Assembly (NCBI GenBank): GCA_016790705.1
Contig: JAEUOT010000011.1
Coordinates: 37,362-101,361, forward strand
Direction of reading: 5' to 3'
Source of the DNA: Hydrogenophaga sp.
Lineage (GTDB): Bacteria; Pseudomonadota; Gammaproteobacteria; Burkholderiales; Burkholderiaceae_C
Length of the DNA: 64,000 nucleotides
The number at the start of each line of letters is the position of its first letter. Within the stretch, counting starts at the first letter, position 1. This document shows positions 1 through 64,000 of the stretch, piece by piece. The translations under genes were made by a program, and so were the position numbers. The notes under the pieces were generated by a model that was not told where the DNA came from, made no database searches, and saw only the letters and a list, made by a program, of their open reading frames with translations.

Positions 1-1046
1 TGTTCGGCACGTTGAGGGACAACATCAACGACATGCGCGGTCAGGTGAGCAGCACCAACCAACTATCCGCCACGCAGGCGCGGGCAAACATCTCCGCGAT
101 GCTGGCCGGGAAGCTGGCGATCACGTCTGAGGGCGTGTCCTCAGCTGTTCAGGCGGTGCGAGATGGCATCGACACCACGATCTATGAGTCTGCGGTCGAG
201 CGGGACAAGGCCAGATTGCTGGCTGCGAACCAGCTGCAGGCGCTGAAGGACATGGTGGAGCCGCAGTTGAGCGCGGCCGAACAGTCGGTGGTGTCGCTGG
301 AGACACAGATCACGCAACTGGACCAACAGATCGAGTTGGCCCAGGACCTGTTGAATGCCGCTCAGGGCATTGACACGCGAGTGCTGACGGTTGAGCAGGC
401 AATGGCTGAGCTGTCCACCGCGATGGCGACCTACACCAGCGCGGTGCAGGGTGTGGTGACCTCCGCTTTCATGTCCTCGGCTCCCAACGGTTCAGGTGCC
501 GGCGGATGGGGTGGCTACGAGGGCGGCGGCGAGTCCTCTGGAGCCTGGACGGCGGATGGCTACGCCGCGAACAACCCCGACGTGGTTGCGGCTTACGAGG
601 CCAACAAGAACGCGGACTGGTGGCCGTCGAACCTGAGCAGCTGGGATGCCTACGCGGCTTGGCACTGGAACGGCGACGGCCAGCGAGAAGGCCGGAACTA
701 CTGGACTGGAGGCTACACCGGGGCTGGTGGCAAATACGAAGTCGCTGGCCTGGTGCACAAGGGCGAGGTGGTCTGGTCTCAGGCGGATGTGGCCAGGGCC
801 GGCGGAGTGCCAGCGGTGGAGGCCATGCGCGTGGGTGGCGGCGGAAGCGACGCAGAGACGAAGGTTTTGCTGAGAGCGCTCCTGGAAGAAACAAAGGCCG
901 CTCGCGGCGCCAATGAGGCTGCTGCACGGCTGCTGGAAAAGCTGAACACGAGGATCAAGAACGTGACTCGGGCAGAAGACGGACAGGAGCGGTTGATGGT
1001 CGGAACGCCTGGCCTTGAGCCGCTGCCGGTGGAGGTGGTGTCGTGA
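1..1046 (+). CDS. Phage tail tape measure protein, C-terminal part (truncated by window edge)
   Basis: The frame is open to the first base of the window, so the N-terminus is missing; an internal TTG at 12 is not the likely start. The visible part begins with a long helical region (residues about 20-140) with heptad-like spacing. A Gly-rich stretch follows, then a block with GGYTGAGGKYEVAG and VHKGEVVWSQ near residues 230-260. That block is a known signature near the C-terminus of lambda-like tape measure proteins. Such proteins set tail length and sit in the tail tube. The next gene starts inside its stop codon (GTGA overlap). Confidence 0.8.
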   Translation, partial: FGTLRDNINDMRGQVSSTNQLSATQARANISAMLAGKLAITSEGVSSAVQAVRDGIDTTIYESAVERDKARLLAANQLQALKDMVEPQLSAAEQSVVSLETQITQLDQQIELAQDLLNAAQGIDTRVLTVEQAMAELSTAMATYTSAVQGVVTSAFMSSAPNGSGAGGWGGYEGGGESSGAWTADGYAANNPDVVAAYEANKNADWWPSNLSSWDAYAAWHWNGDGQREGRNYWTGGYTGAGGKYEVAGLVHKGEVVWSQADVARAGGVPAVEAMRVGGGGSDAETKVLLRALLEETKAARGANEAAARLLEKLNTRIKNVTRAEDGQERLMVGTPGLEPLPVEVVS

Positions 1047-1990
1047 ACCGTGGAGAGTGCATTACCTGGGTCGTTCCGCCCGTGCGGTTCCAGCAGTCTC
1101 AGCTGCTGAGCACCAACGCCACCAATCAGGAGCCGATGTGGCTGATGGGCACCACCTACGCGCTGGGGGATCGCGTGTTGCGGCAGGCTACGCCAAGCAC
1201 CGGCTGGATGAAGGGGGTTCCGATGCTGCGGGTGTTTGAGAGCCTGGTGGCCTCGAATACCGCCGATCCGACCGCAGAACCGGCCAAGTGGAAGGACATT
1301 GGCCCGGCCAATTCGGTGGCGATGTTCACGTCTCGACTGGCTGAGCAAACCATGAGAGACGGGGATCTGAACGTCGTGGTGAGCCCAGGCGCGGTGGTGA
1401 CTTGCTGCGCATTTTTTGGGTTGGTCGGGGACTCGATCACGCTGACTGTTCGAACCGCAGCCGGAGACGTGCGCAGCACTGAGACGAAGCCATTGATCGG
1501 CCGGCCCGGGGTGACGGACTGGCTGACGTTCTTCCTGGCCCCCTACGAACAGATTACGCAGGCGCTGTTCATCCCTCTGACGTGCCTGCCTGGTGACAAG
1601 TTGGAAGTGACCATTGCCGGACCGGCGGTGGCGTGCTCTCGCATGTCATACGGTCAGATGGTCGACCTGGGGTGGGGCCCGGATTATGGGGCGACCTGGG
1701 CGATGGACAACTACACGTCCAGCGATCCCGACGAGTTCGGCTATGTCGACCCGATCACCAGGGACTACGCACCCCGAAACAACATCACCTTCAGGGTGGA
1801 CAAGGCGCGCATCAATGCGACGTTGAACACGTTGATCGCTTTGCGCGGCACCCCTTGCCTGCTGGTCGGATCAAGGGACCCCGACTACATCACGGCGCTG
1901 GTGAACTTTGGCCTGGTGAGGGACCCATCCATGCCCATCCCGAGGGCCACGCACGCCGATATGTCGTTTGAGTTCAAAGGCTTCGTCTGA
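1043..1990 (+). CDS. Phage tail-associated protein, hypothetical
   Basis: This 315-residue protein starts at GTG, overlaps the tape measure stop by 4 bp and has a GGAGG-type ribosome site at 1031. I do not recognise a named domain. It is a mixed, probably beta-rich soluble protein without signal peptide or membrane segment. Its place between the tape measure and the fibre gene is where minor tail or tip proteins are found, so a tail-tip or baseplate role is inferred from position only. The gene ends 2 bp before the fibre gene, which suggests co-translation. Confidence 0.6.
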   Translation: MNRGECITWVVPPVRFQQSQLLSTNATNQEPMWLMGTTYALGDRVLRQATPSTGWMKGVPMLRVFESLVASNTADPTAEPAKWKDIGPANSVAMFTSRLAEQTMRDGDLNVVVSPGAVVTCCAFFGLVGDSITLTVRTAAGDVRSTETKPLIGRPGVTDWLTFFLAPYEQITQALFIPLTCLPGDKLEVTIAGPAVACSRMSYGQMVDLGWGPDYGATWAMDNYTSSDPDEFGYVDPITRDYAPRNNITFRVDKARINATLNTLIALRGTPCLLVGSRDPDYITALVNFGLVRDPSMPIPRATHADMSFEFKGFV

Positions 1991-1992
1991 CC

Positions 1993-3627
1993 ATGATTAC
2001 AACCCTGATCCCCCTGCTGTCTACGCCGGTCGCCGACGACCTGGACACCGCAAACTTCCCGGCCCGCGCCCGCGCCAACTTCCTGGAGGTCAACCCGATC
2101 CTGTCGGCGATCAACCAGATGATCGTCGAGCTGAACGCGGAAAGCGACTCGATCAACAGCCAGTCGAGCGGCGCCGCAGCGGCGCGCACCGCGGCCGAAG
2201 CCGCTGCCGCTGCAGCGGCCGTCAGTGCCAGCGCTGCCGCCGCGACCTCGACCGCGGCCAACTGGGTCTCGGGCACCACCTACGCGATCGGCAACGTGCG
2301 CCGCAGCCTGATCGACGGCATGCCCTACCGGCGCCTGACCGCCGGCGCCGGCACCATCGACCCGCGCGACGACGCGACCAATTGGGCGCTGGACTACCTG
2401 CAGTACGACACCAGCCTGCCGACCATCCGCCCGAGCCTGTTGCTGGACTTCGCCAACTCGGGCGTGGTCGACCCGCGCATCACCGTTACCCGGGCCAGCA
2501 CGGCCACGTATTGGGACGCCAACGGCGTGCTCAAGACCGCCGCCGCCAACACCCTGCGCATCACGCACGCCCCTGTGACTGGAGAGCGGCTGGGGGCACT
2601 CGGTGAAGGGTTGGCGACAAACAGGGCGCTGTATTCCGGGGATATTTCAAATGCGAATTGGGCCAAGGTGCGCGTTAACGTGGTCTCTGGTGTTGTTGCT
2701 CCTGACGGAATTGGCGTAATGGCCAGAATAGCCCCTACCTCAGAGAATCAAAACCACTACGTCGCGATGGTTGCAGCAGGGGTTGGTGCTGGGTCTAAGT
2801 TGGTGGTGTCTGTGTTTGCCCGCAGCGCTGGGATGGGTAGGTTTAAGTTGCTTACTCAGTCTGGGGTTGTTTGGCCAGAGGCAATATTTGATGTCAACTC
2901 TGGGGTTGTTGCTTATCAAAACGGCTGTATTGCTGACATTGAGCTTGTAGCTCCCGGAACTTATCGCTGTTGGGCGGCAGTGGACTCTACTGACGCTAAT
3001 GCAACTCTGCACATCATGCCCGTTGCAAATGACAATTCCCAGGTTTTTGTGGGTGATGGCGTTTTAGGTGTGGATGTGTGGGGGGCGCAGATGGAAACCG
3101 GGGTGTCAACCCCTACCAGCTACATCCCAACAACCAGCGCAGCGGCCTCAAGGTCTGCCGATGACATTGTGATTTCTGGCGCCTCATTCACCTCGTTTTA
3201 CAAGCAGGGTGAAGGCACGTTTGTTCAGGATTTAATTTTCCTCCCCACTGATGGCGGGTCTACGGGTAATACGGGTAAAGACCTGTTTAGCTATGAAACT
3301 GCCGGGACAAATTCTCGGCTGACGGCATTCTTTTTTCAGAAAAAAATTGGCCTTTATCTTGGGGCTGCAGGCGGGGCTCAGTTGCTTAACTTTGCGACCG
3401 CCGACTGTCTGAGTGTCGGCCTGAATCGGGTTTGTATTTCGGTCAAGGCTGGCTCCGCTGTTATTGCTGTAAATGGAAAAACAACGGCCATCGTTACTGG
3501 CGGCCCTGCGGTGCCTGCGGCTGATCGTGTCAAATTTATCACGGCGCCAAATAGGCCAATTCCACGGCACAAGTATTACCCGTTTGCGGTGTCTACGTCG
3601 GAAGCAATTGCCTTGAGCAGAATTTAA
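1993..3627 (+). CDS. Tail fibre / spike-type protein, mosaic
   Basis: This 544-residue protein has an N-terminal virion-anchor-like region (1-55), an Ala-rich linker (about 58-92), a short repeat-like segment and then a block starting near residue 150 (LLLDFANSGVVDPRITVTRA). That block resembles the head-spike/fibre domain of many prophage fibres. A C-terminal beta-sandwich, possibly LamG-like, follows (about 400-544). From about base 2590 onward the GC content falls and codon use changes (many T/A third positions). This fits a recently exchanged receptor-binding half. Fibre specificity domains are commonly swapped in phages; here the swap is inferred from composition. Confidence 0.65.
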   Translation: MITTLIPLLSTPVADDLDTANFPARARANFLEVNPILSAINQMIVELNAESDSINSQSSGAAAARTAAEAAAAAAAVSASAAAATSTAANWVSGTTYAIGNVRRSLIDGMPYRRLTAGAGTIDPRDDATNWALDYLQYDTSLPTIRPSLLLDFANSGVVDPRITVTRASTATYWDANGVLKTAAANTLRITHAPVTGERLGALGEGLATNRALYSGDISNANWAKVRVNVVSGVVAPDGIGVMARIAPTSENQNHYVAMVAAGVGAGSKLVVSVFARSAGMGRFKLLTQSGVVWPEAIFDVNSGVVAYQNGCIADIELVAPGTYRCWAAVDSTDANATLHIMPVANDNSQVFVGDGVLGVDVWGAQMETGVSTPTSYIPTTSAAASRSADDIVISGASFTSFYKQGEGTFVQDLIFLPTDGGSTGNTGKDLFSYETAGTNSRLTAFFFQKKIGLYLGAAGGAQLLNFATADCLSVGLNRVCISVKAGSAVIAVNGKTTAIVTGGPAVPAADRVKFITAPNRPIPRHKYYPFAVSTSEAIALSRI

Positions 3628-3637
3628 AGGGGAAATC

Positions 3638-4219
3638 ATGGGACTGTTAGGACCTAGACCCAACCAGGTGCCGACCAACGGGGACCTCGGATCGCTGGCC
3701 TGGTGGAGCGCGGAGCAGTTTGAGGCCCGCGTGGCGCAGATCGTCGCGGCGCTGACCGTGGCGCCGTTTGCGGCGGGCACCAAGATGCTGTTCAGCGGCT
3801 CGGCGTCGCCCTCTGGCTGGACGCTTGACACGACGCACAACAACAAGGCGCTGCGCGTGGTGTCGTCTGCCGCGGTCGGCTCGGGTGGCTCGGTGGCGTT
3901 CACGACGGCGTTTGCCAACCGCACGCTGACAGGATCGGTGGCTGCCACGACGCTGACGGCCAGCCAGATGCCGGCGCACGAACACAGCCTGAACGCGCCG
4001 AACAGCAACGGCCAGCCGACCGCGACCGGCATCTACACCGGCCTGAGTCTGAACTACGGAACCGGCATCTACGCGCCGCAGTGGTGGCAGGACCGCGCGG
4101 GCTACAACGAGGTCAAGGCCGCCAGCGTGGGCGGCGGCGGGTCGCACACGCACGGCTGGTCCGGCACGCTGGACATGGCGGTGCAGTACGTCGACGTGTT
4201 CTTTGCGGTGAAGGCGTGA
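3638..4219 (+). CDS. Phage tail collar-domain fibre protein
   Basis: This 193-residue protein has a good ribosome site (AAAGGGGAAATC) 5 bp ahead of its ATG. The centre contains a tail-collar-like pattern: the KMLFSGSASPSGWTLD segment near residue 50 (the usual form is phage collar FxGxxxPxGW), the MPAHEHS His motif near residue 112 and a Gly-rich HTH motif near 172. The high-GC composition returns here, in contrast with the end of the preceding fibre gene. It probably forms part of the distal fibre. The stop overlaps the next start (TGATG). Confidence 0.7.
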   Translation: MGLLGPRPNQVPTNGDLGSLAWWSAEQFEARVAQIVAALTVAPFAAGTKMLFSGSASPSGWTLDTTHNNKALRVVSSAAVGSGGSVAFTTAFANRTLTGSVAATTLTASQMPAHEHSLNAPNSNGQPTATGIYTGLSLNYGTGIYAPQWWQDRAGYNEVKAASVGGGGSHTHGWSGTLDMAVQYVDVFFAVKA

Positions 4220-4602
4220 TGGCCATGAACAAACAGGTACCACGCGCCGCTGATGGGCTGATCTGCCCGTACCACCAGAAAGACACCGCCGAGGTCTGCC
4301 ACCGCTGCCCGAAGTGGGTGCAGATCCGCGGGCGCGATCCGCAGTCGGAAGAGGAAATCGACCGCTGGTCGTGCGCCGACGCGCTGGTGCCGCTGCTGTT
4401 GATCGAGAACGCGCAGCAACTGCGGCATGTGGCGGGCTCTACCGAGAGCTTCCGCAACGAAATGGCCGATGCACAGCGCCTCAGCCAGGCGATGTTTCAG
4501 GCGGCCGTCACGGCGCCGCCGGCGGTCCACATGGGCGACTTGCCCGAGCAAGCGCAGCCGGGCCTGCTGGGCCGGGTGTTCCGGCTGGTCAACAAGGGGT
4601 AA
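4219..4602 (+). CDS. Conserved phage protein with Cys/His cluster
   Basis: This 127-residue protein is translationally coupled to the collar gene. The N-terminus carries CPYH followed by CHRC about 12 residues later (residues 15-34), a plausible metal-binding cluster, and another Cys near 52. The rest is helical. No named family is assigned. Position after the fibre genes suggests a structural-accessory or chaperone role, but nothing in the sequence proves it. Confidence 0.55.
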   Translation: MAMNKQVPRAADGLICPYHQKDTAEVCHRCPKWVQIRGRDPQSEEEIDRWSCADALVPLLLIENAQQLRHVAGSTESFRNEMADAQRLSQAMFQAAVTAPPAVHMGDLPEQAQPGLLGRVFRLVNKG

Positions 4603-4605
4603 ACG

Positions 4606-5430
4606 ATGCGAGTGACGATCATTGTGGAAGACGGCTTGGTGGCTGTGGATGGTGTGGCTTACCGTGGTCTGGACCTGTCGACGGTGGCTGCGGGGCGGCG
4701 TGAATTGGTGGCCGATGTGCCTGTGCCGCAGCCTGTCGCGGTTGAGGCCGAAGCGCTGGCGCCGGTCGAGGCGGTGCCCGAAGGGGTTGATCTGGTGGAC
4801 ACGGCGCCGGTGGAGCCCGCGCCGCTGGTGACGGTGCTGGCGACGCGGGTGCATGCGGTGCAGTGGTTCGAGTCGGCGGGCCACGTCGAAGAGTACGACG
4901 CGGCCACGGGCGAGGCGCTGCCGAACCGCTCGATCGCATCGCTGGACGAGTTCCGCCCGGCGCTGGATGCCTGGGACGCGGCGCACAAGGCCGCGACCAC
5001 GCCGCCGACGCTGACGATGGCGGACATCCGCGCCAAGGGGCTGGCCGAGGTCGACCAGATGCATCAGGCGACACTGCTGCGCCTGACGGGCAACCCGACC
5101 GATGCGGAGCGCAACACCTGGGCCGGAAAAGTAGAGCTGGCCAAGGCGGTGTTGGCCGGCGCTGAGCTGCGCGTCGATCAGGAGGCTTTCCTGATGGCTC
5201 GCGGTCTGGACACGCCCGCGAAGCGCAAGGCCTACGCCGACGAGGTGATGGCCAACAGCGCCCGTTACTGGACGCTGGTCGGCATGGCCGACAAGGTGCG
5301 CAGCGAGGCGCGCGCGCGGATCATGGCGGTGCAGACCATGAGCGGCTGGGCCGCGTGCGGCGCAGCGAACCGGGCGGCGGCTGCGGCGGCGATTGCCGAG
5401 GCGATGGCCGGTCAGGCGGGGGGTGCGTGA
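4606..5430 (+). CDS. Phage fibre-region protein, possible fibre assembly factor
   Basis: This 274-residue protein starts 3 bp after the previous gene. Residues 45-75 are a Pro/Ala/Val/Glu-rich linker. The middle carries a short beta domain with a conserved-looking VQWFESAGHVEEYD segment. The C-terminal half (about 140-274) is helical, with ADIRAKGLAEVDQMH and an Ala-rich tail. The helical part resembles the DUF4376-like domain seen in tail-fibre assembly proteins, at low certainty. Its location directly after the fibre genes supports that reading. Confidence 0.5.
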   Translation: MRVTIIVEDGLVAVDGVAYRGLDLSTVAAGRRELVADVPVPQPVAVEAEALAPVEAVPEGVDLVDTAPVEPAPLVTVLATRVHAVQWFESAGHVEEYDAATGEALPNRSIASLDEFRPALDAWDAAHKAATTPPTLTMADIRAKGLAEVDQMHQATLLRLTGNPTDAERNTWAGKVELAKAVLAGAELRVDQEAFLMARGLDTPAKRKAYADEVMANSARYWTLVGMADKVRSEARARIMAVQTMSGWAACGAANRAAAAAAIAEAMAGQAGGA

Positions 5431-5942
5431 TGCCTGCCGCGCTGCGCTCGGGCTTCCTGGTGTGGGTGCTGTGGGCCTGGCTGTCGCTGGGTCTGGCCGG
5501 CTGCGCCGTGCAACCGGCGCCCGTCGACGCGCTGCGCACGCAGGCCGTGGCGGGACAGGCGGCGGACGTGGCCACCACGGCGGCGGGCCTTGCCCTGGGC
5601 GCGGCCGAAGCGAACCCGCTGGGCCTCGCCACGCTTGGCGTCAAGGCGGTGGTGGCGCATCAGATCCGGCAAGCGCCGGCCGACGAGCAGCCGGGCCTGT
5701 GGAGCGCATACGGCGCCTTCGGTTGGGGCGCGGCGGCGAACAACCTGTGCGTGGTCGCGGCGATGGCCACGGGCGGCGTGAGCGCGGCGCTGTGCCCGCT
5801 GTTGGGGTTGGCAGCCGGTATGTCGGTCTGGGAGGCCGACAAGGCGGCGCGGGAAGAGGCGACCTTCTGGGCGATCTGCGCGCGCGAGCGCGAGCGGGTT
5901 CCGGGGTTGGAGTGTGTCTATACGGCGAGGAGGGCCGACTGA
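5430..5942 (+). CDS. Phage lipoprotein, hypothetical
   Basis: This 170-residue protein begins with a short hydrophobic signal (VWVLWAWLSLGLAGC) whose LAGC lipobox predicts lipidation at Cys near residue 25. The body has two further hydrophobic, Ala/Gly-rich stretches (about 45-62 and 105-135) and ends in a charged tail with Cys. It is coupled by TGATG to its upstream neighbour and ATGA-type overlap to its downstream neighbour. It opens the lysis group, but the sequence gives no specific function. Confidence 0.55.
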   Translation: MPAALRSGFLVWVLWAWLSLGLAGCAVQPAPVDALRTQAVAGQAADVATTAAGLALGAAEANPLGLATLGVKAVVAHQIRQAPADEQPGLWSAYGAFGWGAAANNLCVVAAMATGGVSAALCPLLGLAAGMSVWEADKAAREEATFWAICARERERVPGLECVYTARRAD

Positions 5943-6475
5943 TGCTCACTGCATGGTTTTACGGCGACCACAAGGAAGAGGGCCTCATGGACCGCCTCGG
6001 TGTTCAGGTGATCCGTCTCGGGCAGACCCAGGAGCAGTACGGCCGGTACACGCACGTGGAGGCGATCCACGGCGGGACCTGGGATGACGCCGTGTTGTCC
6101 AGTGCGAGCGTCCGAGACGGGCGCAAGGTGCGGACAGAGGCCCATGTCCGGCTGTCGCCGGGGAAGTGGTCGATCTGGAACGTGCCGCTCTGGGATCGGG
6201 AGCGCAGCGTGGCGTGGTTCCGAGAGCACCGTGGGAAGCGCTATTCGATGCTGGGAGCCGCAGCGAGCGCGGCGTGGCCGGTGAGGGCTGCGCTTGGGGT
6301 GGCGAGGGTGGATATCGGTGCGCTCGGTCAGTGGTGCTCGCGCTCCGTTGGTGAGTCCGAAGGTGTGGCCGGGGCGGTGGACATGAGCGTGTCTGAGCTG
6401 GCGGCGCATGTGTGGAGCCTGCCCGGTACGGAGGACGTGACGGTGCCGTTTTTTGGGGGGGTGATCCGTGGCTGA
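5942..6475 (+). CDS. Putative permuted papain-like (YiiX/NlpC-P60 type) hydrolase
   Basis: This 177-residue protein has a His in THVEAIHGG (near residue 40), then RGKRYSMLGAAAS (near 100) and finally QWCSRSVGE (near 132). The order His first, then an aromatic-Ser-x-x-Gly segment, then a Trp-Cys-Ser nucleophile matches circularly permuted NlpC/P60-like enzymes, which hydrolyse peptides or acyl groups. No signal peptide is visible. It lies between a lipoprotein and small membrane proteins in the lysis region, so a role in envelope breakdown is possible. The family call is by motif only. Confidence 0.45.
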   Translation: MLTAWFYGDHKEEGLMDRLGVQVIRLGQTQEQYGRYTHVEAIHGGTWDDAVLSSASVRDGRKVRTEAHVRLSPGKWSIWNVPLWDRERSVAWFREHRGKRYSMLGAAASAAWPVRAALGVARVDIGALGQWCSRSVGESEGVAGAVDMSVSELAAHVWSLPGTEDVTVPFFGGVIRG

Positions 6476-6785
6476 CAAGGGAGAAGAGGTGCGGCTGCAG
6501 GCCGAGACGATCCGGTACCTGCAGGTGCAAATGCGGGAGGCGGTGCGCGAGGGCATCAAGGAAGCGATGACCGAAGAAGCGGCCGAGGCCTTCTGGGGCG
6601 CCGGTCTGGCCATGCTGCAGAAGCAGGCGCAGCAGCACGCCGGGCGGTTCGTGCTGGGCGGTTTGATGGGCCTGGCCAAGAAGGCGGGGCTGTTCGTGAT
6701 GTTCGGCGGGATCGTCTACGCGGTAGGCGGTTGGACGGCGCTGGCTGGGCTGTTCAAGTCGATTTTTTCGAGCCCATCGCCATGA
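6468..6785 (+). CDS. Small phage membrane protein
   Basis: This 105-residue protein starts at GTG inside the end of the previous gene (8 bp overlap). A charged amphipathic helix (1-50) is followed by a hydrophobic segment (about 62-98, GLFVMFGGIVYAVGGWTALAGLF) that could form one or two membrane helices. It lies in the holin/lysis region, so a holin-like or pore-related role is possible but not shown. Confidence 0.5.
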   Translation: MADKGEEVRLQAETIRYLQVQMREAVREGIKEAMTEEAAEAFWGAGLAMLQKQAQQHAGRFVLGGLMGLAKKAGLFVMFGGIVYAVGGWTALAGLFKSIFSSPSP

Positions 6786-6970
6786 CGACGGATGACCTGG
6801 GTTCGGTGATGCGGCAGCGGGGCAAGGTGGTCGCGCTGCTGGTGGTGTGCGGCACGGTGGTGGCACTGGTGCACAAGGAGTCGGCCGGCGCCGTGATGGG
6901 CGCGGTGTCGTTGGCGGTTGGCGCCCTGGCGGGCATGGAGGCTTGGGCCTCGAAAGGAGTTGGCAAATGA
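6782..6970 (+). CDS. Small two-helix membrane protein, holin candidate
   Basis: This 62-residue protein overlaps its neighbours on both sides by 4 bp. It has a charged N-terminus, then two hydrophobic segments (about 14-27 VVALLVVCGTVVAL and 33-52 GAVMGAVSLAVGALAG) separated by a short HKES turn. Size, topology and position just ahead of the transglycosylase gene fit a class II holin. Holins vary so much in sequence that this rests on context. Confidence 0.5.
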   Translation: MTTDDLGSVMRQRGKVVALLVVCGTVVALVHKESAGAVMGAVSLAVGALAGMEAWASKGVGK

Positions 6971-7884
6971 GGTTTCGTTACGTGTACATGGTGGGCGGCT
7001 CTCTGGCGGTGCTGGCGGCGCTGTATTTCACAGACCCGGACAAGGGGGTGATGACGGGGATGGCGGCGCTGGCGCTGGTGGCGAACGTGCTGGCCGTGGC
7101 TGCGGCGCACTTTTCCCGAAAGGGGATGTTCGACTACCTGGACCTGGAGGCGGTGATGCGCGAGGCGATGAAGTCGCCGTCCGGCGCTGGACGGGTCTTT
7201 CAGGGCGTGTGCCTGGTGATCGCGGCGCTCCTGCTGCTGTTTGGCATGTCGATGGCCAGGGCTGCTGTGCCAGCCCAGGCGGTGCCCTATCTGCCGGTGC
7301 TGTCGGCTGAGCTGGCCAAGACGTGGCCAGGTGCACCGGTACCGGGGGAGTACTTCGGCGCGCTGGTGCACCACGAGTCGGCGTGTGCGGTGTCGCCGCG
7401 CAAGTGCTGGAACCCTGCCGTGCGGCTGAAGACGCCACGGGAGGAGGGCGCCGGCCTTGGCCAGCTGACCCGCGCCTGGTCGAAGACCGGGGCACTGCGG
7501 TTCGACAAGCTGGCGGAGATGCGCCAGGCGCACCCGGCGCTGCGCGAGCTGCGGTGGGAGTCGGTCTATCAGCGGGCGGATCTGCAGCTGCGCACGATGG
7601 TGCTGATGGTGAAGGCGGACTACCCGCGATTCGCCGGCACGGCGGAACCGCTGGCGTTCACTGACGCGGCTTACAACGGCGGCTGGGGTGGGGTGCAGAA
7701 GGAACGACGGGCGTGCGGCATGACGTCAGGGTGCAACCCTCAACGGTGGTTCGGGCACGTGGAGCGGGTCTGCCTGAAGTCGACGGCGGCGCTCTATGGC
7801 CAGCGGTCGGCGTGTGACATCAACCGGCACCACGTGCGGGACGTGTTGCTGGTGCAGATGCCTCGGTATCGGGGGTTCGTATGA
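6967..7884 (+). CDS. Membrane-anchored lytic transglycosylase-like endolysin
   Basis: This 305-residue protein has three hydrophobic helices in its first 100 residues (about 7-22, 30-48 and 82-97). An SLT-like domain follows, with VHHES (Glu137 as likely catalytic acid) and GAGLGQLT near residue 163. Murein transglycosylases cleave glycan strands between MurNAc and GlcNAc. The third helix followed by MARAAVPAQA looks like the signal peptide of a once separate endolysin. The first two helices may therefore be a fused holin-like part. Cys residues in the catalytic domain (near 140, 147, 261, 266) suggest periplasmic disulfides. Confidence 0.6.
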   Translation: MRFRYVYMVGGSLAVLAALYFTDPDKGVMTGMAALALVANVLAVAAAHFSRKGMFDYLDLEAVMREAMKSPSGAGRVFQGVCLVIAALLLLFGMSMARAAVPAQAVPYLPVLSAELAKTWPGAPVPGEYFGALVHHESACAVSPRKCWNPAVRLKTPREEGAGLGQLTRAWSKTGALRFDKLAEMRQAHPALRELRWESVYQRADLQLRTMVLMVKADYPRFAGTAEPLAFTDAAYNGGWGGVQKERRACGMTSGCNPQRWFGHVERVCLKSTAALYGQRSACDINRHHVRDVLLVQMPRYRGFV

Positions 7885-8423
7885 AGGCGCGCGAATGGCT
7901 TGGCCTGGTGGTCAAAGGCGCCGCGGGCTGGCAGACGTATGCCTGGATCGCGGCGGGTGTGGTGGCGGTTGCTGGTGTGGCGGTCGCTGGTGTGCTGGTG
8001 TGGTTCAACGGCCGGATTGATGCCGCGCACGAGGCCGGCAAGACGGCGGAGAAGGTCGAGCAGATGGCCAGCGACTTGTCCGCTCTGAAGAACGTGGTGG
8101 ACGCGGACAAGGAGAGCAACGATGCGATCGCAGAAAACGTGGCGAGGCTGGGCGGCATGGCTGCCCGTGTGGATGAGCTTGAGCGGGTGCGCCGCGCCGA
8201 CGCCGCCCGCGTCGACGGGCTTGTCCGATCAGCTCCTGAGCCGGCCGTCCGTGCCCATGCCGCGCAGGCCGAACGAGATATTGCAGTCCTGGAAGGACAG
8301 CGTGACGGATTCGCAGAGGAGGCGGTGCAAGCGTCTACAGCTGCTTGGGGAATTGAAGACACCCTGCAGCGACGACGTGACGCCATCGCCGCCCAGCGCA
8401 AAGCCCTGAAACCCAAGGAGTGA
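7881..8423 (+). CDS. Rz-like inner-membrane spanin candidate
   Basis: This 180-residue protein has a type II topology: short cytoplasmic N-terminus, one membrane helix (about 21-42) and a long charged coiled-coil periplasmic part. That is the layout of i-spanins, which join inner and outer membranes for the last step of lysis. It overlaps the endolysin by 4 bp (ATGA). An overlapping or following lipoprotein would be expected as o-spanin; the next gene is a lipoprotein but is longer than a typical Rz1. Family similarity is by architecture only. Confidence 0.55.
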   Translation: MKAREWLGLVVKGAAGWQTYAWIAAGVVAVAGVAVAGVLVWFNGRIDAAHEAGKTAEKVEQMASDLSALKNVVDADKESNDAIAENVARLGGMAARVDELERVRRADAARVDGLVRSAPEPAVRAHAAQAERDIAVLEGQRDGFAEEAVQASTAAWGIEDTLQRRRDAIAAQRKALKPKE

Positions 8424-9004
8424 TGACCATGATGAAGCGTTTGTTTGTGTGGGCCGCGCTGGCGGCTTCGGTGGCCCTGGCGGGCTGTTCAGCCCTGACC
8501 GATGGCAGCGGCTTCAAGGTGGCGACGGACGCCAACACGGCGCGCGGAGACACGTACCAGGAGAACATCCTGCTGCAGGCTGGCCACGATCTGGAGGCGG
8601 TCAACGCCTGTTACCTGCGGGCCTCTGGCTACGCTCGAGTGAGCGGGACGAAGAACGCGGTGTTCAAGATCGGCGAGCCGACCAGCGCCGAGGGGTGCAC
8701 GGTGATGGCGACGGCGCTGCGCACGCAGAGCAACATGCTCACGGCGTTCGCGCCGTTCATCGCTCAGGCGCTGATGGGCCGGGTGCCGGCGGCACCGGAG
8801 GAAATCATCGAGTCGCTGCTGAAGGACGGGATGAAGTTTGCGCTGATGAAGTTCGGTGTGTCGGCCGTGACGAAGGTGGTGGAGTCCGGTCAGTTGGCAC
8901 AGGCGCAGATCGCCCAGGCGGCGATCAACAAGCCTACGCAGGTGATCGAGCAGCCGGTTCTGGTGACGGTACCGGAGGGCGCGGCGGTGTTGCCGACGCA
9001 GTGA
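8420..9004 (+). CDS. Phage lipoprotein, last gene of lysis group
   Basis: This 194-residue protein may start at ATG 8420 or at ATG 8429 or 8432; ACCCAAGGAG just upstream favours 8429. A signal peptide (MKRLFVWAALAASVALAGC) ends in a clear LAGC lipobox. The mature part is soluble, with a helical centre and two Cys residues (DLEAVNACYL, SAEGCT). It is the last rightward gene before the control region; the leftward repressor-like gene ends only 3 bp away. An o-spanin role is possible from order, but the length and lack of Pro-richness argue for another function. Confidence 0.55.
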   Translation: MMTMMKRLFVWAALAASVALAGCSALTDGSGFKVATDANTARGDTYQENILLQAGHDLEAVNACYLRASGYARVSGTKNAVFKIGEPTSAEGCTVMATALRTQSNMLTAFAPFIAQALMGRVPAAPEEIIESLLKDGMKFALMKFGVSAVTKVVESGQLAQAQIAQAAINKPTQVIEQPVLVTVPEGAAVLPTQ

Positions 9005-9007
9005 CGT

Positions 9008-9337
9008 CTACCTGAAGAGGGAGAGCAGCGCGAGCTGCTTTTCCACGGGCATCCGCCGGAAGACGGCAAGCATGGCCCGGTCGGTCTCTGTGAGGGGATC
9101 GGCCGGGCTTTTGTCTTCCTGGGTGGTGTTGCGGGTGGTGAGGTTGGGGGCGGTGTAGCTGGGGGGGAGCGACTGCGTGCCCTGCAAGCTCGAAAGGAGG
9201 CGGTGAAGGATTTCAGCGTGGAGGGTTCGGCCGTTGATGGCTGCCTCTCTCATGAGCTGTGCCTTGAGGTCAGGGGCAAGACGTATCCCTGTCGGCGGGA
9301 CGTCTCGCATCTTGACTTTCTCTGTGGGTGAACTCAT
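9008..9337 (-). CDS. Ribbon-helix-helix (Arc-like) phage regulator, leftward
   Basis: This 109-residue protein is the only leftward gene in the prophage part seen. Residues 10-45 fit an Arc/MetJ-type ribbon-helix-helix: the beta strand TGIRLAPDLKAQL followed by helices REAAINGRTLHAEILHRLL. The C-terminus is polar and ends in RMPVEKQLALLSLF. It faces the rightward Arc-like genes across an 87-bp intergenic region with palindromes. It may therefore be the lysogeny-side repressor of a bistable switch, though this is inferred from position. Confidence 0.65.
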   Translation of the reverse strand: MSSPTEKVKMRDVPPTGIRLAPDLKAQLMREAAINGRTLHAEILHRLLSSLQGTQSLPPSYTAPNLTTRNTTQEDKSPADPLTETDRAMLAVFRRMPVEKQLALLSLFR

Positions 9338-9350
9338 CGGCCGATTTTAT

Positions 9351-9411
9351 TTGACCGTGTGTTGCACACGGTGTTGTTTTGGTGTATTGTGTAGCACATC
9401 GTGTATTACAC
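9351..9411 (+). promoter_or_regulatory. Early promoter with palindromic operators
   Basis: A sigma70-like promoter is visible: TTGCAC at 9362-9367, 17-bp spacer, TATTGT at 9385-9390. A perfect palindrome, CCGTGTG-TTG-CACACGG (9355-9371), covers the -35 box. A second, GTGTA-T-TACAC (9401-9411), lies just upstream of the ribosome site (CAGGAG) of the 9425 gene. Shared GTGTA/TACAC half-sites suggest that one ribbon-helix-helix protein binds several places and shuts the early operon. Confidence 0.6.
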
Positions 9412-9424
9412 AGGAGCCAAGCAA

Positions 9425-9598
9425 ATGAAGAAGGCAGAAGAGTGCTTGTTTTCCATCCGCATGCCGGGAGCACTGGTCAAGCGGTTGGACAAAGAGGCTG
9501 AGCGTGCGCAGCGCAGCCGTAGTGCAGAAATCCGGTTTCGTCTGGAGTCGTCTCTGAAGGTGACGAAGCCGCGCAAGGCCTCTGGCGGGGTGGCGTGA
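9425..9598 (+). CDS. Arc-like ribbon-helix-helix regulator, first early gene
   Basis: This 57-residue protein starts at ATG 9425 with CAGGAG upstream; an in-frame ATG at 9401 lies inside the palindrome and is less likely. The FSIRMPGALVKRLDKEAERAQRSRSAEIRFRL segment gives the strand-helix-helix fold in full, with RSRSAEI as the second-helix start. It is the first gene of the early operon and probably controls its own promoter. It is coupled to the next gene (TGATG). Confidence 0.7.
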   Translation: MKKAEECLFSIRMPGALVKRLDKEAERAQRSRSAEIRFRLESSLKVTKPRKASGGVA

Positions 9599-9852
9599 TG
9601 GAAGAGGAGGAATACACCCTGATCGATCGCGGCGGCAGGAAGTTCTTCCAAGTGTTGCTGCGCATGCCGGTCGAAATGGTTGAGCACATGGACAAGGCGT
9701 CCAAGGCCAGCTATCGCAGCCGCACCGGCGAAATCCTGATGCGGCTCGAAGAGTCGATGAGGGGCGAGAGCTTTGATGCGCATGGCTGCATCGTGAAGAG
9801 CATTCCGTCGGGTGTCCATGCACCAACTGACAACCGGTCCGGGGGTCAGTGA
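9598..9852 (+). CDS. Second Arc-like ribbon-helix-helix protein
   Basis: This 84-residue protein shares the strand LLRMPVEMVEHMDKASKAS and second helix SRTGEILMRLEES with the upstream gene, so the pair looks like an old tandem duplication. The C-terminal 30 residues differ. It overlaps both neighbours by one to four bases. A heteromeric or competing partner for the first regulator is possible. Confidence 0.65.
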   Translation: MEEEEYTLIDRGGRKFFQVLLRMPVEMVEHMDKASKASYRSRTGEILMRLEESMRGESFDAHGCIVKSIPSGVHAPTDNRSGGQ

Positions 9853-10319
9853 TGCCCGGCAAACACGAAATTGATCACGCCAACCCGTTCGAGGCGTTCC
9901 GTCGCCTGGTGTACCGGCATGACGTGAAGAAGCTGGCCCCTCGCATGGGGATGAAGGCCGGGACTCTCTACAACAAGGCCGACGCCGACACGGACAGCCA
10001 CAACCAACCGACGCTGCGGGATGTGGTGTCGCTGACTGAGCTGACCGGGGATTACTCGGTGCTCGATGCGCTGAACGAAATGTTCGGCCGGGCGGCGTTC
10101 GACGTGGCGCCGCATGCCCAGGTGAGCGATGCCGCGCTGTTGGAGCTGCTGACCCAGCTGGGCATTGAAAAGGGGGACTTCCACCGGGCGCTGCACGAGG
10201 CGCTGGAGGACGGGAAGTTTTCCACCAAGGAGCTGCAGCAGATCCGCGCGACGGCGTTTGACCTGGTGTCGGCGCTGATGACGTTGGTGGCCCGTGTGGA
10301 AGGGCTGCGCAGTGAGTAA
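9852..10319 (+). CDS. Phage regulatory CII-like (CP76 family) protein
   Basis: This 155-residue protein (ATG 9852; a GTG three bases upstream is possible) has an N-terminal segment FRRLVYRHDVKKLAPRMGMKAGTLYNKA. In the CP76/CII family of P2-like and related phages this segment forms a helix-turn-helix. LRDVVSLTELTGDYSVLDAL follows. The C-terminus is helical (LHEALEDGKFSTKELQQIRA), as in that family. Such proteins act at the lysis/lysogeny switch. The third regulator in a row at the start of the operon supports a control role. Confidence 0.7.
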   Translation: MPGKHEIDHANPFEAFRRLVYRHDVKKLAPRMGMKAGTLYNKADADTDSHNQPTLRDVVSLTELTGDYSVLDALNEMFGRAAFDVAPHAQVSDAALLELLTQLGIEKGDFHRALHEALEDGKFSTKELQQIRATAFDLVSALMTLVARVEGLRSE

Positions 10320-10683
10320 GTCCGATCAATCCCCGATGGCTGAGCGCTTCGGGCCGGTGGTGTACCGGCTCGGGGATGTGACTCGGCCGAAGTTTGTTTC
10401 CGGTGTGTTGGTGTCCCTGTTTGGCCGCGAGTTCGAGGCGGCTGTGCAAAGGAGGCTGTGCGATGGGAACTCAAGCGACGGTCCAGCAGATGGAGCTGCT
10501 GGCGGACACGGTGGCGCCTTTGCCGCTGGACGTGATGAAGGAAATGCGCCGGGTGTGGGACCGGCGGTGGAGGCACTGGCACTGGTGCCTGCGGTTCGAG
10601 GACGCCTGCGCCGATCCGGTGACGTTTCGGCTGTTGCGCTTGTCGACCAAGGGGGGCCGCGCGCTGCGGCCGACGCCCGATGA
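10312..10683 (+). CDS. Uncertain overlapping reading frame
   Basis: A GTG at 10312 overlaps the CII-like gene by 8 bp and opens a 123-codon frame. The first 48 residues (SPMAERFGPVVYRLGD to FEAAVQRRL) look like a real protein and fill an otherwise empty 140 bp of the operon. After about base 10460 the composition becomes Gly/Ala/Arg-rich, as expected of a shadow frame over the 10463 gene. Either the true protein ends in this shadow or it once continued into the 10463 frame and was split by a frameshift. Confidence 0.3.
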   Translation: MSKSDQSPMAERFGPVVYRLGDVTRPKFVSGVLVSLFGREFEAAVQRRLCDGNSSDGPADGAAGGHGGAFAAGRDEGNAPGVGPAVEALALVPAVRGRLRRSGDVSAVALVDQGGPRAAADAR

Positions 10684-10687
10684 ATGA
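10463..10687 (+). CDS. Small phage protein, hypothetical
   Basis: This 74-residue protein has a good ribosome site (AAAGGAGG). It is rich in Trp/Arg in the middle (RVWDRRWRHWHWCLRFED). No family is recognised. It lies wholly inside the open frame that begins at 10312, so the two cannot both be ordinary genes unless overlapping. Codon pattern favours this frame. It sits in the early operon just ahead of a small membrane protein and a recombinase. Confidence 0.5.
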   Translation: MGTQATVQQMELLADTVAPLPLDVMKEMRRVWDRRWRHWHWCLRFEDACADPVTFRLLRLSTKGGRALRPTPDE

Positions 10688-11045
10688 CCTGGATTTGAAG
10701 GATGTGCCGGCATGGAGCCTTTCGGGGCTGCTGTGGGCGCTGGGGCTGGCTTGCCTGGTGTGCGCGGGCTCGGCTCTTGATGTGCAGGGGTACACCGTTC
10801 GAGGAGAGAGACATGGCGATGAAGCGGTATTTGCCGGAGGCGGAGCAGGCCCGGCTGTTGAAGGCTGCGAAGGGGTCGAGCGACCCGCTGGCGCAGCGGG
10901 ACTACCACTGGCTGAGCACGCTGGTGCTGACGGGGATGCGGATCGGGGAGTTTTCCCGGCTGACGGTGCCCCAGGTGCAGCAGGCGCTGCGTGTGGGCTG
11001 GCTGGTGAGTCGGCCGGAGAACTGCAAGGGCGGCCGGGGGAATGA
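10680..11045 (+). CDS. Possible small membrane protein; frame runs on into recombinase gene
   Basis: ATG 10680 overlaps the previous stop by 8 bp. The first 40 residues hold a clear hydrophobic helix (WSLSGLLWALGLACLVCAGSAL). The frame then continues for about 230 bp over the start of the recombinase gene, where the composition looks like a shadow. The N-terminal part may be a real small membrane protein whose end is not obvious. Confidence 0.3.
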   Translation: MNDLDLKDVPAWSLSGLLWALGLACLVCAGSALDVQGYTVRGERHGDEAVFAGGGAGPAVEGCEGVERPAGAAGLPLAEHAGADGDADRGVFPADGAPGAAGAACGLAGESAGELQGRPGE

Positions 11046-11490
11046 GTACCTGGTGACCGAGCAGCTGCGGCTGCACCTGCAGGCGCTGGTGCGATATGCG
11101 GCGTTGCTGGGGTCGGGCGAGGTGTCGGCAGCCGGTTCGGCCGGTGAGCTGCCCCTGGTGCCTGGCCGAGGCGGTGAGCCGCTGTCGGTGCGGTCGTATC
11201 AGCAGCGGGTGAAGTTGTGGGCCCACGAGGCGGGGCTGGACCCTCGCATGAGCCCGCACTGGATGCGGCACACCCGGGGGATGAACATCATTCGCCGGAC
11301 CCGGGCGACGGACCCGGGGCGCGCGCTGCTGGTGGCCAAGGAGGCGCTGGGGCATGCCTCGCTGAAGAGCACCGGGGTCTACCTGGAGCTGAGCCGAGAA
11401 GAGCTGACCGCCCAGCTGCAGGCGGTGGACGCCGCCGGCGGGCGGGTGACGCGCCAGCAGGCGCGGGCGCTGGCGTTGGGGGGGGTGTGA
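10813..11490 (+). CDS. Short tyrosine recombinase
   Basis: This 225-residue protein has GAGGAGAGAG ahead of its ATG. The catalytic pattern is present: Arg in GMRIGEFSRL (near 42), HWMRHTRG (near 149-153), GHASLKS (near 183) and Tyr in TGVYLE (near 190). It lacks the usual N-terminal core-binding domain, so it is about two thirds of normal size. It sits in the middle of the early operon rather than at an attachment site. That makes it an unlikely prophage integrase and a candidate for dimer resolution or another internal inversion or resolution function. Confidence 0.75.
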   Translation: MAMKRYLPEAEQARLLKAAKGSSDPLAQRDYHWLSTLVLTGMRIGEFSRLTVPQVQQALRVGWLVSRPENCKGGRGNEYLVTEQLRLHLQALVRYAALLGSGEVSAAGSAGELPLVPGRGGEPLSVRSYQQRVKLWAHEAGLDPRMSPHWMRHTRGMNIIRRTRATDPGRALLVAKEALGHASLKSTGVYLELSREELTAQLQAVDAAGGRVTRQQARALALGGV

Positions 11491-11891
11491 TGGCCAAGCC
11501 GACACGGGACCAACTGGCGGCGCTGATCGCGCTGTGGGAAATGGCGCAGGCCGATCACGGCGGCGCCAAGGTGGCCGGCAAGTTCTTGCTGGGCCTCTAC
11601 AACGGGCATCGCTTCCCCTTCGATCTGACGGACCTGCGGGTGCTCGATGCCGCCCGCTTCCATCAGTGCCTGGAGGTGCTGCGGATGGACTACTGCCCCT
11701 ACGAGGAGGTGCACGTGACGCTGGGTCGTTACTGCGCCCCGGATGGAAAGCCGTTGGGCTTTGAGTTCGAGCACCTGGCCTATCGGCTGCGCATGAAGAA
11801 AGCAATGTCGGCGGGCGCGATGAAGCTGGCGCTGCGCGATCGCGCTGCACGCCAAAACCGAGAGGAGGCCAGTCATGCGGTTCGGGCCTGA
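11490..11891 (+). CDS. Phage protein, DUF7673-like
   Basis: This 133-residue protein is coupled to the recombinase (TGATGG). The segment GGAKVAGKFLLGLYNGHRFPFDLTDLRVLDAARFHQCLEVLRMD recalls a family found in many proteobacterial prophages and mobile elements (recalled as DUF7673). Function is unknown. The C-terminus is basic and runs into the next gene, which starts 17 bp before this stop. Confidence 0.55.
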   Translation: MAKPTRDQLAALIALWEMAQADHGGAKVAGKFLLGLYNGHRFPFDLTDLRVLDAARFHQCLEVLRMDYCPYEEVHVTLGRYCAPDGKPLGFEFEHLAYRLRMKKAMSAGAMKLALRDRAARQNREEASHAVRA

Positions 11892-12198
11892 AGACATGAT
11901 GCCACCGGCTGGCCAGGAACTGGCGGAGCGCGTGAAGGTGCGCATCGTGGTGCGCGAGGTGGAGCGCTACGAGCGTGTGGTGGAGATGCCCCGGTCGCTG
12001 TTCGAGCTGAGCCGGGAGCGGTTGGCCAAGGCGTCGGCCGAGGCGGCGCCGGGGATTGCCTGCCTGATGTTCGATGCGTTTGTGTCGGATGCCGGCGACG
12101 ACTTCACGGAGCTGACCGAGGTGGAGGCTTTCGAGCTGACGGACCCGGACGCGGCGGAGAGCCTGGTGGTGGACCCGGGCGCAACGGTGGAGGGCTGA
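11875..12198 (+). CDS. Small acidic phage protein, hypothetical
   Basis: This 107-residue protein starts inside the end of the preceding gene with GAGAGGAGG as ribosome site. It has an N-terminal beta part (KVRIVVREVERYERVVEM), a helical middle and an acidic C-terminus (DAGDDFTELTEVEAFELTDPDAA). No family is recognised. It is an early-operon accessory gene. Confidence 0.55.
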   Translation: MRFGPEDMMPPAGQELAERVKVRIVVREVERYERVVEMPRSLFELSRERLAKASAEAAPGIACLMFDAFVSDAGDDFTELTEVEAFELTDPDAAESLVVDPGATVEG

Positions 12199-12201
12199 GC
12201 G

Positions 12202-12405
12202 ATGGCACAAGGGCTTGACTTCAAGGTGACGGTGATCGGCGCGGATGGGTCCAAGGTGGTGCGCGAGGTGCGCGGCACGGCGGGCTCGGACGCGGCGATA
12301 GCGTGGGTGGAGCAGCTGGTGGAAGCGCGGATCGGTGAGGCGCGGTGGGCGTCGGCGATCCGCCTGTCTCCGCCCGTTCGGGAGGTGCCGCCATGTGGAC
12401 TGTGA
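12202..12405 (+). CDS. Small phage protein, hypothetical
   Basis: This 67-residue protein starts 3 bp after its neighbour. Residues 1-45 look like a small alpha/beta fold (DFKVTVIGADGSKVVREVRG then an amphipathic helix). The end overlaps the next gene by 13 bp. No function can be assigned. Confidence 0.5.
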   Translation: MAQGLDFKVTVIGADGSKVVREVRGTAGSDAAIAWVEQLVEARIGEARWASAIRLSPPVREVPPCGL

Positions 12406-12641
12406 AGGTGGTTCTGTGGTGGCTGCTGGTGTTGGCCTTGGCCGGTCTGCAGCGGGTGCTGGTGTGGCTGCTGTACCTACCGATGACGGCGCTGGATGCG
12501 TGCTGCGACGGCCGCGACGCGGCGGAAATCGAGTGGCTGCTGGCCTGCACTCAGATGCGCCTGGCGCGGCGGCGCCGGGTGAACCTCTCGGAGGTTTCCC
12601 GGGTGAATCTGCAGGAGGTGGCCGATGGGCAGCGCAGCTGA
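12393..12641 (+). CDS. Small phage membrane protein, hypothetical
   Basis: This 82-residue protein has a GGAGG site 7 bp ahead of ATG. It has a long hydrophobic N-terminus (VVLWWLLVLALAGLQRVLVWLLYLPM) that may make one or two membrane helices. A Cys/Asp patch (ALDACCDGRDAAE) and a basic tail with two similar VNLxEV segments follow. The basic tail would be cytoplasmic. Function is unknown. Confidence 0.5.
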   Translation: MWTVKVVLWWLLVLALAGLQRVLVWLLYLPMTALDACCDGRDAAEIEWLLACTQMRLARRRRVNLSEVSRVNLQEVADGQRS

Positions 12642-13080
12642 GTTCCTGGACGAGGTGATCAAGACGCCGGCTTTCAAGGACGCGATGCGCGCACTGTTGA
12701 AGGCGGGAACCTGGGTGGGTCGGGAGGTGTTCGATGCGATGGAGCACCTGCCGATGGCGATGGACAACGCGCTGTCTGACCTGGTGATGCTGGGCCTGGC
12801 CACGCACCAGCCGGCGGCGGGGTACCGGTTGGCGCAGCCACCGCTGCTGCGTGAGGTTGGGCGGCGTTTGGCGCTGTCTGGCAGCGACAAGGAGGTGTTG
12901 GCCAAGCTGGTCGGGGATGAGGTGCAGATCGGCATTGCGATGCGGGATGCGGCCGGCGAGGTGGTGATGGCAGGGGTGCATGTGCCGGTGCCCGATGGCA
13001 TGGCGCCGGACCAGGTGGTGCAGTGGGCCGCGGACTCGATCTGCGGCACGTTCGTTGCGCAGGGGGTGGCCCATGTCTGA
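12625..13080 (+). CDS. Phage protein, hypothetical
   Basis: This 151-residue protein overlaps the previous gene by 17 bp. It has a helical N-terminal half (EFLDEVIKTPAFKDAMRALLKAG) and a C-terminal part with GDEVQIGIAMRDAAGEVVMAGVHVPVPDG that looks like beta strands. No signal peptide and no known motif are seen. It lies among early genes of unknown role. Confidence 0.5.
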   Translation: MGSAAEFLDEVIKTPAFKDAMRALLKAGTWVGREVFDAMEHLPMAMDNALSDLVMLGLATHQPAAGYRLAQPPLLREVGRRLALSGSDKEVLAKLVGDEVQIGIAMRDAAGEVVMAGVHVPVPDGMAPDQVVQWAADSICGTFVAQGVAHV

Positions 13081-13693
13081 CCAGGCGGTGGGGAACCCGT
13101 TCGCGGCGCTGGTGGTGTCGCCGCCGGCCAGGCTGCCTCTGTCGGGGAGCGTGACGGTGGTGGTGCAGGGGAAGGTGTTGCCGAAGGCTCGCAAGCTGCG
13201 CAACGAAGAGTTGGACCGGTTTGCAGACCCCGATGAAGGGGAAGACCGGGAGAGGGTAGAGGCGCAGTTGCGCGAACTCCGCCGGGCACACCAGCGTGCG
13301 AAATATCAGCGCGAGCGGCAGAACCCCGAGGCGATGGCCAGGCGCAAGGCCTACGACCAGAAGAACCGGGCAAAGAAGGCTGCGGCTCAGGCCCGGTGGG
13401 AAGAGAAGAACCGAGAGCACCGCAGGAAGTACCGGACGGAGTGGGAGGCTCGGAAGCGGCTGATGAACCCTGAGCACGTCGCCAAAGATGCGGCTCGGGC
13501 TCGGGAGTGGGCCCGAAAGAACGCTGAGCAGCGCCGTGCGAAGCGCCAGGCGATGACGCCGGAGCAGCGGGCGGCTGAGCAGGAGCGGCGGCGGCGGTAC
13601 CGGGAAGAGAACCGGGAGCGGATCGCGGAAGTTCGGAGGGCTTGGCGCGCGAAGAAGAAGGCCGAGGCGTCGGCGAAGAAGGGAAGCCAATGA
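13073..13693 (+). CDS. Highly charged helical phage protein
   Basis: This 206-residue protein has a 60-residue ordered start (VTVVVQGKVLPKARKLRNEELDRFADPDEGED). A very long Arg/Lys/Glu-rich helix (about 60-206) follows, with loosely repeated blocks of the type NPEAMARRKAYDQKNR, NPEHVAKDAARAREWARKN and TPEQRAAEQERRRRYREEN. Repeats begin with an N/T-P-E-x turn about every 40 residues. Such proteins bind nucleic acid or form rods; neither is shown here. Confidence 0.5.
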   Translation: MSDQAVGNPFAALVVSPPARLPLSGSVTVVVQGKVLPKARKLRNEELDRFADPDEGEDRERVEAQLRELRRAHQRAKYQRERQNPEAMARRKAYDQKNRAKKAAAQARWEEKNREHRRKYRTEWEARKRLMNPEHVAKDAARAREWARKNAEQRRAKRQAMTPEQRAAEQERRRRYREENRERIAEVRRAWRAKKKAEASAKKGSQ

Positions 13694-14463
13694 TGCAAGT
13701 GGAACGCGTTGAATCGGGGTCACTGCGTGGCCTGAAGTCGGCCGCTGAGCTGTCTAAAGACCGGCCGCACGGCGACCGTCTGCGGTACATGGCGGGCTGT
13801 CGGTGCGATGCCTGCCGGCGTGCCAATTCCGCCTATGAAAACGCCAGGCAGCAGGCCCGCAAACGGGGTGAGTGGAATGGCCTTGTGCCGGCAGAGAAGG
13901 CCAGGGCTCACGTTCTTGCCCTGCGGGAAAAGGGGATCGGACGCCGGCAGGTGGCAGACGCTGCAGGTGTGTCTGAGACGTCGCTTTCTCTGATGCTCAG
14001 TGGCCGTCGCACCAAGATTCGGGCGATGGCTGAGCGGGCACTGCTGGCCGTGACTGAGGCAGCGGTGGCCGATGGTGCATACATCGACGCCGGGCCGACT
14101 TGGAAGCTGCTGGACGAGCTGGTGGCCACCGGGTACACGAAGGCCGAAATTGCCATTGCCCTGGGCTATTCCCGGGGTGCTCTGCAGTTTTCTCGGGAGC
14201 AGTGCACGGCAGCGAACGCCTACCAGGTCGAGCGGTTGTATGCCCGTTGGAGAAGGGTGCCGGCCGGGCCGTCATTGGCGTTGATCGCTGAACTGCGGGA
14301 GGAGGGGTATCGACCTGACCGCATCGAGCGAATGCTGCGGGAACTCGCTGATCGGTTGCACCAGGACACACCGAACCTCGATACCCGGAGCGGCTTTATC
14401 CACGCCGGCACCGCTGAGCTGTTGGAGCGGTTGCACCTCTCAGTGACGGGGGAGCCGACATGA
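13690..14463 (+). CDS. HTH protein with CRCDACR motif (actinophage-like)
   Basis: This protein has 256 or 257 residues depending on ATG 13690 or 13693. The segment HGDRLRYMAGCRCDACRRANSAYE (residues 26-49) is the pattern I know from actinobacterial and actinophage proteins (HGTRARYVAGCRCDECR type). It is followed by a clear helix-turn-helix, GIGRRQVADAAGVSETSLSLMLSG. A second similar unit, GYTKAEIAIALGYSRGALQFS, follows near 150. The Cys-x-Cys-x-x-Cys cluster may bind metal. It is probably a DNA-binding regulator. The presence of this pattern in a betaproteobacterial prophage suggests distant transfer. Confidence 0.55.
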   Translation: MMQVERVESGSLRGLKSAAELSKDRPHGDRLRYMAGCRCDACRRANSAYENARQQARKRGEWNGLVPAEKARAHVLALREKGIGRRQVADAAGVSETSLSLMLSGRRTKIRAMAERALLAVTEAAVADGAYIDAGPTWKLLDELVATGYTKAEIAIALGYSRGALQFSREQCTAANAYQVERLYARWRRVPAGPSLALIAELREEGYRPDRIERMLRELADRLHQDTPNLDTRSGFIHAGTAELLERLHLSVTGEPT

Positions 14464-14744
14464 CGACACAAGAGCTGTTGGAAATCGCCTCGGCTGTGCT
14501 GGGGCTGAGCGGGGCGCTGCTGCTGGCGACGAAGAGCCGGTGGGCGGGCTGGGCGTTCGTGCTGTGGCTGGCCAGCAATGCGGGCTGGATGGCGTTCGGT
14601 GCCATGTCGGGGCATTGGGCCCTGGTTGGCCAGCACGCGGGGTTCTCGATCACGAGCGCCATCGGCGTGTGGACGTGGCTGCTGCGGCCGGTGTGGTCCG
14701 GGCTGATGGATGACATTTCGAGGGGGTGGCGCAATGTCGACTGA
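14460..14744 (+). CDS. Small membrane protein, PnuC-like half
   Basis: This 94-residue protein has three hydrophobic segments (about 6-24, 29-50 and 55-80) with Trp/Asn residues spaced as in one half of PnuC-type vitamin-precursor transporters (LWLASNAGWMAFG, IGVWTWLL). It overlaps the upstream gene by 4 bp. The function of such phage homologues is unknown; transport would need multimer formation. Confidence 0.45.
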   Translation: MTTQELLEIASAVLGLSGALLLATKSRWAGWAFVLWLASNAGWMAFGAMSGHWALVGQHAGFSITSAIGVWTWLLRPVWSGLMDDISRGWRNVD

Positions 14745-15093
14745 TGCTGTGATGAACACCACCATCCCACGCTGCGATTGCCTGAACTTCTGCTTTGACG
14801 ATGAGCGCGTGCGAGCTGGTCGCGCCAGACCTTGTGAGTTCGGCGCCCGCCAGCTTGCCGAGAACCGGCAAACCGAGGAACTGCGCTGGGTCAACCCGAC
14901 GCCCACCACCATGCCAGACGCCGGTTCTATCGTGCTGTGCGAGCTGCAGGTCGAATTCGATCGCGTCTGCCCTGGCTATTGGGCTGGTGACTACTGGTGT
15001 TCCCTCGACGGCGGCAAGCTCCCCGGCAAGGTTACAGGCTGGGCCGCGTGGCCCAAAGGTCGCCAGGGCACAGCGCGACATCGGACTCTCTGA
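14734..15093 (+). CDS. Phage protein with DUF551-like C-terminus
   Basis: This 119-residue protein has an N-terminal Cys-rich part (PRCDCLNFCFDDE). The C-terminal half, TMPDAGSIVLCELQ then YWAGDYWCSLDGG then VTGWAAWPKG, follows the usual DUF551 pattern of a lead Pro-Asp turn, a central Trp and a final V-T-x-W-x-x-x-P block. DUF551 proteins are common in phage early regions and have no known role. A hairpin-forming stretch (about 15110-15135, CCTCGCC/GGCGGGG) lies between this gene and the primase. Confidence 0.5.
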   Translation: MSTDAVMNTTIPRCDCLNFCFDDERVRAGRARPCEFGARQLAENRQTEELRWVNPTPTTMPDAGSIVLCELQVEFDRVCPGYWAGDYWCSLDGGKLPGKVTGWAAWPKGRQGTARHRTL

Positions 15094-15145
15094 CGACTTC
15101 GCTTTTCTGCCTCGCCACGCCGGCGGGGCGCTTTCTGTTTCCACT

Positions 15146-18040
15146 ATGACAACAACACCAACAGGATCAACCCGTGGCCGGGTGCGCAAGGACGCGGCGG
15201 CGCGGTTGAACAAGGACATTTCGTGCGAGGAGCTGGCGGAGCGCCTGGGCCTGGAGAAGGGCAAGGAGACCACCGCCAAGGGGACGAAGTTCAAGGACCC
15301 AGACGACGACTCGAAGCACTCGCCGCAGATGCTGTGCTATTCGGAGCACGGCGCTGGCTGGACCAACTTCCGCTCCGGGTTGAGCGGGTCGGCCATCGAC
15401 TTGATGATGAAGGCGAGGGGGTTGGACTTCCTGGACGCTGTGCGGGAGCTGGGCCGGATGTTCGGCATCGATGTGCTGGAGGCTCCGGCCGCTGGCCAGG
15501 CTGCGGAGCCGAGGGAGCGGCCGAGCCTGGTGGAGCACATCGCTGCCCAGGCGCTGAAGGCGGCGCGCACGGACACGGGGCGGGCTGAGCTGCTGGAGTT
15601 CCTGGAGGGCTCTCGGGGGTTGTCTCGGGCGGTGATCGAGCGCGCCATGAAGGCGGGCACGCTGGGCCTGAACACCTACGTGAACACGAAGCACGATCCG
15701 GGCGAGTATGGCCACGGTGGGCCTGGGGCCTCGTTCATCGTGAAGGACCGCATTGGCCACAAGGTGGTGGCGGTGGACACGCGGTATTTCGACCCGGAGA
15801 CGGCCGGTGGCAAGACGAACAGCCAGGGCGAAAAGGACGGGGTGCTGTGGTGCTCGGACTGGAAGCGGGTGGAGAAGGCCAAGCGGGTCTACGTGGTGGA
15901 GAGCAGCATCAACGCGCTGTCGGTGGAGTCGGCGCTGGAGTGGGCGGCTGCGGTGGCGCTGCGGGGCACGTCGAACGCCTACGACGGCGCGGTGGACTGG
16001 AGCTGGGCGCGGGGCAAGGAGGTGGTGCTGTGCCTGGACAACGACCCGCCGTTGCCGCCGGATCACAAGAAGGCGGGCTATTGCCCGGGTCTGATGGCGG
16101 CATGGGCGCTGCACGAGACGCTGACGGCGCTGGATATTTCGTGCCTGCTGGTCGACCAGAGCACCTGGTTCGAGGACCAGGATGCGAAGAAAGACCCGAT
16201 CAACGATGTGAACGACTACCTGAAGCTGCTGGGGCCGGACAAGACGGCCAAGGCGCTGCAGGTGCTGGAGGCCTGGCTGATCCCTGGCATGGCGGGCGAC
16301 GACACGCGGCAGGGCCGGCCGCGGCTGCACCTTCCGCACCACGACTACCTCACGTACTGGAAGTACCGGGTGAAGCCGGACTTCACGCAGTTCATCAGCA
16401 AGGTGACGGAGCGGGACGATCCGAACGGCGGGGACGAGAAGGTGAAGAGCTTCGAGTTCACGGACGTGGCTGGCTTCCGGGTGGCGGCGGTGAGCCGGGT
16501 GGCGATCGCGTCGCCGCAGTCCACGATGACGGGGGACAAGGATCACAGCCCGCACACGGTGTTCGCGCTGTCGGTGCAGGTGGCGCGGCACGGGCCGGTG
16601 CTGCAGCGGCGGGTGGTGGACGATGAGAAGCTGCACAACCTGGACGTGTGGAAGAAGCTGGGCCCGGTGTTCGCACCTGGTCCGTTTGCCCGCCTGGTGA
16701 ACCTGTGGGAGCGGGCTGCGTCCATCGGGGCGCGGGACGCGATCAACTTCGTGGGCCTGGCCTGGCGCGACGGCCGCGCGGTGGTGAATGAGGGGCCGGA
16801 CTGTTTCTTTGCGGATCCACGGCAGCAGTGCCCGTATCACGAGCTGGTGTTTCCCTCGGGGACGGTGGAACAGGGGCGGGCGGTGGTGCAGCAGTTCGGG
16901 GCGACGTTCGCCGAGGCGGCGGCGCTGATCCCGCTGGTGTGGGGGCTGTCGGCGCACATCAAGGCGTTCATCGGGTTCTGGCCGCACTTCGTGATGCAGG
17001 CCGAGAAGGCGACCGGCAAAACGACGCTGGTGAAGCGGATCGAGCGGGCGATTGCGATGGTGATGAGCAGCCGGCAGAGCCTGCAGACGGAGTTCCGCCA
17101 GATGACGTCGCTGAGCTACACCAGCCACCCGGTGGGCTGGGGGGAAATGTCCACGAACAAGCAGGACGTGATCAACAAGGCGATCCACAACCTGCAGGAG
17201 AGCTACCAGTACGAACACACCAGGCGCGGCGCGGAGCTGATGGACTTCCTGCTGTGTGCCCCGGTGCTGCTGGCGGGCGAGGACGTGCCTGTGGACTCGC
17301 TGGTGGGCAAGATCGTCCGGTCGGAGCTGACGAAGGCGAAGCGGGGGCCGCTGATCCCCGAGGACGTGCCGGTTTTCCCGGTGAAGCAGTGGCTGCAGTT
17401 CCTGGCCAGGAAGTCGCGGCCGGAGGTGCAGGCGCTGCACGAGCAGTCGGTTTCGGACAGCTACGACAACTGTGTGGCCGGCACTGGCGACACGGGTGCG
17501 GAGCGGATGGTGAACAACTACGCGGCGGTGGCCACCGGCTGGCGGCTGCTGTGTGAGTTCCTGGGCATCGAGGCGTCGGAGTTTTCCTTCCTGCAGCACC
17601 TGTGGGGCGAGATGAACCGCCACATCAGTGAGACGGTGAGCGACCGCCAGCCGTGGGCCTGGATCGTGGAGAAGCTGCTGAGCGAGATTGCGGCGCACAA
17701 GTTCCAGTACCCGTTCGCGTTCGATGACGTGGACGAGGTGCCGGCGCTGTGCATCCGCACTGGCCACGTGATGGACCACATGCGGCAGACGCCCTACCTG
17801 CGGGAGTTTTGGGACGGGCTGCCGGTGAAGAGTGATCGGGTGTTCAAGCGCCAGCTGGAGCAGGCCGGCGTGCTGCTGATGGGCAAGGATGACCGGTCGG
17901 CCGAGGTGGAGCGCACGGTGAAGGGCCAGCGGGTTGGCCACATGGTGGCGATGCCGCTGGAGGCGCTGCGCAAGTTCGGGCTGTACGCCGTGGTGCCGAA
18001 GTCGGCGCCGGCAGAGGCTGAGGGGGAGAAGCAATGGTGA
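15146..18040 (+). CDS. Phage DNA primase-helicase fusion
   Basis: This 964-residue protein has three parts. The first (1-110) reads LCYSEHGAGWTNFRSGLSGSAIDLMMK, as in Zn-binding-type primase N-termini but with few Cys. A Toprim-like part near 245-300 contains VYVVESSINAL and VVLCLDND. The C-terminal ATPase has Walker A EKATGKTTLVK near residue 620 and a Walker B-like LLAGEDV near 710. Together these fit a primase-helicase that opens and primes phage DNA. Start choice: ATG 15146 has no strong ribosome site, but the open frame upstream overlaps the previous gene and is unlikely. It is the largest gene of the early operon. Confidence 0.75.
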   Translation: MTTTPTGSTRGRVRKDAAARLNKDISCEELAERLGLEKGKETTAKGTKFKDPDDDSKHSPQMLCYSEHGAGWTNFRSGLSGSAIDLMMKARGLDFLDAVRELGRMFGIDVLEAPAAGQAAEPRERPSLVEHIAAQALKAARTDTGRAELLEFLEGSRGLSRAVIERAMKAGTLGLNTYVNTKHDPGEYGHGGPGASFIVKDRIGHKVVAVDTRYFDPETAGGKTNSQGEKDGVLWCSDWKRVEKAKRVYVVESSINALSVESALEWAAAVALRGTSNAYDGAVDWSWARGKEVVLCLDNDPPLPPDHKKAGYCPGLMAAWALHETLTALDISCLLVDQSTWFEDQDAKKDPINDVNDYLKLLGPDKTAKALQVLEAWLIPGMAGDDTRQGRPRLHLPHHDYLTYWKYRVKPDFTQFISKVTERDDPNGGDEKVKSFEFTDVAGFRVAAVSRVAIASPQSTMTGDKDHSPHTVFALSVQVARHGPVLQRRVVDDEKLHNLDVWKKLGPVFAPGPFARLVNLWERAASIGARDAINFVGLAWRDGRAVVNEGPDCFFADPRQQCPYHELVFPSGTVEQGRAVVQQFGATFAEAAALIPLVWGLSAHIKAFIGFWPHFVMQAEKATGKTTLVKRIERAIAMVMSSRQSLQTEFRQMTSLSYTSHPVGWGEMSTNKQDVINKAIHNLQESYQYEHTRRGAELMDFLLCAPVLLAGEDVPVDSLVGKIVRSELTKAKRGPLIPEDVPVFPVKQWLQFLARKSRPEVQALHEQSVSDSYDNCVAGTGDTGAERMVNNYAAVATGWRLLCEFLGIEASEFSFLQHLWGEMNRHISETVSDRQPWAWIVEKLLSEIAAHKFQYPFAFDDVDEVPALCIRTGHVMDHMRQTPYLREFWDGLPVKSDRVFKRQLEQAGVLLMGKDDRSAEVERTVKGQRVGHMVAMPLEALRKFGLYAVVPKSAPAEAEGEKQW

Positions 18041-18387
18041 ACAAGGCCGAAAGGCAGCGCCACGCGGCCTGGGCGCTGCAGCTGGAGGGGGTGATGGACC
18101 TTTGGTGCCATGTCTGGCCAGAGAGCAAGCGCCAGGACGCCCGGGAGCAGTTCGAGCGGTGGATGCGGGTCTGCGACGCGGAATCCAGCTCGTCGTTGAC
18201 GGGGTTGGTGGGTTACCTGGTCAATGCCTTGGCCAACGCCAAGGAGGGCAATTGGGCCCGGCGGCCGCTGGACGCTGCCTATGTGATGTGCCGCGAGCAG
18301 TTCTACGGCTACGCGGCCGAGGCCTACGCCAGGCGTTTCCCGATCCATGGGCCTTGGCCAAAGGAAGTCGATGACGTGCCGTTCTGA
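18034..18387 (+). CDS. Small phage protein after primase, hypothetical
   Basis: This 117-residue helical protein starts 7 bp inside the end of the primase gene, with GAGGG upstream. It has many Trp and Arg residues (MDLWCHVWPESKRQDAREQFERWMRVCD). It is the last gene of the early operon. Co-translation with the primase suggests a replication accessory role, which is inference. Confidence 0.5.
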   Translation: MVNKAERQRHAAWALQLEGVMDLWCHVWPESKRQDAREQFERWMRVCDAESSSSLTGLVGYLVNALANAKEGNWARRPLDAAYVMCREQFYGYAAEAYARRFPIHGPWPKEVDDVPF

Positions 18388-19031
18388 GGCCCTGGAAGGC
18401 CTGCAGCGCGTCGTCGCGCTGCTTCCAGCTCACGGCGCAGCCGCTGGATGGATTGATGCGCGCAGCGCATCGGTTTGGCCTCGTCCCCCCCGTGCCCCCC
18501 GATCACGAAAAGCTCCGCCCAAGGACGGTGGCCAGCCAGCCCAGGGGGCGCCCAGGCATAGGTTTTCGCTATCCCGGGAGACGGTGGCGCGCGCAGACAG
18601 CCCTGATCCGGGGATTTCCGCAGTTTGGGGAGGTGTTTTGCTCGATTCGACTAAGGGCCGCACGGCGTTCGCAACTTTTGCGCTTCCCCGGGATGCCTCG
18701 ATTTCTCCACGGATTAGCTCATTTCTTCCACGGGTCTGTTTTTGGTCCGGGTGCCCTCTCTCTCCTCTCTCTCTCTCTCTTTTAAGAGGAGGAGGAAGGA
18801 AGAAGGAAGGGGGCGAGGAGCGCGCAAGGCATCCCCGGGTTCAAGATGTAACACGGGGTTACAAACCTTACGGTTCGGGGAAAAAACGGGCTTTCCACGG
18901 AATTTCCGGGGATCGCTACGAACCGTTTATCCAATGGTTTCAATGGGTTAGCGAGGGCGGGCCTCGATCCCCGGGTTTTTCCGTGGAAATGCCCCTGTCC
19001 CCCCGCGTGGTGGTCGTTCCTGGAGGTGTGG
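18388..19031 (+). other. Non-coding, repeat-rich region between replication and recombinase genes
   Basis: I see no convincing gene in these 644 bp. They hold a CT run followed by a GA run (18755-18822) and several copies of a TTYYCCACGG motif (18703-18711, 18724-18733, 18892-18900). A long imperfect inverted repeat has arms at 18891-18915 and 18965-18989, sharing CGATCCCCGG and TTCCGTGGAAA. A second pair is CCCCGGGATGCC (18686-18697) and GGCATCCCCGGG (18829-18840). Such density downstream of a primase fits a replication origin or recombinase arm-binding sites. Confidence 0.5.
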
Positions 19032-20063
19032 ATGGCGTTCGGTGACATGACGGACAGCGAGGCGATTGATGCGTTCTGCGACTGGCTGCACATGGCCCAG
19101 GGTCGCAGCTTGCGGACGCTGGAGGTGTACCGCCTGGCGCTGACCAGGCTGGGGGAGTTCATGCGGCCGCGCTCGATCCGCGAGGCGGACGGTTCCGAGC
19201 TTGAAGCCTTCACGGGGCTGTGGCTGCACAAGAAGGGTGTCGTGGCACAGAGCCGCAAGCCCTACGTGAGCGCGGTGCGGGTGTTCTTCGGCTGGGCCAA
19301 GATGAAGGGCCTGCTGCCGGCGGATCGAAACCCCGCGGCCGAGATTGCGCACCCGAAGACCGGGCGGAACATCCCTCGGGCGATGAGCCTGGCCAGCGCT
19401 GAGCGCCTGATGTGGGCGCCCGACCTGGGGACGTTCGTGGGTATCCGGGACGCGGCCATGATGGCGCTGCTGATGGGCTGTGGGCTGCGTGTCGGGGGGC
19501 TGTGTGCCCTGAACGAGGGGGATCTGCAGACGGTCGTGGTGGGCCGCGAGGCGCGCATGGTGGTGCGCGTGATCGAGAAGGGCGCCAAGGAGCGGCTGGT
19601 GCCCGTGCCCAGGGAGGCGGACGCGCTGCTGAGGGTCTACCTGGCACATGAGGACCTGGCGCTGATCGACCGCAACACCACGAACCGCCGGGGCAAGCCG
19701 GACAAGGTGCTGTTCGTGAACACCAAGCACCCCGTGCTGGATGAGCACGAGCACATCGGGGAGGCACGCCGGCTGCACAGGCGCGGTGTGTGGGGAGTGA
19801 TCCAGCGGCACGGCGAGCGTGTGGGCATTCCCCCCGAGGAGCTGCACCCTCATGCCATGCGCCACCTGTTCGGCACTGAGCTGACCGAGGAGGATGTGTC
19901 GCTGGCCACCACGCAGGAACTGATGGGCCATGCCGACCCGAAGTCCACCAAGATTTACATCACCCTGTCCATGCGCAAGAAGATGCGCAGCGTCGACCAG
20001 GCCGCGCCGCTGGCCAAGATGCGGACCCCAATTTCCGAGTTCCTGAAGCGCGTCCCTCGCTGA
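19032..20063 (+). CDS. Tyrosine recombinase (XerC/D-like)
   Basis: This protein has 343 residues from ATG 19032 (GTG 19026 or 19029 possible; GGAGG lies at 19022-19026). The N-terminal SAM-like core-binding domain (AIDAFCDWLHMAQGRSLRTLEVYRLALTRLGEFM) precedes a full catalytic domain. The catalytic residues are Arg in GCGLRVGGL (near 153), HPHAMRHLFGTEL (near 272-278), LMGHADPKS (near 298) and Tyr in TKIYITL (near 308). It is one of three recombinase genes in this prophage. It lies 1.7 kb from the serine recombinase that abuts the tRNA, so which of them integrates the phage is open. Confidence 0.85.
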   Translation: MAFGDMTDSEAIDAFCDWLHMAQGRSLRTLEVYRLALTRLGEFMRPRSIREADGSELEAFTGLWLHKKGVVAQSRKPYVSAVRVFFGWAKMKGLLPADRNPAAEIAHPKTGRNIPRAMSLASAERLMWAPDLGTFVGIRDAAMMALLMGCGLRVGGLCALNEGDLQTVVVGREARMVVRVIEKGAKERLVPVPREADALLRVYLAHEDLALIDRNTTNRRGKPDKVLFVNTKHPVLDEHEHIGEARRLHRRGVWGVIQRHGERVGIPPEELHPHAMRHLFGTELTEEDVSLATTQELMGHADPKSTKIYITLSMRKKMRSVDQAAPLAKMRTPISEFLKRVPR

Positions 20064-20106
20064 CCCGCTTCCTGATTTTTCACAGCATTCCCGAGGACCG
20101 ATCTAC

Positions 20107-20313
20107 ATGCCCGACCGCTCAGCACCATTACGCAATGCCTATAGCCGCACAGTGGTGTCCCCGGCAGAACCCAGCATTCATGGGCGTTCCGAGGCGATCC
20201 CGCACGCTCCCGCAACTGAGGCCAATAACAGGCTAACTCGCACGGGGCCGACTTCGCACACTGTCAGAAAGCGAAGTGCACGCACCCACGCTCAGAGGGA
20301 GACACGGGCATGA
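20107..20313 (+). CDS. Possible small basic protein
   Basis: This 68-codon frame has AGGACC upstream and an ATGA overlap with the next gene. The residue content (Arg/Ser/Thr/Pro-rich, no clear structure) is not persuasive. The same DNA holds an inverted repeat, ACTTCGC (20251-20257) and GCGAAGT (20271-20277), which may instead be a regulatory hairpin for the downstream pair of genes. Confidence 0.2.
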   Translation: MPDRSAPLRNAYSRTVVSPAEPSIHGRSEAIPHAPATEANNRLTRTGPTSHTVRKRSARTHAQRETRA

Positions 20314-20801
20314 CGCAGCACGAAAAGCGCAGTGCGTGGCACGCAGGGATGCAGATCGACTGGGTGGGGCACGACGACGACGAGGGGGTGGGGGCTCGGC
20401 AGCCCCAGGCACACGGCCACGGGCGGGGGGGTGGGTACCTCTATGAATGCACTACTCCCCAGGTTTGGGAGGATGCGAAGCTGCGCGAGCTGGCCGACAT
20501 GGGCATGCCGCTGATCTGGATGGAGGTTGCCCAGGCCATCGGCTTCGATGCGTTCATCACCATGTGGCGCCTGCTGGATGCGGAGTACGAACGCAGGGCC
20601 GACGCCGGCTCCATGATCGAAATCGAGCTGCGCCGGTACCGGAGCTACCTGCGGTTCCAGCGAAACCGCTTCATTGAAGGCCTGGCTCCGTTCCTGGATG
20701 ACCGCACCATCCGGGATAGGGTGGCCGACGAACTTGGTGAAGAACTGAGCCTTGATCATGTGACACGACTGGCCAACCGGCGCAGGATCGGCGGCGCATG
20801 A
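20310..20801 (+). CDS. Hypothetical protein upstream of serine recombinase, possible Mor-like
   Basis: This 163-residue protein has GAGGGAGA upstream. The N-terminus is His/Asp/Gly-rich and likely flexible. The middle (WEDAKLRELADMGMPLIWMEVAQAIGFDAFITMWRLLD) and the end (DDRTIRDRVADELGEELSLDHVTRLANRRRI) are helical; the end could be a helix-turn-helix. The layout resembles Mor/C-type phage activators, with low certainty. It overlaps the recombinase by 4 bp, so it may control or assist recombination. Confidence 0.45.
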   Translation: MTQHEKRSAWHAGMQIDWVGHDDDEGVGARQPQAHGHGRGGGYLYECTTPQVWEDAKLRELADMGMPLIWMEVAQAIGFDAFITMWRLLDAEYERRADAGSMIEIELRRYRSYLRFQRNRFIEGLAPFLDDRTIRDRVADELGEELSLDHVTRLANRRRIGGA

Positions 20802-22375
20802 AACGCGCCGTGATCTACGCCCGGGTATCGAGCCGGAAACAAGCTGACGATGGCATCTCGATGGACGCTCAGATCGAGCAGTGCGAGGCGCGAGCTGCAG
20901 CGCTGGGCGCCCAGGTACTGCGGGTGTTCCGGGACGATGGGGTTTCCGGCCGGTCGACAAAAGGTCGCACCGGATTCCTGGCTGCGGTGGCCTACTGTGA
21001 GGCCGCGCCGGTCGATTTCTTCATCACCTGGAGCACCAGCCGATTCGCTCGCAACGCCATCGACCTATGGGTTCATCAGGACCAGCTGAAGGCGCTGGGG
21101 ACGCGGCTGGAGTGTCTGAACGCGGACATTGACGACGACACGGATGCTGGGTTCATCAACCGGGTGTTCATGGGTGCGATGGACCAGATGGTGTCGCGGC
21201 AGATTTCGCGCGACACGCTGCGGTCAATGAAGAAGTCGGCCGAGGACGGGTTTTTCACAGGTGGCCACGTGCCGTTTGGGTACCTGGTGCAGCAGGAAGG
21301 GAAGCGGGGCAAGTTGGCCCCCCATCCTGATGAGGCCCCGGTGGTGCGCAAGGCGTTCGAGCTGGCGCTGTCTGGTCTCGGTGGGCTGGCGATCATGCAG
21401 CAGCTGAACTCATGCGGGCAGCTGAGGCGAGGGGAGCGCTGGAAGAAGACCAGCATGCTCTACGTGCTGCGGAACGAGGTGTATGCCGGGGTCCGGACGT
21501 TCAACCGCCGGAACAAGAAGACGGGGCAGGAGAAGCCGCGCGACCAGTGGGTGCAGGTTGAAAGCCATGAGCCGCTGGTGGCTCGGGCGGACTTTGAAAA
21601 GGTGCAGATCATGATGAACGACAGGGCTCCCAAGGTCACCCAGGGCGGCACGCCGCGCTCCGGGTTCGTGTTTTCCGGGCTGCTGGCCTGCGGCATCTGT
21701 GGGAACCCCCTGCAGATCGTCAACGGTACCAGCCGCAGCGGCGCGCTGTACAACTACTACGGGTGTTGCTCCCACAAGAAGGGGGCGCCGCGGTGCCTGT
21801 TCAAGAACGCGCGTGCTGACCTGTTTGACGACTGGCTGGTGGGCGAAATCGTGGCCAAGCTGGTGACCGTCGAGGCGATGGAGCACGCCGTGCAAGAGGT
21901 GTCGGACATGGGCAGCCGCTGGGCCCAGGAGCGCGCTGCACAGCGCACGCTGCTGGTGAAGGAGCTGAGGGACCTAGAGAGTCGGCGCAGCAACCTCTAT
22001 GACCTGCTGGAGACGCACGGCAAGGACACGCCGGACCTGGCCGACATTCGGGACCGCCTGAAGCTGCGGAACGCCGAAATTCGTGCGGTGGAGGCCCGTC
22101 TGGAGCTGCTGGAAGATGAGCCGGCCAGGGCGAAGGCCTTGAAGATCGAGCCAGGGCTGGCCGTGGAGGTGATGCGCGAGGTGGTGATGGCCGGCGACGC
22201 GCAAAAAAAACGCGCCTTCATGGGCGCGTTTCTGGAGAACATCACGGTGCACTTGGACAGGGTGGCGGTCGCTTACCGCTCTGAAGCCCTGGTGGGCCTT
22301 GGACACCCTGCTGGTGTTCGTAATGGAGTGTTTTGGCTCCCCGACCTGGACTCGAACCAGGGACCTGCGGATTAA
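20798..22375 (+). CDS. Large serine recombinase, C-terminus inside tRNA-Asn
   Basis: This 525-residue protein has a catalytic N-terminus (VIYARVSSRKQ, nucleophile near Ser11; SRFARNAIDL), a recombinase domain (GGHVPFGYLVQQEGK, IMQQLNSCGQLRRGERW), a zinc ribbon (CGICGNPL then YYGCCSHKKGAPRCLF) and a coiled coil (about 385-445). Large serine integrases join attP and attB directionally, with no need for host factors. The last residues WLPDLDSNQGPAD are read from the antisense strand of the tRNA-Asn 3' half, so the gene spans the junction. Placement at a tRNA is unusual for this class. Confidence 0.9.
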   Translation: MKRAVIYARVSSRKQADDGISMDAQIEQCEARAAALGAQVLRVFRDDGVSGRSTKGRTGFLAAVAYCEAAPVDFFITWSTSRFARNAIDLWVHQDQLKALGTRLECLNADIDDDTDAGFINRVFMGAMDQMVSRQISRDTLRSMKKSAEDGFFTGGHVPFGYLVQQEGKRGKLAPHPDEAPVVRKAFELALSGLGGLAIMQQLNSCGQLRRGERWKKTSMLYVLRNEVYAGVRTFNRRNKKTGQEKPRDQWVQVESHEPLVARADFEKVQIMMNDRAPKVTQGGTPRSGFVFSGLLACGICGNPLQIVNGTSRSGALYNYYGCCSHKKGAPRCLFKNARADLFDDWLVGEIVAKLVTVEAMEHAVQEVSDMGSRWAQERAAQRTLLVKELRDLESRRSNLYDLLETHGKDTPDLADIRDRLKLRNAEIRAVEARLELLEDEPARAKALKIEPGLAVEVMREVVMAGDAQKKRAFMGAFLENITVHLDRVAVAYRSEALVGLGHPAGVRNGVFWLPDLDSNQGPAD

Positions 22376-22409
22376 CAGTCCGTCGCTCTACCGACTGAGC
22401 TATCAGGGA
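22334..22409 (-). tRNA. tRNA-Asn (anticodon GUU)
   Basis: The 76-nt gene reads leftward. The acceptor stem TCCCTGA pairs with TCGGGGA, with discriminator G and encoded CCA. The D arm (GCTCAGTCGGTAGAGC), the anticodon loop CTGTTAA and the T arm (CTGGTTCGAGTCCAG) are complete. Its 3' half is shared with the end of the serine recombinase gene and marks the prophage junction, while the gene itself remains intact. Confidence 0.97.
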
Positions 22410-22419
22410 ACAGCCTCAA

Positions 22420-22448
22420 ATTATAGCGTCGAATTTTCCATTTTTGAA
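22420..22448 (-). promoter_or_regulatory. Promoter of tRNA-Asn
   Basis: On the - strand a perfect TATAAT (22420-22425) lies 10 bp upstream of the tRNA 5' end. TTCAAA (22443-22448) lies 17 bp further up as a weak -35. The promoter is on the chromosomal side, so the integrated prophage leaves tRNA expression undisturbed. Confidence 0.7.
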
Positions 22449-22470
22449 ACGCTGCGAAACTTTTTTGACA

Positions 22471-23562
22471 TCAGCGTCCGCTCGACACACCCAGCAGCGC
22501 GTGAAGGCGCGAGCTGCTGGTCGTGTATTCCAGGGTCACCGGCCTTTCCGGGTGGATCAACGATGCTGCGGCAAACGCGGCCAGCGTGCACTCGTGAAAA
22601 CCGCAGACCAGCAGCTTGCGTTTGCCAGGATAGGTGTTGATGTCGCCCACGGCAAAAATCCCAGGCTCGGAAGTCGCGAAAGTCGCAGTGTCGACGACCA
22701 GCAGCTTGTGCTCCATGGCCAATCCCCATCCGGTCAGCGGGCCCAAGCGGGGAGACAGCCCCTGCAGAACAAGCAGGATGTCCGCAGGCAGGATCGATTG
22801 CGTTCCATCGGACAGGCCAACCTGGACCGTGTTCAGTATCCCGCCCTTCGTGCCGGCTCCAGTCAGCTGGCCGGCGACGAATCGCATCCTGCCCTGCTGA
22901 CAACAATCACGCATCCTGGAGACCACATGGGCATCGGCGCGGAAGCTGTCACGGCGGTGCATCAGCGTCACGCTGTGCGGGCGCTCTTCCTGGCGTTCCG
23001 CAAGCTCTAGGGCGACACCGATCGCGTGGTCGTCGTCACCCACCACGATCACGTCACGACCGGCCAGCGGCCCCGCCTGGCTGGCATGGTGAAAGAGCTG
23101 CGTGCCCTCGAAGCTGTCCAGGCTCTCCACCTTGAGACGGCGCGGTTCGAAAGCGCCGACACCTGCGGCGATGAAAACGGTTGTCGCCAGCAGCCGTACC
23201 TGAGCGGAAGTCTCCAGCAGAAAACGGCCGTCGGGCATTCGTGACAATCCGGTCACGGTCTGACCCAGGTGGAAGGTCGGGGAGAACGGTGCGCACTGTC
23301 TGGCAAGTGCGTCTGCGAGCTCCTGGCCCGTGCAGACTGGCAGGCCTGGAACGTCGTAGATGAGTTTGTCGGGATAGAGCTGAACGGGCTGCCCCCCGAC
23401 ATGAGGCAGGGCATCGATCACGTGGGCCCGGATGTCCTGAAGGCCCAGTTCGAACACCTGAAACAGACCGACGGGGCCCGCACCGATCACCACAGCATCG
23501 GCAACGACGGGATCGCCGGCGGGCAAGGACGCCCGCCCTGCCTCGCCAGGCTGTGGGGGCAT
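22471..23562 (-). CDS. Ferredoxin--NADP reductase, thioredoxin-reductase-like type
   Basis: This 363-residue protein carries an N-terminal FAD-binding GAGPVGLF, a PHVGGQPVQLYPDKLIYDVPG segment typical of the TrxR-like FNR family, and a central NADPH-binding part written VVGDDDHAIGVALEL. The C-terminal FAD motif reads GIFAVGDINTYPGK. It lacks the CxxC redox pair of thioredoxin reductase. It probably moves electrons between NADPH and the ferredoxin encoded just upstream (2-bp gap), so the pair is an operon. Oddity: the usual GGGDSA NADP motif is VGDDDHA, which may alter nucleotide use. Start ATG 23562 avoids overlap with fdxA. Confidence 0.8.
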   Translation of the reverse strand: MPPQPGEAGRASLPAGDPVVADAVVIGAGPVGLFQVFELGLQDIRAHVIDALPHVGGQPVQLYPDKLIYDVPGLPVCTGQELADALARQCAPFSPTFHLGQTVTGLSRMPDGRFLLETSAQVRLLATTVFIAAGVGAFEPRRLKVESLDSFEGTQLFHHASQAGPLAGRDVIVVGDDDHAIGVALELAERQEERPHSVTLMHRRDSFRADAHVVSRMRDCCQQGRMRFVAGQLTGAGTKGGILNTVQVGLSDGTQSILPADILLVLQGLSPRLGPLTGWGLAMEHKLLVVDTATFATSEPGIFAVGDINTYPGKRKLLVCGFHECTLAAFAAASLIHPERPVTLEYTTSSSRLHALLGVSSGR

Positions 23563-23564
23563 GT

Positions 23565-23894
23565 TCAGCGGATCAGTTCGGACAGCTTGCCGGTCCGGTC
23601 TTTCCACTGTTCGTGGTCTGGCAGCGGGTCCTTGCGCTTGGTGATGCTCTTCCAGTCGGGCAACTTGGCCAGCTCGGCGTTGAGGGCCGTCATGTGCACC
23701 TGATCCTTGGGCAGGTCTTCCTCGGCGAAGATGGCGCTGACCGGGCACTCGGGGATGCATACCGCGCAGTCGATGCACTCGTCAGGGTCGATGGTCAGGA
23801 AATTGGGGCCTTCGCGGAAGCAGTCGACGGGGCAGACGTCGACGCAGTCGGTGTATTTGCAGCGGATGCAGGCTTCGGTGACGACGTGGGTCAT
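23565..23894 (-). CDS. fdxA: Seven-iron (3Fe-4S/4Fe-4S) ferredoxin
   Basis: This 109-residue protein has [20 protein letters not shown] in the N-terminus and [15 protein letters not shown] following. This is the Cys layout of FdxA-type ferredoxins, with one [3Fe-4S] and one [4Fe-4S] cluster and a C-terminal extension ending in [13 protein letters not shown]. It is a soluble electron carrier. It is co-transcribed with the reductase gene downstream, which is its likely partner. Confidence 0.92.
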
Positions 23895-23932
23895 GGTGCA
23901 GGAGAGAGATCGGAAAAACGCGTGATTTTAGG

Positions 23933-23955
23933 CGGTGCCGGAGGGTACGGCACCG
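23933..23955. terminator. Stem-loop between cysN and fdxA
   Basis: A perfect 8-bp stem, CGGTGCCG and CGGCACCG, with a 7-nt loop, lies 47 bp past the cysN stop codon. No T run follows in either direction, so it is only a possible weak terminator or mRNA-stabilising hairpin between the sulfate operon and fdxA. Confidence 0.45.
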
Positions 23956-24002
23956 GGAAGCCCTTGGCTTTGATATTGGTTAAGTCTTCCTGCGGTCGCG
24001 CT

Positions 24003-25307
24003 TCAGTTCACCAGCAAGGCACCGGACGTGCGATGGCTGGCCGTGTCCACGAGCACCAGCGAACCCAGCGCCCGTGACTGTGCGAAGGGGGCGGTCGCCA
24101 GAGGCTCCTGCAGCGCCAGTTCGATATGGCCGATGGCGTTGGGTTCGAGCTGGGTGGCGTCCTCTTCAGCGAGGGTGTGGATGTCGAGCTTGTGCACGAT
24201 GCGCTTGACCTTGGCCTTCACCCAGCGGTGACCGTGCAGCGCCCAGTAGACGCGGCCCGCGACCAGCGTTTCGTCGTCCATCCAGGCGACGGTGGCACGG
24301 ATCTCGCGGCTGGCCTCCAGCGATTGCCCCTGTTCGCTCACCGCAAGCAGCCAGTCGCCACGCGAGACATCCACTTCTCTGTCCAGCACGATGCCGGCGC
24401 TGTGACCTGCGGCCACGGCCTTGGGCTGGCGCACGTGGTTCAGCACCTGGGCCACCGTGGCCGTCTGGCCGCCGGGCATGACCTTGACCTGTTGGCCCGG
24501 CTGTACGGCGCCAGTGGCAACTCGACCCCAGAACACGCGACGACCCTGGCTGGTGTCGGACGAGGAAGAAAACTTCTCGACCCATTGGACTGGGAACGCC
24601 GGGGGCAGTTCGGTGTCAGGTTGGGTCACGGGCAGGTGTTCCAGGATGTCCAGCAGCGTGGGGCCGCTGTAGCCGCACCAGCCGGCCTGCGCGGGCGCGT
24701 CCACCACGTTCCAGCCCTTGAGGGCCGAGACGGGCACGGTGGCTGTGACGGCGATGCCGGCGTCGGTCGCGAAAGCGCTCAGGGCGGCGCCGATGTGGGC
24801 GAAGGCCAGGGCACTGTCTTCCACGGCGTCCAGCTTGTTGACGGCGAACACGATGGACGGCACACGCAGCAGCTTGAGCAGCAGCGAATGGCGGCGGGTC
24901 TGGGGCAGCAGCTTCAGACCGGCGTCGCGCCAGTCAAGCTTGGTCGCGTCGACCAGCACCACGGCGGCGTCGGCCGCAGAAGCCGCAGTGACCATGTTGC
25001 GGGTGTACTGCTCGTGGCCGGGGGCGTCGCCGATGATGAACTTGCGGGTTTCGGTGTTGAAGTAGCGGTAGGCGACGTCGATGGTGATGCCCTGCTCGCG
25101 CTCGGCGGACAGGCCGTCGGTCAGCAGGGCGAGGTCGGTTTCGCCCTGGCGCTGCACACCGGCCAGGTGGTCCTGCAGCACGGCCTTGCTGTCCACCAGC
25201 AGGCGGCCGATCAGGGTGCTCTTGCCGTCATCGACAGAGCCGCAGGTGATGAACTTCAGCGCGGTGCGGGTGTCTTGCGCGGTGGAGGGAGAAACAACAG
25301 CGTTCAT
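24003..25307 (-). CDS. cysN: Sulfate adenylyltransferase GTPase subunit CysN
   Basis: This 434-residue protein has translation-factor-like GTPase motifs: GSVDDGKST (P-loop), DAPGHEQY, NKLD and VSALKG. Two beta-barrel domains follow. With CysD it makes adenosine 5'-phosphosulfate from ATP and sulfate, driven by GTP hydrolysis. No APS-kinase (CysC) domain is fused at the C-terminus; the length fits CysN alone. It is the last gene of the leftward sulfate operon, 121 bp after cysD with a hairpin repeat between. Start ATG 25307 is chosen over a frame extension with no ribosome site. Confidence 0.95.
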   Translation of the reverse strand: MNAVVSPSTAQDTRTALKFITCGSVDDGKSTLIGRLLVDSKAVLQDHLAGVQRQGETDLALLTDGLSAEREQGITIDVAYRYFNTETRKFIIGDAPGHEQYTRNMVTAASAADAAVVLVDATKLDWRDAGLKLLPQTRRHSLLLKLLRVPSIVFAVNKLDAVEDSALAFAHIGAALSAFATDAGIAVTATVPVSALKGWNVVDAPAQAGWCGYSGPTLLDILEHLPVTQPDTELPPAFPVQWVEKFSSSSDTSQGRRVFWGRVATGAVQPGQQVKVMPGGQTATVAQVLNHVRQPKAVAAGHSAGIVLDREVDVSRGDWLLAVSEQGQSLEASREIRATVAWMDDETLVAGRVYWALHGHRWVKAKVKRIVHKLDIHTLAEEDATQLEPNAIGHIELALQEPLATAPFAQSRALGSLVLVDTASHRTSGALLVN

Positions 25308-25342
25308 ACAAAACTTTCGCGAGAAATGTCTGGTCCAGAACA

Positions 25343-25428
25343 CCGCGGAACCGGCTTTGCCGGGCCGCAGGTGTCGCCCCTTGAGGGGCGGAGCTGGCTA
25401 CACGCAGTGAGCCAGCGATGGGGGTGGG
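25343..25428. repeat. REP-like intergenic hairpin repeat
   Basis: The short block holds three hairpins in a row: CCGGCTTTGCCGG, CGCCCC-TTGA-GGGGCG (25376-25391 region) and GCTGGCT/AGCCAGC with a 10-nt loop. From memory, this sequence type, with the GGCCGCAGGTGTCGCCCC core, recurs between genes in Comamonadaceae genomes. It splits cysD from cysN and may set their relative mRNA levels. Confidence 0.6.
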
Positions 25429-26373
25429 CTAGAAGTACCCGTCTTTTTTCCGCTTCTCCATGGAGGCTTCCGAGGTCTTGTCGTCCATCCGCGTGGCACC
25501 GCGCTCGCTCACGTCCGCAGCGAGCGTCTCGATCACGATGTCGCCTGCCGTGGCGGCGAGGCTTTCCACCGGGCAGGTGCAGGTGATGTCACCCACGGTG
25601 CGGAAGCGCACGTCGCGGATCTGCACCGTCTCGCCATCCTTGGGCGGGGTCAGCTCGGTCACCGGTACCAGCAAGCCGCGGCGGTCGACCACCTCGCGCT
25701 TGTGGGTGTAGTAGATCGAGGGCAGGGCGATGTTCTCGCGATCGATGTACTGCCACACGTCCAGCTCGGTCCAGTTGCTGATGGGGAACACGCGGAAGTG
25801 TTCGCCAGGGGCCAGGCGGGTGTTGAACAGGGTCCAGAGCTCGGGGCGCTGGGCCTTGGGCTGCCACTGGCCGAAGCTGTCGCGGTGCGAAAAGATGCGC
25901 TCCTTGGCGCGGGCCTTCTCCTCATCGCGACGAGCGCCGCCGATCAGTGCGTCGAAGCGAAACTCTTCAATGGCTTCGAGCAGGGTGACCGACTGGTGCA
26001 CGTTGCGGCTCTCGCCTGGATGGGCCAGACGCACGGTGCCGCGGGCCATCGAATCTTCAACGCTGCGCACGATCAGCTCGGCTTGCAACTCCTTGGCCCG
26101 GAAATCGCGAAAGTCGGTCACTTCGGGAAAGTTGTGACCGGTGTCGATCATCAGCAGCGGGGAGGGGATGCGACCGATGCCGAAGGCCTTTTCGGCGCAC
26201 TTGAGCATCACCAGTGAGTCCTTGCCGCCCGAGAACAGCAGGGCGGGGCGCTCGAAGGCGGCCGCGACCTCGCGCAGGATGAAGATGGTTTCCTCTTCGA
26301 GCGCGTCCAGGTGGGCGTTGCTCAGGTGGTGTTCGGCGGTTTGCAGCACGGCGGAGTCGGTACGGGCGTTCAT
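25429..26373 (-). CDS. cysD: Sulfate adenylyltransferase subunit CysD
   Basis: This 314-residue PP-loop ATP pyrophosphatase has the signature LFSGGKDSLVMLKCAEKAF near residue 44. It also has the family blocks FPEVTDFRD and GGARRDEEKARAKERIFS, and ends in a KRKKDGYF tail usual for CysD. It transfers the adenylyl group to sulfate in complex with CysN. It follows cysH by 35 bp in the same operon. Confidence 0.96.
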   Translation of the reverse strand: MNARTDSAVLQTAEHHLSNAHLDALEEETIFILREVAAAFERPALLFSGGKDSLVMLKCAEKAFGIGRIPSPLLMIDTGHNFPEVTDFRDFRAKELQAELIVRSVEDSMARGTVRLAHPGESRNVHQSVTLLEAIEEFRFDALIGGARRDEEKARAKERIFSHRDSFGQWQPKAQRPELWTLFNTRLAPGEHFRVFPISNWTELDVWQYIDRENIALPSIYYTHKREVVDRRGLLVPVTELTPPKDGETVQIRDVRFRTVGDITCTCPVESLAATAGDIVIETLAADVSERGATRMDDKTSEASMEKRKKDGYF

Positions 26374-26408
26374 GATCGTTGTCGGCAGTCGGTTCGGTGG
26401 GCCGGGCT

Positions 26409-27032
26409 TCAATGGGCCAGGTGCAGGCCGCACTCGCGGTTTTCTTCGCCCTTGGTCGGGTCCACGTAGTCGAAGTTGTTGGGCAGGCCGTGCAGCTCGC
26501 AGTAGTGGTACAGGTCCTTGGAGGTCCAGTGGAGCAGCGGCGCCACCTTGATCAGGCCGTCCGGGTTGATGCTCACCGGGTCCATCTGGGCGCGCACGGC
26601 GGTGTCGGTGGCGCGCAGGGCGGTGAACCAGACCTTGGGCGCCGTCTCGCGCAGGGCCCGCGCAAAGGGTTCGAGCTTCACTTCTTCGGTGAAGGTCGCG
26701 TGGCGCGGATCGTCCAGCGCCGGCGTCGCGCCCTCCACGGCTTCGCGGTGCGCGCGCGAGCGCCGGGGCAGGTAGATCTTCAGGTTCAGCTTGAGCTGCT
26801 TCGTCACCTCGTCGGCGAAGCGGTAGGTGGCTTCGGTGTTGTAGCCGTTGTCCATCCAGACCACCGGCACGTCGGGGTTCACCTGGGTCACCAGATGCAG
26901 GATCACCGCTTCGAACGGGCGGAAGTTGGTGGTGACGATGGACGGCTGGCCCAGGCCCAGGGCCCACTGAACCAGGGCCGGCGCGTCGCGACCGAGGTCG
27001 GCGTTGACTTTGGCGAGGTCGATGTTGCTCAT
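26409..27032 (-). CDS. cysH: Phosphoadenylyl-sulfate reductase family protein, short form
   Basis: This 207-residue protein keeps the PAPS-reductase fold (TTNFRPFEAVILHLVTQVNPDVPVVWMDNGYNTEATYRF) and ends in the catalytic ECGLHL motif. The paired Cys motifs that bind [4Fe-4S] in APS reductases are missing, which points to PAPS as substrate. But no APS kinase gene (cysC) is in view, and the protein is shorter than E. coli CysH (about 244). It reduces activated sulfate to sulfite with thioredoxin as donor. Its operon place between DUF934 and cysD is standard for beta-proteobacteria. Confidence 0.88.
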   Translation of the reverse strand: MSNIDLAKVNADLGRDAPALVQWALGLGQPSIVTTNFRPFEAVILHLVTQVNPDVPVVWMDNGYNTEATYRFADEVTKQLKLNLKIYLPRRSRAHREAVEGATPALDDPRHATFTEEVKLEPFARALRETAPKVWFTALRATDTAVRAQMDPVSINPDGLIKVAPLLHWTSKDLYHYCELHGLPNNFDYVDPTKGEENRECGLHLAH

Positions 27033-27052
27033 GTATTTGTTCTTGGTGGTCT

Positions 27053-27436
27053 TCAGGCGGCGGCGAAATGCGGCTTCACGTCCACGGCGTCGCCCTGGTA
27101 GTAGGCGTCGTAGTGGGTCAGCAGCTTTCGGCCGTGTTCGATGCTCTGGTCGGCGCGCAGCACGGCCTGCGTGAAGCCGGTGCGCTGCATCTGGGCCAAT
27201 TGGTCGATCAGCACATCGCCCACTGCGCGTATCTGGCCGGTGAAGCCCAGGCGGCGGCGCAGCAGGAAGGCCTGGCTGAAGGCACGGCCGTCGGTGAAGG
27301 CAGGGAATTGCAGGACGACGGTGTGAACGCCGTCGAGCGAGACATCGCGCGGGTCGGCGTCGTTGGACAGCGTCACGGTGCCGGTGTCATCCGACACGAA
27401 GCTGTCGGCCTTGAAGAGTTCGATCTGGTGGCTCAT
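27053..27436 (-). CDS. DUF934 protein of sulfate/sulfite reduction operon
   Basis: This 127-residue protein has the DUF934 core FTDGRAFSQAFLLRRRLGFTGQIRAVGDVLIDQLAQMQRTGF. It has no known catalytic site. DUF934 genes nearly always stand next to cysI, as here (17 bp). A role in sulfite reductase assembly or electron supply is often supposed but not proven. Confidence 0.9.
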   Translation of the reverse strand: MSHQIELFKADSFVSDDTGTVTLSNDADPRDVSLDGVHTVVLQFPAFTDGRAFSQAFLLRRRLGFTGQIRAVGDVLIDQLAQMQRTGFTQAVLRADQSIEHGRKLLTHYDAYYQGDAVDVKPHFAAA

Positions 27437-27453
27437 GCGGTTCTCTTGCGATT

Positions 27454-29238
27454 TCAGGCGGTGACGGGGTCGTGGCGTGCCGTCGCGACGCGCACGGCGT
27501 TGGCGGCGGTCTTGAACGGGTCAAGGCCCAGCCGACGCACCGCCTGGATGAAAGTCTCCCCCGGCTCGCGTCGTGCGCGGTAGGTGTCGATAACCGCCTC
27601 GATCACATCGACCATTTCGTCGGCCGCGAACGACGGGCCGATCACCTTGCCGGGTACGGCCTCGCCCGACAGCAGGGAGCCATCGGAGCCGCCCAGCGTG
27701 ACCTGGTACCACTCCTGGCCGTCCTTGTCGACGCCCAGGATGCCGATGTGGCCGCTGTGGTGGTGGCCGCAACTGTTGATGCAGCCGCTGATGTGCAGGT
27801 CGATCTCGCCCAGGTCGTGCTGTTCGTCCAGGTCCTCGTAGCGGGCCAGCAGGGCCTGCGCGATCGGCAGCGAGCGGGCGTTGGCCAGGTCGCAGAAGTC
27901 GCCACCGGGGCAGGCGATCATGTCGGACAGCAGGCCGATGTTGGCCTGGGCCAGACCCAGACGGCGCGCCTCGCGCCAGAGTTCCGGGAGGTCTTCGCTG
28001 CGGACCCAGGGCAGCACCAGGTTCTGCTCGTGGGTGACGCGGGCCTCGCCGCAGGAGAAGCGGTCGACCAGTTCGGCGGCGTGTTCCAACTGGTCGGCGC
28101 TGGCGTCGCCGGGTGCGGAGCCCACGCGCTTGAACGACAGCGTCACGGCGCGCAAGGCCGGGTTCTGGTGCGGCTTCACGTTGCGTCCCAGCCAGCGGGC
28201 GAACGCGGCTTGTCCATCGGCGTCGGCCTGCAGCAGCTGCGTGATCTGGGCTTCGCCGTTCGGGCGGGTCGCGGGCTGCGTCGGTGCCACGAAGAACGCG
28301 GTCACGCGGTCCAGTTCGGCCTGGGTGATGGTGTGCGGGGCGCCGTCGTGCTCGACGATGTCGCGGTACTCGGCTTCCACCTGGTCGGTGAACACCTGGC
28401 CCTCGGCCTTGACCAGGATCTTGATCCGGGCCTTGTACTTGTTGTCGCGGCGGCCGAAGCGGTTGTAGGCGCGGACGATGGCTTCGAGGTAGTTGAGGAT
28501 CTGGTTCCAGGGCAGGAATTCGCGGATCACGCTGCCGATGATGGGCGTACGGCCCATGCCACCGCCGACCAGCACCTTGAAGCCCAGCGCGCCGTCGGAG
28601 CTGCGCACCAGGAACAGGCCCACGTCGTGCCAGGGCACGGCGGCGCGGTCTTCACGGGCGCCGGTGATGGCGATCTTGAACTTGCGCGGCAGGAAGGCGA
28701 ACTCGGGGTGCAGCGTGCTCCACTGGCGCATGATTTCCGCGAACGGGCGCGGGTCGGCTACTTCATCCACGGCGACGCCGGCCAGAGCGTCGGTGGTGAT
28801 GTTGCGGATGCAGTTGCCGCTGGTCTGGATGCCGTGCAGGTTCACCGTCGCGAGCAAGTCCATGGCGTCGGCCGCACGGCTCAGCGGGATCCAGTTGAAC
28901 TGCACGTTCTGGCGTGTCGTGAAGTGGGCGCAGCGGTCGGGAAGGGTGGGCACATCGGCCAGGGCCGCGTTGGCCTTGGAGGTGTCGTGCGCTTCCTTGT
29001 GGTCAAAGTCGCGGGCCAGCTTGGCGAGAACGCGCAACTGGGCGGTGTTGATTTCGCCATAAGGCACGGCCACGCGCAGCATGGGGGCGAAACGCTGGAT
29101 GTACCAGCCGTTCTGCAGGCGCAGCGGGCGGAAGGCCTCGCCGTCGAGGGAACCGGCCTGGAAGCGTTCGAGCTGGTCGCGGAACTGGGCCGCGCGCTGT
29201 TGCACGAACTGGCGGTCGAAATCGGAATACTGGTACAT
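27454..29238 (-). CDS. cysI: Sulfite reductase hemoprotein (nitrite/sulfite reductase family)
   Basis: This 594-residue protein carries the four Cys ligands of the bridged [4Fe-4S]-siroheme centre as CPGGDFC (near 442-448) and SGCINSCGHH (near 482-491). The N-terminal ferredoxin-like half has RFAPMLRVAVPYGEINTAQLRVLAKLA, and FTTRQNVQFNWI binds siroheme. It reduces sulfite to sulfide with six electrons. No cysJ flavoprotein is nearby, so a ferredoxin or other donor is likely; the fdxA/FNR pair downstream is a natural candidate (inference). It lies between the transporter and DUF934 genes of the operon. Confidence 0.93.
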   Translation of the reverse strand: MYQYSDFDRQFVQQRAAQFRDQLERFQAGSLDGEAFRPLRLQNGWYIQRFAPMLRVAVPYGEINTAQLRVLAKLARDFDHKEAHDTSKANAALADVPTLPDRCAHFTTRQNVQFNWIPLSRAADAMDLLATVNLHGIQTSGNCIRNITTDALAGVAVDEVADPRPFAEIMRQWSTLHPEFAFLPRKFKIAITGAREDRAAVPWHDVGLFLVRSSDGALGFKVLVGGGMGRTPIIGSVIREFLPWNQILNYLEAIVRAYNRFGRRDNKYKARIKILVKAEGQVFTDQVEAEYRDIVEHDGAPHTITQAELDRVTAFFVAPTQPATRPNGEAQITQLLQADADGQAAFARWLGRNVKPHQNPALRAVTLSFKRVGSAPGDASADQLEHAAELVDRFSCGEARVTHEQNLVLPWVRSEDLPELWREARRLGLAQANIGLLSDMIACPGGDFCDLANARSLPIAQALLARYEDLDEQHDLGEIDLHISGCINSCGHHHSGHIGILGVDKDGQEWYQVTLGGSDGSLLSGEAVPGKVIGPSFAADEMVDVIEAVIDTYRARREPGETFIQAVRRLGLDPFKTAANAVRVATARHDPVTA

Positions 29239-29274
29239 GGACTTCGGGGAAAAACAGAAATCGGACGGCGGAAA

Positions 29275-30066
29275 TCAGAGTGCGATCAGCTTGGTGCCGG
29301 CGTAGGCCAGCAGCAGCGAAAGCAGCGAACGCACCAGGCGCTCGGGCGTGTGGCGCATCAGACGGGTGCCCAGCCAGATGCCGGGCAGTGAGCCGGCCAG
29401 CAGTTTGGCCAGCAGGGCCCAGTCGACCGAGCCCAGGCTGGCGTGGCCCAGACCGGCCACGAGCGTCAGCGGCACGGCGTAAGCGATGTCGGCGGCCACG
29501 ATGCGCGGCAGCGGCAGCAGCGGGAACAGGATCAGCAGCACGGTCACGCCAATTGCGCCGGCACCGACCGAGGTCAGCGTCACCAGGGTGCCGATCACCG
29601 CACCGAACAGAATGGGCAGGCTCCAGTGGCGGGCGCGGGTGGCGTTGTCCAGTTCACCCACGGGCAGGGTGCGTGGCAACACCTTGCCCCTGGCCGCCTT
29701 GTAGAGCATGGCGGCGGCTGTCAGCAGCAGTGCCACGCCCAAGGTGTTGGTCATGATGGCCTGCACCACCGGACTGGCCGGTCCGAGGTGGTGCAACACG
29801 GTGAGGGTCAGCAGGGCCGCCGGGATGCTGCCGGCGCAGAGCTGGCCGACCACCCGCCAGGGCACCAGGCGCTGGCGTGCAAGGTTGATCGTTCCGCCAG
29901 CCTTTGTGACGGCGGCAAACAACAGGTCGGTGCCCACAGCCAGGTAGGGCTTGATGCCGAAGAAAAAGATCAGGATCGGCGTCATCAGCGAGCCGCCACC
30001 CACCCCGGTGAGACCGACAACCAGGCCAACGAAAAAGCCAGCGAAGACAAAAGCGAGTTCTGACAT
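29275..30066 (-). CDS. TSUP-family membrane transporter, sulfur-related
   Basis: This 263-residue protein has about eight membrane helices and two similar halves, each opening with a Gly-rich loop (GLVVGLTGVGGGSLMTPIL and GTLVTLTSVGAGAIGVTVL). This is the TSUP/TauE/YfcA family signature. It is the first gene of the leftward sulfate operon, 36 bp before cysI, so it likely moves sulfate, sulfite or a related anion, or exports excess sulfite. Start ATG 30066 is preferred over the upstream in-frame ATG at 30093 by hydrophobic-start position. Confidence 0.87.
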   Translation of the reverse strand: MSELAFVFAGFFVGLVVGLTGVGGGSLMTPILIFFFGIKPYLAVGTDLLFAAVTKAGGTINLARQRLVPWRVVGQLCAGSIPAALLTLTVLHHLGPASPVVQAIMTNTLGVALLLTAAAMLYKAARGKVLPRTLPVGELDNATRARHWSLPILFGAVIGTLVTLTSVGAGAIGVTVLLILFPLLPLPRIVAADIAYAVPLTLVAGLGHASLGSVDWALLAKLLAGSLPGIWLGTRLMRHTPERLVRSLLSLLLAYAGTKLIAL

Positions 30067-30140
30067 GGGCCGCGACTGTACGCAGCGATGCATATATCGT
30101 GAACTACATTTTCGTTAGCTCAATATTTCTGCGAGTTGTT
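30067..30140 (-). promoter_or_regulatory. Probable promoter region of sulfate operon
   Basis: The 135 bp between the divergent TSUP and receiver-like genes contain an AT-rich patch (30090-30130) with TATATGCA-type and AATATTGAGC-type pieces on the - strand. No pair of hexamers has ideal spacing. In other proteobacteria this operon is activated by LysR-type CysB; a site here is expected but cannot be fixed from the sequence. Confidence 0.35.
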
Positions 30141-30201
30141 AAGAGCGTTTCAAACACCCGAACATAGGCGCCACGACTGCGCGCGGTAACATCCCCGCCA
30201 T

Positions 30202-30999
30202 ATGGATAAACAGCGCATCTATGTTCATGTCGTGGGATTCAGCGATGTGGAGCGGCATGCGCTCAATACCGTGTTTCGCCTGTCCGAGGAGCGCGAACTG
30301 GCCTACGCGGCATGGGGGCCCCTGTCCGGACCGGGCGCGCCACCGGCCACGGTGCTGGCCGAGGTGGTTCTGGTGGACGGGAACAGCGCCGAGGCGGTGC
30401 TGATGCACGCCAGGCAGGCCCCGTCCGGTCAGCGCCTGATCTGGGTCGGGCCGAACGCGCCAGCCCACGCTTGGCGGGTGACCGGACGCCCTATCCAGTG
30501 GGCGGTCTTGCTCAATGACCTTGATGCCGTGTTTGCCGCACGTCAGGCCGATTCGGGATTCCTGGACCTGGACGTCACACGGCCCGGCGCGCTGGAGGCT
30601 GGGACGACAGGCCAGAACCGCCGCGCGCTGATCGTCGGGGCGTCCGCTGCAGAGCGCGCCAGCCTGGTGGTCTTGCTCGAAGGCGTCGGGGTGGTCGAGG
30701 TCGACACGGCCGACACCACGGAGGAGGCGCTGACCACCATGGCGCGACAACGGCACTGCTGCGCCATCTTTGATCTGGACGCGCACGATGTGGACGCCTG
30801 GCAGTTGGCGCGTCATTTCGCGCAGCAGAACCCCGCCGCACTCACGATGGGGATCAGCGCCCATGCCGGACCGCTGGCGCCCTGGCTGAACCGTCGGCGG
30901 GTGCGCAAGGACATGCAGCGCACAGGCATCAATGCCCTGGTGGGCCGTCCCTTGCAGGACACCGAACTGCGCAGCTGGATCGGCTTGCTCGCGTGTTGA
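30202..30999 (+). CDS. Degenerate response-regulator-like (receiver) protein
   Basis: This 265-residue protein has a C-terminal half (about 133-265) that follows a CheY-like fold: RALIVGASAAERASLVVLLE, CCAIFDLDAHDVDAWQ with candidate Asp acceptors, and ALTMGISA in place of the switch Thr region. The N-terminal half is also alpha/beta with VVLVDGNSA and may be a second degenerate receiver. No output domain is seen. It lies divergent to the sulfate operon. Loss of the acidic pocket near the N-terminus of the receiver suggests a phosphorylation-independent role. Confidence 0.6.
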   Translation: MDKQRIYVHVVGFSDVERHALNTVFRLSEERELAYAAWGPLSGPGAPPATVLAEVVLVDGNSAEAVLMHARQAPSGQRLIWVGPNAPAHAWRVTGRPIQWAVLLNDLDAVFAARQADSGFLDLDVTRPGALEAGTTGQNRRALIVGASAAERASLVVLLEGVGVVEVDTADTTEEALTTMARQRHCCAIFDLDAHDVDAWQLARHFAQQNPAALTMGISAHAGPLAPWLNRRRVRKDMQRTGINALVGRPLQDTELRSWIGLLAC

Positions 31000-31011
31000 A
31001 CTAGGTCCAGC

Positions 31012-32181
31012 TCAGGCGTCCTGGCGGCGGGCGATCTTCCAGGCAAAGCGCGCCGGGTCCATGGCCCGCTCCAGGTCGCGGTCGCTGTCGGGCAGCGATG
31101 ACGGTTCACCGTTCATCTGGGCAGCCAGCCAGTCGGCGCACCACTGCGCCAGGGTCAGTCCTCTCGAACCGAACGCGGTGAGCAGATAGAGGCCTGGTAG
31201 CCGAGGCGTATCGGCCAGCGGCACCCTTCCGCGCCTGTGTCCGGCCTCCTGCATCATGACCTTCAGCGCGGGCACGTCGGGCGCCGCTCCGACCATGGGC
31301 ACCCGGTCCAGCGAGGCGCAACGAATCTGCGCCCAGCCCAGCAACTCGCCATTGGCCAGCCGGTCCCGGAGTTCGGTCGCGGCCAGTGGGTGCATTTGCT
31401 GAAGGCTGTCTGCGTTGCGCTCGTGGGCGCTGTTGCGTACCGTGGTGTCCTGGCATCCCCGTTCATAGGTCGACCCCATCGCCCAGACGCGTGATGGCCA
31501 GGCCGGAGGCAGGCAGCTGTCCTCGTAGGCTGGCACAAAAACGCCGTTGTTTCGCATCGGTCGGGGCGCCAGCGGCTCACCCACCAGCGGCGCCATGGTC
31601 AGTTGCCCTTGCACCGGGCGGATGGGCAGGGCCGATGCATCGAGGCCGTGCTGACCTTCAAGGATGGCTAGGCTGCCGAATGCCGCCGCAACGACAACCA
31701 CCGGCGCCTGCGCGAGCACTTCGCCGTGGACATCCAGGGCCTGCCATTGACCGTCCCGTCGGACCAAGGCGGCGACTTCGGCGTTCCAGCGGCTTTCCAG
31801 GGCCTGAAGACCGCGCGTCTGGTCAAGCCACGCCTCGACCAGCGCGGCAGGTCTGACCAGTGCGGCGGGCCATCGACCGGGCGCGTGCCCCAGGTTGTCC
31901 ACGTCGGTGGCGGTCCAGCCGGCGCCCTCTGGGACGAGCCGTTCTAACTCGGCGCGGGCATCGGGTACACCCAGCGCACACAAGCGGGACAGAGGGGTCG
32001 GGCTGCGCGTCTGGTGCGGGCTGAGCATGCCCACCGGCAGCCCGGACGCGCCTTGCGCCGGCCCGGGACAACGTTCCAGCAGCGTCAGGGTCCAGCCACG
32101 TCGCGCCAGGGCTGCGCAGCAGGCCGCTCCAGCCAGCCCGGCGCCCAGGACCAGGGCATGGCGCGAAATGAAGGGCTCCAA
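31012..32181 (-). CDS. mnmC: FAD-dependent oxidoreductase, MnmC2-like
   Basis: This 389-residue DAO-type flavoprotein has the FAD-binding motif ALVLGAGLAGAACCAALARRG and the MnmC-typical GASGLPVGMLSPH segment. It also has GSTYERG in the middle and LYLLTAFGSRGLTLAQWCADWLA at the end. MnmC2 oxidises the cmnm group of tRNA wobble uridine to nm5 during tRNA modification. The methyltransferase half (MnmC1) fused in E. coli is absent here, so this is a stand-alone oxidoreductase form; it may need a separate partner. It is transcribed 18 bp after yggX. Confidence 0.75.
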   Translation of the reverse strand: MEPFISRHALVLGAGLAGAACCAALARRGWTLTLLERCPGPAQGASGLPVGMLSPHQTRSPTPLSRLCALGVPDARAELERLVPEGAGWTATDVDNLGHAPGRWPAALVRPAALVEAWLDQTRGLQALESRWNAEVAALVRRDGQWQALDVHGEVLAQAPVVVVAAAFGSLAILEGQHGLDASALPIRPVQGQLTMAPLVGEPLAPRPMRNNGVFVPAYEDSCLPPAWPSRVWAMGSTYERGCQDTTVRNSAHERNADSLQQMHPLAATELRDRLANGELLGWAQIRCASLDRVPMVGAAPDVPALKVMMQEAGHRRGRVPLADTPRLPGLYLLTAFGSRGLTLAQWCADWLAAQMNGEPSSLPDSDRDLERAMDPARFAWKIARRQDA

Positions 32182-32199
32182 GACAGGAGGCGCGGCGAA

Positions 32200-32475
32200 T
32201 CAGGCGGCGGTGGGTGGGACAAATCCGGCGGCAGCATCCGCGCCTTCGCCGAAGAAGTGCTTCTCCATCTGGCGCGCGAGGTACTGACGCGCCCGGGCGT
32301 CAGCCAGATTCAGCCGGTTTTCGTTGAGCAGCATGGTCTGGTGGCGCAGCCAGGCGGCCCATGCTTCCTTGCTCACGTTTTCGTAAATGCGCTTGCCCAG
32401 TTCGCCTGGATAGGGCGGGAAGTCCAGACCTTCGGCTTCCTTGCCGAGCTTGATGCATTGAACGGTGCGGGCCAT
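32200..32475 (-). CDS. yggX: Fe(2+)-trafficking / oxidative damage protection protein YggX
   Basis: This 91-residue protein matches YggX along its length: [38 protein letters not shown] and [34 protein letters not shown], with the single conserved Cys7. YggX protects Fe-S enzymes and helps iron supply. Its divergent neighbour is the NADP reductase fpr, another oxidative-stress related gene; both may share the 278-bp AT-rich intergenic region, but no SoxR box was recognised there. Confidence 0.95.
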
Positions 32476-32753
32476 GGCAATTCCTTATTCGAAACTCGTC
32501 TAAATGAAATAAAAAACTATTCGTTCCGGTTTTATAGGGGGGCGGGCATCATCCGCAAAGCAGGTTCACAACCGATGCGCCCTGGTGGCCTCCGGCGGCA
32601 GGACTCCACTGTAGCAACGAATATCGTCTGCGGCGGCGCCCTTGCCACGAACCCTGACATATCGCAAAGCCGACACGGCCTGGACTTCTACAATCGCAGG
32701 CTGTTTTTGTTTCAGCTTCCCCCGCTGCTGGCGGGCTCAACCCCTCCGAGACC

Positions 32754-33530
32754 ATGAGTGCATTTCTGGAAGAGCGCGTCCTGAGCGTTCATCACTGGAC
32801 GGAACGTCTGTTCAGTTTCACGACCACGCGCGACACGGCCCTGCGCTTCTCCAACGGCCACTTCACCATGATCGGCTTGCGGGTCGACGGCAAGCCGCTG
32901 CTGCGTGCCTACTCGATTGCCAGCGCCAATTACGAGGAGCACCTGGAGTTCCTGAGCATCAAGGTGCCTGACGGTCCGTTGACCAGCCGCTTGCAGCACA
33001 TCCAGGTCGGCGACACGATCGTCGTCGGCAAGAAACCCACCGGCACGCTGCTGATCGACTATTTGCTGCCGGCCAAGCGCCTGTACCTCCTGGCCACCGG
33101 CACCGGTCTGGCGCCGTTCCTGTCCATCGTGCGCGACCCCGAGACCTATGAAAAATTCGAGCAGGTGGTTCTGATCCACGGTGTGCGCGAAGTCAAGGAA
33201 CTGGCCTACCGCGACATGCTGGAAACCCAGCTCAAGCAGCACGAATTCCTGGGCGAGATGGTGAGCCAGCAGTTCATCTACTACCCGACGGTGACCCGTG
33301 AGCCCTTCATTCACCAGGGTCGCATTCCCAACATCATCGAAAGCGGCCAACTCGCCAAGGACACCGGTCTGCCTGAGCTGAACCCGGCCGAAGACCGTGT
33401 CATGATCTGTGGCAGCCCCGAGATGCTGCGGGACCTCAAGGCACTGTGCGAGAAGCGTGGCTTTGCCGAAGGCAACACCACCCGTCCCGGCCAGTTCGTC
33501 ATCGAACGAGCCTTCGCCGACGCGACCTGA
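32754..33530 (+). CDS. fpr: Ferredoxin/flavodoxin--NADP reductase (Fpr type)
   Basis: This 258-residue protein has FAD-binding RAYSIASANYEEHLEF and NADP-binding LLATGTGLAPFLSIVRD followed by VMICGSPEMLRDL. It ends near FVIERAF, as in bacterial class I FNR. It oxidises NADPH and passes electrons to ferredoxin or flavodoxin, or the reverse. Together with the TrxR-like reductase at 22.5 kb this gives two unrelated FNRs within 10 kb. It is followed by dsbB after 75 bp. Confidence 0.93.
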   Translation: MSAFLEERVLSVHHWTERLFSFTTTRDTALRFSNGHFTMIGLRVDGKPLLRAYSIASANYEEHLEFLSIKVPDGPLTSRLQHIQVGDTIVVGKKPTGTLLIDYLLPAKRLYLLATGTGLAPFLSIVRDPETYEKFEQVVLIHGVREVKELAYRDMLETQLKQHEFLGEMVSQQFIYYPTVTREPFIHQGRIPNIIESGQLAKDTGLPELNPAEDRVMICGSPEMLRDLKALCEKRGFAEGNTTRPGQFVIERAFADAT

Positions 33531-33605
33531 GATCGCACAGGCCCGGAACTCCGAGGCGCTGTCCGGGTCCATCCGGCGCGCCTCGTTTCTTTTTCTGGAG
33601 ATCTC

Positions 33606-34121
33606 TTGAACCTGTCTGCCACCGTCCTTGATCTGCTGGATCGCCACCCTCGCCGACTCCTCGCGCTGGTGGCGGTCGGCTGCGTCGGCCTGCTGGCCTT
33701 CGGCCTCTACTTGCAGCATGCGGTCGGCCTTGAGCCCTGCCCGATGTGCATCGTGCAGCGCTACGCCTTGATCCTGGTGGCCCTTGTCGCGGGCATTGCT
33801 GCGGCACTTTCCGGGCGTTCTGGACGCAGCGCTGGCGTGGCGGTGATGGGCGTGATCGCTCTGGGTGGCGCGTTTGTCGCCGCCCGTCAGAGCTTCTTGC
33901 AGTGGTACCCACCCGAGGTACTCAGCTGCGGGCGGGACTTCTACGGGATGATCGAGTCGTTTCCGCTCAAGCGCGCGATCCCCATGATCTTCAAAGGCAG
34001 CGGAGACTGTTCGGCGGTCGACTGGACCTTCCTGAAGCTGTCCATCGCCAATTGGTCTTTCCTCTGCTTCTCAGCGATTGCGGTCGTGTCGCTGCTGCTT
34101 CTGTTGCGCAGGCAGAGATAA
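33606..34121 (+). CDS. dsbB: Disulfide bond formation protein DsbB
   Basis: This 171-residue inner-membrane protein has four helices, the quinone-side pair in EPCPMCIVQRY (Cys near 41/44) and the second periplasmic pair SCGRDF and GSGDCSAVDW. It reoxidises DsbA and hands electrons to ubiquinone. TTG at 33606 is taken as start because CTGGAGA stands 5-6 bp upstream and the first residues begin the helix lead as usual. Confidence 0.93.
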   Translation: MNLSATVLDLLDRHPRRLLALVAVGCVGLLAFGLYLQHAVGLEPCPMCIVQRYALILVALVAGIAAALSGRSGRSAGVAVMGVIALGGAFVAARQSFLQWYPPEVLSCGRDFYGMIESFPLKRAIPMIFKGSGDCSAVDWTFLKLSIANWSFLCFSAIAVVSLLLLLRRQR

Positions 34122-34125
34122 GGTA

Positions 34126-34146
34126 CGCCCCGCGAGCAGCGGGGCG
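34126..34146. terminator. Bidirectional hairpin between convergent genes
   Basis: A perfect 8-bp GC stem, CGCCCCGC and GCGGGGCG, with a 5-nt loop, fills the 32-bp gap between convergent dsbB and ppk2. No U run follows, so strength as an intrinsic terminator is uncertain. Confidence 0.55.
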
Positions 34147-34153
34147 CATGCCC

Positions 34154-35362
34154 TCACAGGATGGCGCTGCCAGGGCGTTCGCCCCGCTCGTAGACCACGT
34201 GTGCGCGACCCACAATCAGCGAGTCCAGTGAACCGATGTTCTTGGGGTCCTTGTTGGTGTAGGGCAGTTTCTGCAGCACGTAGCGCATGCCATTGAGCCG
34301 CGCGCGCTTCTTGCAGTCGCTCTTGATCACGGTCCAGGGCGCATCGGCGGTGTCGGTCTCGAAGAACATCGCTTCCTTGGCCTTGGTGTAGTCCTCCCAC
34401 TTGTCCAGCGAGGCCATGTCGATCGGGCTGAGCTTCCACTGTTTGAGCGGGTGGGCCTTGCGCTCCTTGAATCGGCGGCGCTGCTCCTCGCGGCTGACCG
34501 AGAACCAGAACTTGATCAGGTGGATGCCGCTGCGCACCAACTGGCGCTCGAACTGCGGCGCCTGGCGCATGAACTCCTGGTACTCGTCGTCGGTGCAGAA
34601 ACCCATGACTCGCTCGACGCCCGCGCGGTTGTACCAACTGCGGTCAAACAGCACGATTTCGCCGGCGGTTGGCAGGTGCTCGACATAGCGTTGGAAGTAC
34701 CACTGGCCGCGCTCGGTGTCGGTCGGTTTTTCCAGCGCCACCACGCGCGCACCGCGGGGGTTGAGGTGTTCCATGAAACGCTTGATGGTGCCGCCCTTGC
34801 CGGCGGCGTCGCGACCTTCGAACAGGATCACCACACGCTGTTTCGTTTCCTTGACCCAGGCCTGCAGTTTGAGCAGTTCAACCTGCAGCAGGTACTTCTG
34901 GGCCTCGTAGGTCTTGCGCGAGAGAAGGTTCTTGTAGGGGTAGGCACCGCTGCGCCAGTCGGTGGAGAGGACCTCATCGGGATTGGGCTCACCCTTGAGC
35001 TGACCCTTGGCGGCCTTGGCGGTGTCCTTGAGCAGCCGCCGGATCGCCTTGGCGTCGTCGGGTGATGCCCCTTCCAGGATGGCCCGCAGACCCTCGGCCT
35101 TGCGGGCCTTGCTGGTGGCTTTGTTGGCCAGGATGTCCTTGACGGCGGCGGACTTGGCTTCCTGGCGGGCACTGACGGCGGTGCTGGTGGCCACCTTGGC
35201 GATGCGCGAGGGTTGTGTGGACCCTGTCACATCGCCGAGGCTGACACGCCGCACCGCCGCTTTTGCGGTCGTGCCGGCAGGCGTTTTGCGCGCCGTCCGG
35301 GCCGGCGTTTTTCGGCCAATTTCGACAGCGGTTGCAGAGGAACTGGTGGAGCGTTCGGTCAT
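34154..35362 (-). CDS. ppk2: Polyphosphate kinase 2
   Basis: This 402-residue protein has a PPK2 core from about 150: Walker A FEGRDAAGKGGTIKRF (near 181-195), lid segment PRGARVVALEKPTDTERGQWYFQRY, and Walker B EIVLFDRSWYNRAGVERVMG. It transfers phosphate between polyphosphate and nucleotides. The first 80 residues are Ala/Lys/Thr/Ser-rich with TPARTARKTPA-like repeats resembling bacterial H1/PhaF-type tails. That is longer than usual and could bind DNA or PHB/polyP granules (inference). Confidence 0.92.
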   Translation of the reverse strand: MTERSTSSSATAVEIGRKTPARTARKTPAGTTAKAAVRRVSLGDVTGSTQPSRIAKVATSTAVSARQEAKSAAVKDILANKATSKARKAEGLRAILEGASPDDAKAIRRLLKDTAKAAKGQLKGEPNPDEVLSTDWRSGAYPYKNLLSRKTYEAQKYLLQVELLKLQAWVKETKQRVVILFEGRDAAGKGGTIKRFMEHLNPRGARVVALEKPTDTERGQWYFQRYVEHLPTAGEIVLFDRSWYNRAGVERVMGFCTDDEYQEFMRQAPQFERQLVRSGIHLIKFWFSVSREEQRRRFKERKAHPLKQWKLSPIDMASLDKWEDYTKAKEAMFFETDTADAPWTVIKSDCKKRARLNGMRYVLQKLPYTNKDPKNIGSLDSLIVGRAHVVYERGERPGSAIL

Positions 35363-35446
35363 GTTCGGTTCACGGTCTGGTCACAAAATTCCAGTATGAA
35401 CCGATGAAGAAAGGCGTGCTTGATTTTCGTCAAGCCGACACGGGCG

Positions 35447-36787
35447 TCAGCTCAGCTTCTTGACCAGCACCTGGCTGCGTCGATCCCAGTTGTACTTGCG
35501 TTTGCGCGCCTCCGGCAGCCAGTCGGGGCTGACCTGCGCGAAGCCGCGCTTGATGAACCAGTGCATCGTGCGGGTGGTGAGCACAAAGATGCTCTGCAGG
35601 CCTTGTGCGCGGGCGCGTGACTCGATGCGCTTGAGCAGGCGTTCGCCGTCACCCTGGCTCTGGCTCTGCGGCGACACCGTGACCGCGGCCATCTCGCCGG
35701 TCCGCTCCTCGGGATAGGGGTAGAGCGCGGCGCAGCCGAAGATCACGCCATCGTGTTCGATGATCGTGTAGTTCCCGGCGTCCCGTTCGATTTCGGTACG
35801 GTCGCGCTTGACCAGCGTGCCGTCTTTTTCAAACGGCTCGATCAGCGCCAGGATGCCACCGACATCGTCGACCGTTGCCTCCCGTAGGCTTTCGAGCTTC
35901 TCGTCCACGATCATGGTGCCGATGCCATCGTGCACATAGATCTCCAGCAGCAGCGCGCCGTCAAGGGAGAACGGGATGATGTGGCTGCGCTCGACGCCAC
36001 CTTCGCATGCGCGGATGCAGTGCTGCAGGTAGAAAGCCGGGTCAACGGGCTGGGAGGGCGGTGGCAGATTGGCCACCAGGCGCTTGGCATCGGCCAACGG
36101 CAGTTCGGTGTCGATCTCGCTCTGGGGGTCGTTGACGTCCGAATGGATGCCCGGCACCTCTGTCATGAAGATCAGCTTGTCGGTCTGCAGCGCGACCGCC
36201 ACCGAGGTGGCGACATCTTCCATGCTGAGGTTGAAGGCTTCTCCCGTGGGCGAAAAGCCAAAGGGCGAGATCAGCACCAGCGTGCCCATGTCCAGCGTGC
36301 GCTGGATGCCTTCGGTATCGACCTTGCGCACCAGACCCGAGTGCTGGAAATCGACGCCGTCGATCAGGCCCACGGGCCGCGCGGTGATGAAGTTGCCCGA
36401 AATCACCCGTACCCGTGCACCGGCCATGGGCGTGTTGGGCAAGCCCTGGCTGAACGCGGCTTCGATTTCGTAGCGCAACTGGCCGGCGGCTTCCTGTGCG
36501 CAGTCCAGCGCCACCGAATCGGTGATGCGCATGCCGTGCGAGTACTTTGCCTCATGGCCCTTGAGGCGCAGTTGTTCGTTGACCTGGGGCCGGAAGCCGT
36601 GCACCAGCACGATCTTCACACCCATGGCCTGGATCATCGCGATGTCCTGGGCGATCGAGGCCAGCTTGCCCGCCGCAATGGCTTCACCCGTCAGGCCGAT
36701 CACGAAGGTCTGGTTCCGGAACTTGTGGATGTACGGTGCCACCGAACGGAACCAGGGCACGAAGGTGAAATTGAAGACGGTGGACAT
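35447..36787 (-). CDS. argA: N-acetylglutamate synthase ArgA
   Basis: This 446-residue protein has an N-terminal amino-acid-kinase-like regulatory domain (VIGLTGEAIAAGKLASIAQDIAMI, KIVLVHGFRPQV) and a C-terminal GNAT acetyltransferase domain (EMAAVTVSPQSQSQGDGERLLKRIESRA). The length fits classic ArgA. It makes N-acetylglutamate from acetyl-CoA and glutamate, the first step of arginine synthesis, and is normally inhibited by arginine. It is divergent from hrpA with 74 bp between. Start ATG 36787 is chosen because the longer frame has no ribosome site. Confidence 0.94.
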   Translation of the reverse strand: MSTVFNFTFVPWFRSVAPYIHKFRNQTFVIGLTGEAIAAGKLASIAQDIAMIQAMGVKIVLVHGFRPQVNEQLRLKGHEAKYSHGMRITDSVALDCAQEAAGQLRYEIEAAFSQGLPNTPMAGARVRVISGNFITARPVGLIDGVDFQHSGLVRKVDTEGIQRTLDMGTLVLISPFGFSPTGEAFNLSMEDVATSVAVALQTDKLIFMTEVPGIHSDVNDPQSEIDTELPLADAKRLVANLPPPSQPVDPAFYLQHCIRACEGGVERSHIIPFSLDGALLLEIYVHDGIGTMIVDEKLESLREATVDDVGGILALIEPFEKDGTLVKRDRTEIERDAGNYTIIEHDGVIFGCAALYPYPEERTGEMAAVTVSPQSQSQGDGERLLKRIESRARAQGLQSIFVLTTRTMHWFIKRGFAQVSPDWLPEARKRKYNWDRRSQVLVKKLS

Positions 36788-36861
36788 GGCGGGCGGGTAG
36801 GGCAGACGGGCAGGGCGCGCGGGATAATCCCCGGTTGCCTGATTTTGACTGAAGTTCACCC

Positions 36862-39800
36862 TTGTCCTCCGCGCCCCTGCACATCGAGTTCCCCGAGTCC
36901 CTGCCCGTCTCCGCCCGGCGGCAGGAGATCGAGCAGGCCATCCGTGACCACCAGGTGGTGATCGTCTGCGGCGAGACCGGATCGGGCAAGACGACGCAGT
37001 TGCCGAAGATTGCGCTGGCCATGGGACGGGGGAGGCTCAACGCCAAGCCGGGACAGCGCGGCCAGTTGATCGGACACACGCAGCCGCGGCGGATCGCCGC
37101 GTCGAGCGTCGCCAAGCGCATTGCCGAGGAATTGAAGACGCCTCTGGGCGAGGTGGTGGGCTACAAGGTCCGCTTCCAGGACAGGCTCTCGAAAGACGCC
37201 TCGGTCAAGCTGATGACCGACGGCATCTTGCTGGCCGAAACGCAGACCGACCCGGACCTGCGGGCCTACGACACCATCATCATCGACGAGGCGCACGAGC
37301 GATCGCTCAACATCGACTTCCTCTTGGGCTACCTGCGCCAGTTGCTGCCGCGCCGGCCGGACCTGAAGATCATCGTCACCTCGGCCACCATCGACGCCGA
37401 CCGGTTCGCCGATTACTTTGCGTCGTCCAAAGGCAAGGCGCCGGTGCTGATGGTTTCGGGCCGGACCTTCCCGGTGGAGGTGCGCTACCGCCCGTTCGAG
37501 GAAAGCCGGGAATACGACCTGAACAATGCCATCGCCGATGGGGTGGACGAGCTGTGGCGCGGGGGCGCCGGGCAGGGCGGCGATATCCTGGTGTTCCTGC
37601 CGGGCGAGCGCGAGATCCGCGAGGCCGCCGACCACCTGCGAAAGCACCTCTCGCATCAGCCCGCGCTGCGCAACGCCGAGGTGCTGCCGCTGTTCGCGCG
37701 CCTCTCACAGGCCGAGCAGGACCGCATCTTCCAGCCACACGGCCAGCGCCGCATCGTGCTCTCGACCAACGTGGCGGAGACCTCGCTGACGGTGCCCGGC
37801 ATCCGTTTTGTCATCGATGCCGGCACGGCGCGCGTGAAGCGCTACAGCTTCCGCCAGAAGGTGGAGCAACTGCTGGTCGAGCCGATCAGCCAGGCGGCGG
37901 CCAACCAGCGCGCCGGCCGCTGCGGCCGCGTGGCCGACGGCATCTGCATCCGTCTCTATGACGAAGCGGACTTCAACAGCCGTTCGCGTTTCACCGACCC
38001 CGAGATCCTGCGCAGCTCGCTGGCGGGCGTGATCCTGCGCATGAAGGCGCTGCACCTTGGCGCGGTCGAAGACTTCGCGTTCCTGGAAGCGCCGCAGCGC
38101 CGCGCCATCACCGATGGCTACCAGTTGTTGTCCGAACTGGGTGCGGTCGACGAGGCCAACGAACTGACACGCATCGGCCAGACGCTCAGTCGCCTGCCGC
38201 TGGACCCGCGCGTGGGCCGCATCCTGCTGGAGGCGCAGCAGCGCGGCGCGCTGGACGAAGTGCTGGTGATCGCGTCCGCCCTGAGCCTGCAGGACGTGCG
38301 CGACCGGCCGCTGGAGAAACAGACCCAGGCCGACCAGGCGCACAAGAAGTTCGACGACGAAAAGAGCGAGTTCTCCGGCACGCTCAAGCTCTGGAAGTGG
38401 CTGGAAGACAGCAAGGGCGGCCACGGCAAAGACCACAAGCTCAGCCACCGCCAGTACGAGAACCTGCTGCGGGAGAACTACATCAACGTGCGCCGCGTGC
38501 GCGAGTGGCGCGACATCCATTCGCAACTGCACACGGTGGTGGCCGAGCACAAATGGACCATCAACACCGCGCCCGCCAGCTACGAGCAACTGCACCTGTC
38601 CATGCTCGCCGGCCTGCTGGGCAACATCGGCTGCAAGAACGACACCGAAGACTGGTACCTGGGTGCGCGCGGCATCAAGTTCCACCGCCACCCGGGCGCG
38701 AACCTGAGCAAGAAGCCGGGCCGGTGGATCGTCTGCGCCGAGCTGGTGGAAACCGCGCGCCTGTTCGGCCGCAGCATCGCCAACATCGAGCCGCAGTGGC
38801 TGGAACAGGTCGGCGGCCATCTGCTCAAGAAGCAGGTGCTGGACCCGCATTGGGAGAAGAAGGCGGGTCGCGTCAGCGCCTACGAGCGCGCCACGCTGTA
38901 CGGCCTGGTGATCTACCAGCAGCGGCGCGTGGACTACAGCAAGGTGGACCCGGCCGGCGCGCGCGAGATCTTCATCCGCGGAGCCCTGGTGGGCCACCTG
39001 CACGACGACACCTGGGACAGCAAGCTGAGTTTTCTGGCCGCCAACCGCCGCACCGTGCGCGAGGTGCAGGAGCTGGAGCACAAGGCCCGCCGGCAGGACG
39101 TACTTGTCGACGACGAGCTGATCTACGCCTTCTACGACCAGCAACTGCCGGCCGACGTGTGCAACGGCGCGGCCTTCGAGCGCTGGTACCGGGATGCCAG
39201 TCGAGACAACAACAAGCTGCTGTTCCTCACGCGCGAAGAGCTGATGCGGCACGAGGCCGCGGGCATCACGACGCAGGCTTATCCGAAGACCATCCGCCTG
39301 GGTGGCGTGGACTGCGCCGCTGCCTACCTGCACGAACCCGGCGACGCACGCGACGGTGTGAGCGTGACCGTGCCGATCTTCGCGCTCAATCAGGTCAGCG
39401 AAGACCGCTGCGACTGGCTGGTGCCCGGCATGCTCAAGGACAAGGTGCAGGCCCTGCTCAAGACCCTGCACCAGCGGCCGCGCTCGCGTCTGGTCCCTCT
39501 GCCGGCCACGGCCGAGAAGATGACCGAGGCGCTGTGCCAGGCCGAGGTGTTCGGCGTTGGCAGCCTGATGGACGCGCTGCTCAAGCGGGTGCGCGAGGCG
39601 ACGCAACTGCCGGTGCAGCGCAACGACATCAAGGTCGACATGCTGCCAGCGCACCACTTCATGCACCTGCGCGTGGTGGACGAACACGGGCGCCAGCTCG
39701 GCCAAGGCCGAAACCTGGGCGCGCTGAAAGCCGAGTTGGGCAGCCAGGCGCGCGGTGCCTTCCAGGCACTGGCCTCGCTCAAGCTCAAGGACATTGCGAC

Positions 39801-40788
39801 GCCTGCTGCAGCGCCCGTGGCGCCGACACCAGCGGCCGATGGCGCCCGCCGGGTGCCCGCACCCGACAAAGCCAAGACGCCGGCCGCTCCAGCCGCGAAG
39901 ACGTCGAACGCCGAACAGCGCCACACCAACTGGGACTTCGGCGAGTTGCCCGAGCTGATGGAAATCCGCAAGGGCGGCCAGACGCTGATCGGCTTCCCGG
40001 CGCTGATCGACGACGGCGACGCCGTGCGCATCGAGGTGTTCGACGAGCCCGAGGTCGCGCTAGCCCGCCACCGCGCCGGCCTGCGCCGGCTGTTCGCGCT
40101 GCAGATCAAGGACGCCCTGAAGTACCTGGAAAAGAACCTGCCCGGGTTGCAGGCCATGGGCGTGGCCTACATGAACGTCGGCAAGACCGACAGCGGCGGT
40201 GGTGGTGGCACGCTGGACGAACTGAAGAACCAGATTCTCGACCTGTCGCTGGACCGCGCCTTCCTGGTCGAACCGCTGCCGACCGATGCTGCGGCGTTCA
40301 AGGCGCGGGTGGACGAAGGGCGAGGGCGCCTGACCCTGATCGCCAACGAGATCGCGCGCCAGGCCGGCGTGATCCTGACCGAATACGCGGCCGCGGCCCG
40401 CAAGCTCAAGGACAGCAAGCCGCCGGCCGACGTGGCGACCGATGTGCAGCAGCAGTTGCAGCGCCTGGTGCCCAAGAGTTTCCTGAGTTCAACGCCATAT
40501 GCGCAGTTGCAGCATTTCCCGCGGTACCTCAAGGCGGTGCAGCTTCGACTGGACAAGCTGCGCGGCGATCCTGCGCGCGATGCCGCGAAGTTCGCGGAAC
40601 TCAAGCCTCAGGACCAGCGCTTCTGGCGTCTGGTGGCCGAGCGCAAGGGCGTGCAGGACGCACGACTGCAGGAAGTGCGCTGGCTGCTGGAAGAACTGCG
40701 CGTGAGCTTCTTCGCTCAGGAGCTGCGCACGCCGCAGCCGGTCAGCGTGAAGCGGATCGACAAGGCCTGGGCGCAGCTCAACACGTGA
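36862..40788 (+). CDS. hrpA: ATP-dependent RNA helicase HrpA
   Basis: This 1308-residue DEAH helicase has Walker A GETGSGKTTQLPK (near 37), DEAHERS (142), SATID and QRAGRCGRV in the helicase core. HA2/OB-fold parts and the long HrpA C-terminal DUF3418 region follow. An Ala/Pro-rich insert (about 977-1015) separates two parts of the tail. It acts on mRNA and stalled ribosomes. TTG 36862 is the only start near the conserved N-terminus. It is the last clear chromosomal gene before the conjugative element. Confidence 0.94.
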   Translation: MSSAPLHIEFPESLPVSARRQEIEQAIRDHQVVIVCGETGSGKTTQLPKIALAMGRGRLNAKPGQRGQLIGHTQPRRIAASSVAKRIAEELKTPLGEVVGYKVRFQDRLSKDASVKLMTDGILLAETQTDPDLRAYDTIIIDEAHERSLNIDFLLGYLRQLLPRRPDLKIIVTSATIDADRFADYFASSKGKAPVLMVSGRTFPVEVRYRPFEESREYDLNNAIADGVDELWRGGAGQGGDILVFLPGEREIREAADHLRKHLSHQPALRNAEVLPLFARLSQAEQDRIFQPHGQRRIVLSTNVAETSLTVPGIRFVIDAGTARVKRYSFRQKVEQLLVEPISQAAANQRAGRCGRVADGICIRLYDEADFNSRSRFTDPEILRSSLAGVILRMKALHLGAVEDFAFLEAPQRRAITDGYQLLSELGAVDEANELTRIGQTLSRLPLDPRVGRILLEAQQRGALDEVLVIASALSLQDVRDRPLEKQTQADQAHKKFDDEKSEFSGTLKLWKWLEDSKGGHGKDHKLSHRQYENLLRENYINVRRVREWRDIHSQLHTVVAEHKWTINTAPASYEQLHLSMLAGLLGNIGCKNDTEDWYLGARGIKFHRHPGANLSKKPGRWIVCAELVETARLFGRSIANIEPQWLEQVGGHLLKKQVLDPHWEKKAGRVSAYERATLYGLVIYQQRRVDYSKVDPAGAREIFIRGALVGHLHDDTWDSKLSFLAANRRTVREVQELEHKARRQDVLVDDELIYAFYDQQLPADVCNGAAFERWYRDASRDNNKLLFLTREELMRHEAAGITTQAYPKTIRLGGVDCAAAYLHEPGDARDGVSVTVPIFALNQVSEDRCDWLVPGMLKDKVQALLKTLHQRPRSRLVPLPATAEKMTEALCQAEVFGVGSLMDALLKRVREATQLPVQRNDIKVDMLPAHHFMHLRVVDEHGRQLGQGRNLGALKAELGSQARGAFQALASLKLKDIATPAAAPVAPTPAADGARRVPAPDKAKTPAAPAAKTSNAEQRHTNWDFGELPELMEIRKGGQTLIGFPALIDDGDAVRIEVFDEPEVALARHRAGLRRLFALQIKDALKYLEKNLPGLQAMGVAYMNVGKTDSGGGGGTLDELKNQILDLSLDRAFLVEPLPTDAAAFKARVDEGRGRLTLIANEIARQAGVILTEYAAAARKLKDSKPPADVATDVQQQLQRLVPKSFLSSTPYAQLQHFPRYLKAVQLRLDKLRGDPARDAAKFAELKPQDQRFWRLVAERKGVQDARLQEVRWLLEELRVSFFAQELRTPQPVSVKRIDKAWAQLNT

Positions 40789-40891
40789 TCCGGTGTTCCT
40801 ATGGCTGCACTCGCTCGCTCAGATCATTGATATTCCACGATGTATATTGCCGCCAATAAATGGCGTCAGTTAGAGCAACTATAGGTTCAAA

Positions 40892-40971
40892 TGACCGAAT
40901 TAGTCGGGCATTTGACCGAATTTCGCAGGCAGGCACGTTGGTTTTCTCTGAACCGGTTCAACCCAGTTCAG
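40892..40971 (+). promoter_or_regulatory. Candidate ParA/ParB operator or centromere sites
   Basis: Upstream of parA are two direct copies of TGACCGAATT (40892-40901 and 40913-40922), 21 bp apart, so on the same DNA face. A perfect palindrome TGAACCGGTTCA (40949-40960) overlaps a wider pair CTGAAC/GTTCAG (40948-40953 and 40966-40971) ending 10 bp before the ATG. Such dyads next to parAB usually serve autoregulation or ParB loading. Confidence 0.5.
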
Positions 40972-40981
40972 CGAGGATCAA

Positions 40982-41935
40982 ATGCTCACTCTCTCAGTAG
41001 TCGCCACAAAGGGCGGCGTCGGCAAAACCACTCTCTGTGCCAACATTGGTGGCTTTCTGGCAGACATGGGATACCGTGTCCTGCTCATTGACGCGGACAT
41101 CCAGCCCGCACTGACCCGACATTTCCAGCTCTCCCACGTCGCAGAACATGGCCTGACGACCATGATTCAGAGGGGCGTCCTGGCCGACGACTGCATCAGT
41201 CATGTGTGCCTCCCTCCCGACAACTTCCGTGGGGACACCTCGGTACTGAACGTTCGCGGAGGTTTCCTGCACCTGGTGCGCTCCGACACCCAGCGGTTTG
41301 ACGAAGAGCGCGGGGTGTTTACCTATGACAGCGCGCTGCAGGATTGGCTTTCGAGCCGCTTGGACAAGCTGGTTCGCATCCGCCTGGCCATCAAAAACGA
41401 GGCCGTCTCCTCCAAATACGATGTGGTGATCATCGACACCCAAGGTGCCGTGGGTCACCTGCAGGATGCGGCAGTCAACGCTGCCGACATGCTGCTCATT
41501 CCGGCCAAGCCGGACATCGTCTCCGCACGGGAGTTCATCAGCGGGTCGCAGCTTTTGATTGACCGCCACGAATCGGCCGGCAACATGGGCTACACGATCC
41601 CGCCGATGCGGGCCGTGATCAACCACTACCAGAACACGGTCGATTCAAAGACCATCACGCAGCACATCCGCGATCAGTTCATCCAGCTCAGCGGCAAGGT
41701 CACGGTGATGGACGCGATGATTCCAGCCATTGCGGCCTTCCCCAAGGCAGCAACTGCCCAAGTGCCCGTTCACTGGATCGATCCGGGCAAGTCGAGCGAC
41801 ATCATGCATCGATTGATGTGGGAGCTGATCGCTTCGCTGGAAGGCAAGTTCACTCCCAATCACAAGGGCGAGCTGCAGGCCCCCACCGAGCACAGCGCGC
41901 TCGACCCCGACACCGATCTGATCCAGGGAGCCTGA
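40982..41935 (+). CDS. parA: ParA-family partition ATPase
   Basis: This 317-residue protein has the deviant Walker A KGGVGKTTLC (near 10-18), a Walker A' DADIQPALTR and Walker B VVIIDTQGA. It partitions the excised circular element or stabilises it by ATP-dependent DNA binding together with ParB. GAGGA precedes the ATG. It overlaps nothing and is followed 2 bp later by parB. The C-terminus (about 290-317) is longer than core ParA. Confidence 0.92.
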   Translation: MLTLSVVATKGGVGKTTLCANIGGFLADMGYRVLLIDADIQPALTRHFQLSHVAEHGLTTMIQRGVLADDCISHVCLPPDNFRGDTSVLNVRGGFLHLVRSDTQRFDEERGVFTYDSALQDWLSSRLDKLVRIRLAIKNEAVSSKYDVVIIDTQGAVGHLQDAAVNAADMLLIPAKPDIVSAREFISGSQLLIDRHESAGNMGYTIPPMRAVINHYQNTVDSKTITQHIRDQFIQLSGKVTVMDAMIPAIAAFPKAATAQVPVHWIDPGKSSDIMHRLMWELIASLEGKFTPNHKGELQAPTEHSALDPDTDLIQGA

Positions 41936-41937
41936 GC

Positions 41938-43803
41938 ATGGCGACCAGGAAAACCCCGGAGACGCTCACGGCAGTGGAGCGAGCCGCTGCGCTGGTCCGT
42001 CAGGGCGCTCAGCTGCCGGCGCTGAGCGTGACGCCCAACAAGCCGCCGCCGACCGCTCGGGCCGATGCCAGGAACGCGGCCTACAACGCCTTGGTCAGTG
42101 CGAACTTGAACCAGGTGGCGAGGCCATCTCGCCCGGCGGTTCCCACGCCATCGCTCGATCCGAAGGCGGACCCGGACGATTCGTTCTCGATGCTGCCCAT
42201 CAACGAGCTGGAGGCCTACGGTCACAACCCCCGCACGGGCAAGAACCCACGGTACGACGACCTCAAGGCCAGCATCATTGCTGACGGCATCACCAATCCC
42301 ATCACTGTCACGCGGCCGCACCACGAGGCCAAGTTTCACCCGTATGGTGGGGGCAACACGCGCTTGGCCATCGCCAAGGAGTTGTACGAGGCGGGAGACA
42401 ACCGTTTCAGCCACCTCAAGGTGATCGTCAAGGCGTGGCCAGGTCACGCGAACGTGATTTCGGCACACCTTGCCGAAAACGAGAACCGTGGCGAAATCTC
42501 GTTCTGGGAGCGCGCCCAGGGCGTGGCCGACTTCAAGGCCCAGTTCGAGGCCGAGCACGGCTCGGTGCTCAGCACAGGGGAACTGGCGCGTGAACTCAAG
42601 TCCCACGGCATCAACTTCGGTGTCAAGGTCATCCAGAACTTTGCCTTCGCGGTCGAGCACCTCAAGCCGCTGGGCCAGTGGCTCATGGCCAAGGAGGTCA
42701 ACGAGATCATCCGACCGGGCCTGGCCGGTGCGATGACCGTGGCGACGTACTTTGGTGTGCGCAACACTGCTGACCTGTTCGAGCCCGTGTTGCTCAAGCA
42801 CCGGGACCAGCTGCTCGCAGGCATGGCAGCGGGCAGCGGACCCAAGGACACCGCCGACGCTGAAACCAAGCCGGTCGAACTCGACGCGGCCGAACTGGTG
42901 ACCGATCTGCATCAGGCCCTGGCCACAGCGGTGGGTGTCTCGCCCGAGGTGGTGCCCTTGATGATCAGCGCGGTGGAATCCAACAGCCGGATCACAGCAG
43001 ACGAGCTGCGGGCCATCCAGATCCGCAAGCCCACCGCTGCTGTGACCGACGAAGGCGCCTCAGCGCACGCTCCAGCACCTGCGCCTCAGCAGCGCGCCTT
43101 GGCCGGTATGCTCGCTGGCGTGCCGCGCGCGCCAGCGCCTGCTTCTGCACCGACGGCATCACCCGCAGCTGCTGGCCAGGGATTCACTGCCGCACCGATC
43201 CAGTCTCCTGCACCGGCTGGCGCTCCCGCACCCGTCCAGCAGCCGCCAGTGCAGCCGATCACGGCGGGAACCAAACGCAACCCGCGTCTTCCCGACCAGG
43301 TCAGAGAGGGCGATCCCACCGCCCACGTGCTCAGCCTGGTGCTGGACATCAGCGATCTGGTGGTGCTGCACGACTGCATCCTTCACATCCCAGAAATGCC
43401 GTTTGGCTACCTCATGGACCTTCCGGCGTCGTTGGAGAACGTGGGGGACAAGACCTTGCCTTATCCGCAGCTGCGCGCGGCCGCGTGGAAATTCTTGGCC
43501 TCGCTCAGCGGGCAGGTGGACCCGCAGTGGTTCTCCTTCGCCGAACCCGAGCAGTCGCGCTGGGCCAGCGCGGCCGTGCAAGGCCCCGACGTATTCCGTC
43601 AGACCTATTCCGGATCGCTGCGCGCCTTCACCTCAGAAACCGGTGACCCCGCGATGCTGCTCGCGGAGGTCTACCTCATGTTCAACCAGCCCGAGCTGGG
43701 CTACCTCACCGTGCAGTTGCTTCGCGCCATGGAGCAACTGCGTCTGGATCACCCCGAACGCTTCGTTCGGACTGTCACACCCGATCCAGACCTGCCCGAC
43801 TGA
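41938..43803 (+). CDS. parB: ParB-family partition protein, long ICE type
   Basis: This 621-residue protein has a ParB N-terminal domain around 75-230, with the nucleotide-binding-type box PYGGGNTRLAI and the following HLAENENRGEISFWERAQG. A helix-turn-helix-like part follows (TGELARELKSHGINFGVKVIQNF). A Pro/Ala linker (about 380-440) leads to a C-terminal domain (about 450-605) of its own type. The length agrees with ICE-type ParB of PFGI-1-like elements and is about twice chromosomal ParB. Confidence 0.88.
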   Translation: MATRKTPETLTAVERAAALVRQGAQLPALSVTPNKPPPTARADARNAAYNALVSANLNQVARPSRPAVPTPSLDPKADPDDSFSMLPINELEAYGHNPRTGKNPRYDDLKASIIADGITNPITVTRPHHEAKFHPYGGGNTRLAIAKELYEAGDNRFSHLKVIVKAWPGHANVISAHLAENENRGEISFWERAQGVADFKAQFEAEHGSVLSTGELARELKSHGINFGVKVIQNFAFAVEHLKPLGQWLMAKEVNEIIRPGLAGAMTVATYFGVRNTADLFEPVLLKHRDQLLAGMAAGSGPKDTADAETKPVELDAAELVTDLHQALATAVGVSPEVVPLMISAVESNSRITADELRAIQIRKPTAAVTDEGASAHAPAPAPQQRALAGMLAGVPRAPAPASAPTASPAAAGQGFTAAPIQSPAPAGAPAPVQQPPVQPITAGTKRNPRLPDQVREGDPTAHVLSLVLDISDLVVLHDCILHIPEMPFGYLMDLPASLENVGDKTLPYPQLRAAAWKFLASLSGQVDPQWFSFAEPEQSRWASAAVQGPDVFRQTYSGSLRAFTSETGDPAMLLAEVYLMFNQPELGYLTVQLLRAMEQLRLDHPERFVRTVTPDPDLPD

Positions 43804-43838
43804 GCCGCTTTCTTCAACCAACCCAGGGGATAACCAAC

Positions 43839-44471
43839 ATGATGATCAACATCAGCGATCCGACACTGACCAAGATGCTTCTGGAGCATGTGGTCGAACA
43901 GGCCGAGGCCGGAGGCCTGGACCAATTGCTGGCCAGCGGCTTCCGGCCCGAACTGGTCGACGATCTCAGGCAGCGGCCGCTGCGCGACTTCTTCTACGCC
44001 GCGCGCAACGGGGGGCTGGCCATGTCGGTGCAAATCGACATCAAGAACCTCGAAGCCTGCCTGTGGCGCCGCGACATTGCCAAGCACACCGAGACGCTCA
44101 AGGAATACTTCATTCGCCATGGCGCGTCCATCGAGCTGCTGCGCAGTCTGTTCACGCTCTCCAAGCAAGAGCTGCAGCGCCTGCGCACCGAGCTGGATCT
44201 GAGCAAGGCCGGCCCCAACGGTCGGCCTCGCATGCCCCCAGCGTCCATCCGCGACAAGATTCACCAGAAATGGCACGACATCGGGCAATCGGCCCCGAAC
44301 AGCCATGAGCGCGACCGCCTCTCGGCGCTGCACAAGGAGTTCAGTGCGTTCTCCATCGCCGCACTGCACCGCGTCATCACGGAATTCGACGACTCGAAAT
44401 CCACCACACCGGCTCCAGTGCAGGAGCTTGGACCTCAGGTGGCGCCTGTCGAGTCCCAATACCTCTCATAA
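43839..44471 (+). CDS. DUF2857 (STY4526-type) protein
   Basis: This 210-residue helical protein resembles the STY4526/DUF2857 family found between parB and the STY4528 gene in SPI-7/PFGI-1 elements: LRDFFYAARNGGLAMSVQIDIKNLE and FFTLS-type segments. It has a likely DNA-binding helical region (SIELLRSLFTLSKQELQRLRTEL). Function is not established. AACCAACATG gives a weak ribosome site. Confidence 0.75.
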   Translation: MMINISDPTLTKMLLEHVVEQAEAGGLDQLLASGFRPELVDDLRQRPLRDFFYAARNGGLAMSVQIDIKNLEACLWRRDIAKHTETLKEYFIRHGASIELLRSLFTLSKQELQRLRTELDLSKAGPNGRPRMPPASIRDKIHQKWHDIGQSAPNSHERDRLSALHKEFSAFSIAALHRVITEFDDSKSTTPAPVQELGPQVAPVESQYLS

Positions 44472-44503
44472 CCCCACGCTCACTCAACCACCAGGAGCTG
44501 ACC

Positions 44504-45205
44504 ATGCCGCAAACCCTGAACATCCCCGTGCCCGAGTCTGCGTACCGCCAACCTCGGCTGGTGCTCAAGAACCGCCGCGCCCGGCGTCGCAGCATGGTCA
44601 AGCCTGAGCTGACCCTGGTGGTCACCCAGGCGCCTGCTCAGGAGCTTCCCCCGTTGCCCATGGCGCCCATCGCTGTACCGATGACCGCACCGGGCACGGC
44701 AGACAAGGCATCGGCATCCCTGGCGACCACCGGCTTGAGCAATCACCACCTGAGCCAGGCTGTGTTGCTCGACTGGCTGGGCAGCCAGCCAGTGGCATTC
44801 CATCGGGTCTATGTGGACGTGTGCGGCAGCGTTACCGCCGCCGTGTGGCTCTCCCTGGTCCTGTCGCTGCTGGACAGTCAGGGCAAGAAGCTGGTGGATT
44901 CACAAGGCATCTTCCGTTTTGCGCTCTCAGCGAGCCAGTGCGAAGCGCAAACCGGTCTGACCTATCGGGAACAGCGCAAAGCCCAGCGGCAGCTGATCGA
45001 GTGCCAATTGCTCGCTGACGAGGGCAAGCAATCTGGTCAGCCCGTTTCCATGTTCGCCCTGGACATGAATGCACTGACCCAGCGACTCCTGTCACACAGC
45101 GCGGGTCTGGCCGAGTTGATCCAGCAAACCTCGTTGGCGACCGAAGTGGACGTGGCCAGTCTGGAGCGCCGTGCGCAGGCCCGCGCGTCGCGCCGCAGAG
45201 CCTGA
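44504..45205 (+). CDS. ICE protein, hypothetical, helix-turn-helix-like middle
   Basis: This 233-residue protein has AGGAGC upstream. The N-terminal 85 residues are basic/Pro-Ala-rich (LVLKNRRARRRS). The middle (about 95-200) is folded, with CEAQTGLTYREQRKAQRQLIECQLL looking like a winged-helix recognition part. In related elements a gene of this size stands before the replication gene. It may be a replication or conjugation regulator; no firm family is assigned. Confidence 0.5.
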   Translation: MPQTLNIPVPESAYRQPRLVLKNRRARRRSMVKPELTLVVTQAPAQELPPLPMAPIAVPMTAPGTADKASASLATTGLSNHHLSQAVLLDWLGSQPVAFHRVYVDVCGSVTAAVWLSLVLSLLDSQGKKLVDSQGIFRFALSASQCEAQTGLTYREQRKAQRQLIECQLLADEGKQSGQPVSMFALDMNALTQRLLSHSAGLAELIQQTSLATEVDVASLERRAQARASRRRA

Positions 45206-45243
45206 GCCGCACCACCGTCCATCTGAAGAACCGGGCAGACGTC

Positions 45244-47217
45244 TTGTTCCAATCCACTGCTTCACTGCGGCAGCCAACGCTTCAAGAGCTGGCGCAATCG
45301 GACACCCCGACAGAAGGAGCGCCATTCGGCGCTCCAGTCGACATGGGAGACCTGCGTGCCCACGACGTGGCGCTGGGCCATCTCAATGCGCGAGGATTCA
45401 TCCAGTTTCACCCTCTGCTGGCGCAGCGGCTGGACAGCTTCAAGGCAGCCATCTTCCTGGGACACGCCTTGTACTGGTCACGCTACCTGGCGCAGGCGCA
45501 ACCCCATCGGCGTGGCTGGTTCTTCATGAGCGCCGCCCAGTGGCGCGAGGCCACCGGCCTGAGCACGCACGAACAAACCTCGGTGCGAGGCGAGTTGAGC
45601 CGGCGCGGGCTCCTAGAAGAAGCCCTGGCCGGGCGTCCCGCCATCCTTCACTACCGGGTCAACCTGCAGGCCACCGCCAGTTTCCTGGGTCTGGAACAAC
45701 TCACCTGGGCGTCCATGGGCGAGCTGTTCCGCTCCTGCATTCGCTTCTACAAGCCGCTGTCGGACATCTGTGGTGGTGTTTCGGCTGGGCTGTACCTGTC
45801 CTACCTCCTGCAGCGACAGTCCTTCGCCCTGCGAAACCCGCTGGCCGACACCGCTGCCGTGGAACTGTTCCCCGGTGAGTTCAGCTACCGGCCCGAACAG
45901 GCACGCATCGCCCTGTGTCTTGGGATCAAGGCACAGCGCAACGCGCGCGAGAAGCTCAAGGCCGCTGGGTTCATCCGCGAGGGCCGCGCCACCAACGAGG
46001 TCGTGGCCACCCGCGTGAACCTGGCGGCGATTGCCTCGTGCCTTCAGGTGCAGGACAAGCCGGTGCGCAAGCGCTCAACGCGCAAGCAGGCTGCGCCTGC
46101 AACCCTGGCAGCGGTGCCTACTGTTCCCGCACCCAAGCAGGGCAAGCCCGCCAAGGGACCGGTGACCGGCCTGAGCCGCTCAACTCTGCCCCAGCAGCAA
46201 CTGACCCTGTTCTCTCCAGTGGGTCTGGCACGGCCGTTGCCGCTTGGCCCTCGATCTACCACGGTCGAGTCTGCGCCAGCCACCGAAGGTACAACCCCTG
46301 CGCCAACTGCACAGGCCGAACAGCTGATCCGGTCGCTGTTCGCACCAAGCCTGGTTGCGCGCGACGGCTTCCATCCTGAATCTGCGGCAGGGCCTTCGGC
46401 GAGCGACTCGGCGCAAAAGTTATCCACAGCACACATGTCGGCTTCTGCTGAATTTGCCCTTTTTGAGAACCCAATTTGCCCTTTTTTGGATGTGAATTTG
46501 CCCTTTTTTAAAAACTATAAAGAACAAGGTATTTCAAGGTATTTACAAACGACTACTACAGCGCCTGTGGATAACTCGGCAGGCGGCAAACCCGGTCGTC
46601 GTCGGGTTGAAAATTCTGAAATCCATAAATCCGAAACAGCCGTTGATCAGAAAATCGACGGAAACTGGTCGAATCGCGGCCACACAGGCGATTTGGTGCA
46701 TAACCAAGGGGTGGGTAGCACCGATGCCGAAAAATCGCCTGTAGGCCCGGAAAATCAATCTGAACAGTCCGCCGACGAAATCCGTACACAGGCCGAATCG
46801 CTGATCCTGCCCGAGCGGTTGGACCACAGTCACCACGCCGGGGTGCTGGCTACCGTCGGCCAGGCACCGCAGGACCTGCAGCAGGCCTTCCTGGACGAGC
46901 TGGCCGGCCACCTGGCCATCCCCAACAAAGTCATCCACAACCCCACCGGCTGGCTGCACGGTCTCATCCGCAAACACCAGAGCGGCTTCGTGGCGCTGGC
47001 GCTGGCGCCCCAGATTGCTGAACTGCGGCTGCGGCGCCAGCGTCATGAAGAACGGCTGGCCAATGCAGGCACAGCACAGCCCGACCTGGACGCCGCTCGC
47101 GAGGGTGAGTCTGAATCAGCCGACGTCGACCACGACTCAGAGGTTCGACGTGAACACCGCCAGCGACTTCAAGAGCTGCGGGCGGCGTTCGTGGCCAAAC
47201 GCGGGGACGCATCGTGA
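45244..47217 (+). CDS. STY4528-family ICE replication protein, contains origin-like DNA
   Basis: This 657-residue protein starts at TTG 45244 or a downstream start. The first 260 residues (ARGFIQFHPLLAQRLDSFKAAIFLGHALYWSRY, WREATGLSTHEQTSVRGELSRRGLL) contain two winged-helix-like units, as in replication initiators. From about 265 to 400 is a low-complexity Pro/Ala/Lys linker. Residues about 400-450 are encoded by the iteron/DnaA-box segment (see separate entry). The C-terminal part (about 520-600, LPERLDHSHHAGVLATVGQAPQDLQQAFLDEL) is again folded. It most likely initiates replication of the excised element. Confidence 0.75.
   Translation: MFQSTASLRQPTLQELAQSDTPTEGAPFGAPVDMGDLRAHDVALGHLNARGFIQFHPLLAQRLDSFKAAIFLGHALYWSRYLAQAQPHRRGWFFMSAAQWREATGLSTHEQTSVRGELSRRGLLEEALAGRPAILHYRVNLQATASFLGLEQLTWASMGELFRSCIRFYKPLSDICGGVSAGLYLSYLLQRQSFALRNPLADTAAVELFPGEFSYRPEQARIALCLGIKAQRNAREKLKAAGFIREGRATNEVVATRVNLAAIASCLQVQDKPVRKRSTRKQAAPATLAAVPTVPAPKQGKPAKGPVTGLSRSTLPQQQLTLFSPVGLARPLPLGPRSTTVESAPATEGTTPAPTAQAEQLIRSLFAPSLVARDGFHPESAAGPSASDSAQKLSTAHMSASAEFALFENPICPFLDVNLPFFKNYKEQGISRYLQTTTTAPVDNSAGGKPGRRRVENSEIHKSETAVDQKIDGNWSNRGHTGDLVHNQGVGSTDAEKSPVGPENQSEQSADEIRTQAESLILPERLDHSHHAGVLATVGQAPQDLQQAFLDELAGHLAIPNKVIHNPTGWLHGLIRKHQSGFVALALAPQIAELRLRRQRHEERLANAGTAQPDLDAAREGESESADVDHDSEVRREHRQRLQELRAAFVAKRGDAS
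46420..46574 (+). other. Candidate replication origin (oriV) inside the replication gene
   Basis: Perfect DnaA boxes TTATCCACA (46420-46428) and, inverted, TGTGGATAA (46566-46574) enclose three repeats AATTTGCCCTTTTT starting at 46451, 46473 and 46495, so exactly 22 bp apart. An AT-rich tract (46502-46560) and a perfect 10-bp tandem CAAGGTATTT (46525-46534 and 46535-46544) follow. Spacing of 22 bp is not a multiple of three, so each copy is read in a different frame. This argues that the DNA, not the protein, is conserved. The layout is that of iteron origins such as lambda ori inside gene O. Confidence 0.75.
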
Positions 47218-47305
47218 AGCCGAGCGTCGTTCTTTCAATCTCGGGGGTAGCGCCGTTCGGTGCTAGCTGCTCATCAAGAAACACGGTGCTCGATATCCGG
47301 TTCCA

Positions 47306-47350
47306 CCAAACGGGGGAACTTGGTAACGGGTACCAGGTTTCCCCAAACGG
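47306..47350. promoter_or_regulatory. Inverted and direct repeats upstream of 47375 gene
   Basis: GGGGAACTTGGTA (47313-47325) and TACCAGGTTTCCCC (47331-47344) form a near-perfect inverted repeat with a 5-bp centre. Direct copies of CCAAACGG stand at 47306-47313 and 47343-47350. The dyad sits 30 bp before the ATG and could be an operator or mRNA hairpin. Confidence 0.5.
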
Positions 47351-47374
47351 TAGAACAAGGTAAGGCAAACCAAC

Positions 47375-47770
47375 ATGACCGACAACACAGAGCTTTTTGT
47401 CAATCTGATGTACCGCCTGAAGAGCCTCAGAAACACCTCGGTGCTGATGTTTCTCTTGGAGGTTCAGGCAGATGAAAAAGAGTACGCATGCAGTGCGCTG
47501 GTTCTGTCGCACCGGTACCTGGGCAATCAAATTTCCCAGCGACAGGTTGAAAAAGCGATTCGGGACTTGGTCGAGTTCGACCTGATTGCTGTTCGTGTCC
47601 ACGCCAACACGAAGACCTATTTCAAGGTCAACGCCGAACAGGTCCGAGCGCTGCTGTCGCAACCGCTGCCCGAGCATCTGCCGGGCATGGATGACCTGCA
47701 GTACCCGTTTCTTCAAAGCTGGAAGGCCGACAGGTCCCCACCTGACGCGCCCCCAAGTCCTGACGCCTGA
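47375..47770 (+). CDS. Winged-helix-like ICE protein
   Basis: This 131-residue protein is led by AAGGTAAGG. The middle (SALVLSHRYLGNQISQRQVEKAIRDLVEFDLIAVRVHANTKTYFKVN) fits a winged helix: recognition helix followed by a beta wing. The C-terminus is Pro-rich and ends in PPSPDA. It stands between the replication gene and the PFL_4669-type gene and may bind the dyad just upstream. No known family name can be given. Confidence 0.55.
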   Translation: MTDNTELFVNLMYRLKSLRNTSVLMFLLEVQADEKEYACSALVLSHRYLGNQISQRQVEKAIRDLVEFDLIAVRVHANTKTYFKVNAEQVRALLSQPLPEHLPGMDDLQYPFLQSWKADRSPPDAPPSPDA

Positions 47771-47811
47771 TCGAAGCACTCTCTGAAAGCCATCAACAGG
47801 AGCAACCCACC

Positions 47812-48984
47812 ATGGCCACGACCACCACATCCCCCAGCACTGGCAAGAAGGCCGGCAAAGGTGCAGCTGCTGCCACCGCCCCGCTGGCCAGCAGCACCGT
47901 TTTCATTCCTGCTGCCAAGAGCATGATGTTCGAGACCGAACCGAACTCTCCGTTTTCCGATGGCTACAGCATCGCAAGGGAGCGCGAAGTGTTGGCCGAC
48001 TTCCTCGCTGACCCCAGCCGCCAGCATGATGAAAACGACCCTCTGTACGACCGCCATATCGAGCTGATCGACCGGGAAGACCAGCTGGACCGGATGAAGG
48101 CGCAGTACCAGTCCTCCAAAGGTGCCGACCCGCTGGTCGAGCACAAGGAGGCGGTGGCCATGAACTTCCTGGGTTCGCTGGTCGATGACGGTGTGGACCA
48201 GATGGCGCTGCACACCAAGGAAGCGTTCAGGATGTTCATGGGGCGCTCGCGTGACCCGGAGAAGAAACTCGAACCGATCATTGGTGGCAAGCGCGTTGCT
48301 GCGGCATTGCGCGCCTTGTGGGTGCTGACCGGCAACGACAACCCCTACGCGGACTGGGGACTACTGCGGCACGAACAGACCATCAAGGAGGTGGGCAAGC
48401 TGCTGGCGAAGCACATTGCCGACGCACAGGCGGCGCTGGACCAGCAGAAGGCGCGCGGGCTGACGTTCTCCGTGCTTCAGTCCTCCAGTCCTCAGGTCCT
48501 GAACCTGGGCTTCAAATCTCCCTACGGCTATGCGGTGGCCCAGTTGGTCACCGACTTCGATTTCTTCGTCCGGTTGCAGAAAACCCTGGAGCGCAAGAAC
48601 CTGCGTTCTGATGCGCAGGTGCGGCAAATCATCACCGAGACCACGCGGGTCATTCGTCGCGTGTTCAATGAGACCGCCCGATTCGACCGCTGGCTCATGC
48701 GCGAGGAAATGAAGGGCCTGTGTCGGGCCGACTTCGTGCCCGACGGTGATCCGGAAGGCGCCAAGCGGGTTCAGTTCGCCGCCGAGGTGTTCGGACCGTG
48801 CCCTGCCGAGGTCTATTCAGGGAAGCTGCAGCCGCGCCATTCGCGCCGCCGCATCCAGATCTCGCAAGCCGAACGCAAGCTGCTGCAGGTGGTCAGCGAC
48901 GAGATGCTGCGTCGCGAGCGCGAGGCCGACGCGGGTGCGCTGGATGAAGCAGCCGCGCAAGAGATTGCCGCAAAGCTGGTCTGA
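47812..48984 (+). CDS. PFL_4669-type integrating conjugative element protein
   Basis: This 390-residue protein has a low-complexity start (1-35). A region with AAALRALWVLTGNDNPYADWGLLRHEQTIKEVGKLLA follows, which matches the PFL_4669 (TIGR03761-like) family, a marker of this ICE class. The later part (FDFFVRLQKTLERKNLRSDAQVRQIITETTRVIRRVF) is helical. The function of the family is unknown; neighbours are replication/maintenance genes. Confidence 0.8.
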   Translation: MATTTTSPSTGKKAGKGAAAATAPLASSTVFIPAAKSMMFETEPNSPFSDGYSIAREREVLADFLADPSRQHDENDPLYDRHIELIDREDQLDRMKAQYQSSKGADPLVEHKEAVAMNFLGSLVDDGVDQMALHTKEAFRMFMGRSRDPEKKLEPIIGGKRVAAALRALWVLTGNDNPYADWGLLRHEQTIKEVGKLLAKHIADAQAALDQQKARGLTFSVLQSSSPQVLNLGFKSPYGYAVAQLVTDFDFFVRLQKTLERKNLRSDAQVRQIITETTRVIRRVFNETARFDRWLMREEMKGLCRADFVPDGDPEGAKRVQFAAEVFGPCPAEVYSGKLQPRHSRRRIQISQAERKLLQVVSDEMLRREREADAGALDEAAAQEIAAKLV

Positions 48985-48988
48985 AGCA

Positions 48989-49570
48989 ATGTTCATGAAC
49001 CTGCCGCAATCGAACCCCTTGTCCGAAAGGGTTGGTGATGAAAGGGCTGTGGTGGAAAGGGCTCCAGTGACAAATCAGAACCGGCTCAAGCCCGTTGTCA
49101 ATCCAGCCCAGTGGGCAAGGCAGGCTGTGGTGGATCAGGCCTGTCAAAAACAGGCTGACACAAAGGCCTTTACGGGTAGGGGCAAATTGTTGGAGCTGCG
49201 CCAACTGTTGACAGAGCTGGATCGGACCGTGGAAGCCATGAAGCAACTGGCCGAGGCGACCAAGGGGGTGCAGGATGGGCAGATGCACCTGGTGCTGCAT
49301 GTCAAGAACTCGACCGGCCTGACGTTCCTGCGCTGGCGCGAGAGGAGTGGTGCATGCCGGCATGTGCCCTGGCCGGAGGCTCAGCAGCGCTTTGCCGAGT
49401 TTGCCCCTAGAACGCGGGACTGGTATGGGCTGGCTTCCAGCCAGGCGGTGCACCTCAACGAACGCCACAAGGAGCTGCGCCGCGCGATTGCCACGGCCCG
49501 CAAAGTGGTGCTCAAGGGTGCCCCAAAGGTTTTCGCTCGCCCGGTGACCTTGGGGGGAGCGCTGTCGTGA
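48989..49570 (+). CDS. DUF3158-type ICE protein
   Basis: This 193-residue protein follows its neighbour by 4 bp. Residues 60-190 (LLELRQLLTELDRTVEAMKQLAEA, QMHLVLHVKNSTGLTFLRWRERSG and LNERHKELRRAIATARKVVL) agree with the DUF3158 family, which stands between the PFL_4669-type and SSB genes in PFGI-1-like elements. Here the SSB gene is 4 kb further on, because other DNA lies between. Role unknown. Confidence 0.7.
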   Translation: MFMNLPQSNPLSERVGDERAVVERAPVTNQNRLKPVVNPAQWARQAVVDQACQKQADTKAFTGRGKLLELRQLLTELDRTVEAMKQLAEATKGVQDGQMHLVLHVKNSTGLTFLRWRERSGACRHVPWPEAQQRFAEFAPRTRDWYGLASSQAVHLNERHKELRRAIATARKVVLKGAPKVFARPVTLGGALS

Positions 49571-50128
49571 AGTCCAGGGACGAGATGCCGGTGAGGCAAG
49601 CCGAAGACTTCACGCTGGGCCTGAGCCGTGAGGACTTTGCCGAGCTGATCACTGGTGGCTTTGATGCTTGGTGCGTGGTGCTCGCCAATAGCGCGGCCCA
49701 ACAACCAGTGCGAATGGGGGGCGCGCGACCGCATCGTTGGGATGCCCTATCGAGTGTTGATGGAGCTGTGGACGCGCGCCGAATCAATGATAGCCGTCTT
49801 GCGTGGAGCGAGCGTGAATAGTGCGTTTGATCCAGATGAGGGCGATTTCGGGTCGCCAGGTCGATTGGCTGTGTGGCAATCAAGATCGCTGCGCTTCCGG
49901 TTGGCGCATCGCTGGAATGTCCTTCGGGCATTCGCTTCTGGCACTGTTTCGTTCCGGTCGATGTGTCTTGGGCTGCGATCAGCACACTGCGTTGTCGCAC
50001 TGGCCCCCAAAACTTCGGGCGCAGGCATGGTCTATGTTTGCCCCGCGTGGATTTCTCACCTTGATGAACTGGCTGTCGGTCCTTTGACGCAGCAGTTTGA
50101 TTTCAAACCATCGAAAGGCGAATCATGA
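49567..50128 (+). pseudogene. Broken or frameshifted hypothetical gene
   Basis: A frame opening at GTG 49567 (MKSRDEMPVRQAEDFTLGLSR and GGFDAWCVVLANSAAQQP) turns into shadow-like sequence after about 49710. A second frame becomes protein-like there (CEWGARDRIVGMPYRVLMELW, ESMIAVLRG) and ends at 50128 with VYVCPAWISHLDELAVGPL. The simplest reading is one gene with a frameshift near 49700. It ends with an ATGA overlap to the TraD-like fragment. No family is recognised. Confidence 0.35.
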
Positions 50129-50325
50129 GTGACACAGAGCGAATCCCCGGCTCGAATCGCGATGCCGGGCATCGAATCATTATTGGGACAACGCGCAGGG
50201 GTATGACCCGCCCGTTTCAAGAATCAGCATCCAAGCAAGGGCATACCATGGTGCTTGGGGACACCCGCACAGGGAAAACCAAACTTGCAACGGATTTGAT
50301 CGAGTCCTTTATCAAGAGCCAATGA
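50125..50325 (+). pseudogene. TraD/TraG-like coupling ATPase fragment
   Basis: This 66-codon frame carries TTRRGMTRPF and GHTMVLGDTRTGKTKLATDLI. The second is the Walker A region of ICE-type TraD coupling proteins (usual form GHTLVLGTTRVGKTRLAE). About 40 residues lie before it instead of the usual 150 or more, and a stop follows right after the P-loop helix. It is thus a remnant of a coupling protein or a very small derived P-loop peptide. GGCGAATC precedes the ATG. Confidence 0.5.
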
Positions 50326-50379
50326 TGGCAAAGAAACTGTCAGTTTCAATTTTCGCCTCCATCTGAATAAGGATCGACT

Positions 50380-50670
50380 ATGCTGATGCTCACAACGTCT
50401 TTGCCTGCTCACTTGAAGCTGGTCAAATCATTTCCCATGATCTGGTCGGTATCTCAAGTTGAAATTTCAAGCAAGGGTCTGCTCAAGAAAGTGCTGCAAG
50501 GCGCAGGCAATGAATACCAAGAAGCTTTTGATGCTCTGAACAGTCAGGTGCCGGCTGAGGCGAATGCAGTGGTCGGTATTCAGGTATCCACCACGTCGCA
50601 GGAGTTCTCCAATGGAACATTTCTCTATGTGACGCTGATTGGAACGCCTGTCCTGTATGAAGAAAACTAA
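50380..50670 (+). CDS. Small protein with YbjQ-like end
   Basis: This 96-residue protein ends in EANAVVGIQVSTTSQEFSNGTFLYVTLIGTPVLYE. This recalls the YbjQ/UPF0145 type of fold, where an Ala-Asn-Ala-Val-Val-Gly strand is typical. The function of that family is unknown. The gene has lower GC than its surroundings and ATAAGGA upstream. It appears to be a foreign insertion next to the TraD fragment. Confidence 0.5.
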   Translation: MLMLTTSLPAHLKLVKSFPMIWSVSQVEISSKGLLKKVLQGAGNEYQEAFDALNSQVPAEANAVVGIQVSTTSQEFSNGTFLYVTLIGTPVLYEEN

Positions 50671-50730
50671 CCCGATCGTATTTGTCACCGGAAATTCAAT
50701 ACAACCCGACAATCAGATCAAAGGAGCATC

Positions 50731-51096
50731 ATGATCTCTTCTAATTCTCCTGCTGCAAATTACATGCGCGTCAAACCCGTTGTAACCGAGTTGCGGGATC
50801 AGGCCATAGCGGCCTTCCTGCTGACGCACGCCGACGAATACATCGATTGGGTGAATTCCCATGTCGAAGACCCAGTCATCAAGGATAATTGCTTGGGATT
50901 CGTGGCCGGGGTTCAAGCTCAGCTGGACAAAGCGGCATTGATTGCATCGCATGGCCAGAAGATGTTGGCCATTACGGCGACGTCTTCTGGCGCTTTGATG
51001 CTCCAGCAGGCCCATGATCGGGCGCTGGCCGAGCACCCGATTTACGGTGGGGTGCTGGGCGTTACCAGTCCATCGAAGGATTCGGTTCGGGCCTGA
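50731..51096 (+). CDS. Hypothetical protein in ICE insertion
   Basis: This 121-residue protein has AAAGGAGC 6 bp ahead of ATG. It is helical, without membrane segment, and has moderate GC. The C-terminal 35 bp overlap, tail to tail, with the leftward gene ending at 51062. No family is recognised. Confidence 0.5.
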   Translation: MISSNSPAANYMRVKPVVTELRDQAIAAFLLTHADEYIDWVNSHVEDPVIKDNCLGFVAGVQAQLDKAALIASHGQKMLAITATSSGALMLQQAHDRALAEHPIYGGVLGVTSPSKDSVRA

Positions 51097-51298
51097 GCGC
51101 CGCCGATTCCAGCCGTCCAGCATGTTCGTGCAGCTTCTCCATCAGGTCGGCCGCTTGGTGTGCGAAACGTTCGTCGTCCCGGGTTTCGACGTAGCTCACC
51201 AGCGAGCGCAGGCTGTCTGCGATCAGGTGCTGCGTCCAGGCCAACTGGGCTTGGGTGACCGGCTGGGACGGGTCTTGGATGGTCGCGGGTGTGTTCAT
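51062..51298 (-). CDS. Small leftward helical protein, start inside hairpin
   Basis: This 78-residue protein (TQAQLAWTQHLIADSLRSLVSYVETRDDERFAHQAADLMEKLHEHAGRL) is the only leftward gene between parA and the IS region. A long helical hairpin is likely. In its mRNA, AAGGAG lies 9-14 nt before the ATG and falls within a 13-bp stem formed with sequence about 76 nt further upstream. Translation may thus be controlled by RNA structure. Function unknown. Confidence 0.5.
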   Translation of the reverse strand: MNTPATIQDPSQPVTQAQLAWTQHLIADSLRSLVSYVETRDDERFAHQAADLMEKLHEHAGRLESAALRPEPNPSMDW

Positions 51299-51400
51299 GG
51301 GAAGGTACTCCTTGAAAGTGGTTGTGTTGATGGAACGGTGTGGGTAGCTCCTGCAAGAGCGTTGACCCCACGCCGTCAATCTACCACGGAGTACCTTCCC
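51299..51400. other. 102-bp nested hairpin (regulatory RNA leader, or recombination/oriT-like site)
   Basis: Perfect 13-bp outer arms GGGAAGGTACTCC (51299-51311) and GGAGTACCTTCCC (51388-51400) enclose inner matched pairs in correct order: GTGGT/ACCAC, TTGA/TCAA, CGGTGTGGG/CCCACGCCG (one mismatch) and GCTC/GAGC at the tip. Together these make one long imperfect hairpin. Read on the - strand it hides the ribosome site of the 51298 gene. Long nested inverted repeats are also usual at oriT, single-strand origins or attC-like sites. Confidence 0.6.
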
Positions 51401-51496
51401 ACCCTTTTGGCTAACTGCTTGATTTACAAGGAAAAAACGCCCTGTTACGGACCTCGTACTTTTGGCCATGCCGATTTAGGGTATTTTTTCCACCAT

Positions 51497-51519
51497 CAAG
51501 ATAATGGAGACTTATCTTG
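51497..51519. promoter_or_regulatory. Palindrome over ribosome site and start of recombinase
   Basis: Perfect arms CAAGATAA (51497-51504) and TTATCTTG (51512-51519) flank the ribosome site TGGAGA, and the TTG start codon is the last triplet of the right arm. Either a protein operator or a translation-blocking hairpin would keep the recombinase low. Confidence 0.5.
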
Positions 51520-53580
51520 AGCGCGCAAGTCGCCGAAAAATCCACGCGACGCGGCCGGCCCTCGGGAAAGGCCCAGGTAGAGCGCGAGGCCGGCCTGCGT
51601 CTGCACGATCTTTCGTTTGCCCGAGCCGTGGTGCAGGGCCTGGCGCCGGCTGCGGCCGCGCAGCGCTACCTGCCCGAGTCGCTGGTGGATGAGCGGGTGG
51701 CCAGCGCCCACCTTCGGCGGGTGTTGCAGATCGCGGCCGATATCCTGAACGGCATCGAGGACCAGGAGGCTGCCAAAGCCCTGTCGGGCTACAGCGGATT
51801 TCCGAAATCACAAGTCAAATCAACAGCTTGCGAAAATCCTGCCATCGCTCGACCGCTGCCAGGCATTCCCAGTCTGGACGAGTTCGCCGAGGAGATCGAC
51901 GCCGAGGACTTCAGCGAGCGCGAGATCCAGGAGCTGTACCAGGAACGGTATGGGGAGCAGTTGGCGGCGACGGCGGCACCAGCTGCGGAAGCTGCAGCGG
52001 TCGACCTCGACGCGGTGCTTCGGGCTTTGGGCATCGTTCAGTCGCGTGGCGTGGTGTTGCCCAAGCCCACGGACCCGGTGCGTCTGTGGTTCAGCCAGAG
52101 CCTGACCAACAGGCTGGTGGATGTCCAGATCGTGCTTCTGCAGGATCTGGTGCAGTACGTGAACCGCCACGGGCGGCACTGGTACAAGCATGTCCCTGGC
52201 GTGGGCCAAGACCGTGCCAGGCGGCTTGTCGGGTGGCTGGTGCAGCATGAGCCCTTCCTCGACCTGAGGATCGCTCTACGGAGCCGCTGGGACAGCGAAG
52301 CCGACGGTTCGTTGGACCGTATGGAAAAACATACCGTATGGTTTTCCATACCATCCCCGGCGCTGGGACAGAGCCTGGTCGAGCAGCCCGGCACAGCAGC
52401 GATGGCCGAGGGTTCGCTCCCTGCAGGCGGGGGTGACTCGCTGCGCTCGATGGGGCCCAATGCCCTGGGCGTGCAGTCCGACGTGGACGCCGTCAAGGCC
52501 TGGCTGGACACGCTGAGCTTCAAATCTCCTCACACCCGCACCGCCTACGCTCGGGACGCGCAGCGCCTGCTGCTATGGGCGCATGAGCGCGGCAAGAAGC
52601 TGTCGACCCTGACCGTCACAGACGCGGCCGAGCACGCCCGGTTTCTGGTCGATCCGCCGCCGCACTGGTTGTGCGAGCTGCCGACACGAAGGGCAGACGC
52701 TGCATGGCGCCCGATGCGCGGACCGCTCTCGGATGCCAGCGCGGCGCGCGCGCTGGCCGCCATCGGGCACCTGTATGGCTTCCTGGTCGAAACGGGTTTC
52801 CTGGTGGCCAACCCGTTCTCGCGCATCCGCAGGGCCTCTGGGCGCGGCAGAGCACCGCAGATCGACACGAACCGCTCGTTCCGGTCCTACCACCTGCAGA
52901 TGCTCGTCGGTGTCGTGCACGCCATGCCGCCCGGACCGGCACGGCGCCGCGCGCGGGCGCTGTTGATGCTCATGGCGTCCACTGGTGTGCGGATTGGCGA
53001 GTTGGGCGGCACCTGGGGTGATGTCATCACCACCCGGACGAACTGGGAGGAGGGCGACGCCACAGGGGATGCCCAGTGTCTGCGCGTGATCGGCAAAGGT
53101 GGCAAGGAGAGGCTGCTTCCCTTGAAGCCTTCCGTGTTGCAGGTGCTGCAGAGGCACCTGGACGACCGCAGGGCGCTGGAACAGCAGGGCGTACTGCCGG
53201 CCCTGGACCTGAGCAAAACACCGCTGATTTCTGTGGTGGCCAAGCCGGTGGGGCCGGACCTGGCAAAGGACAACGGCGGGCTGTCGGTAGCGGGCATTCA
53301 CCGGGTGATCAAGGCGCTGTGCGAGCGTGCAGCCAAGGGCTGTGCGGATGCACGCCTGGCTGCGGAGTTCCGCGCGGCCAGCGCGCACTGGATGCGCCAC
53401 ACCTTCGCGCATGCGATGCTGCGGGCCAGCGGTGGTGATCTTCCTGTGACCCAGCAGTTGCTTGGGCATGCATCCATTGCCACCACCGGCATCTACGTCA
53501 AGGCAGACATGAGCCAGCGCCTGAAGGCTGTGATGGCGCTGCCAGTCATGTTCGATTCGGGAGGGCTGGTCCGCCGATGA
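51517..53580 (+). CDS. Large tyrosine recombinase with N-terminal DUF3701-like domain
   Basis: This 687-residue protein starts at TTG (TGGAGA 7 bp upstream). The first 290 residues (LHDLSFARAVVQGLAPAAAAQRYLPE, PTDPVRLWFSQSLTNRLVDVQIVLLQDLVQYVNRHGRHWYKHVPGVGQDRARRLVGWL) match the phage-integrase-associated DUF3701 type. Core-binding and catalytic domains follow: Arg in STGVRIGELG (near 491), HWMRHTFAHA (near 624-628), LLGHASIATTG and IYVKAD (Tyr near 659). It lies inside the ICE, away from its end, and may be an extra mobile gene that entered between DUF3158 and SSB. Confidence 0.85.
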   Translation: MSAQVAEKSTRRGRPSGKAQVEREAGLRLHDLSFARAVVQGLAPAAAAQRYLPESLVDERVASAHLRRVLQIAADILNGIEDQEAAKALSGYSGFPKSQVKSTACENPAIARPLPGIPSLDEFAEEIDAEDFSEREIQELYQERYGEQLAATAAPAAEAAAVDLDAVLRALGIVQSRGVVLPKPTDPVRLWFSQSLTNRLVDVQIVLLQDLVQYVNRHGRHWYKHVPGVGQDRARRLVGWLVQHEPFLDLRIALRSRWDSEADGSLDRMEKHTVWFSIPSPALGQSLVEQPGTAAMAEGSLPAGGGDSLRSMGPNALGVQSDVDAVKAWLDTLSFKSPHTRTAYARDAQRLLLWAHERGKKLSTLTVTDAAEHARFLVDPPPHWLCELPTRRADAAWRPMRGPLSDASAARALAAIGHLYGFLVETGFLVANPFSRIRRASGRGRAPQIDTNRSFRSYHLQMLVGVVHAMPPGPARRRARALLMLMASTGVRIGELGGTWGDVITTRTNWEEGDATGDAQCLRVIGKGGKERLLPLKPSVLQVLQRHLDDRRALEQQGVLPALDLSKTPLISVVAKPVGPDLAKDNGGLSVAGIHRVIKALCERAAKGCADARLAAEFRAASAHWMRHTFAHAMLRASGGDLPVTQQLLGHASIATTGIYVKADMSQRLKAVMALPVMFDSGGLVRR

Positions 53581-53645
53581 ATTCCACGGTCATGCAGGAC
53601 TGGTGCACCTGCGCGGCCGATCTACCCGCACCAAGGAGAACTGCA

Positions 53646-54038
53646 ATGCAGAACATGTTCATCGGCAAGGGCAATCTGGGAGGCCCGGTCGAACTCAAGC
53701 GCCTGGATGGCCGCAATGGCGAGTTTGTCGTCGCATCCATGCGGGTGATGTTTGCCCGCTGGGGTCAGAACGAACAGGGTGACCTGGAACAGGTGGGTGG
53801 CTTCTGGCGAGAGGTGGAAATCTATGGCGAGAAGGCCGAGGCCTGCGCACGTCATCTGAAGAAGGGCGCCCGCGTCCTGGTGATGGGCGAAGAACGTGAC
53901 TTCATGGCCACCGACAAGGAAACGGGCGAGCAGGTGCAGGTGATCAAGATCGTTGCGGACGATGTGGCCCTGCAGCTCTCGCGCATCGAGTCGATTGTGT
54001 TTCAGCCCTCGCGCGCCAAGGAAGAAGTTCCTGCCTGA
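53646..54038 (+). CDS. ssb: Single-stranded DNA-binding protein, ICE type
   Basis: This 130-residue OB-fold protein (NMFIGKGNLGGPVELKRL, GGFWREVEIYGEKAEACARHLKKGARVLVMGE) has AAGGAG before ATG 53646. It lacks the acidic DDDIPF-like tip of housekeeping SSB, as usual for ICE-borne SSBs. It coats single strands in transfer or replication. The longer upstream frame is rejected because it overlaps the recombinase end without a ribosome site. Confidence 0.88.
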   Translation: MQNMFIGKGNLGGPVELKRLDGRNGEFVVASMRVMFARWGQNEQGDLEQVGGFWREVEIYGEKAEACARHLKKGARVLVMGEERDFMATDKETGEQVQVIKIVADDVALQLSRIESIVFQPSRAKEEVPA

Positions 54039-54120
54039 AAATGCGCAGGCACCGCCGTCGTGACGATCCCAACAAAGAGAAGCGTCGCCAGTACCTTTCA
54101 TCACGACACGGAGGCCCAGC

Positions 54121-54396
54121 ATGTCAGTCAAGCCAAACACAACAAAACAGACACAGGGAACCAGGGCAGAACCACCGGTGAGCCAGGAGCGCAAAGAAGC
54201 CCTGCTCAAACTGATCCGGGTGGAACCCGATCACCTCAGCGGCCTGGTGCACGCCACCGGCTGGGGGGAAGACCAGACGCGCATGGCGCTGTTGCAATTG
54301 ACGGTTGATGGCATGGTGCGCCGGCACAACCGTTCTGGGCGGCAGTATTTCGAGGCCGTTCACCGAATCGAATCCCAGACAGTGAGCCACGCTTGA
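54121..54396 (+). CDS. Small winged-helix-like protein
   Basis: This 91-residue protein has a disordered start (1-25). A compact HTH/wing follows (KEALLKLIRVEPDHLSGLVHATGWGEDQTRMALLQLTVDGMVRRHNRSGRQYFEAV). It overlaps the helicase gene by 4 bp (TTGA), so the two are co-translated. Probably a DNA-binding helper or regulator. Confidence 0.6.
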   Translation: MSVKPNTTKQTQGTRAEPPVSQERKEALLKLIRVEPDHLSGLVHATGWGEDQTRMALLQLTVDGMVRRHNRSGRQYFEAVHRIESQTVSHA

Positions 54397-56393
54397 GCGC
54401 GGCGGTCCTGCCAGCGCCCGTGGCGCTGCGGCCACCCGAGCTGGTGGTCAAGGCGGTGTTCGATGGCAAGCGCCTGGGCTTGCAGTTGCACTACATCGAA
54501 GGCATGGGCAAAGAGCTGTCCAAGGCACGCGCATGCTGGTTCGCGCCGGGGCGCCTGTGGGTGAGCGAACAAACCACTGACGCAGTGGCGCTGGCCTGGC
54601 TCAAACGCCTCTACCGTGGCGAGCACGTCGATATCGATTCGGGCTTGGCCATCATCACTGCCGCCATCCGGTCGCCGCAGCCCGACTATTTCACGCAACG
54701 CCTGGATGTGCAGGTGTTCCCACTGGCCAAGGCCGATCCGGGCAAAGGACGATACGCGGTCAGCTTCTACTTCGATCCACTCTGCGTCAAGGCCATGCAC
54801 GCCTTGCGCGGGCAGTTCCATCCTGCGGCCAAGGCCTGGCAGGTGCACGGTGACGTCGAGGACATCCTGGACACGCTCAAAGAGGTGGCGTTGGTCGAGG
54901 ATGTCCACGTCTTCGTCCATGAGAACCCGGTGGTTCTGGAGGACCTGGTGGCGTCTTCCATCGCCGAGTCGCCGATCTCGGTACCGGCGGCGACCCCGGA
55001 GCGCGGCACGGGCGCGGGGGGCGATGACGAAGAGGGTTCAGGGTTCCTCTCGGCCGAGCTCGAAGAGTCCAGCCGGTTCGAGGTTGACGGTGTGCTCATG
55101 AGCCAGGCGTGCGCAGCCGCAGGCCTGCGCGACTACCAGGAGGTGGGTGTTCACCACCTGGTGTCCCAGTCGGGCGCTTGCCTCGGGGACGATATGGGCC
55201 TCGGCAAGAGCCGCCAGACAGTTGTGGCCACGCGCCATATCGCGGGGGAGGGCAGGGTGCTCATTCTTTGCCCGGCCAGTCTGCGTATCAACTGGGAGCG
55301 GGAGATCCACGCGGTCTACCCGCAGGCTGTGGTCGGCATCGTCGGCGAGGACCGGCATGCCACCCTGTACGGCTGCGACTGGGTGATCGCCAACTACGAG
55401 CGGCTGGGTGGCCTGGTGCGCGACCCCGAGCTGGCCTTCGAAGTCATGGCCATCGACGAGGCGCACTACCTCAAGGAACACCAGGCCGGGCGCACCCGAA
55501 ACGCCTTTGTGCTGGCTACTCGCATTCCACGGCGCTACGTGGTGACGGGCACGCCGCTGCTCAACCGCGAAGTGGAGCTGCACACCCTGCTGCGCATGAC
55601 CGGGCACCGCCTGGGCAGCATGTCGTTGCGCGATTTTCGCAAAGCCTACTCCGGCTCGAAGGAGCGGCGTGCCGAGCTGGCCGCAGCGCTCAAGGGCTGG
55701 ATGCTGCGTCGGCGCAAGGACGTGCTCAAGGACCTGGGCACCAAGTCGCGCCAGGTGCGCTACATCTCGCCGCCCGAGGGCCTGGGCACCTACAACGAGA
55801 TCTACGCGGACATGTCGCTCTACGTCATGCCCAAGATCGTCAAGCTGCGTCAGGCGCTGGAGGCCTTGAAGACACAGTTCCTGATCGAGACGGTCGAGGG
55901 ACTGGGCGAGGGTGACAAGATCATCATCTTCTGCGAGTACATGGCCACTGTGCAGGCCATGAAAGCCGCTTTCAGCGCGGCTGGCATCCAGTGCGTGACC
56001 CTGGTGGGCTCCGACTCGGCAAAACGCCGTCAGGCGGCCATTGACGCCTTCCAGAACGATCCGGCAGTGACGGTGTTCATTGGCACCACGTCGGCCGCTG
56101 GCGTGGGCATCACGCTCACGGCCGCCAACTATGTGGCGTTCGCCTCCCTGCCGTGGACCCCAGCGCTGATGCGTCAGGCAGAAGACCGTGCCTATCGGTT
56201 GGGACAGCAGCGGGATGTGATGGTCATCGTGCCGCTCATCGAGAACACGCTCGATGACGGTGTGTGGAGGCTGCTGCAGAGCAAGCAGGAGACCGAAGAC
56301 GACGTGGTCGAGTCGGTCAGAGCTGCGCTTCCTGGTGAACTGGCCAGCGCGGTCGACGCGGCCAATGCTGCACTGCTGTTGGAGGCCGCTTGA
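54393..56393 (+). CDS. SNF2-family DNA helicase/translocase (SMARCAL1-like)
   Basis: This 666-residue protein starts at TTG. The N-terminal 230 residues include a HARP-like region (VKAVFDGKRLGLQLHYI, RLDVQVFPLAKADPGKGRYAVSFYFDP). The SNF2 core has motif I DDMGLGKSRQ (near 266), DEAHYLK (355), VTGTPLLN, and in lobe 2 GTTSAAGVGITLTAANYV and MRQAEDRAYRLGQQRDV. Such enzymes reanneal or remodel DNA using ATP. Placement after SSB suggests a job on single/double-strand junctions during element replication. No nuclease domain is seen. Confidence 0.9.
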   Translation: MSAAVLPAPVALRPPELVVKAVFDGKRLGLQLHYIEGMGKELSKARACWFAPGRLWVSEQTTDAVALAWLKRLYRGEHVDIDSGLAIITAAIRSPQPDYFTQRLDVQVFPLAKADPGKGRYAVSFYFDPLCVKAMHALRGQFHPAAKAWQVHGDVEDILDTLKEVALVEDVHVFVHENPVVLEDLVASSIAESPISVPAATPERGTGAGGDDEEGSGFLSAELEESSRFEVDGVLMSQACAAAGLRDYQEVGVHHLVSQSGACLGDDMGLGKSRQTVVATRHIAGEGRVLILCPASLRINWEREIHAVYPQAVVGIVGEDRHATLYGCDWVIANYERLGGLVRDPELAFEVMAIDEAHYLKEHQAGRTRNAFVLATRIPRRYVVTGTPLLNREVELHTLLRMTGHRLGSMSLRDFRKAYSGSKERRAELAAALKGWMLRRRKDVLKDLGTKSRQVRYISPPEGLGTYNEIYADMSLYVMPKIVKLRQALEALKTQFLIETVEGLGEGDKIIIFCEYMATVQAMKAAFSAAGIQCVTLVGSDSAKRRQAAIDAFQNDPAVTVFIGTTSAAGVGITLTAANYVAFASLPWTPALMRQAEDRAYRLGQQRDVMVIVPLIENTLDDGVWRLLQSKQETEDDVVESVRAALPGELASAVDAANAALLLEAA

Positions 56394-56482
56394 ACGGTCG
56401 GCTGACCAACCACTTTTTCAGGCTTGTGCGTTGCCTGGCCAGCGCGTGCAGGTTCACTCAAACGGCCGTTCAGGAGGATTTC

Positions 56483-56842
56483 ATGAAAGCTCGATCTGTC
56501 ACATGGGCTGCGCTCGCGGCAGTATCCGTATTGGCGCTGGCCGGATGCGCGGCCACGCAAGTCTCACAGCAGGGTGCTGCCGTCGAGATCGTGACCCAGA
56601 AGCCCACAGGCTGTCGCCTGATCGGTGAGGTGGTCGGCAGTCAGGGCAACGTCTTCAGCGGTGACTTCACCACCGACGAGAACCTGCTGATCGGTGCCCG
56701 CAACGATCTGCGCAACAAGGCTGCGGCCATGGGCGGCAACGTGGTCCACGCGCAGGACGCACTGCACTCAACCCACCCCAACAGCAGAGGGGCGGTCAAG
56801 AGCACGGTGGTGGGCAGCGTGTTCGCTTGTCCCCGCAAGTAG
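56483..56842 (+). CDS. DUF4156-like lipoprotein
   Basis: This 119-residue protein has CAGGAGG ahead of ATG 56483. The signal peptide ends in LALAGC, so it is lipidated. The mature part, PTGCRLIGEVVGSQGNVFSGDFTTDENLLIGARNDLRNKAAAMGGNVVHA, fits the DUF4156/YjeI-type lipoprotein pattern. It was probably acquired as cargo; its role in the envelope is unknown. Confidence 0.7.
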   Translation: MKARSVTWAALAAVSVLALAGCAATQVSQQGAAVEIVTQKPTGCRLIGEVVGSQGNVFSGDFTTDENLLIGARNDLRNKAAAMGGNVVHAQDALHSTHPNSRGAVKSTVVGSVFACPRK

Positions 56843-56867
56843 AGCGCAACCTGTTGCTGGACACGTT

Positions 56868-58238
56868 ATGAACAACCAGAGCCAAATTCGCGCGTCTGCC
56901 CTGATTCCGCTGATCATCTTCATTGAGGGCTTTTGCTCGCTGGGTGCTGAAATCGTGGCCCTGCGTCGCCTGGTGCCTCATGTAGGCAGCGCCATCGTGG
57001 TCACGGCGCCCACCATCGGTTTCTTTTTGCTCGCGCTGGCGCTCGGGTACGCTGCAGGAGGCAAGGTCACGCAGGGACATCTGGCCCGCGTGACCCGAAA
57101 CTTCCTGCTCTCCGGCGTCATCATCGGCGTGGGCCTGGCCGGACCGGTGGTCAATGCCCTCTTTGCGCAACTGCAACCGGTGTGGTTGGCCTACTTGGTG
57201 TTCATAGGCGGCGTGCTGTGTCCCATCGCCTGGTTGCTCGGGCAGACCGTGCCGATCCTGAGCAACTTGATGAAACACGACCATGTGGGTCAGGCCAGCG
57301 GCACGGCGCTGTACTGGTCCACGCTGGGCTCGTTCCTGGGGTCGGTGTCGCTGTCGGTGATCGTGATGCAGTTCTTTGGCGTGTCCACGGCGGTGCTGGC
57401 CTGCACCTTTGGGCTGCTTGCAGGCGCCTTGCTGTTGCAGCCTCGGCCGCTTGGCCGGACGATGCTGCCTGTGGCGGTCGGGGTTGGGGTGATCGTGGTG
57501 AACCTGACGCCCATCGCCGCGGCCGACACGGCCTATGCCGACTACCAGGTCATGCCGCTGGATTCGGTCGGGCATGTTCGCGCCCGCATGTTCATGTCCA
57601 ACAACTCGCTGTCGTCCCAGATCGACGACAGCACACCGCCCAAGGTCCATCCCTACATCAGCCACATCCGTCGAACGCTCCTGGAGGACCTAGGGTTTCG
57701 GGAGCGGGAGGTCCTGGTCTTGGGCGCTGGTGGTTTCACGCTGTCACAGCAGGAGCCCTTGAATCGCTATACCTACGTAGACATCGACCCAGCGATCCGT
57801 CAGATCGCTGAGGATCATTTCCTGCGCGGACCGGTTCAAGGTGAATTCGTTGCACAGGATGCACGGCAGTATGTTCTTGAGACCTCGCGCCGGTTCGATG
57901 CGGTTGTTGTGGACGTGTTCAGTGATCGTGCGGCCATCCCCAGCCACTTGGTCACGCGGGAGTTCTGGCAGGCCACACAGCGGACGCTGAAGGCCGATGG
58001 CGTCTTGCTGGCCAACCTGATTCTTGACTCGCGTCTGACCTCACCCTACGCGCGCCACTTGCTGGACACCATGGAGAGTGTCTATGGCCGGTGCAGTACC
58101 GAGGTGCTGCGCAAGGGACAGGCCTTGTCGAACGTCATCGCCGTCTGTCATGCCGGCGGGCGACCATCCCCCAGGGGCATCTACTCGGACGAGCGCAACA
58201 GGGTTGACTTTGAAAAGTACGCCACCGGCATTCGATGA
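56868..58238 (+). CDS. Membrane-fused spermidine synthase-like protein
   Basis: This 456-residue protein has about seven N-terminal membrane helices (residues about 8-215) and a C-terminal Rossmann domain. The Rossmann part has EVLVLGAGGFTLSQQEP, YTYVDIDPAIRQIAEDHF and FVAQDARQYVLETSRRFDAVVVDVFSD, the layout of polyamine aminopropyltransferases. The gate acidic residues are only partly recognisable, so substrate is uncertain. Start ATG 56868 follows the lipoprotein by 25 bp. It is ICE cargo, possibly affecting membrane or polyamine state. Confidence 0.75.
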   Translation: MNNQSQIRASALIPLIIFIEGFCSLGAEIVALRRLVPHVGSAIVVTAPTIGFFLLALALGYAAGGKVTQGHLARVTRNFLLSGVIIGVGLAGPVVNALFAQLQPVWLAYLVFIGGVLCPIAWLLGQTVPILSNLMKHDHVGQASGTALYWSTLGSFLGSVSLSVIVMQFFGVSTAVLACTFGLLAGALLLQPRPLGRTMLPVAVGVGVIVVNLTPIAAADTAYADYQVMPLDSVGHVRARMFMSNNSLSSQIDDSTPPKVHPYISHIRRTLLEDLGFREREVLVLGAGGFTLSQQEPLNRYTYVDIDPAIRQIAEDHFLRGPVQGEFVAQDARQYVLETSRRFDAVVVDVFSDRAAIPSHLVTREFWQATQRTLKADGVLLANLILDSRLTSPYARHLLDTMESVYGRCSTEVLRKGQALSNVIAVCHAGGRPSPRGIYSDERNRVDFEKYATGIR

Positions 58239-58262
58239 ATGCCGAAGGTCATGCACACGGGT

Positions 58263-58326
58263 TCAACTCTGGTCCCAGGCCTCGATCACCAGTTGCGCGT
58301 TCTCAGGGCACGCGTTGATGGCTGCA
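58263..58326 (-). pseudogene. C-terminal remnant of a gene cut by the IS21-type element
   Basis: Next to the IS tip, the - strand reads an open frame AINACPENAQLVIEAWDQS followed by TGA (58263-58265). This looks like the last 19 residues of a real protein. The rest was lost or lies beyond the insertion. The source is unknown. Confidence 0.35.
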
Positions 58327-58355
58327 TGTTGATTTCAACGCAATCCTGACCCCGG

Positions 58356-59963
58356 GGGGGTGCGGCGTAAATCTTGGACTGGTTTTAGTTGATTAAGCCC
58401 AGACTTTCGCGGTACTCGATGGGGCTGAGGGAGCCCAGCGATATCTTGATCCGTTTTTCGTTGTACCAGAGGATGTACTCGTGCACCGCACGGATGAACA
58501 CCTCGATGGTGGTCGACTTCCAATCACGCGGGTAGAACATCTCATTCTTCAGGCGCCCAAAGAAGCCTTCGCAGGCCGCGTTGTCCGGTGAGCACCCCTT
58601 GCGCGACATCGACCGCGTCAGCTTCGCACTGTGCATCCGATCAAGCCAGCCCGGCCACCGGTAATGAGCACCACGGTCGGAGTGAATGATCGGCTTGCTG
58701 TCGCACGATTGCACCGTGTCAATGGCTGCATCGAGCATCGTGTTCACCAACTCAGAGTCCGGTCGGGTGCCAAGCGTCCAGCTCACCACCATGCCATCGA
58801 AGCAGTCGATCACAGGCGAGAGGTAAACCTTTCCCGCCGGTATCTGGAACTCTGTAATGTCGGTGAGCCACTTCTCATTCGGTGCCGCCGCCTGGAAGTC
58901 ACGATTGAGCAGGTTGTCTGGAGCAGGGCTGATCTCTCCGAGGTAGGACCCGTATCGACGCTTCTTGCGCGCGGGAACAATCAAGCCCTCCTGCTTCATC
59001 AGACGCTGCACGACTTTTTCAGACAGGTACAAGCGGCGTCTGCCCAGCGCCGCCCGCATGCGCCGGTAGCCATAGCTGCGGTGGTTGCTCTGAAACACAT
59101 CGGCAGCTGCAACGCGGGCGTCAGCATATTTGTCAGGCCTTCGCTGGCGGGCGCAGTGGTAGAAGTAGGAGCTACGAGCCAGGCCAAGTTCGCCAAGTAG
59201 CTCTGCGAGCGAGTAGATGGGCTTGAGGGCGTCAACCAGCAGAGTCTTCTCCCGATTGCTCAGGAGCTGAGGGTTGACGCCCAGGCCTTTTTTTAGCAAT
59301 TCATTGGCCTTCTTCAAGATGTCATGTTCGAGCTGAAGGCGGTGAATACTCTGTTGAAGCGACTCGACCTGACGCTGCAGTTCGGCAACATCAGGCACTG
59401 GCGGTGAATTGTTTTGACGTTTCATGGATGCGAGTACCTCGCGGCCGAGCAACTGGTTCTTCCAGTTGTACAGCGTAGGCCGACACACCGCCAGCTTCTG
59501 GGCAATTTCTTGTGCGCTGGTCTTTCGGGTGCAAAGCTCAATCACCGCTGCGCTCTTTAGCGCGTCGGGGTGCAGGGTGTTCGGTGCCCGGCCCACCATT
59601 CGGTGGCGAACTGTGGGGTGCAGCTCGTCAATCCACTCGGCCAGTAGTTCCCGACCGGGATAGCCCAATGCCCGCATGGTCGAGGCAATGCACCGATCGT
59701 GATCAAGGTAGTGCTTCACCGCCGCATGCTTCTGCTGATCGGAATACTTCTGTCCCGATCGCGAATACCCGACTCGCAGATCCTGGCTCCGCTCGTACTC
59801 CCGGTACCAGCCAATGAGGGAGTTCTTGGTCGGGTAGCCCAGTTGGCGGATGGTGGCCCCAAGGCGCTTACCAAGCTTGATGTAGAGCTTGACGGCTCGG
59901 ATTCGGTCTTCGTAGGAATACATGAACTACCTCCAGGTAGTCCAAGTTTTTAGCCGCACCCCC
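58356..59963 (-). mobile_element. IS3-family insertion sequence nested in the IS21 left end
   Basis: The ends GGGGGTGCGGC (58356-58366) and GCCGCACCCCC (59953-59963) are inverted repeats, and further inside TTGGACT/AGTCCAA also match. The 3-bp CGG is found at 58353-58355 and 59964-59966 as a target duplication. The G/C runs make the exact edge slightly ambiguous. Confidence 0.85.
58385..59923 (-). CDS. IS3-family transposase, single fused frame
   Basis: This 512-residue protein has two HTH units at the start (YEDRIRAVKLYIKLGKRLGATIRQLG; KHAAVKHYLDHDRCIASTMRALG), a third (TSAQEIAQKLAVCRPTLYNW), a leucine-zipper-like stretch (LQRQVESLQQSIHRLQLEHDILKK) and a DDE integrase core. The core acidic residues are in WLTDITEF, VIDCFDGMVVSW and ACEGFFGRLKNE. 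In most IS3 elements OrfA and OrfB are joined by -1 frameshifting; here they form one open frame. Confidence 0.93.
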   Translation of the reverse strand: MYSYEDRIRAVKLYIKLGKRLGATIRQLGYPTKNSLIGWYREYERSQDLRVGYSRSGQKYSDQQKHAAVKHYLDHDRCIASTMRALGYPGRELLAEWIDELHPTVRHRMVGRAPNTLHPDALKSAAVIELCTRKTSAQEIAQKLAVCRPTLYNWKNQLLGREVLASMKRQNNSPPVPDVAELQRQVESLQQSIHRLQLEHDILKKANELLKKGLGVNPQLLSNREKTLLVDALKPIYSLAELLGELGLARSSYFYHCARQRRPDKYADARVAAADVFQSNHRSYGYRRMRAALGRRRLYLSEKVVQRLMKQEGLIVPARKKRRYGSYLGEISPAPDNLLNRDFQAAAPNEKWLTDITEFQIPAGKVYLSPVIDCFDGMVVSWTLGTRPDSELVNTMLDAAIDTVQSCDSKPIIHSDRGAHYRWPGWLDRMHSAKLTRSMSRKGCSPDNAACEGFFGRLKNEMFYPRDWKSTTIEVFIRAVHEYILWYNEKRIKISLGSLSPIEYRESLGLIN

Positions 59964-60009
59964 CGGTTTTCCATCCAATATTGACCCCACCTGTTGGGGT
60001 GTAGCCGGG

Positions 60010-60843
60010 CTACGCGTCTGTGGATAAGTCTACCGTTGGTGCATCGGTTCCTCCTTTTTCAGTCGTCTCGTTCTGGGCCGCCCGGGACTTCTTTCTCGGG
60101 CCTGTCTTTGCTGCAGCGCTGGAGTGTTTGAACCGCCAGCTTTCATTGCCTGTCTCCACGATGTGGCAGTGGTGGGTCAGCCGGTCCAGCAGTGCCGTCG
60201 TCATCTTCGCGTCGCCGAACACCTGGCTCCATTCACCGAAGCTCAGGTTGGTCGTGATCAGCATGCTGGTGCGCTCGTAGAGCTTGGAGATCAGGTGGAA
60301 CAGCAAGGCACCACCGGCCTGGCTGAACGGCAGGTAGCCCAGTTCATCCAGGATCACCAGGTCCATGTAAACCAGCCGGTGGGCAAGCTGTCCGGCCTTG
60401 CCTTGGCTCTTCTCCAGCTCCAACGCGTTGACCAGCTCCACGGTCGAGAAGAACCGCACCCGTTTGCCGTGCTTTTGAATGGCCTCGATGCCGATGGCCG
60501 TGGCCAAGTGGGTCTTGCCCGTGCCCGGTCCACCGATGAGAACCACGTTGTGGGCCGCGTCAATGAACTGACCACCGTGCAGCGTGCGCACCAGTGCTTC
60601 GTCCACACCGGCCTGGCCGAATTCAAAGCCCGCCAGATCGCGGTGCGCGGGGAAGCGTGCCGCGCCCATCTGGTACGCCATGGAGCGCACCGTGCGCTCG
60701 GCCTGTTCGGCGCGCAGCAACTGACCCAGGAACGCCTCGGGACTGAACTCGGTGTGCCGCGCCTGCGCGGCCACCTCGGGGTAGTTGGCGGCCATGCCGT
60801 GCAGCTTCAAGGCCTTGAGCGCTGTGACGATGGCCTGGCTCAT
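60010..60843 (-). CDS. istB: IS21 helper ATPase IstB
   Basis: This 277-residue DnaC-like AAA+ ATPase has Walker [18 protein letters not shown] and Walker [15 protein letters not shown]. The basic tail ([12 protein letters not shown]) is usual in the family. It helps IstA choose and bring in target DNA. Its start overlaps the istA stop by 4 bp. Confidence 0.95.
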
Positions 60844-62393
60844 GGCTGCGCTCCTGGAGCATCGTCGCCATCCACCGAGCGCAGCCGGTCGTAACGCTGC
60901 ACATTGGCCAGCGGCTGCACCGTCAGCGTCAAGGGCGTCTTGACCTCCTGGGCATCGCCCGTCTGGCCACCAGCCTTCAAACGTGCCAGCACGTTGAGCA
61001 CATGCTCGCCACTGGGCTTGCCGCTCTCCAGTGCCAGCTCGGCCGCCACCAGCACCGGCTCCAGACCATGCACCGGCACGGCCGCCAGCACCTGCGCCAT
61101 CACCCGGTCACCGCCCTCGTGGCGCAGCAGGATGGACTGCAGCTTCTTCAATGGTTCGGGCAGGGTCTCGAAGGGCGCGCCGTTGCGCAATGCGCCGGGC
61201 TTGCGTTCGATCAGGCTCACGTAGTGGCGCCAGTCGTAGAAGGTCAGGCTGCGCTCGAAGCTGCGCGCGTGGCTGGCGATGCGGATGTTCTCGGCCACCA
61301 CGTCCAGGCGGTCCGGGTACAGGCGCAGGCTGACCACCTCGTGGACGTGCTCGGTCGGTACGCTGTAGCGGTTGCGCTGCAGGTGCACCAGCGCCGTGCT
61401 GGAGACCCGGGCGAGCACCTCCACGTAACCATCAAACGGCTTGGGGTTGGGCATGAGGCGCAGTTGTTCGTCTTGCAGCACGTCGGCCACCTTCAGCGTG
61501 GGCCATTCGGGGTGGTTGAGTTCGGCCCACGCGGCGCGGCACTCCTGGGCCAGCCAGTCGTTGAGCGCTTCCATGCTGGGCCAGCGCTGTTTGAGCGCCT
61601 TGTGCCAGATGCTGCTGCGCCGGTCGCGCACGTTCTTCTCCACGATGCCCTTCTCCCAGCCGCTGGCGACGTTGCAGAACTCGGGCTCGAACAGGTAGTG
61701 GCCCGTCATGGCTTCAAAGCGCGCGTTGATCACACGCTTCTTGCCCGCGCCGACCTTGTCCACGGCGGTCTTCATGTTGTCGTAAATACCGCGCTGGGGC
61801 ACGCCGCCGAAGGCGGCAAACGCCCGGGCATGGGCGTCAAACAGCATCTCGTGACTCTGGGTCGGATAGGCCACCAGCCAGAAGGCGCGGCTGCCACACA
61901 GCTTGGTGTGCGCCACCTCCAGGCGCCGGCGCAGCCCGCCCACCCAGGCATATTCGGTGCTCCAGTCGAACTGGAACGCGTCGCCCAGCGCAAACTTCAA
62001 AGGAACGAAGGCGGCCTTGTCGACCTTGCCCGACTGATCCTCTCGCCAGCGCCGGGCAAAGGCGGCCACCCGGCCGTAGCCGCCGGTGTACCCCTGCTCG
62101 GTCAGGGCTTCGTACAGGGCCTTGATGGTGCGGCGATCGCGTTTGCCGCGATGCTGATCGGCCTTGAGCCAGGTTGCCAGCATCTCGGTGAAACCGTCGA
62201 GCTTGCTCACCACCACCCGCTGAGGGTACTTGGGCTGGACCATCTCGCCCTTGCGCAGCCACACCTTGATGGTGTTTCTGGCCAGGCCCGTGCGCCGCTC
62301 GATTTCTTTGATTGGAAGGCCGTCGCGCAGGTGCATCCTGCGGATCTTTGCCAGTGTTCCCACGTTGATCACTCCTTGAACCCTCCTGCTCAA
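60840..62393 (-). CDS. istA: IS21 transposase IstA
   Basis: This 517-residue protein has an N-terminal HTH ([29 protein letters not shown]) and a DDE core ([62 protein letters not shown]). A C-terminal beta-barrel region follows ([26 protein letters not shown]). Both genes look intact. The element may however be immobile because its left end repeats are 1.6 kb apart. Confidence 0.95.
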
Positions 62394-62596
62394 AAAACAA
62401 GCAGAAGACCTTACTCAAGGGGTCAAAGTTGGATGAAAAAACTCAGCTCAGAGGGGTCAGATTTACGTGGAAATCAACAGTGACGGCTCCATGAGGCCAT
62501 CCCCCGCAGCACAGCCAACCCCTCGGGCGCATTTTTTCAGCGCCTGGGTTCTGGGGCATGAGCCTGTTGAATGCCCATGACCTGCCTAAAACCAGC

Positions 62597-62641
62597 CTCA
62601 CATTGAATAATCCACCATTACCCAATGTGAGATATTGGAAA
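62597..62641. repeat. 9-bp inverted repeat upstream of KfrA-like gene
   Basis: CTCACATTG (62597-62605) and CAATGTGAG (62633-62641) are perfect inverted arms with a 27-bp AT-rich centre, just upstream of the promoter of the 62718 gene. They could be a second regulator site or a weak terminator for anything reading out of the IS. The rest of 62480-62590 holds no gene that I can see. Confidence 0.45.
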
Positions 62642-62653
62642 ATTCTGAATTTA

Positions 62654-62693
62654 TTGACCGCCATAATAGTATGTAATATCATGGTACATACTA
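62654..62693 (+). promoter_or_regulatory. Promoter and palindromic operator of KfrA-like gene
   Basis: TTGACC (62654-62659), a 17-bp spacer and TATCAT (62677-62682) make a good sigma70 promoter. Perfect 9-bp arms TAGTATGTA (62667-62675) and TACATACTA (62685-62693) straddle the -10 box. Plasmid KfrA represses its own promoter through such a site, so autorepression is likely. Confidence 0.65.
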
Positions 62694-62717
62694 CAGTACG
62701 AAATAAAGAGGTGAGCC

Positions 62718-63779
62718 ATGGCCAGGGCCGGGATCTACAAGTCGGAAGTGCTACGCGCCCGCGATAAATTGCTGGCCACGGGGCGCAATCCATCCATTGA
62801 TGCGGTGCGTGAAGAGCTGGGCACCGGCTCCAAGAGCACGATCCATCGCTACCTGAAGGAGATTGAGGAAGAGGAAGGCGGGGCCACCGGCACCCGGGTG
62901 GCCGTCAGCGAGGCGATCCAGGACCTGGTGGGCCGCCTGGCCGCCCGGGTCAACGAGGAAGCGGAAGAGCGGGTCACCGCGATGCAATCCAGGCACGCCG
63001 AGCAGCTCGCCGCACATCAACAAGCCGCGTCGACCCTGAAAACCGAGGCGCAGGCCACGCGCCAGCAACTGGAACAAACCCAGCGGGCATTGGCTGATGA
63101 AAAATCCGCGCATGCAAAAACCAGCGAGACACTGCGCGGCAAGACCTTGGAGGGCACGCAGCTCTCGCAACAGGTGGTTGATCTGCAGGAGCGCATCGCG
63201 GCCGAAGAAGGCCATCGCCAGTCGCTGGAAGAAAAACACCAGCATGCCCGCCAGGCGCTGGAGCATTTCCGAGAATCGACGAAAGAGCAACGCGATCAGG
63301 ATCAGCGCAAGCATGAGCAACAGGTGCAGTACCTGCAGGCTGAGTTGCGCACCGTGAACGAAGCCTTGGCAACCAAGCAGCAGCAAGCCGTCCAGACCCT
63401 TCAAGAAAACGCGCGCTTGTTGGGCGATTTGTCGCGTGCCCAAGGCGATCTGCACCAGATCCAAGAAGAGGTGCGGAGCCTGCGGCCGCTCAAGGATGAA
63501 CTTGGGTTTGCGCAACGGCGCACCGAGGAGTTGGGTCGGCGCTTGGTTGAGCAGGAGGCGGCCATCCACCAGCTCAACGCCTCGAATGATCAGTTGCAGG
63601 CCAGGCTCAACGAGCTGACTACAGCAAAGCAACAGCTGGAACTGGCGCTGGTAGCAGCCAAGTCATCCGTCACGGCGCAAGAGCAGGTCGTGGCCAGCAT
63701 GCTGGAGCGTTTCAGCGCTACGGTGCCCAGTCCTGATGCGGCCGCAAAGGACCCATTGAAGGGGTCGAAAAATCGGTGA
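62718..63779 (+). CDS. KfrA-like DNA-binding coiled-coil protein
   Basis: This 353-residue protein has AAAGAGGTG before ATG. Residues 1-50 (YKSEVLRARDKLLATGRNPSIDAVREELGTGSKSTIHRYLKEIEEEE) form the KfrA-type N-terminal helix-turn-helix. Residues about 60-325 are an almost unbroken Gln/Glu/Ala-rich coiled coil, followed by a short basic tail. KfrA proteins of plasmids bind their own operator and form filaments that help partition. Here it may assist ParAB or act as nucleoid-like protein for the element. Confidence 0.88.
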   Translation: MARAGIYKSEVLRARDKLLATGRNPSIDAVREELGTGSKSTIHRYLKEIEEEEGGATGTRVAVSEAIQDLVGRLAARVNEEAEERVTAMQSRHAEQLAAHQQAASTLKTEAQATRQQLEQTQRALADEKSAHAKTSETLRGKTLEGTQLSQQVVDLQERIAAEEGHRQSLEEKHQHARQALEHFRESTKEQRDQDQRKHEQQVQYLQAELRTVNEALATKQQQAVQTLQENARLLGDLSRAQGDLHQIQEEVRSLRPLKDELGFAQRRTEELGRRLVEQEAAIHQLNASNDQLQARLNELTTAKQQLELALVAAKSSVTAQEQVVASMLERFSATVPSPDAAAKDPLKGSKNR

Positions 63780-64000
63780 AGAGGAATGAGAAAAAACCAA
63801 CTGTGACAGGGACTTAAGCCTGTTTCTGCGGTTTTTTACATGAATCCCTGCCGACCCTCAAATAGATGAGGCATCCTGGATCCGGTCTCAACCAGGCTTT
63901 AAGATTACTTGAGCACTTCAAGAGCGACTTCGAGTAGAAGGACCGCTCCTTTCAGGAACTGAGCCAGCTATGGCTTTCCTCCGTGGCTTAGCTTACCTCG
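63780..64000 (+). other. No gene seen to window end
   Basis: These 221 bp follow the KfrA-like gene. A T-rich stretch GCGGTTTTTT (63829-63838) may end its transcript but lacks a clear stem. No open frame with protein-like content is seen. Confidence 0.4.

Follow-up and report, generated by a model that had tools for sequence, protein, structure and literature searches.

Can the coding sequence of a replication initiator also serve as the origin from which its element is copied? The question is raised by a 64,000-nucleotide stretch of Hydrogenophaga sp. DNA (the whole of which we call the window), where a block of repeats at 46420-46574 lies inside an open reading frame. A first-pass annotation had read this block as an iteron-type origin of an ICE, placed in its initiator gene as in lambda O. 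Having examined the gene, its surroundings and its relatives, we consider it probable, on the strength of sequence comparisons, that 46420-46574 is the vegetative replication origin of an ICE-type element, an iteron origin like that of lambda O, contained in the part of the gene that encodes the linker of its own initiator.

Window-like genes are termed class B here and STY4528-family genes class A. The gene in the window is made up as follows.

45244-47217, plus strand: initiator gene of 657 codons (listed start TTG), encoding an O-like N domain, a variable linker and an STY4528-family C domain
45403-45675, plus strand: N-domain coding part matching phrog_9773 'replication initiation O-like' (E = 1.7e-14)
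46096-46785, plus strand: variable linker holding the origin candidate, from the 48-protein alignment
46789-47070, plus strand: C domain common to both classes, coding part (approximate), from hhalign

Codons 393 to 444 contain, in this order, a DnaA box, three iterons, an AT-rich tract with a tandem repeat, ACGACTACTAC and a second DnaA box, and the frame 45244-47217 is uninterrupted across the whole repeat block. The individual elements are these.

46420-46428, plus strand: DnaA box 1, TTATCCACA
46451-46464, plus strand: iteron 1, AATTTGCCCTTTTT, perfect copy
46473-46486, plus strand: iteron 2, AATTTGCCCTTTTT, perfect copy
46495-46508, plus strand: iteron 3, AATTTGCCCTTTTT, perfect copy
46490-46549: candidate unwinding element, the lowest-G+C 60 bp of the gene, overlapping iteron 3 and the tandem repeat
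46525-46544, plus strand: two copies of CAAGGTATTT in perfect 10-bp tandem, with few changes in L002-L005
46549-46559, plus strand: ACGACTACTAC, ACnACnAC-type element
46566-46574, minus strand: DnaA box 2, TTATCCACA
46595-46604, plus strand: GTCGTCGTCG, downstream partner of the ACnACnAC-type element

The two boxes face inward, enclosing the iterons, the AT trough and the tandem repeat, and both belong to a perfect inverted repeat with 12-nt arms (46418-46429 / 46565-46576). The iterons are non-palindromic and follow one another at steps of 22 and 22 bp. G+C content is 0.387 in 46425-46574, compared to ∼0.62–0.70 a few hundred bases to either side and 0.62 for the gene as a whole. These coordinates confirm the anatomy described at first pass, namely two opposed DnaA boxes, three repeats 22 bp apart, an AT-rich tract and a 10-bp tandem repeat, all within the coding frame. 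In composition and sequence, the block has the marks of an iteron-type origin (phased direct repeats of ∼20 bp, an AT-rich neighbouring region and DnaA boxes), and its iterons lie between the domains of an O-like initiator, as in a lambda-type in-gene origin.

Within the 64-kb window, the pattern TTATNCACA is found at 3 sites, versus 0.22 expected. A third TTATCCACA, at 60019-60027 on the minus strand, falls within an IS21-type helper ATPase gene and is probably there by chance. Elsewhere in the window, AATTTGCCCTTTTT has one site only at up to 2 mismatches (22432), and an exact pair of AATTTGCCCTTTTT at a distance of 6–10 bases is unique to this place in the 3.75-Mb assembly as a whole. On the minus strand, box 2 is followed by GGCGCTG, two TAG triplets and then TCG, as seen by eye. 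This layout of a DnaA box, 7 bases and TAG TAG resembles the BUS/DnaA-trio arrangement, but the published search rule requires three or more trios (3'-NAN-5') within 16 bp (PMC8287927), and the window has two adjacent TAG triplets. We rejected the DnaA-trio reading for this reason.

Codon usage points to selection on the DNA of the block in the clade of the window. For identical residues, the same codon is used in 121/134 cases within residues 403-436, compared to 941/1971 outside (Fisher p = 3e-24); the six pairs compared, drawn from L001, L003 (the H. flava locus), L004 and L005, are not independent. None of 100 synonymous-codon shuffles reached the repeat score of the window gene, and the three iterons encode the dissimilar peptides EFALFE, ICPFLD and NLPFFK. 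The earlier suggestions that the repeats specify different peptides and that selection acts on DNA are thereby upheld. Across all five aligned DNA sequences, the tract AACTATAAAGAACAAGGTATTTCAAGGTATT is nearly invariant. L002 has both boxes unchanged. Box 1 has one mismatch in each of L003, L004 and L005; box 2 has 1 mismatch in L004 and 2 in L003, and is not kept in place in L005. In 14 genes of the GTAG clade, Ser is encoded by AGT in 57/61 instances within a Ser-run/Thr-run segment versus 42/416 elsewhere in those genes, and Thr by ACT or ACA in 60/64 versus 81/344. This segment was located by a protein-level search, which replaced an earlier, circular version based on a DNA pattern.

These data bear on the alternative that the region is a low-complexity protein linker whose DNA has no role. 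Such an explanation would suit the very low pLDDT of the linker, in a model where the N domain is low as well, and most class B members share a short in-frame peptide, YI..TTTT, leaving some room for protein-level selection. But steps of 22 bp shift the reading frame, and the codon choice is both extreme and conserved; we regard this alternative as highly improbable.

The protein itself combines an N domain and a C domain with different affinities. The O-like family phrog_9773 is matched by 16/16 class B proteins and by at most 4/18 class A members. Between the C domains of the two classes, hhalign gives a probability of 98.6 (E = 1.1e-15, 125 columns, A3 versus A2); it reported this C-terminal part only, with no N-domain alignment of class A against class B. 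We take from this, together with the distribution of the O-like match, that any relationship between the N domains of the two classes is a distant one at most. The initial designation as a STY4528-type protein is sound as far as C-domain homology goes; with the STY4528 model NF040582, however, the window protein scores 26.9 bits, over residues 449-581 only, far under the cut-off of 130. Pfam returned zero matches for the window protein (E ≤ 0.1) or for its N-trimmed form (E ≤ 0.5). The AF2 model of the whole protein has a pLDDT of 37, and a model of the N domain from five sequences has a mean of 61; the latter suggests two winged-helix-like units. Neither model found a PDB match at E ≤ 0.001 in fold searches, nor did the N-domain model find one in a viral library at the same threshold. 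A PDB sequence search yielded nothing useful, and a scan of viral_contigs found no relatives.

To what extent is the arrangement shared? We took up 53 genes, ranging from Hydrogenophaga to Haemophilus, and kept 48 after dropping 5 that were redundant. Three loci (L017, L018 and L052), each an internal-stop piece or truncated, had been removed beforehand, and L006, L028-L034 and L045, which repeat other loci, were excluded. Outside the counts are also L020-L027 (N-domain matches), L055-L065 (partial or C-domain matches, with L057 being the window itself) and L085-L092 (screened only). With the window's own genome included each time, NF040582 was matched in 29/369 genomes of a class-wide sample (15 above the cut-off) and in 29/300 of an order sample (11 above the cut-off), and the window protein in 23/399 of a family sample.

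At least three iterons, significant at p ≤ 5/100 relative to synonymous-codon shuffles, are present in 35/48 genes. A 36th gene, L066, passed the repeat test through its GTAG arms only, and 41/48 have either repeats or inverted repeats that are significant. The AT-richest 60 bp lies within the linker in 47/48 genes, the linker averaging 24% of the gene. In 25 of the 35 genes with iterons, the centre of the trough is 4–42 bp beyond the last iteron, and in 10 it is elsewhere. The position of the block is kept in most relatives, and iteron sequences are specific to clades, as exemplified by TTGCCCTTTTGTCGAAACT, TGCCCAAACCGCCAAACTTGA, ACTTCAAAATCTGAAGT, GTTCGGATTCCGAAC and CTTCGGATTCCGAAG. Exact copies of TTATNCACA occur inside the linker or at its edge in 10/48 genes (12 boxes, with 1 box elsewhere in these genes), compared to a mean of 0.83 genes and a maximum of 3 in 200 rounds of the null. 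Often, the AT tract is followed by alternating CG/CA stretches such as GCGCGTGCGCGCG, noted by eye in L074-L077, L012, L040, L041, L047 and L048.

Significant repeats are absent from 12/48 genes. These are L005, L035, L011, L041, L042, L043, L044 and L046, in which repeat-like copies are still visible by eye, and the clade L081-L084, in which no iterons can be seen in the linker, though the arms and the AT tract are kept. A search of the flanks of L081 and L084 found no closely spaced repeat family. The first-pass annotation had suggested looking in homologues for repeats and DnaA boxes at this place, and had named their absence as the outcome that would count against it. For repeats, the result is mostly the opposite of absence, with L081-L084 among the exceptions, whereas exact boxes are confined to the 10 genes mentioned. 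The proposal of a lambda-O-like origin within the initiator gene thus retains its anatomy, the conserved interdomain position and the O-like domain, while its DnaA boxes and significant iterons do not extend to every member.

The spacing of the iterons is informative in its own right. Same-strand spacings (n = 71) cluster near multiples of 11 bp, at 22, 33 and 44, with R = 0.73 for an 11-bp period and a Rayleigh p of 2.7e-17; after collapsing to n = 59, p is 5.9e-13. The signal at a 3-bp period is less pronounced (R = 0.23 and 0.28, p = 0.02 and 0.009). Binding of protein along a single face of the helix would be expected to give multiples of ∼11 bp.

In class A, inverted arms flank the AT tract on both sides; they vary in sequence by clade and remain complementary, or nearly so: GTAGTAGTAGT/ACTACTACTAC, GTACAGTACGTA/TACGTACAGTAC (one mismatch), CAGTACAGTAC/GTACTGTACTG and CGGTACGTA/TACGTACCG. 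That arms differ between clades yet remain (nearly) complementary is a further point against a linker in which only the protein matters. A linker-wide test for inverted repeats was positive in 19/48 genes at p ≤ 5/100, some of the repeats, including that of the window, lying elsewhere in the linker. Anchored to the trough, the test was positive in 24/48 genes at p ≤ 3/60, with 14 exceeding all 60 shuffles; some of these hits (e.g. L040, L047, L054, L068 and L069) are palindromic iteron pairs, not arms. Neither the window (52/60) nor most class B genes were significant in the trough-anchored test, and so we dropped the inverted repeat as a general origin part and treat it as a clade trait of class A.

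The ACnACnAC-type element begins 25–36 bp past a TATA-type motif in 13 of the 16 class B loci scanned and 44 bp past it in L019; in L004 and L009 the motif was unmatched. In the window, ACGACTACTAC and GTCGTCGTCG form no significant inverted repeat, and complementary arms of this motif reached p ≤ 1/60 in L011 and L012 only.

Around the gene, the window contains the following genes.

40982-41935, plus strand: ParA-type ATPase
41818-43803, plus strand: ParB, ICE_PFGI_1 type (TIGR03764; E = 1.1e-39, 136.7 bits, just below the cut-off of 143.75)
43839-44471, plus strand: DUF2857 protein, same module
47812-48984, plus strand: PFL_4669 / AcaB family protein, same module

The order ParB, DUF2857, initiator, PFL_4669 is the same as in ICEHin1056 and pKLC102. 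A tyrosine recombinase and a SNF2-type helicase are also encoded downstream of the initiator gene, and the small frame 53577-54038 resembles, on inspection by eye, a single-strand-binding protein, which such a module would be expected to include. A T4SS ATPase and an ICE TraI-family relaxase are encoded in the same genome but on another contig (C66). For L005, the contigs of the initiator gene and of the ATPase, each of 187,008 bases, are taken to be one. L002, from Hydrogenophaga sp. NFH-34, aligns to 40832-52214 of the window at 95.6%, with no match to the hrpA gene (36862-40788) that precedes the element; this places the left end of the element near 40.8 kb (40788-40832).

Some relatives are found on plasmids. 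In pZDHY95 (88 kb) and pNBBC01-4 (72 kb), searched over the whole plasmids and within the mismatch limits used, the iterons are solely in the initiator gene; wherever we checked, they are confined to it. Another initiator is listed for the full plasmids pNBBC01-4 and p79s3p. For the circular 88-kb pZDHY95-VIM-2, the only other initiator listed is a 'STY4534 family ICE replication protein', in a PLSDB gene table that is incomplete. Given these entries, we discarded the idea that such plasmids depend on this gene alone. Cumulative G+C skew has its minimum near the gene in 1/3 plasmids, over a small range, and we do not count it as an independent mark of the origin.

A second array lies directly 3' of the gene.

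47294-47330, plus strand: first 37-bp unit of the 3' array
47331-47367, plus strand: second 37-bp unit, 70% identical

The 37-bp repeat of the window was matched by 0/50 shuffles. Among the 47 loci (of 48) with enough flank, self-match is strongest at a lag of 36 bp in 18 and of 37 bp in 2 (the window and L049), and a lag of 36 was best in 50/2350 shuffles. The lag is significant (≤2/50) in 24/47 loci: 36 bp in 16, 37 bp in 2, 56–57 bp in 3, 47 bp in 2 and 33 bp in 1. Many members have a palindrome-rich 3' array (e.g. L003, L007, L016, L035 and L067-L073), with unrelated sequences. As judged by hairpin and repeat content over 230 bp past the gene, 17/24 loci are significant, the window and six others not being among them; the 24 were hand-chosen and comprise the window, L002, other class B loci and named plasmids. 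The 3' array could serve in partition or make up the second half of the origin.

This array is relevant to another interpretation, namely that the repeats in the gene are the centromere (parS) of the upstream ParA/ParB pair and not an origin. The genes for ParA and ParB do lie directly upstream, and the palindromic form that the repeats take in many relatives (e.g. GTTCGGAATCCGAAC) would suit binding by a dimer. However, the repeats sit inside an O-like initiator gene whose linker carries the AT-richest stretch and, in some members, exact DnaA boxes (in the numbers given above), and the separate, palindrome-rich array 3' of the gene, mostly of 36-bp period, offers an alternative parS candidate. 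All told, a centromere within the gene seems unlikely to us, and we continue to favour an origin.

How does such an origin compare with known systems? The iterons of ori-lambda lie inside the O gene, between the DNA-binding N domain and the C domain. The block in the window is like it in this placement and in the O-like N domain, recognized by PHROG; unlike lambda, it has three 22-bp iterons, flanking DnaA boxes, an ICE-type C domain and a second array 3' of the gene. Lambda O binds four iterons (PMC10797057). Direct repeats, an adjacent AT-rich region, DnaA boxes and a cognate initiator are shared with the iteron origins of RK2 and F (PMC10797057), from which the window differs in that its origin candidate is within coding sequence and its protein lacks a Pfam match.

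The first-pass statement that no such origin is known for this family is weakened by putative oriVs published in 2007 and 2009. In ICEHin1056, the putative oriV comprises iteron-like and indirect repeats and an AT-rich region, and is consistent with pKLC102, SPI-7 and PAPI (Juhas 2007, PMC2258188). For PFGI-1, it was placed upstream of PFL_4669 and divided into an A+T-rich half, which contains four palindromes of 23 bp, and a G+C-rich half, which contains repeats of 46 bp; PFGI-1 was said to encode no Rep protein (Mavrodi 2009, PMC2647930). pKLC102 has the same layout, with palindromes within the gene and an array after it, ∼15 copies of 57 bp at the place of the 3' array. The iterons of the window, by contrast, are not palindromic. 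The accessible parts of the PFGI-1 and ICEHin1056 accounts (PMC2647930, PMC2258188) contain no in-gene location, O-like class B, 11-bp phasing or codon evidence. An origin that forms part of the initiator coding region is, for this ICE family, likewise undescribed in the literature searched, which was largely without subscription papers and included the accessible parts of PMC4489591, PMC7685784 and PMC4063739. The arrangement is, in short, a lambda-O-like one in a family with an origin already proposed nearby.

A remaining alternative is that the element is copied by relaxase-driven rolling circle from oriT, the site in the gene being a relict or auxiliary origin used, at most, in recipients. 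In ICEclc, replication of the excised element is reported to depend mostly on relaxase and oriT1, and traI and oriT1 mutants have fewer multi-copy cells, with a very small remainder (PMC6561031). The TraI-family relaxase and T4SS ATPase on another contig of the same genome also fit this explanation. Against it, the codon conservation points to selection in the clade of the window, and we judge a relict origin to be slightly less likely even than the centromere.

If 46420-46574 is indeed the origin, a mechanism can be suggested, and we infer its steps from the parts present. The O-like N domain would bind the phased iterons, and the bound array would strain the DNA such that the AT-rich trough opens at and just 3' of it. 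In the window element, host DnaA at the two flanking boxes would help the opening. The conserved C domain would recruit the replicative helicase, and replication would start at the block. That helicase would be element-coded DnaB in ICEHin1056-like relatives; in ICEHin1056, dnaB lies between the ParA and ParB genes. In the window, that interval, the one considered, has no room for a dnaB frame, and the helicase here is therefore probably host DnaB.

Virulence, resistance and degradation genes are among the cargo of elements of the pKLC102, SPI-7 and ICEclc kind. For the replication of these elements once excised, the literature, as far as accessible, invokes both a postulated oriV and relaxase-driven copying. 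A broader proposal, which we put forward only tentatively and hold to be somewhat less probable than its converse, is that this widespread ICE family represents a distinct replicon class in which the gene is the origin. The DNA-binding domain and iterons would be exchanged together while the C domain stays constant; in many clades the inverted arms on either side of the AT-rich tract would change in concert (GTAGTAGTAG/CTACTACTAC; GTACAGTACGTA/TACGTACAGTAC, which has one mismatch; CAGTACAGTAC/GTACTGTACTG); and the palindrome-rich array, with a period of 36 bp in most cases, would be fixed just 3' of the gene. Even without this broader proposal, an in-gene origin and its cognate initiator would constitute a compact replicon, testable on a short DNA segment, and would explain why the linker of the protein is highly variable despite the kept layout of its DNA.

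Follow-up and report, generated by a model that had tools for sequence, protein, structure and literature searches.

How the widespread ICEs of the SPI-7/ICEclc class replicate after excision is an unsettled matter. PFGI-1 is said to encode no Rep protein, and the passages on its repeats do not place them inside a gene (PMC2647930); ICEclc has been linked to its relaxase; and for pKLC102, with as many as 30 copies per chromosome in one strain, the relevant passage only postulates an oriV (PMC7685784). An earlier note on a 64 000-nucleotide stretch of Hydrogenophaga sp. DNA (hereafter the window) proposed that a complete iteron-type origin lies hidden in the coding region of a replication gene. 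On the DNA elements observed, their register, their conservation at the DNA level, their place between two protein regions and the syntenic module around them, we consider it likely that positions 46420–46574 are the core of a vegetative origin inside its own initiator gene, in the manner of lambda O, in an ICE of the SPI-7/ICEclc/pKLC102 class. A candidate initiator together with a candidate in-gene origin of ~155 bp makes the question of ICE replication directly testable.

Repeats and DnaA boxes within the rep gene

Every origin-like element of 46420–46574 is contained in the forward-strand open reading frame at 45244–47217 (rep), in the following order:

46420–46428, forward strand: DnaA box 1, TTATCCACA, exact match
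46449–46470, forward strand: iteron 1, 22-bp unit
46471–46492, forward strand: iteron 2, 22-bp unit
46493–46514, forward strand: iteron 3, 22-bp unit
46515–46519, forward strand: CTATA motif immediately 3' of iteron 3; candidate site of unwinding within the AT-rich tract
46525–46544, forward strand: 10-bp tandem repeat CAAGGTATTT (two copies), in the AT-rich tract
46566–46574, reverse strand: DnaA box 2, TTATCCACA, exact match

The DnaA boxes, the three repeats at 22-bp steps, the AT-rich tract and the 10-bp tandem repeat were all found where the earlier note had put them, and the observation of an array with boxes inside the ORF is confirmed. The sequence AATTTGCCCTTTTT occurs in three identical copies starting at 46451, 46473 and 46495, that is at exact 22-bp steps, and these occupy all three reading frames of rep; within the window, this 14-mer has no further site at zero or one mismatch. 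Both DnaA boxes, inverted with respect to each other, fall within a 12-bp perfect inverted repeat. The GC content drops to 0.393 at 46400–46549, compared to 0.647–0.687 in the 150-bp windows of 45800–46399. In rep taken alone, a three-copy chain of 22/23-bp steps arose in 9 of 3000 synonymous shuffles, and a cruder, spacing-blind repeat score was not significant (10, against a shuffle mean of 6.9 and maximum of 12).

Perfect DnaA boxes number three in the window against 0.07 expected, and ten in the whole 3.75-Mb genome assembly. The third one of the window, at 60019–60027, sits in istB, the helper gene of IS21; the istA/istB pair and an IS3 transposase lie at 58388–62393, downstream of an integrase.

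The Rep protein and its gene module

The regions of Rep and the genes that surround it, with both of the intervening dyads, are as follows:

40982–41935, forward strand: ParA-like ATPase, first gene of the module
41818–43803, forward strand: ICE_PFGI_1_parB-like protein (136.7 bits, just below the cut-off of 143.75), presumably BisD-like from its position
43839–44471, forward strand: DUF2857 protein (85.5 bits, cut-off 36.8), which we take to be InrR/BisC-like
44504–45205, forward strand: 233-aa protein matching the O-like winged helix (phrog_9773, E = 1.5e-4)
45244–47217, forward strand: Rep, 657-aa O-like initiator candidate (PHROG 9773; length counted from the first possible start, TTG)
45373–46047, forward strand: N-terminal region of Rep (aa 44–268), common to the relatives, with the first winged helix
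46801–47037, forward strand: C-terminal domain of Rep (aa 520–598), helical, present in 61 of 68 relatives
47248–47265 and 47318–47338, no strand: two dyads 3' of rep, before the 131-aa protein gene; perhaps the module's second repeat element
47375–47770, forward strand: 131-aa protein, next module gene after rep
47812–48984, forward strand: PFL_4669 family ICE protein (166.7 bits, cut-off 110.7)

Rep resembles an O-type initiator: residues 54–144 match phrog_9773 ('replication initiation O-like') with E = 1.9e-14, and this match recurs in 25 of 36 aligned relatives. The label 'STY4528-type', by contrast, proved too close. STY4528_fam (NF040582) is the best NCBIfam match of Rep, confined to residues 449–581, and its score of 26.9 bits, where the curated cut-off is 130, marks Rep as a distant relative only. 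No Pfam family was found in Rep at E ≤ 1, Phage_rep_O and the RP-C domains included. Identity as RepC was considered and rejected, since Rep lacks RP-C and RP-C_C appears in 3 of 36 relatives (E ≤ 0.1, best E 0.0016).

In the AF2 model of aa 36–275, blocks around aa 66–165 reach pLDDT values of 62–88, with the remainder poor, and the C-terminal domain (aa 521–580) is modelled at 78–86. The linker between them (aa 281–510) has a pLDDT of ~25 and is predicted to be disordered, in a model built from five sequences with a mean pLDDT of 37. The domain limits themselves come from an iterated search of a small set of relatives, for which E-values are uncalibrated. A sequence search of the PDB with Rep gave no match. 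Foldseek likewise returned nothing at E ≤ 0.001 when the Rep models were compared with PDB entries and viral models; many MarR-type winged helices stand among the top PDB rows of the N-terminal region, at E 0.015 and above. Viral contigs scanned with the family alignment and with two phage-like relatives also returned no match. Because the linker is long and predicted to be disordered, it could host an origin, as in lambda O; a disordered linker, here judged from low pLDDT in a poor model, would allow the protein sequence to yield to the needs of the DNA. The O-like winged-helix match occurs both in the 233-aa protein and in Rep, as if the initiator winged helix had been duplicated.

The window's rep is placed between DUF2857 and PFL_4669, as are the STY4528 genes of ICE replication modules, and the order DUF2857–rep–PFL_4669 was seen by annotation in six named records (the pUM505 stretch stops after rep). 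PFL_4669, a PFGI-type ParB (just under its cut-off) and DUF2857 occur together in the window's module, the combination that marks the SPI-7/ICEclc/PFGI-1 class. When 45 neighbourhoods were searched with the window's neighbour proteins, 37 had at least one ParB-like or PFL_4669-like neighbour, a frequent order being ParA, ParB, DUF2857, small winged-helix protein, Rep, 131-aa protein, PFL_4669, DUF3158 and SSB. The other eight had no other module genes and are phage-like or other loci. One genome (G683, contig C1, relative L111) has two ParA/ParB/Rep modules close together in opposite orientation.

The 22/23-bp register among relatives

The close relatives of the window's rep lie in Hydrogenophaga (L001–L003) and in a beta-proteobacterial MAG (L004). 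Relatives were found in 23 of 399 genomes of the host family and, by profile search of the host order, in 37 of 399; across the phylum, NF040582 matched in 22 of 398 genomes and exceeded its cut-off in 10. Our counts rest on 68 relatives' ORFs (100 kb), of which 57 non-redundant ORFs were left once near-duplicates (identity of 75% or more across 40% of the shorter sequence) had been dropped. ORFs in another frame, fragments and partial homologues were excluded by hand (L026, L048, L052, L053, L056, L065, L076 and L088), and duplicates or second gene pieces were also set aside (L005, L007, L029–L036, L046, L080, L086, L089 and L090). The controls were 509 uncurated ORFs (535 kb), picked from 45 neighbourhoods by taking the longest open stretches that do not overlap, with a minimum of 150 aa.

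Direct 12-mer pairs in the 68 ORFs were enriched over controls by factors of 10.3, 12.0, 11.0 and 10.7 at 22, 23, 44 and 46 bp, respectively, compared to 0.2–4.6 at all remaining distances between 12 and 70 bp; among the repeat pairs of control ORFs, multiples of three dominate. Looking for homologues without repeats as a check of the proposal, we found three-copy 22/23-bp chains in 24 of 57 relatives and in 0 of 509 control ORFs, a check that the proposal survived. Pairs at these steps occur in 40 of the 57 relatives (43 of 509 controls), leaving 17 without any. Over 100 rounds of synonymous shuffling of the 57 genes, chains averaged 0.10 (maximum 2) and pairs 9.75. The pairs are also concentrated in one part of the gene, with 474 of 501 falling between the N- and C-terminal regions (counted in the 27 genes that have a pair as well as both regions), in a linker that makes up 27% of the ORF.

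Among genes in an ICE context, 16 of 36 have a chain, and 27 of 36 have a chain or a score above all 30 shuffles; the nine that pass neither test include some with arrays that are degenerate by eye (L004 and L006). For genes outside an ICE context, the corresponding numbers are 6 of 8 and 7 of 8 (chain, or above all shuffles). A TGCC(C/G) core is found in many arrays, namely those of the window, L003, L004, L006, L009, L010, L013, L015, L017 and L044. Phage-like or other loci lacking the ICE module (L113, L115, L118, L103, L106 and L114) encode smaller O-like proteins, and these genes also carry in-gene 22/23-bp arrays.

The claim that selection acts on the DNA itself is upheld by repeat copies lying in different frames, by the family-wide 22/23-bp register and by codon conservation. 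Across the origin core (codons 401–436), identical residues keep their codon in 29/31 cases (94%) in L002, 17/20 (85%) in L003 and 19/21 (90%) in L004, compared to 215/390 (55%), 150/316 (47%) and 134/295 (45%) in the rest of the gene, the relatives used having 53–68% protein identity. The CAAGGTATTT tandem is kept in L001, L002 and L004, and nearly so in L003. The lowest-GC 120-bp window adjoins the array in 33 of 36 genes, and CTATA occurs between −10 and +45 relative to the array end for 9 of the 35 arrays. Its density is 4.68/kb there; elsewhere in these ORFs it is 0.12/kb, and in controls 0.19/kb.

The flanking pair of DnaA boxes, in which the earlier note saw a part of the origin, is kept in close relatives but is not general. 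L001 retains both perfect boxes, L003 has TTGTCCACA at both box positions with the 146-bp spacing of the window, and L002 and L004 have one near-match box each. In the relatives as a whole, perfect boxes number 10, in 9 of 57 genes (shuffle mean 1.13, maximum 3; three in the 535 kb of controls), and enrichment is weak when one mismatch is allowed (24 boxes versus 13.9 in shuffles, sd 3.4, maximum 25).

In STY4528 proper, members of NF040582 bear palindromes in place of direct repeats. The palindrome of PFGI-1, which has 24 letters as published and is named 23-bp in the paper, is presented by Mavrodi et al. 2009 as part of the putative PFGI-1 oriV in the passage concerned (PMC2647930). L069 (NF040582, 345 bits) has four copies with 1–3 mismatches, in frames 1, 0, 0 and 2. 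Inside STY4528 ORFs, the palindrome occurs four times in pKLC102, pUM505, P. veronii and ICEhin1056 (the last with a variant centre), three times in S. zhaodongensis and twice in pEB102. These counts exceed shuffles for pKLC102, ICEhin1056, P. veronii and S. zhaodongensis; the two copies of pEB102 are not above its own shuffles (maximum 2). Of 5426 E. coli genomes, 145 have relatives, in every case on the chromosome. Five of the 12 listed were taken for counting and have 3, 3, 1, 3 and 2 palindromes (with up to 8 mismatches), each above all 100 shuffles.

The module also occurs on plasmids. One carrier is p1_SCLZS63, a circular Comamonas aquatica plasmid of 143 kb that also has a T4SS, MobH and one tyrosine recombinase; its rep (L006, 1–1791) is unannotated and has three 23-bp iterons. 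The PLSDB gene table of this plasmid, which is incomplete, names no Rep and gives no replicon type, and a search for one other Rep family, PF01051, found it absent. The B. glumae plasmid p79s3p has the module with 23-bp repeats and, in addition, a second, separate parAB–'replication protein O' locus.

Proposed mechanism, rival explanations and known in-gene origins

From these sequence comparisons we infer that Rep binds the iterons and that replication starts from the array. The winged helix of Rep would bind the 22-bp iterons, all three on the same face of the helix, assisted in the window's clade by DnaA at the two flanking boxes. Melting would occur in the AT-rich tract, which contains CTATA and the CAAGGTATTT tandem. 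The helical C-domain of Rep may then recruit the host DnaB helicase, so that the excised circle would be copied in theta mode. For the wider family we lean, with less confidence than for the locus itself, towards a common scheme: SPI-7, ICEclc, PAPI and ICEHin ICEs, kindred plasmids and prophages would have one O-type initiator lineage, with the origin in the initiator gene and a constant helical register of 22/23 bp, formed by direct repeats in the elements of beta-proteobacteria and by palindromes spaced 44, 45 or 54 bp apart in STY4528 proper; they would be theta replicons by design and not only relaxase-copied passengers. The comparisons suggest that phages and ICEs have one initiator lineage in common; if true, this lineage would tie ICEs to lambda-like phages and plasmids.

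The array could be a control site and not an origin, at which Rep, ParB or the DUF2857–ParB pair binds for operon repression or activation, partition or incompatibility. Plasmid iterons often serve as copy-number control sites, the rep operon encodes a regulator and a ParB, and dyads and tandem repeats also lie in the gap 3' of rep. We nevertheless regard a control site as unlikely, given an array deep in the coding region, an AT-rich tract adjoining it in 33 of 36 genes, CTATA 3' of it in 9 of 35, and the DnaA boxes of the window's clade. Chance, codon bias or repeats in the protein would be a more trivial source of the array, and L015 and L016 do have in-frame 33-bp repeats that are mirrored in the peptide. 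Steps of 22 and 23 bp shift the frame, however, and neither the shuffles nor the 509 controls have such arrays; this explanation is already refuted at the family level, and we give it almost no credence. For the window's gene alone, 9 of 3000 shuffles do give a chain.

Replication may instead depend on the relaxase, with TraI acting at oriT in a rolling-circle mode and the iterons surviving as a relic, or as a minor aid, of phage or plasmid ancestry. ICEclc replication is reported to need TraI and oriT1, the copy number falling without either, although residual mutant cells with four foci may, in the passage describing them, indicate further replication mechanisms (PMC6561031). The Hydrogenophaga genome itself encodes the TraI relaxase and TraC-type ATPase of the ICE class, both over cut-off, on contig C66 (the window is on contig C21). 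A relic would decay, but the core codons are still constrained between relatives at 53–68% protein identity, and we think a purely relaxase-driven element quite improbable. Relaxase-dependent replication of ICEclc does count against an origin, yet it need not exclude one, as a second mode would be compatible with it. Also counting against the proposal are the 17 relatives without any pair, the nine ICE-context genes that pass neither test, the scarcity of DnaA boxes outside the clade, the second replication locus of p79s3p and the tyrosine recombinase of p1_SCLZS63; the in-gene palindromes and high copy number of pKLC102 and the iterons of p1_SCLZS63 speak in its favour.

The reading we prefer, an origin within the initiator gene, is of an already known kind, represented by lambda O, repC, pAD1, pSK41 and RA3. 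What is new is that it is assigned to SPI-7/ICEclc-type ICEs, that a candidate initiator is named and that a 22/23-bp register is shared. Lambda O with oriLambda shares the winged-helix initiator, in-gene iterons in several frames and an adjoining AT-rich stretch, and in the window's rep, too, iterons and AT tract lie in the gene between N- and C-terminal parts. Taken as a yardstick, lambda O gave steps of 20, 24 and 23, frames 0, 2, 2 and 1, and a GC content of 0.32 in the 60 bp after the iterons versus 0.48 for the whole of O. Lambda O differs in having 299 aa (657 in Rep) and a separate helicase loader P alongside, whereas no P-like gene was seen beside rep, which has a parAB/DUF2857/PFL_4669 module, and DnaA boxes in its clade. 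The putative oriVs of PFGI-1, pKLC102 and the Haemophilus ICEs share the ICE class and the place just before PFL_4669, but are made of palindromes, while direct 22-bp repeats are the form in the window's clade.

Among plasmids, repABC has the same parA–parB–rep order and an AT-rich origin inside rep, although repC of p42d is described, in the section concerned, as having neither iterons nor DnaA boxes (PMC3155836). According to the same section, pAD1, pSK1, pSK41 and others have iterons within the initiator coding region (PMC3155836); these are Gram-positive plasmids, and Rep has no Pfam match at E ≤ 1. An excerpt on IncU RA3 puts oriV at the 3' end of repB. The earlier note knew of no such origin in this family, which holds in part. 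Repeat-based putative oriVs have been proposed both for PFGI-1 (PMC2647930) and, by Juhas et al. 2007, for Haemophilus ICEs, as an iteron-like oriV in the replication module (PMC2258188), but the passages in question do not place oriV in the initiator gene. In the passages covered, our literature search found no in-gene origin described for these ICEs, and Klockgether 2004 on pKLC102 may say more. Frame-shifting 22/23-bp arrays between two conserved regions offer a signature for origins missed by intergenic searches.

Repeats are also found 3' of the gene. Tandem repeats follow the STY4528 ORF in pKLC102, pUM505 and P. veronii (57-bp) and in ICEhin1056 (36-bp), and p1_SCLZS63 has a 44-bp tandem repeat 3' of rep, at the place where the window has its dyads. 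Similar dyads occur in L001, L002 and L004, and those at 47248–47338 are possibly a second origin or a partition element.
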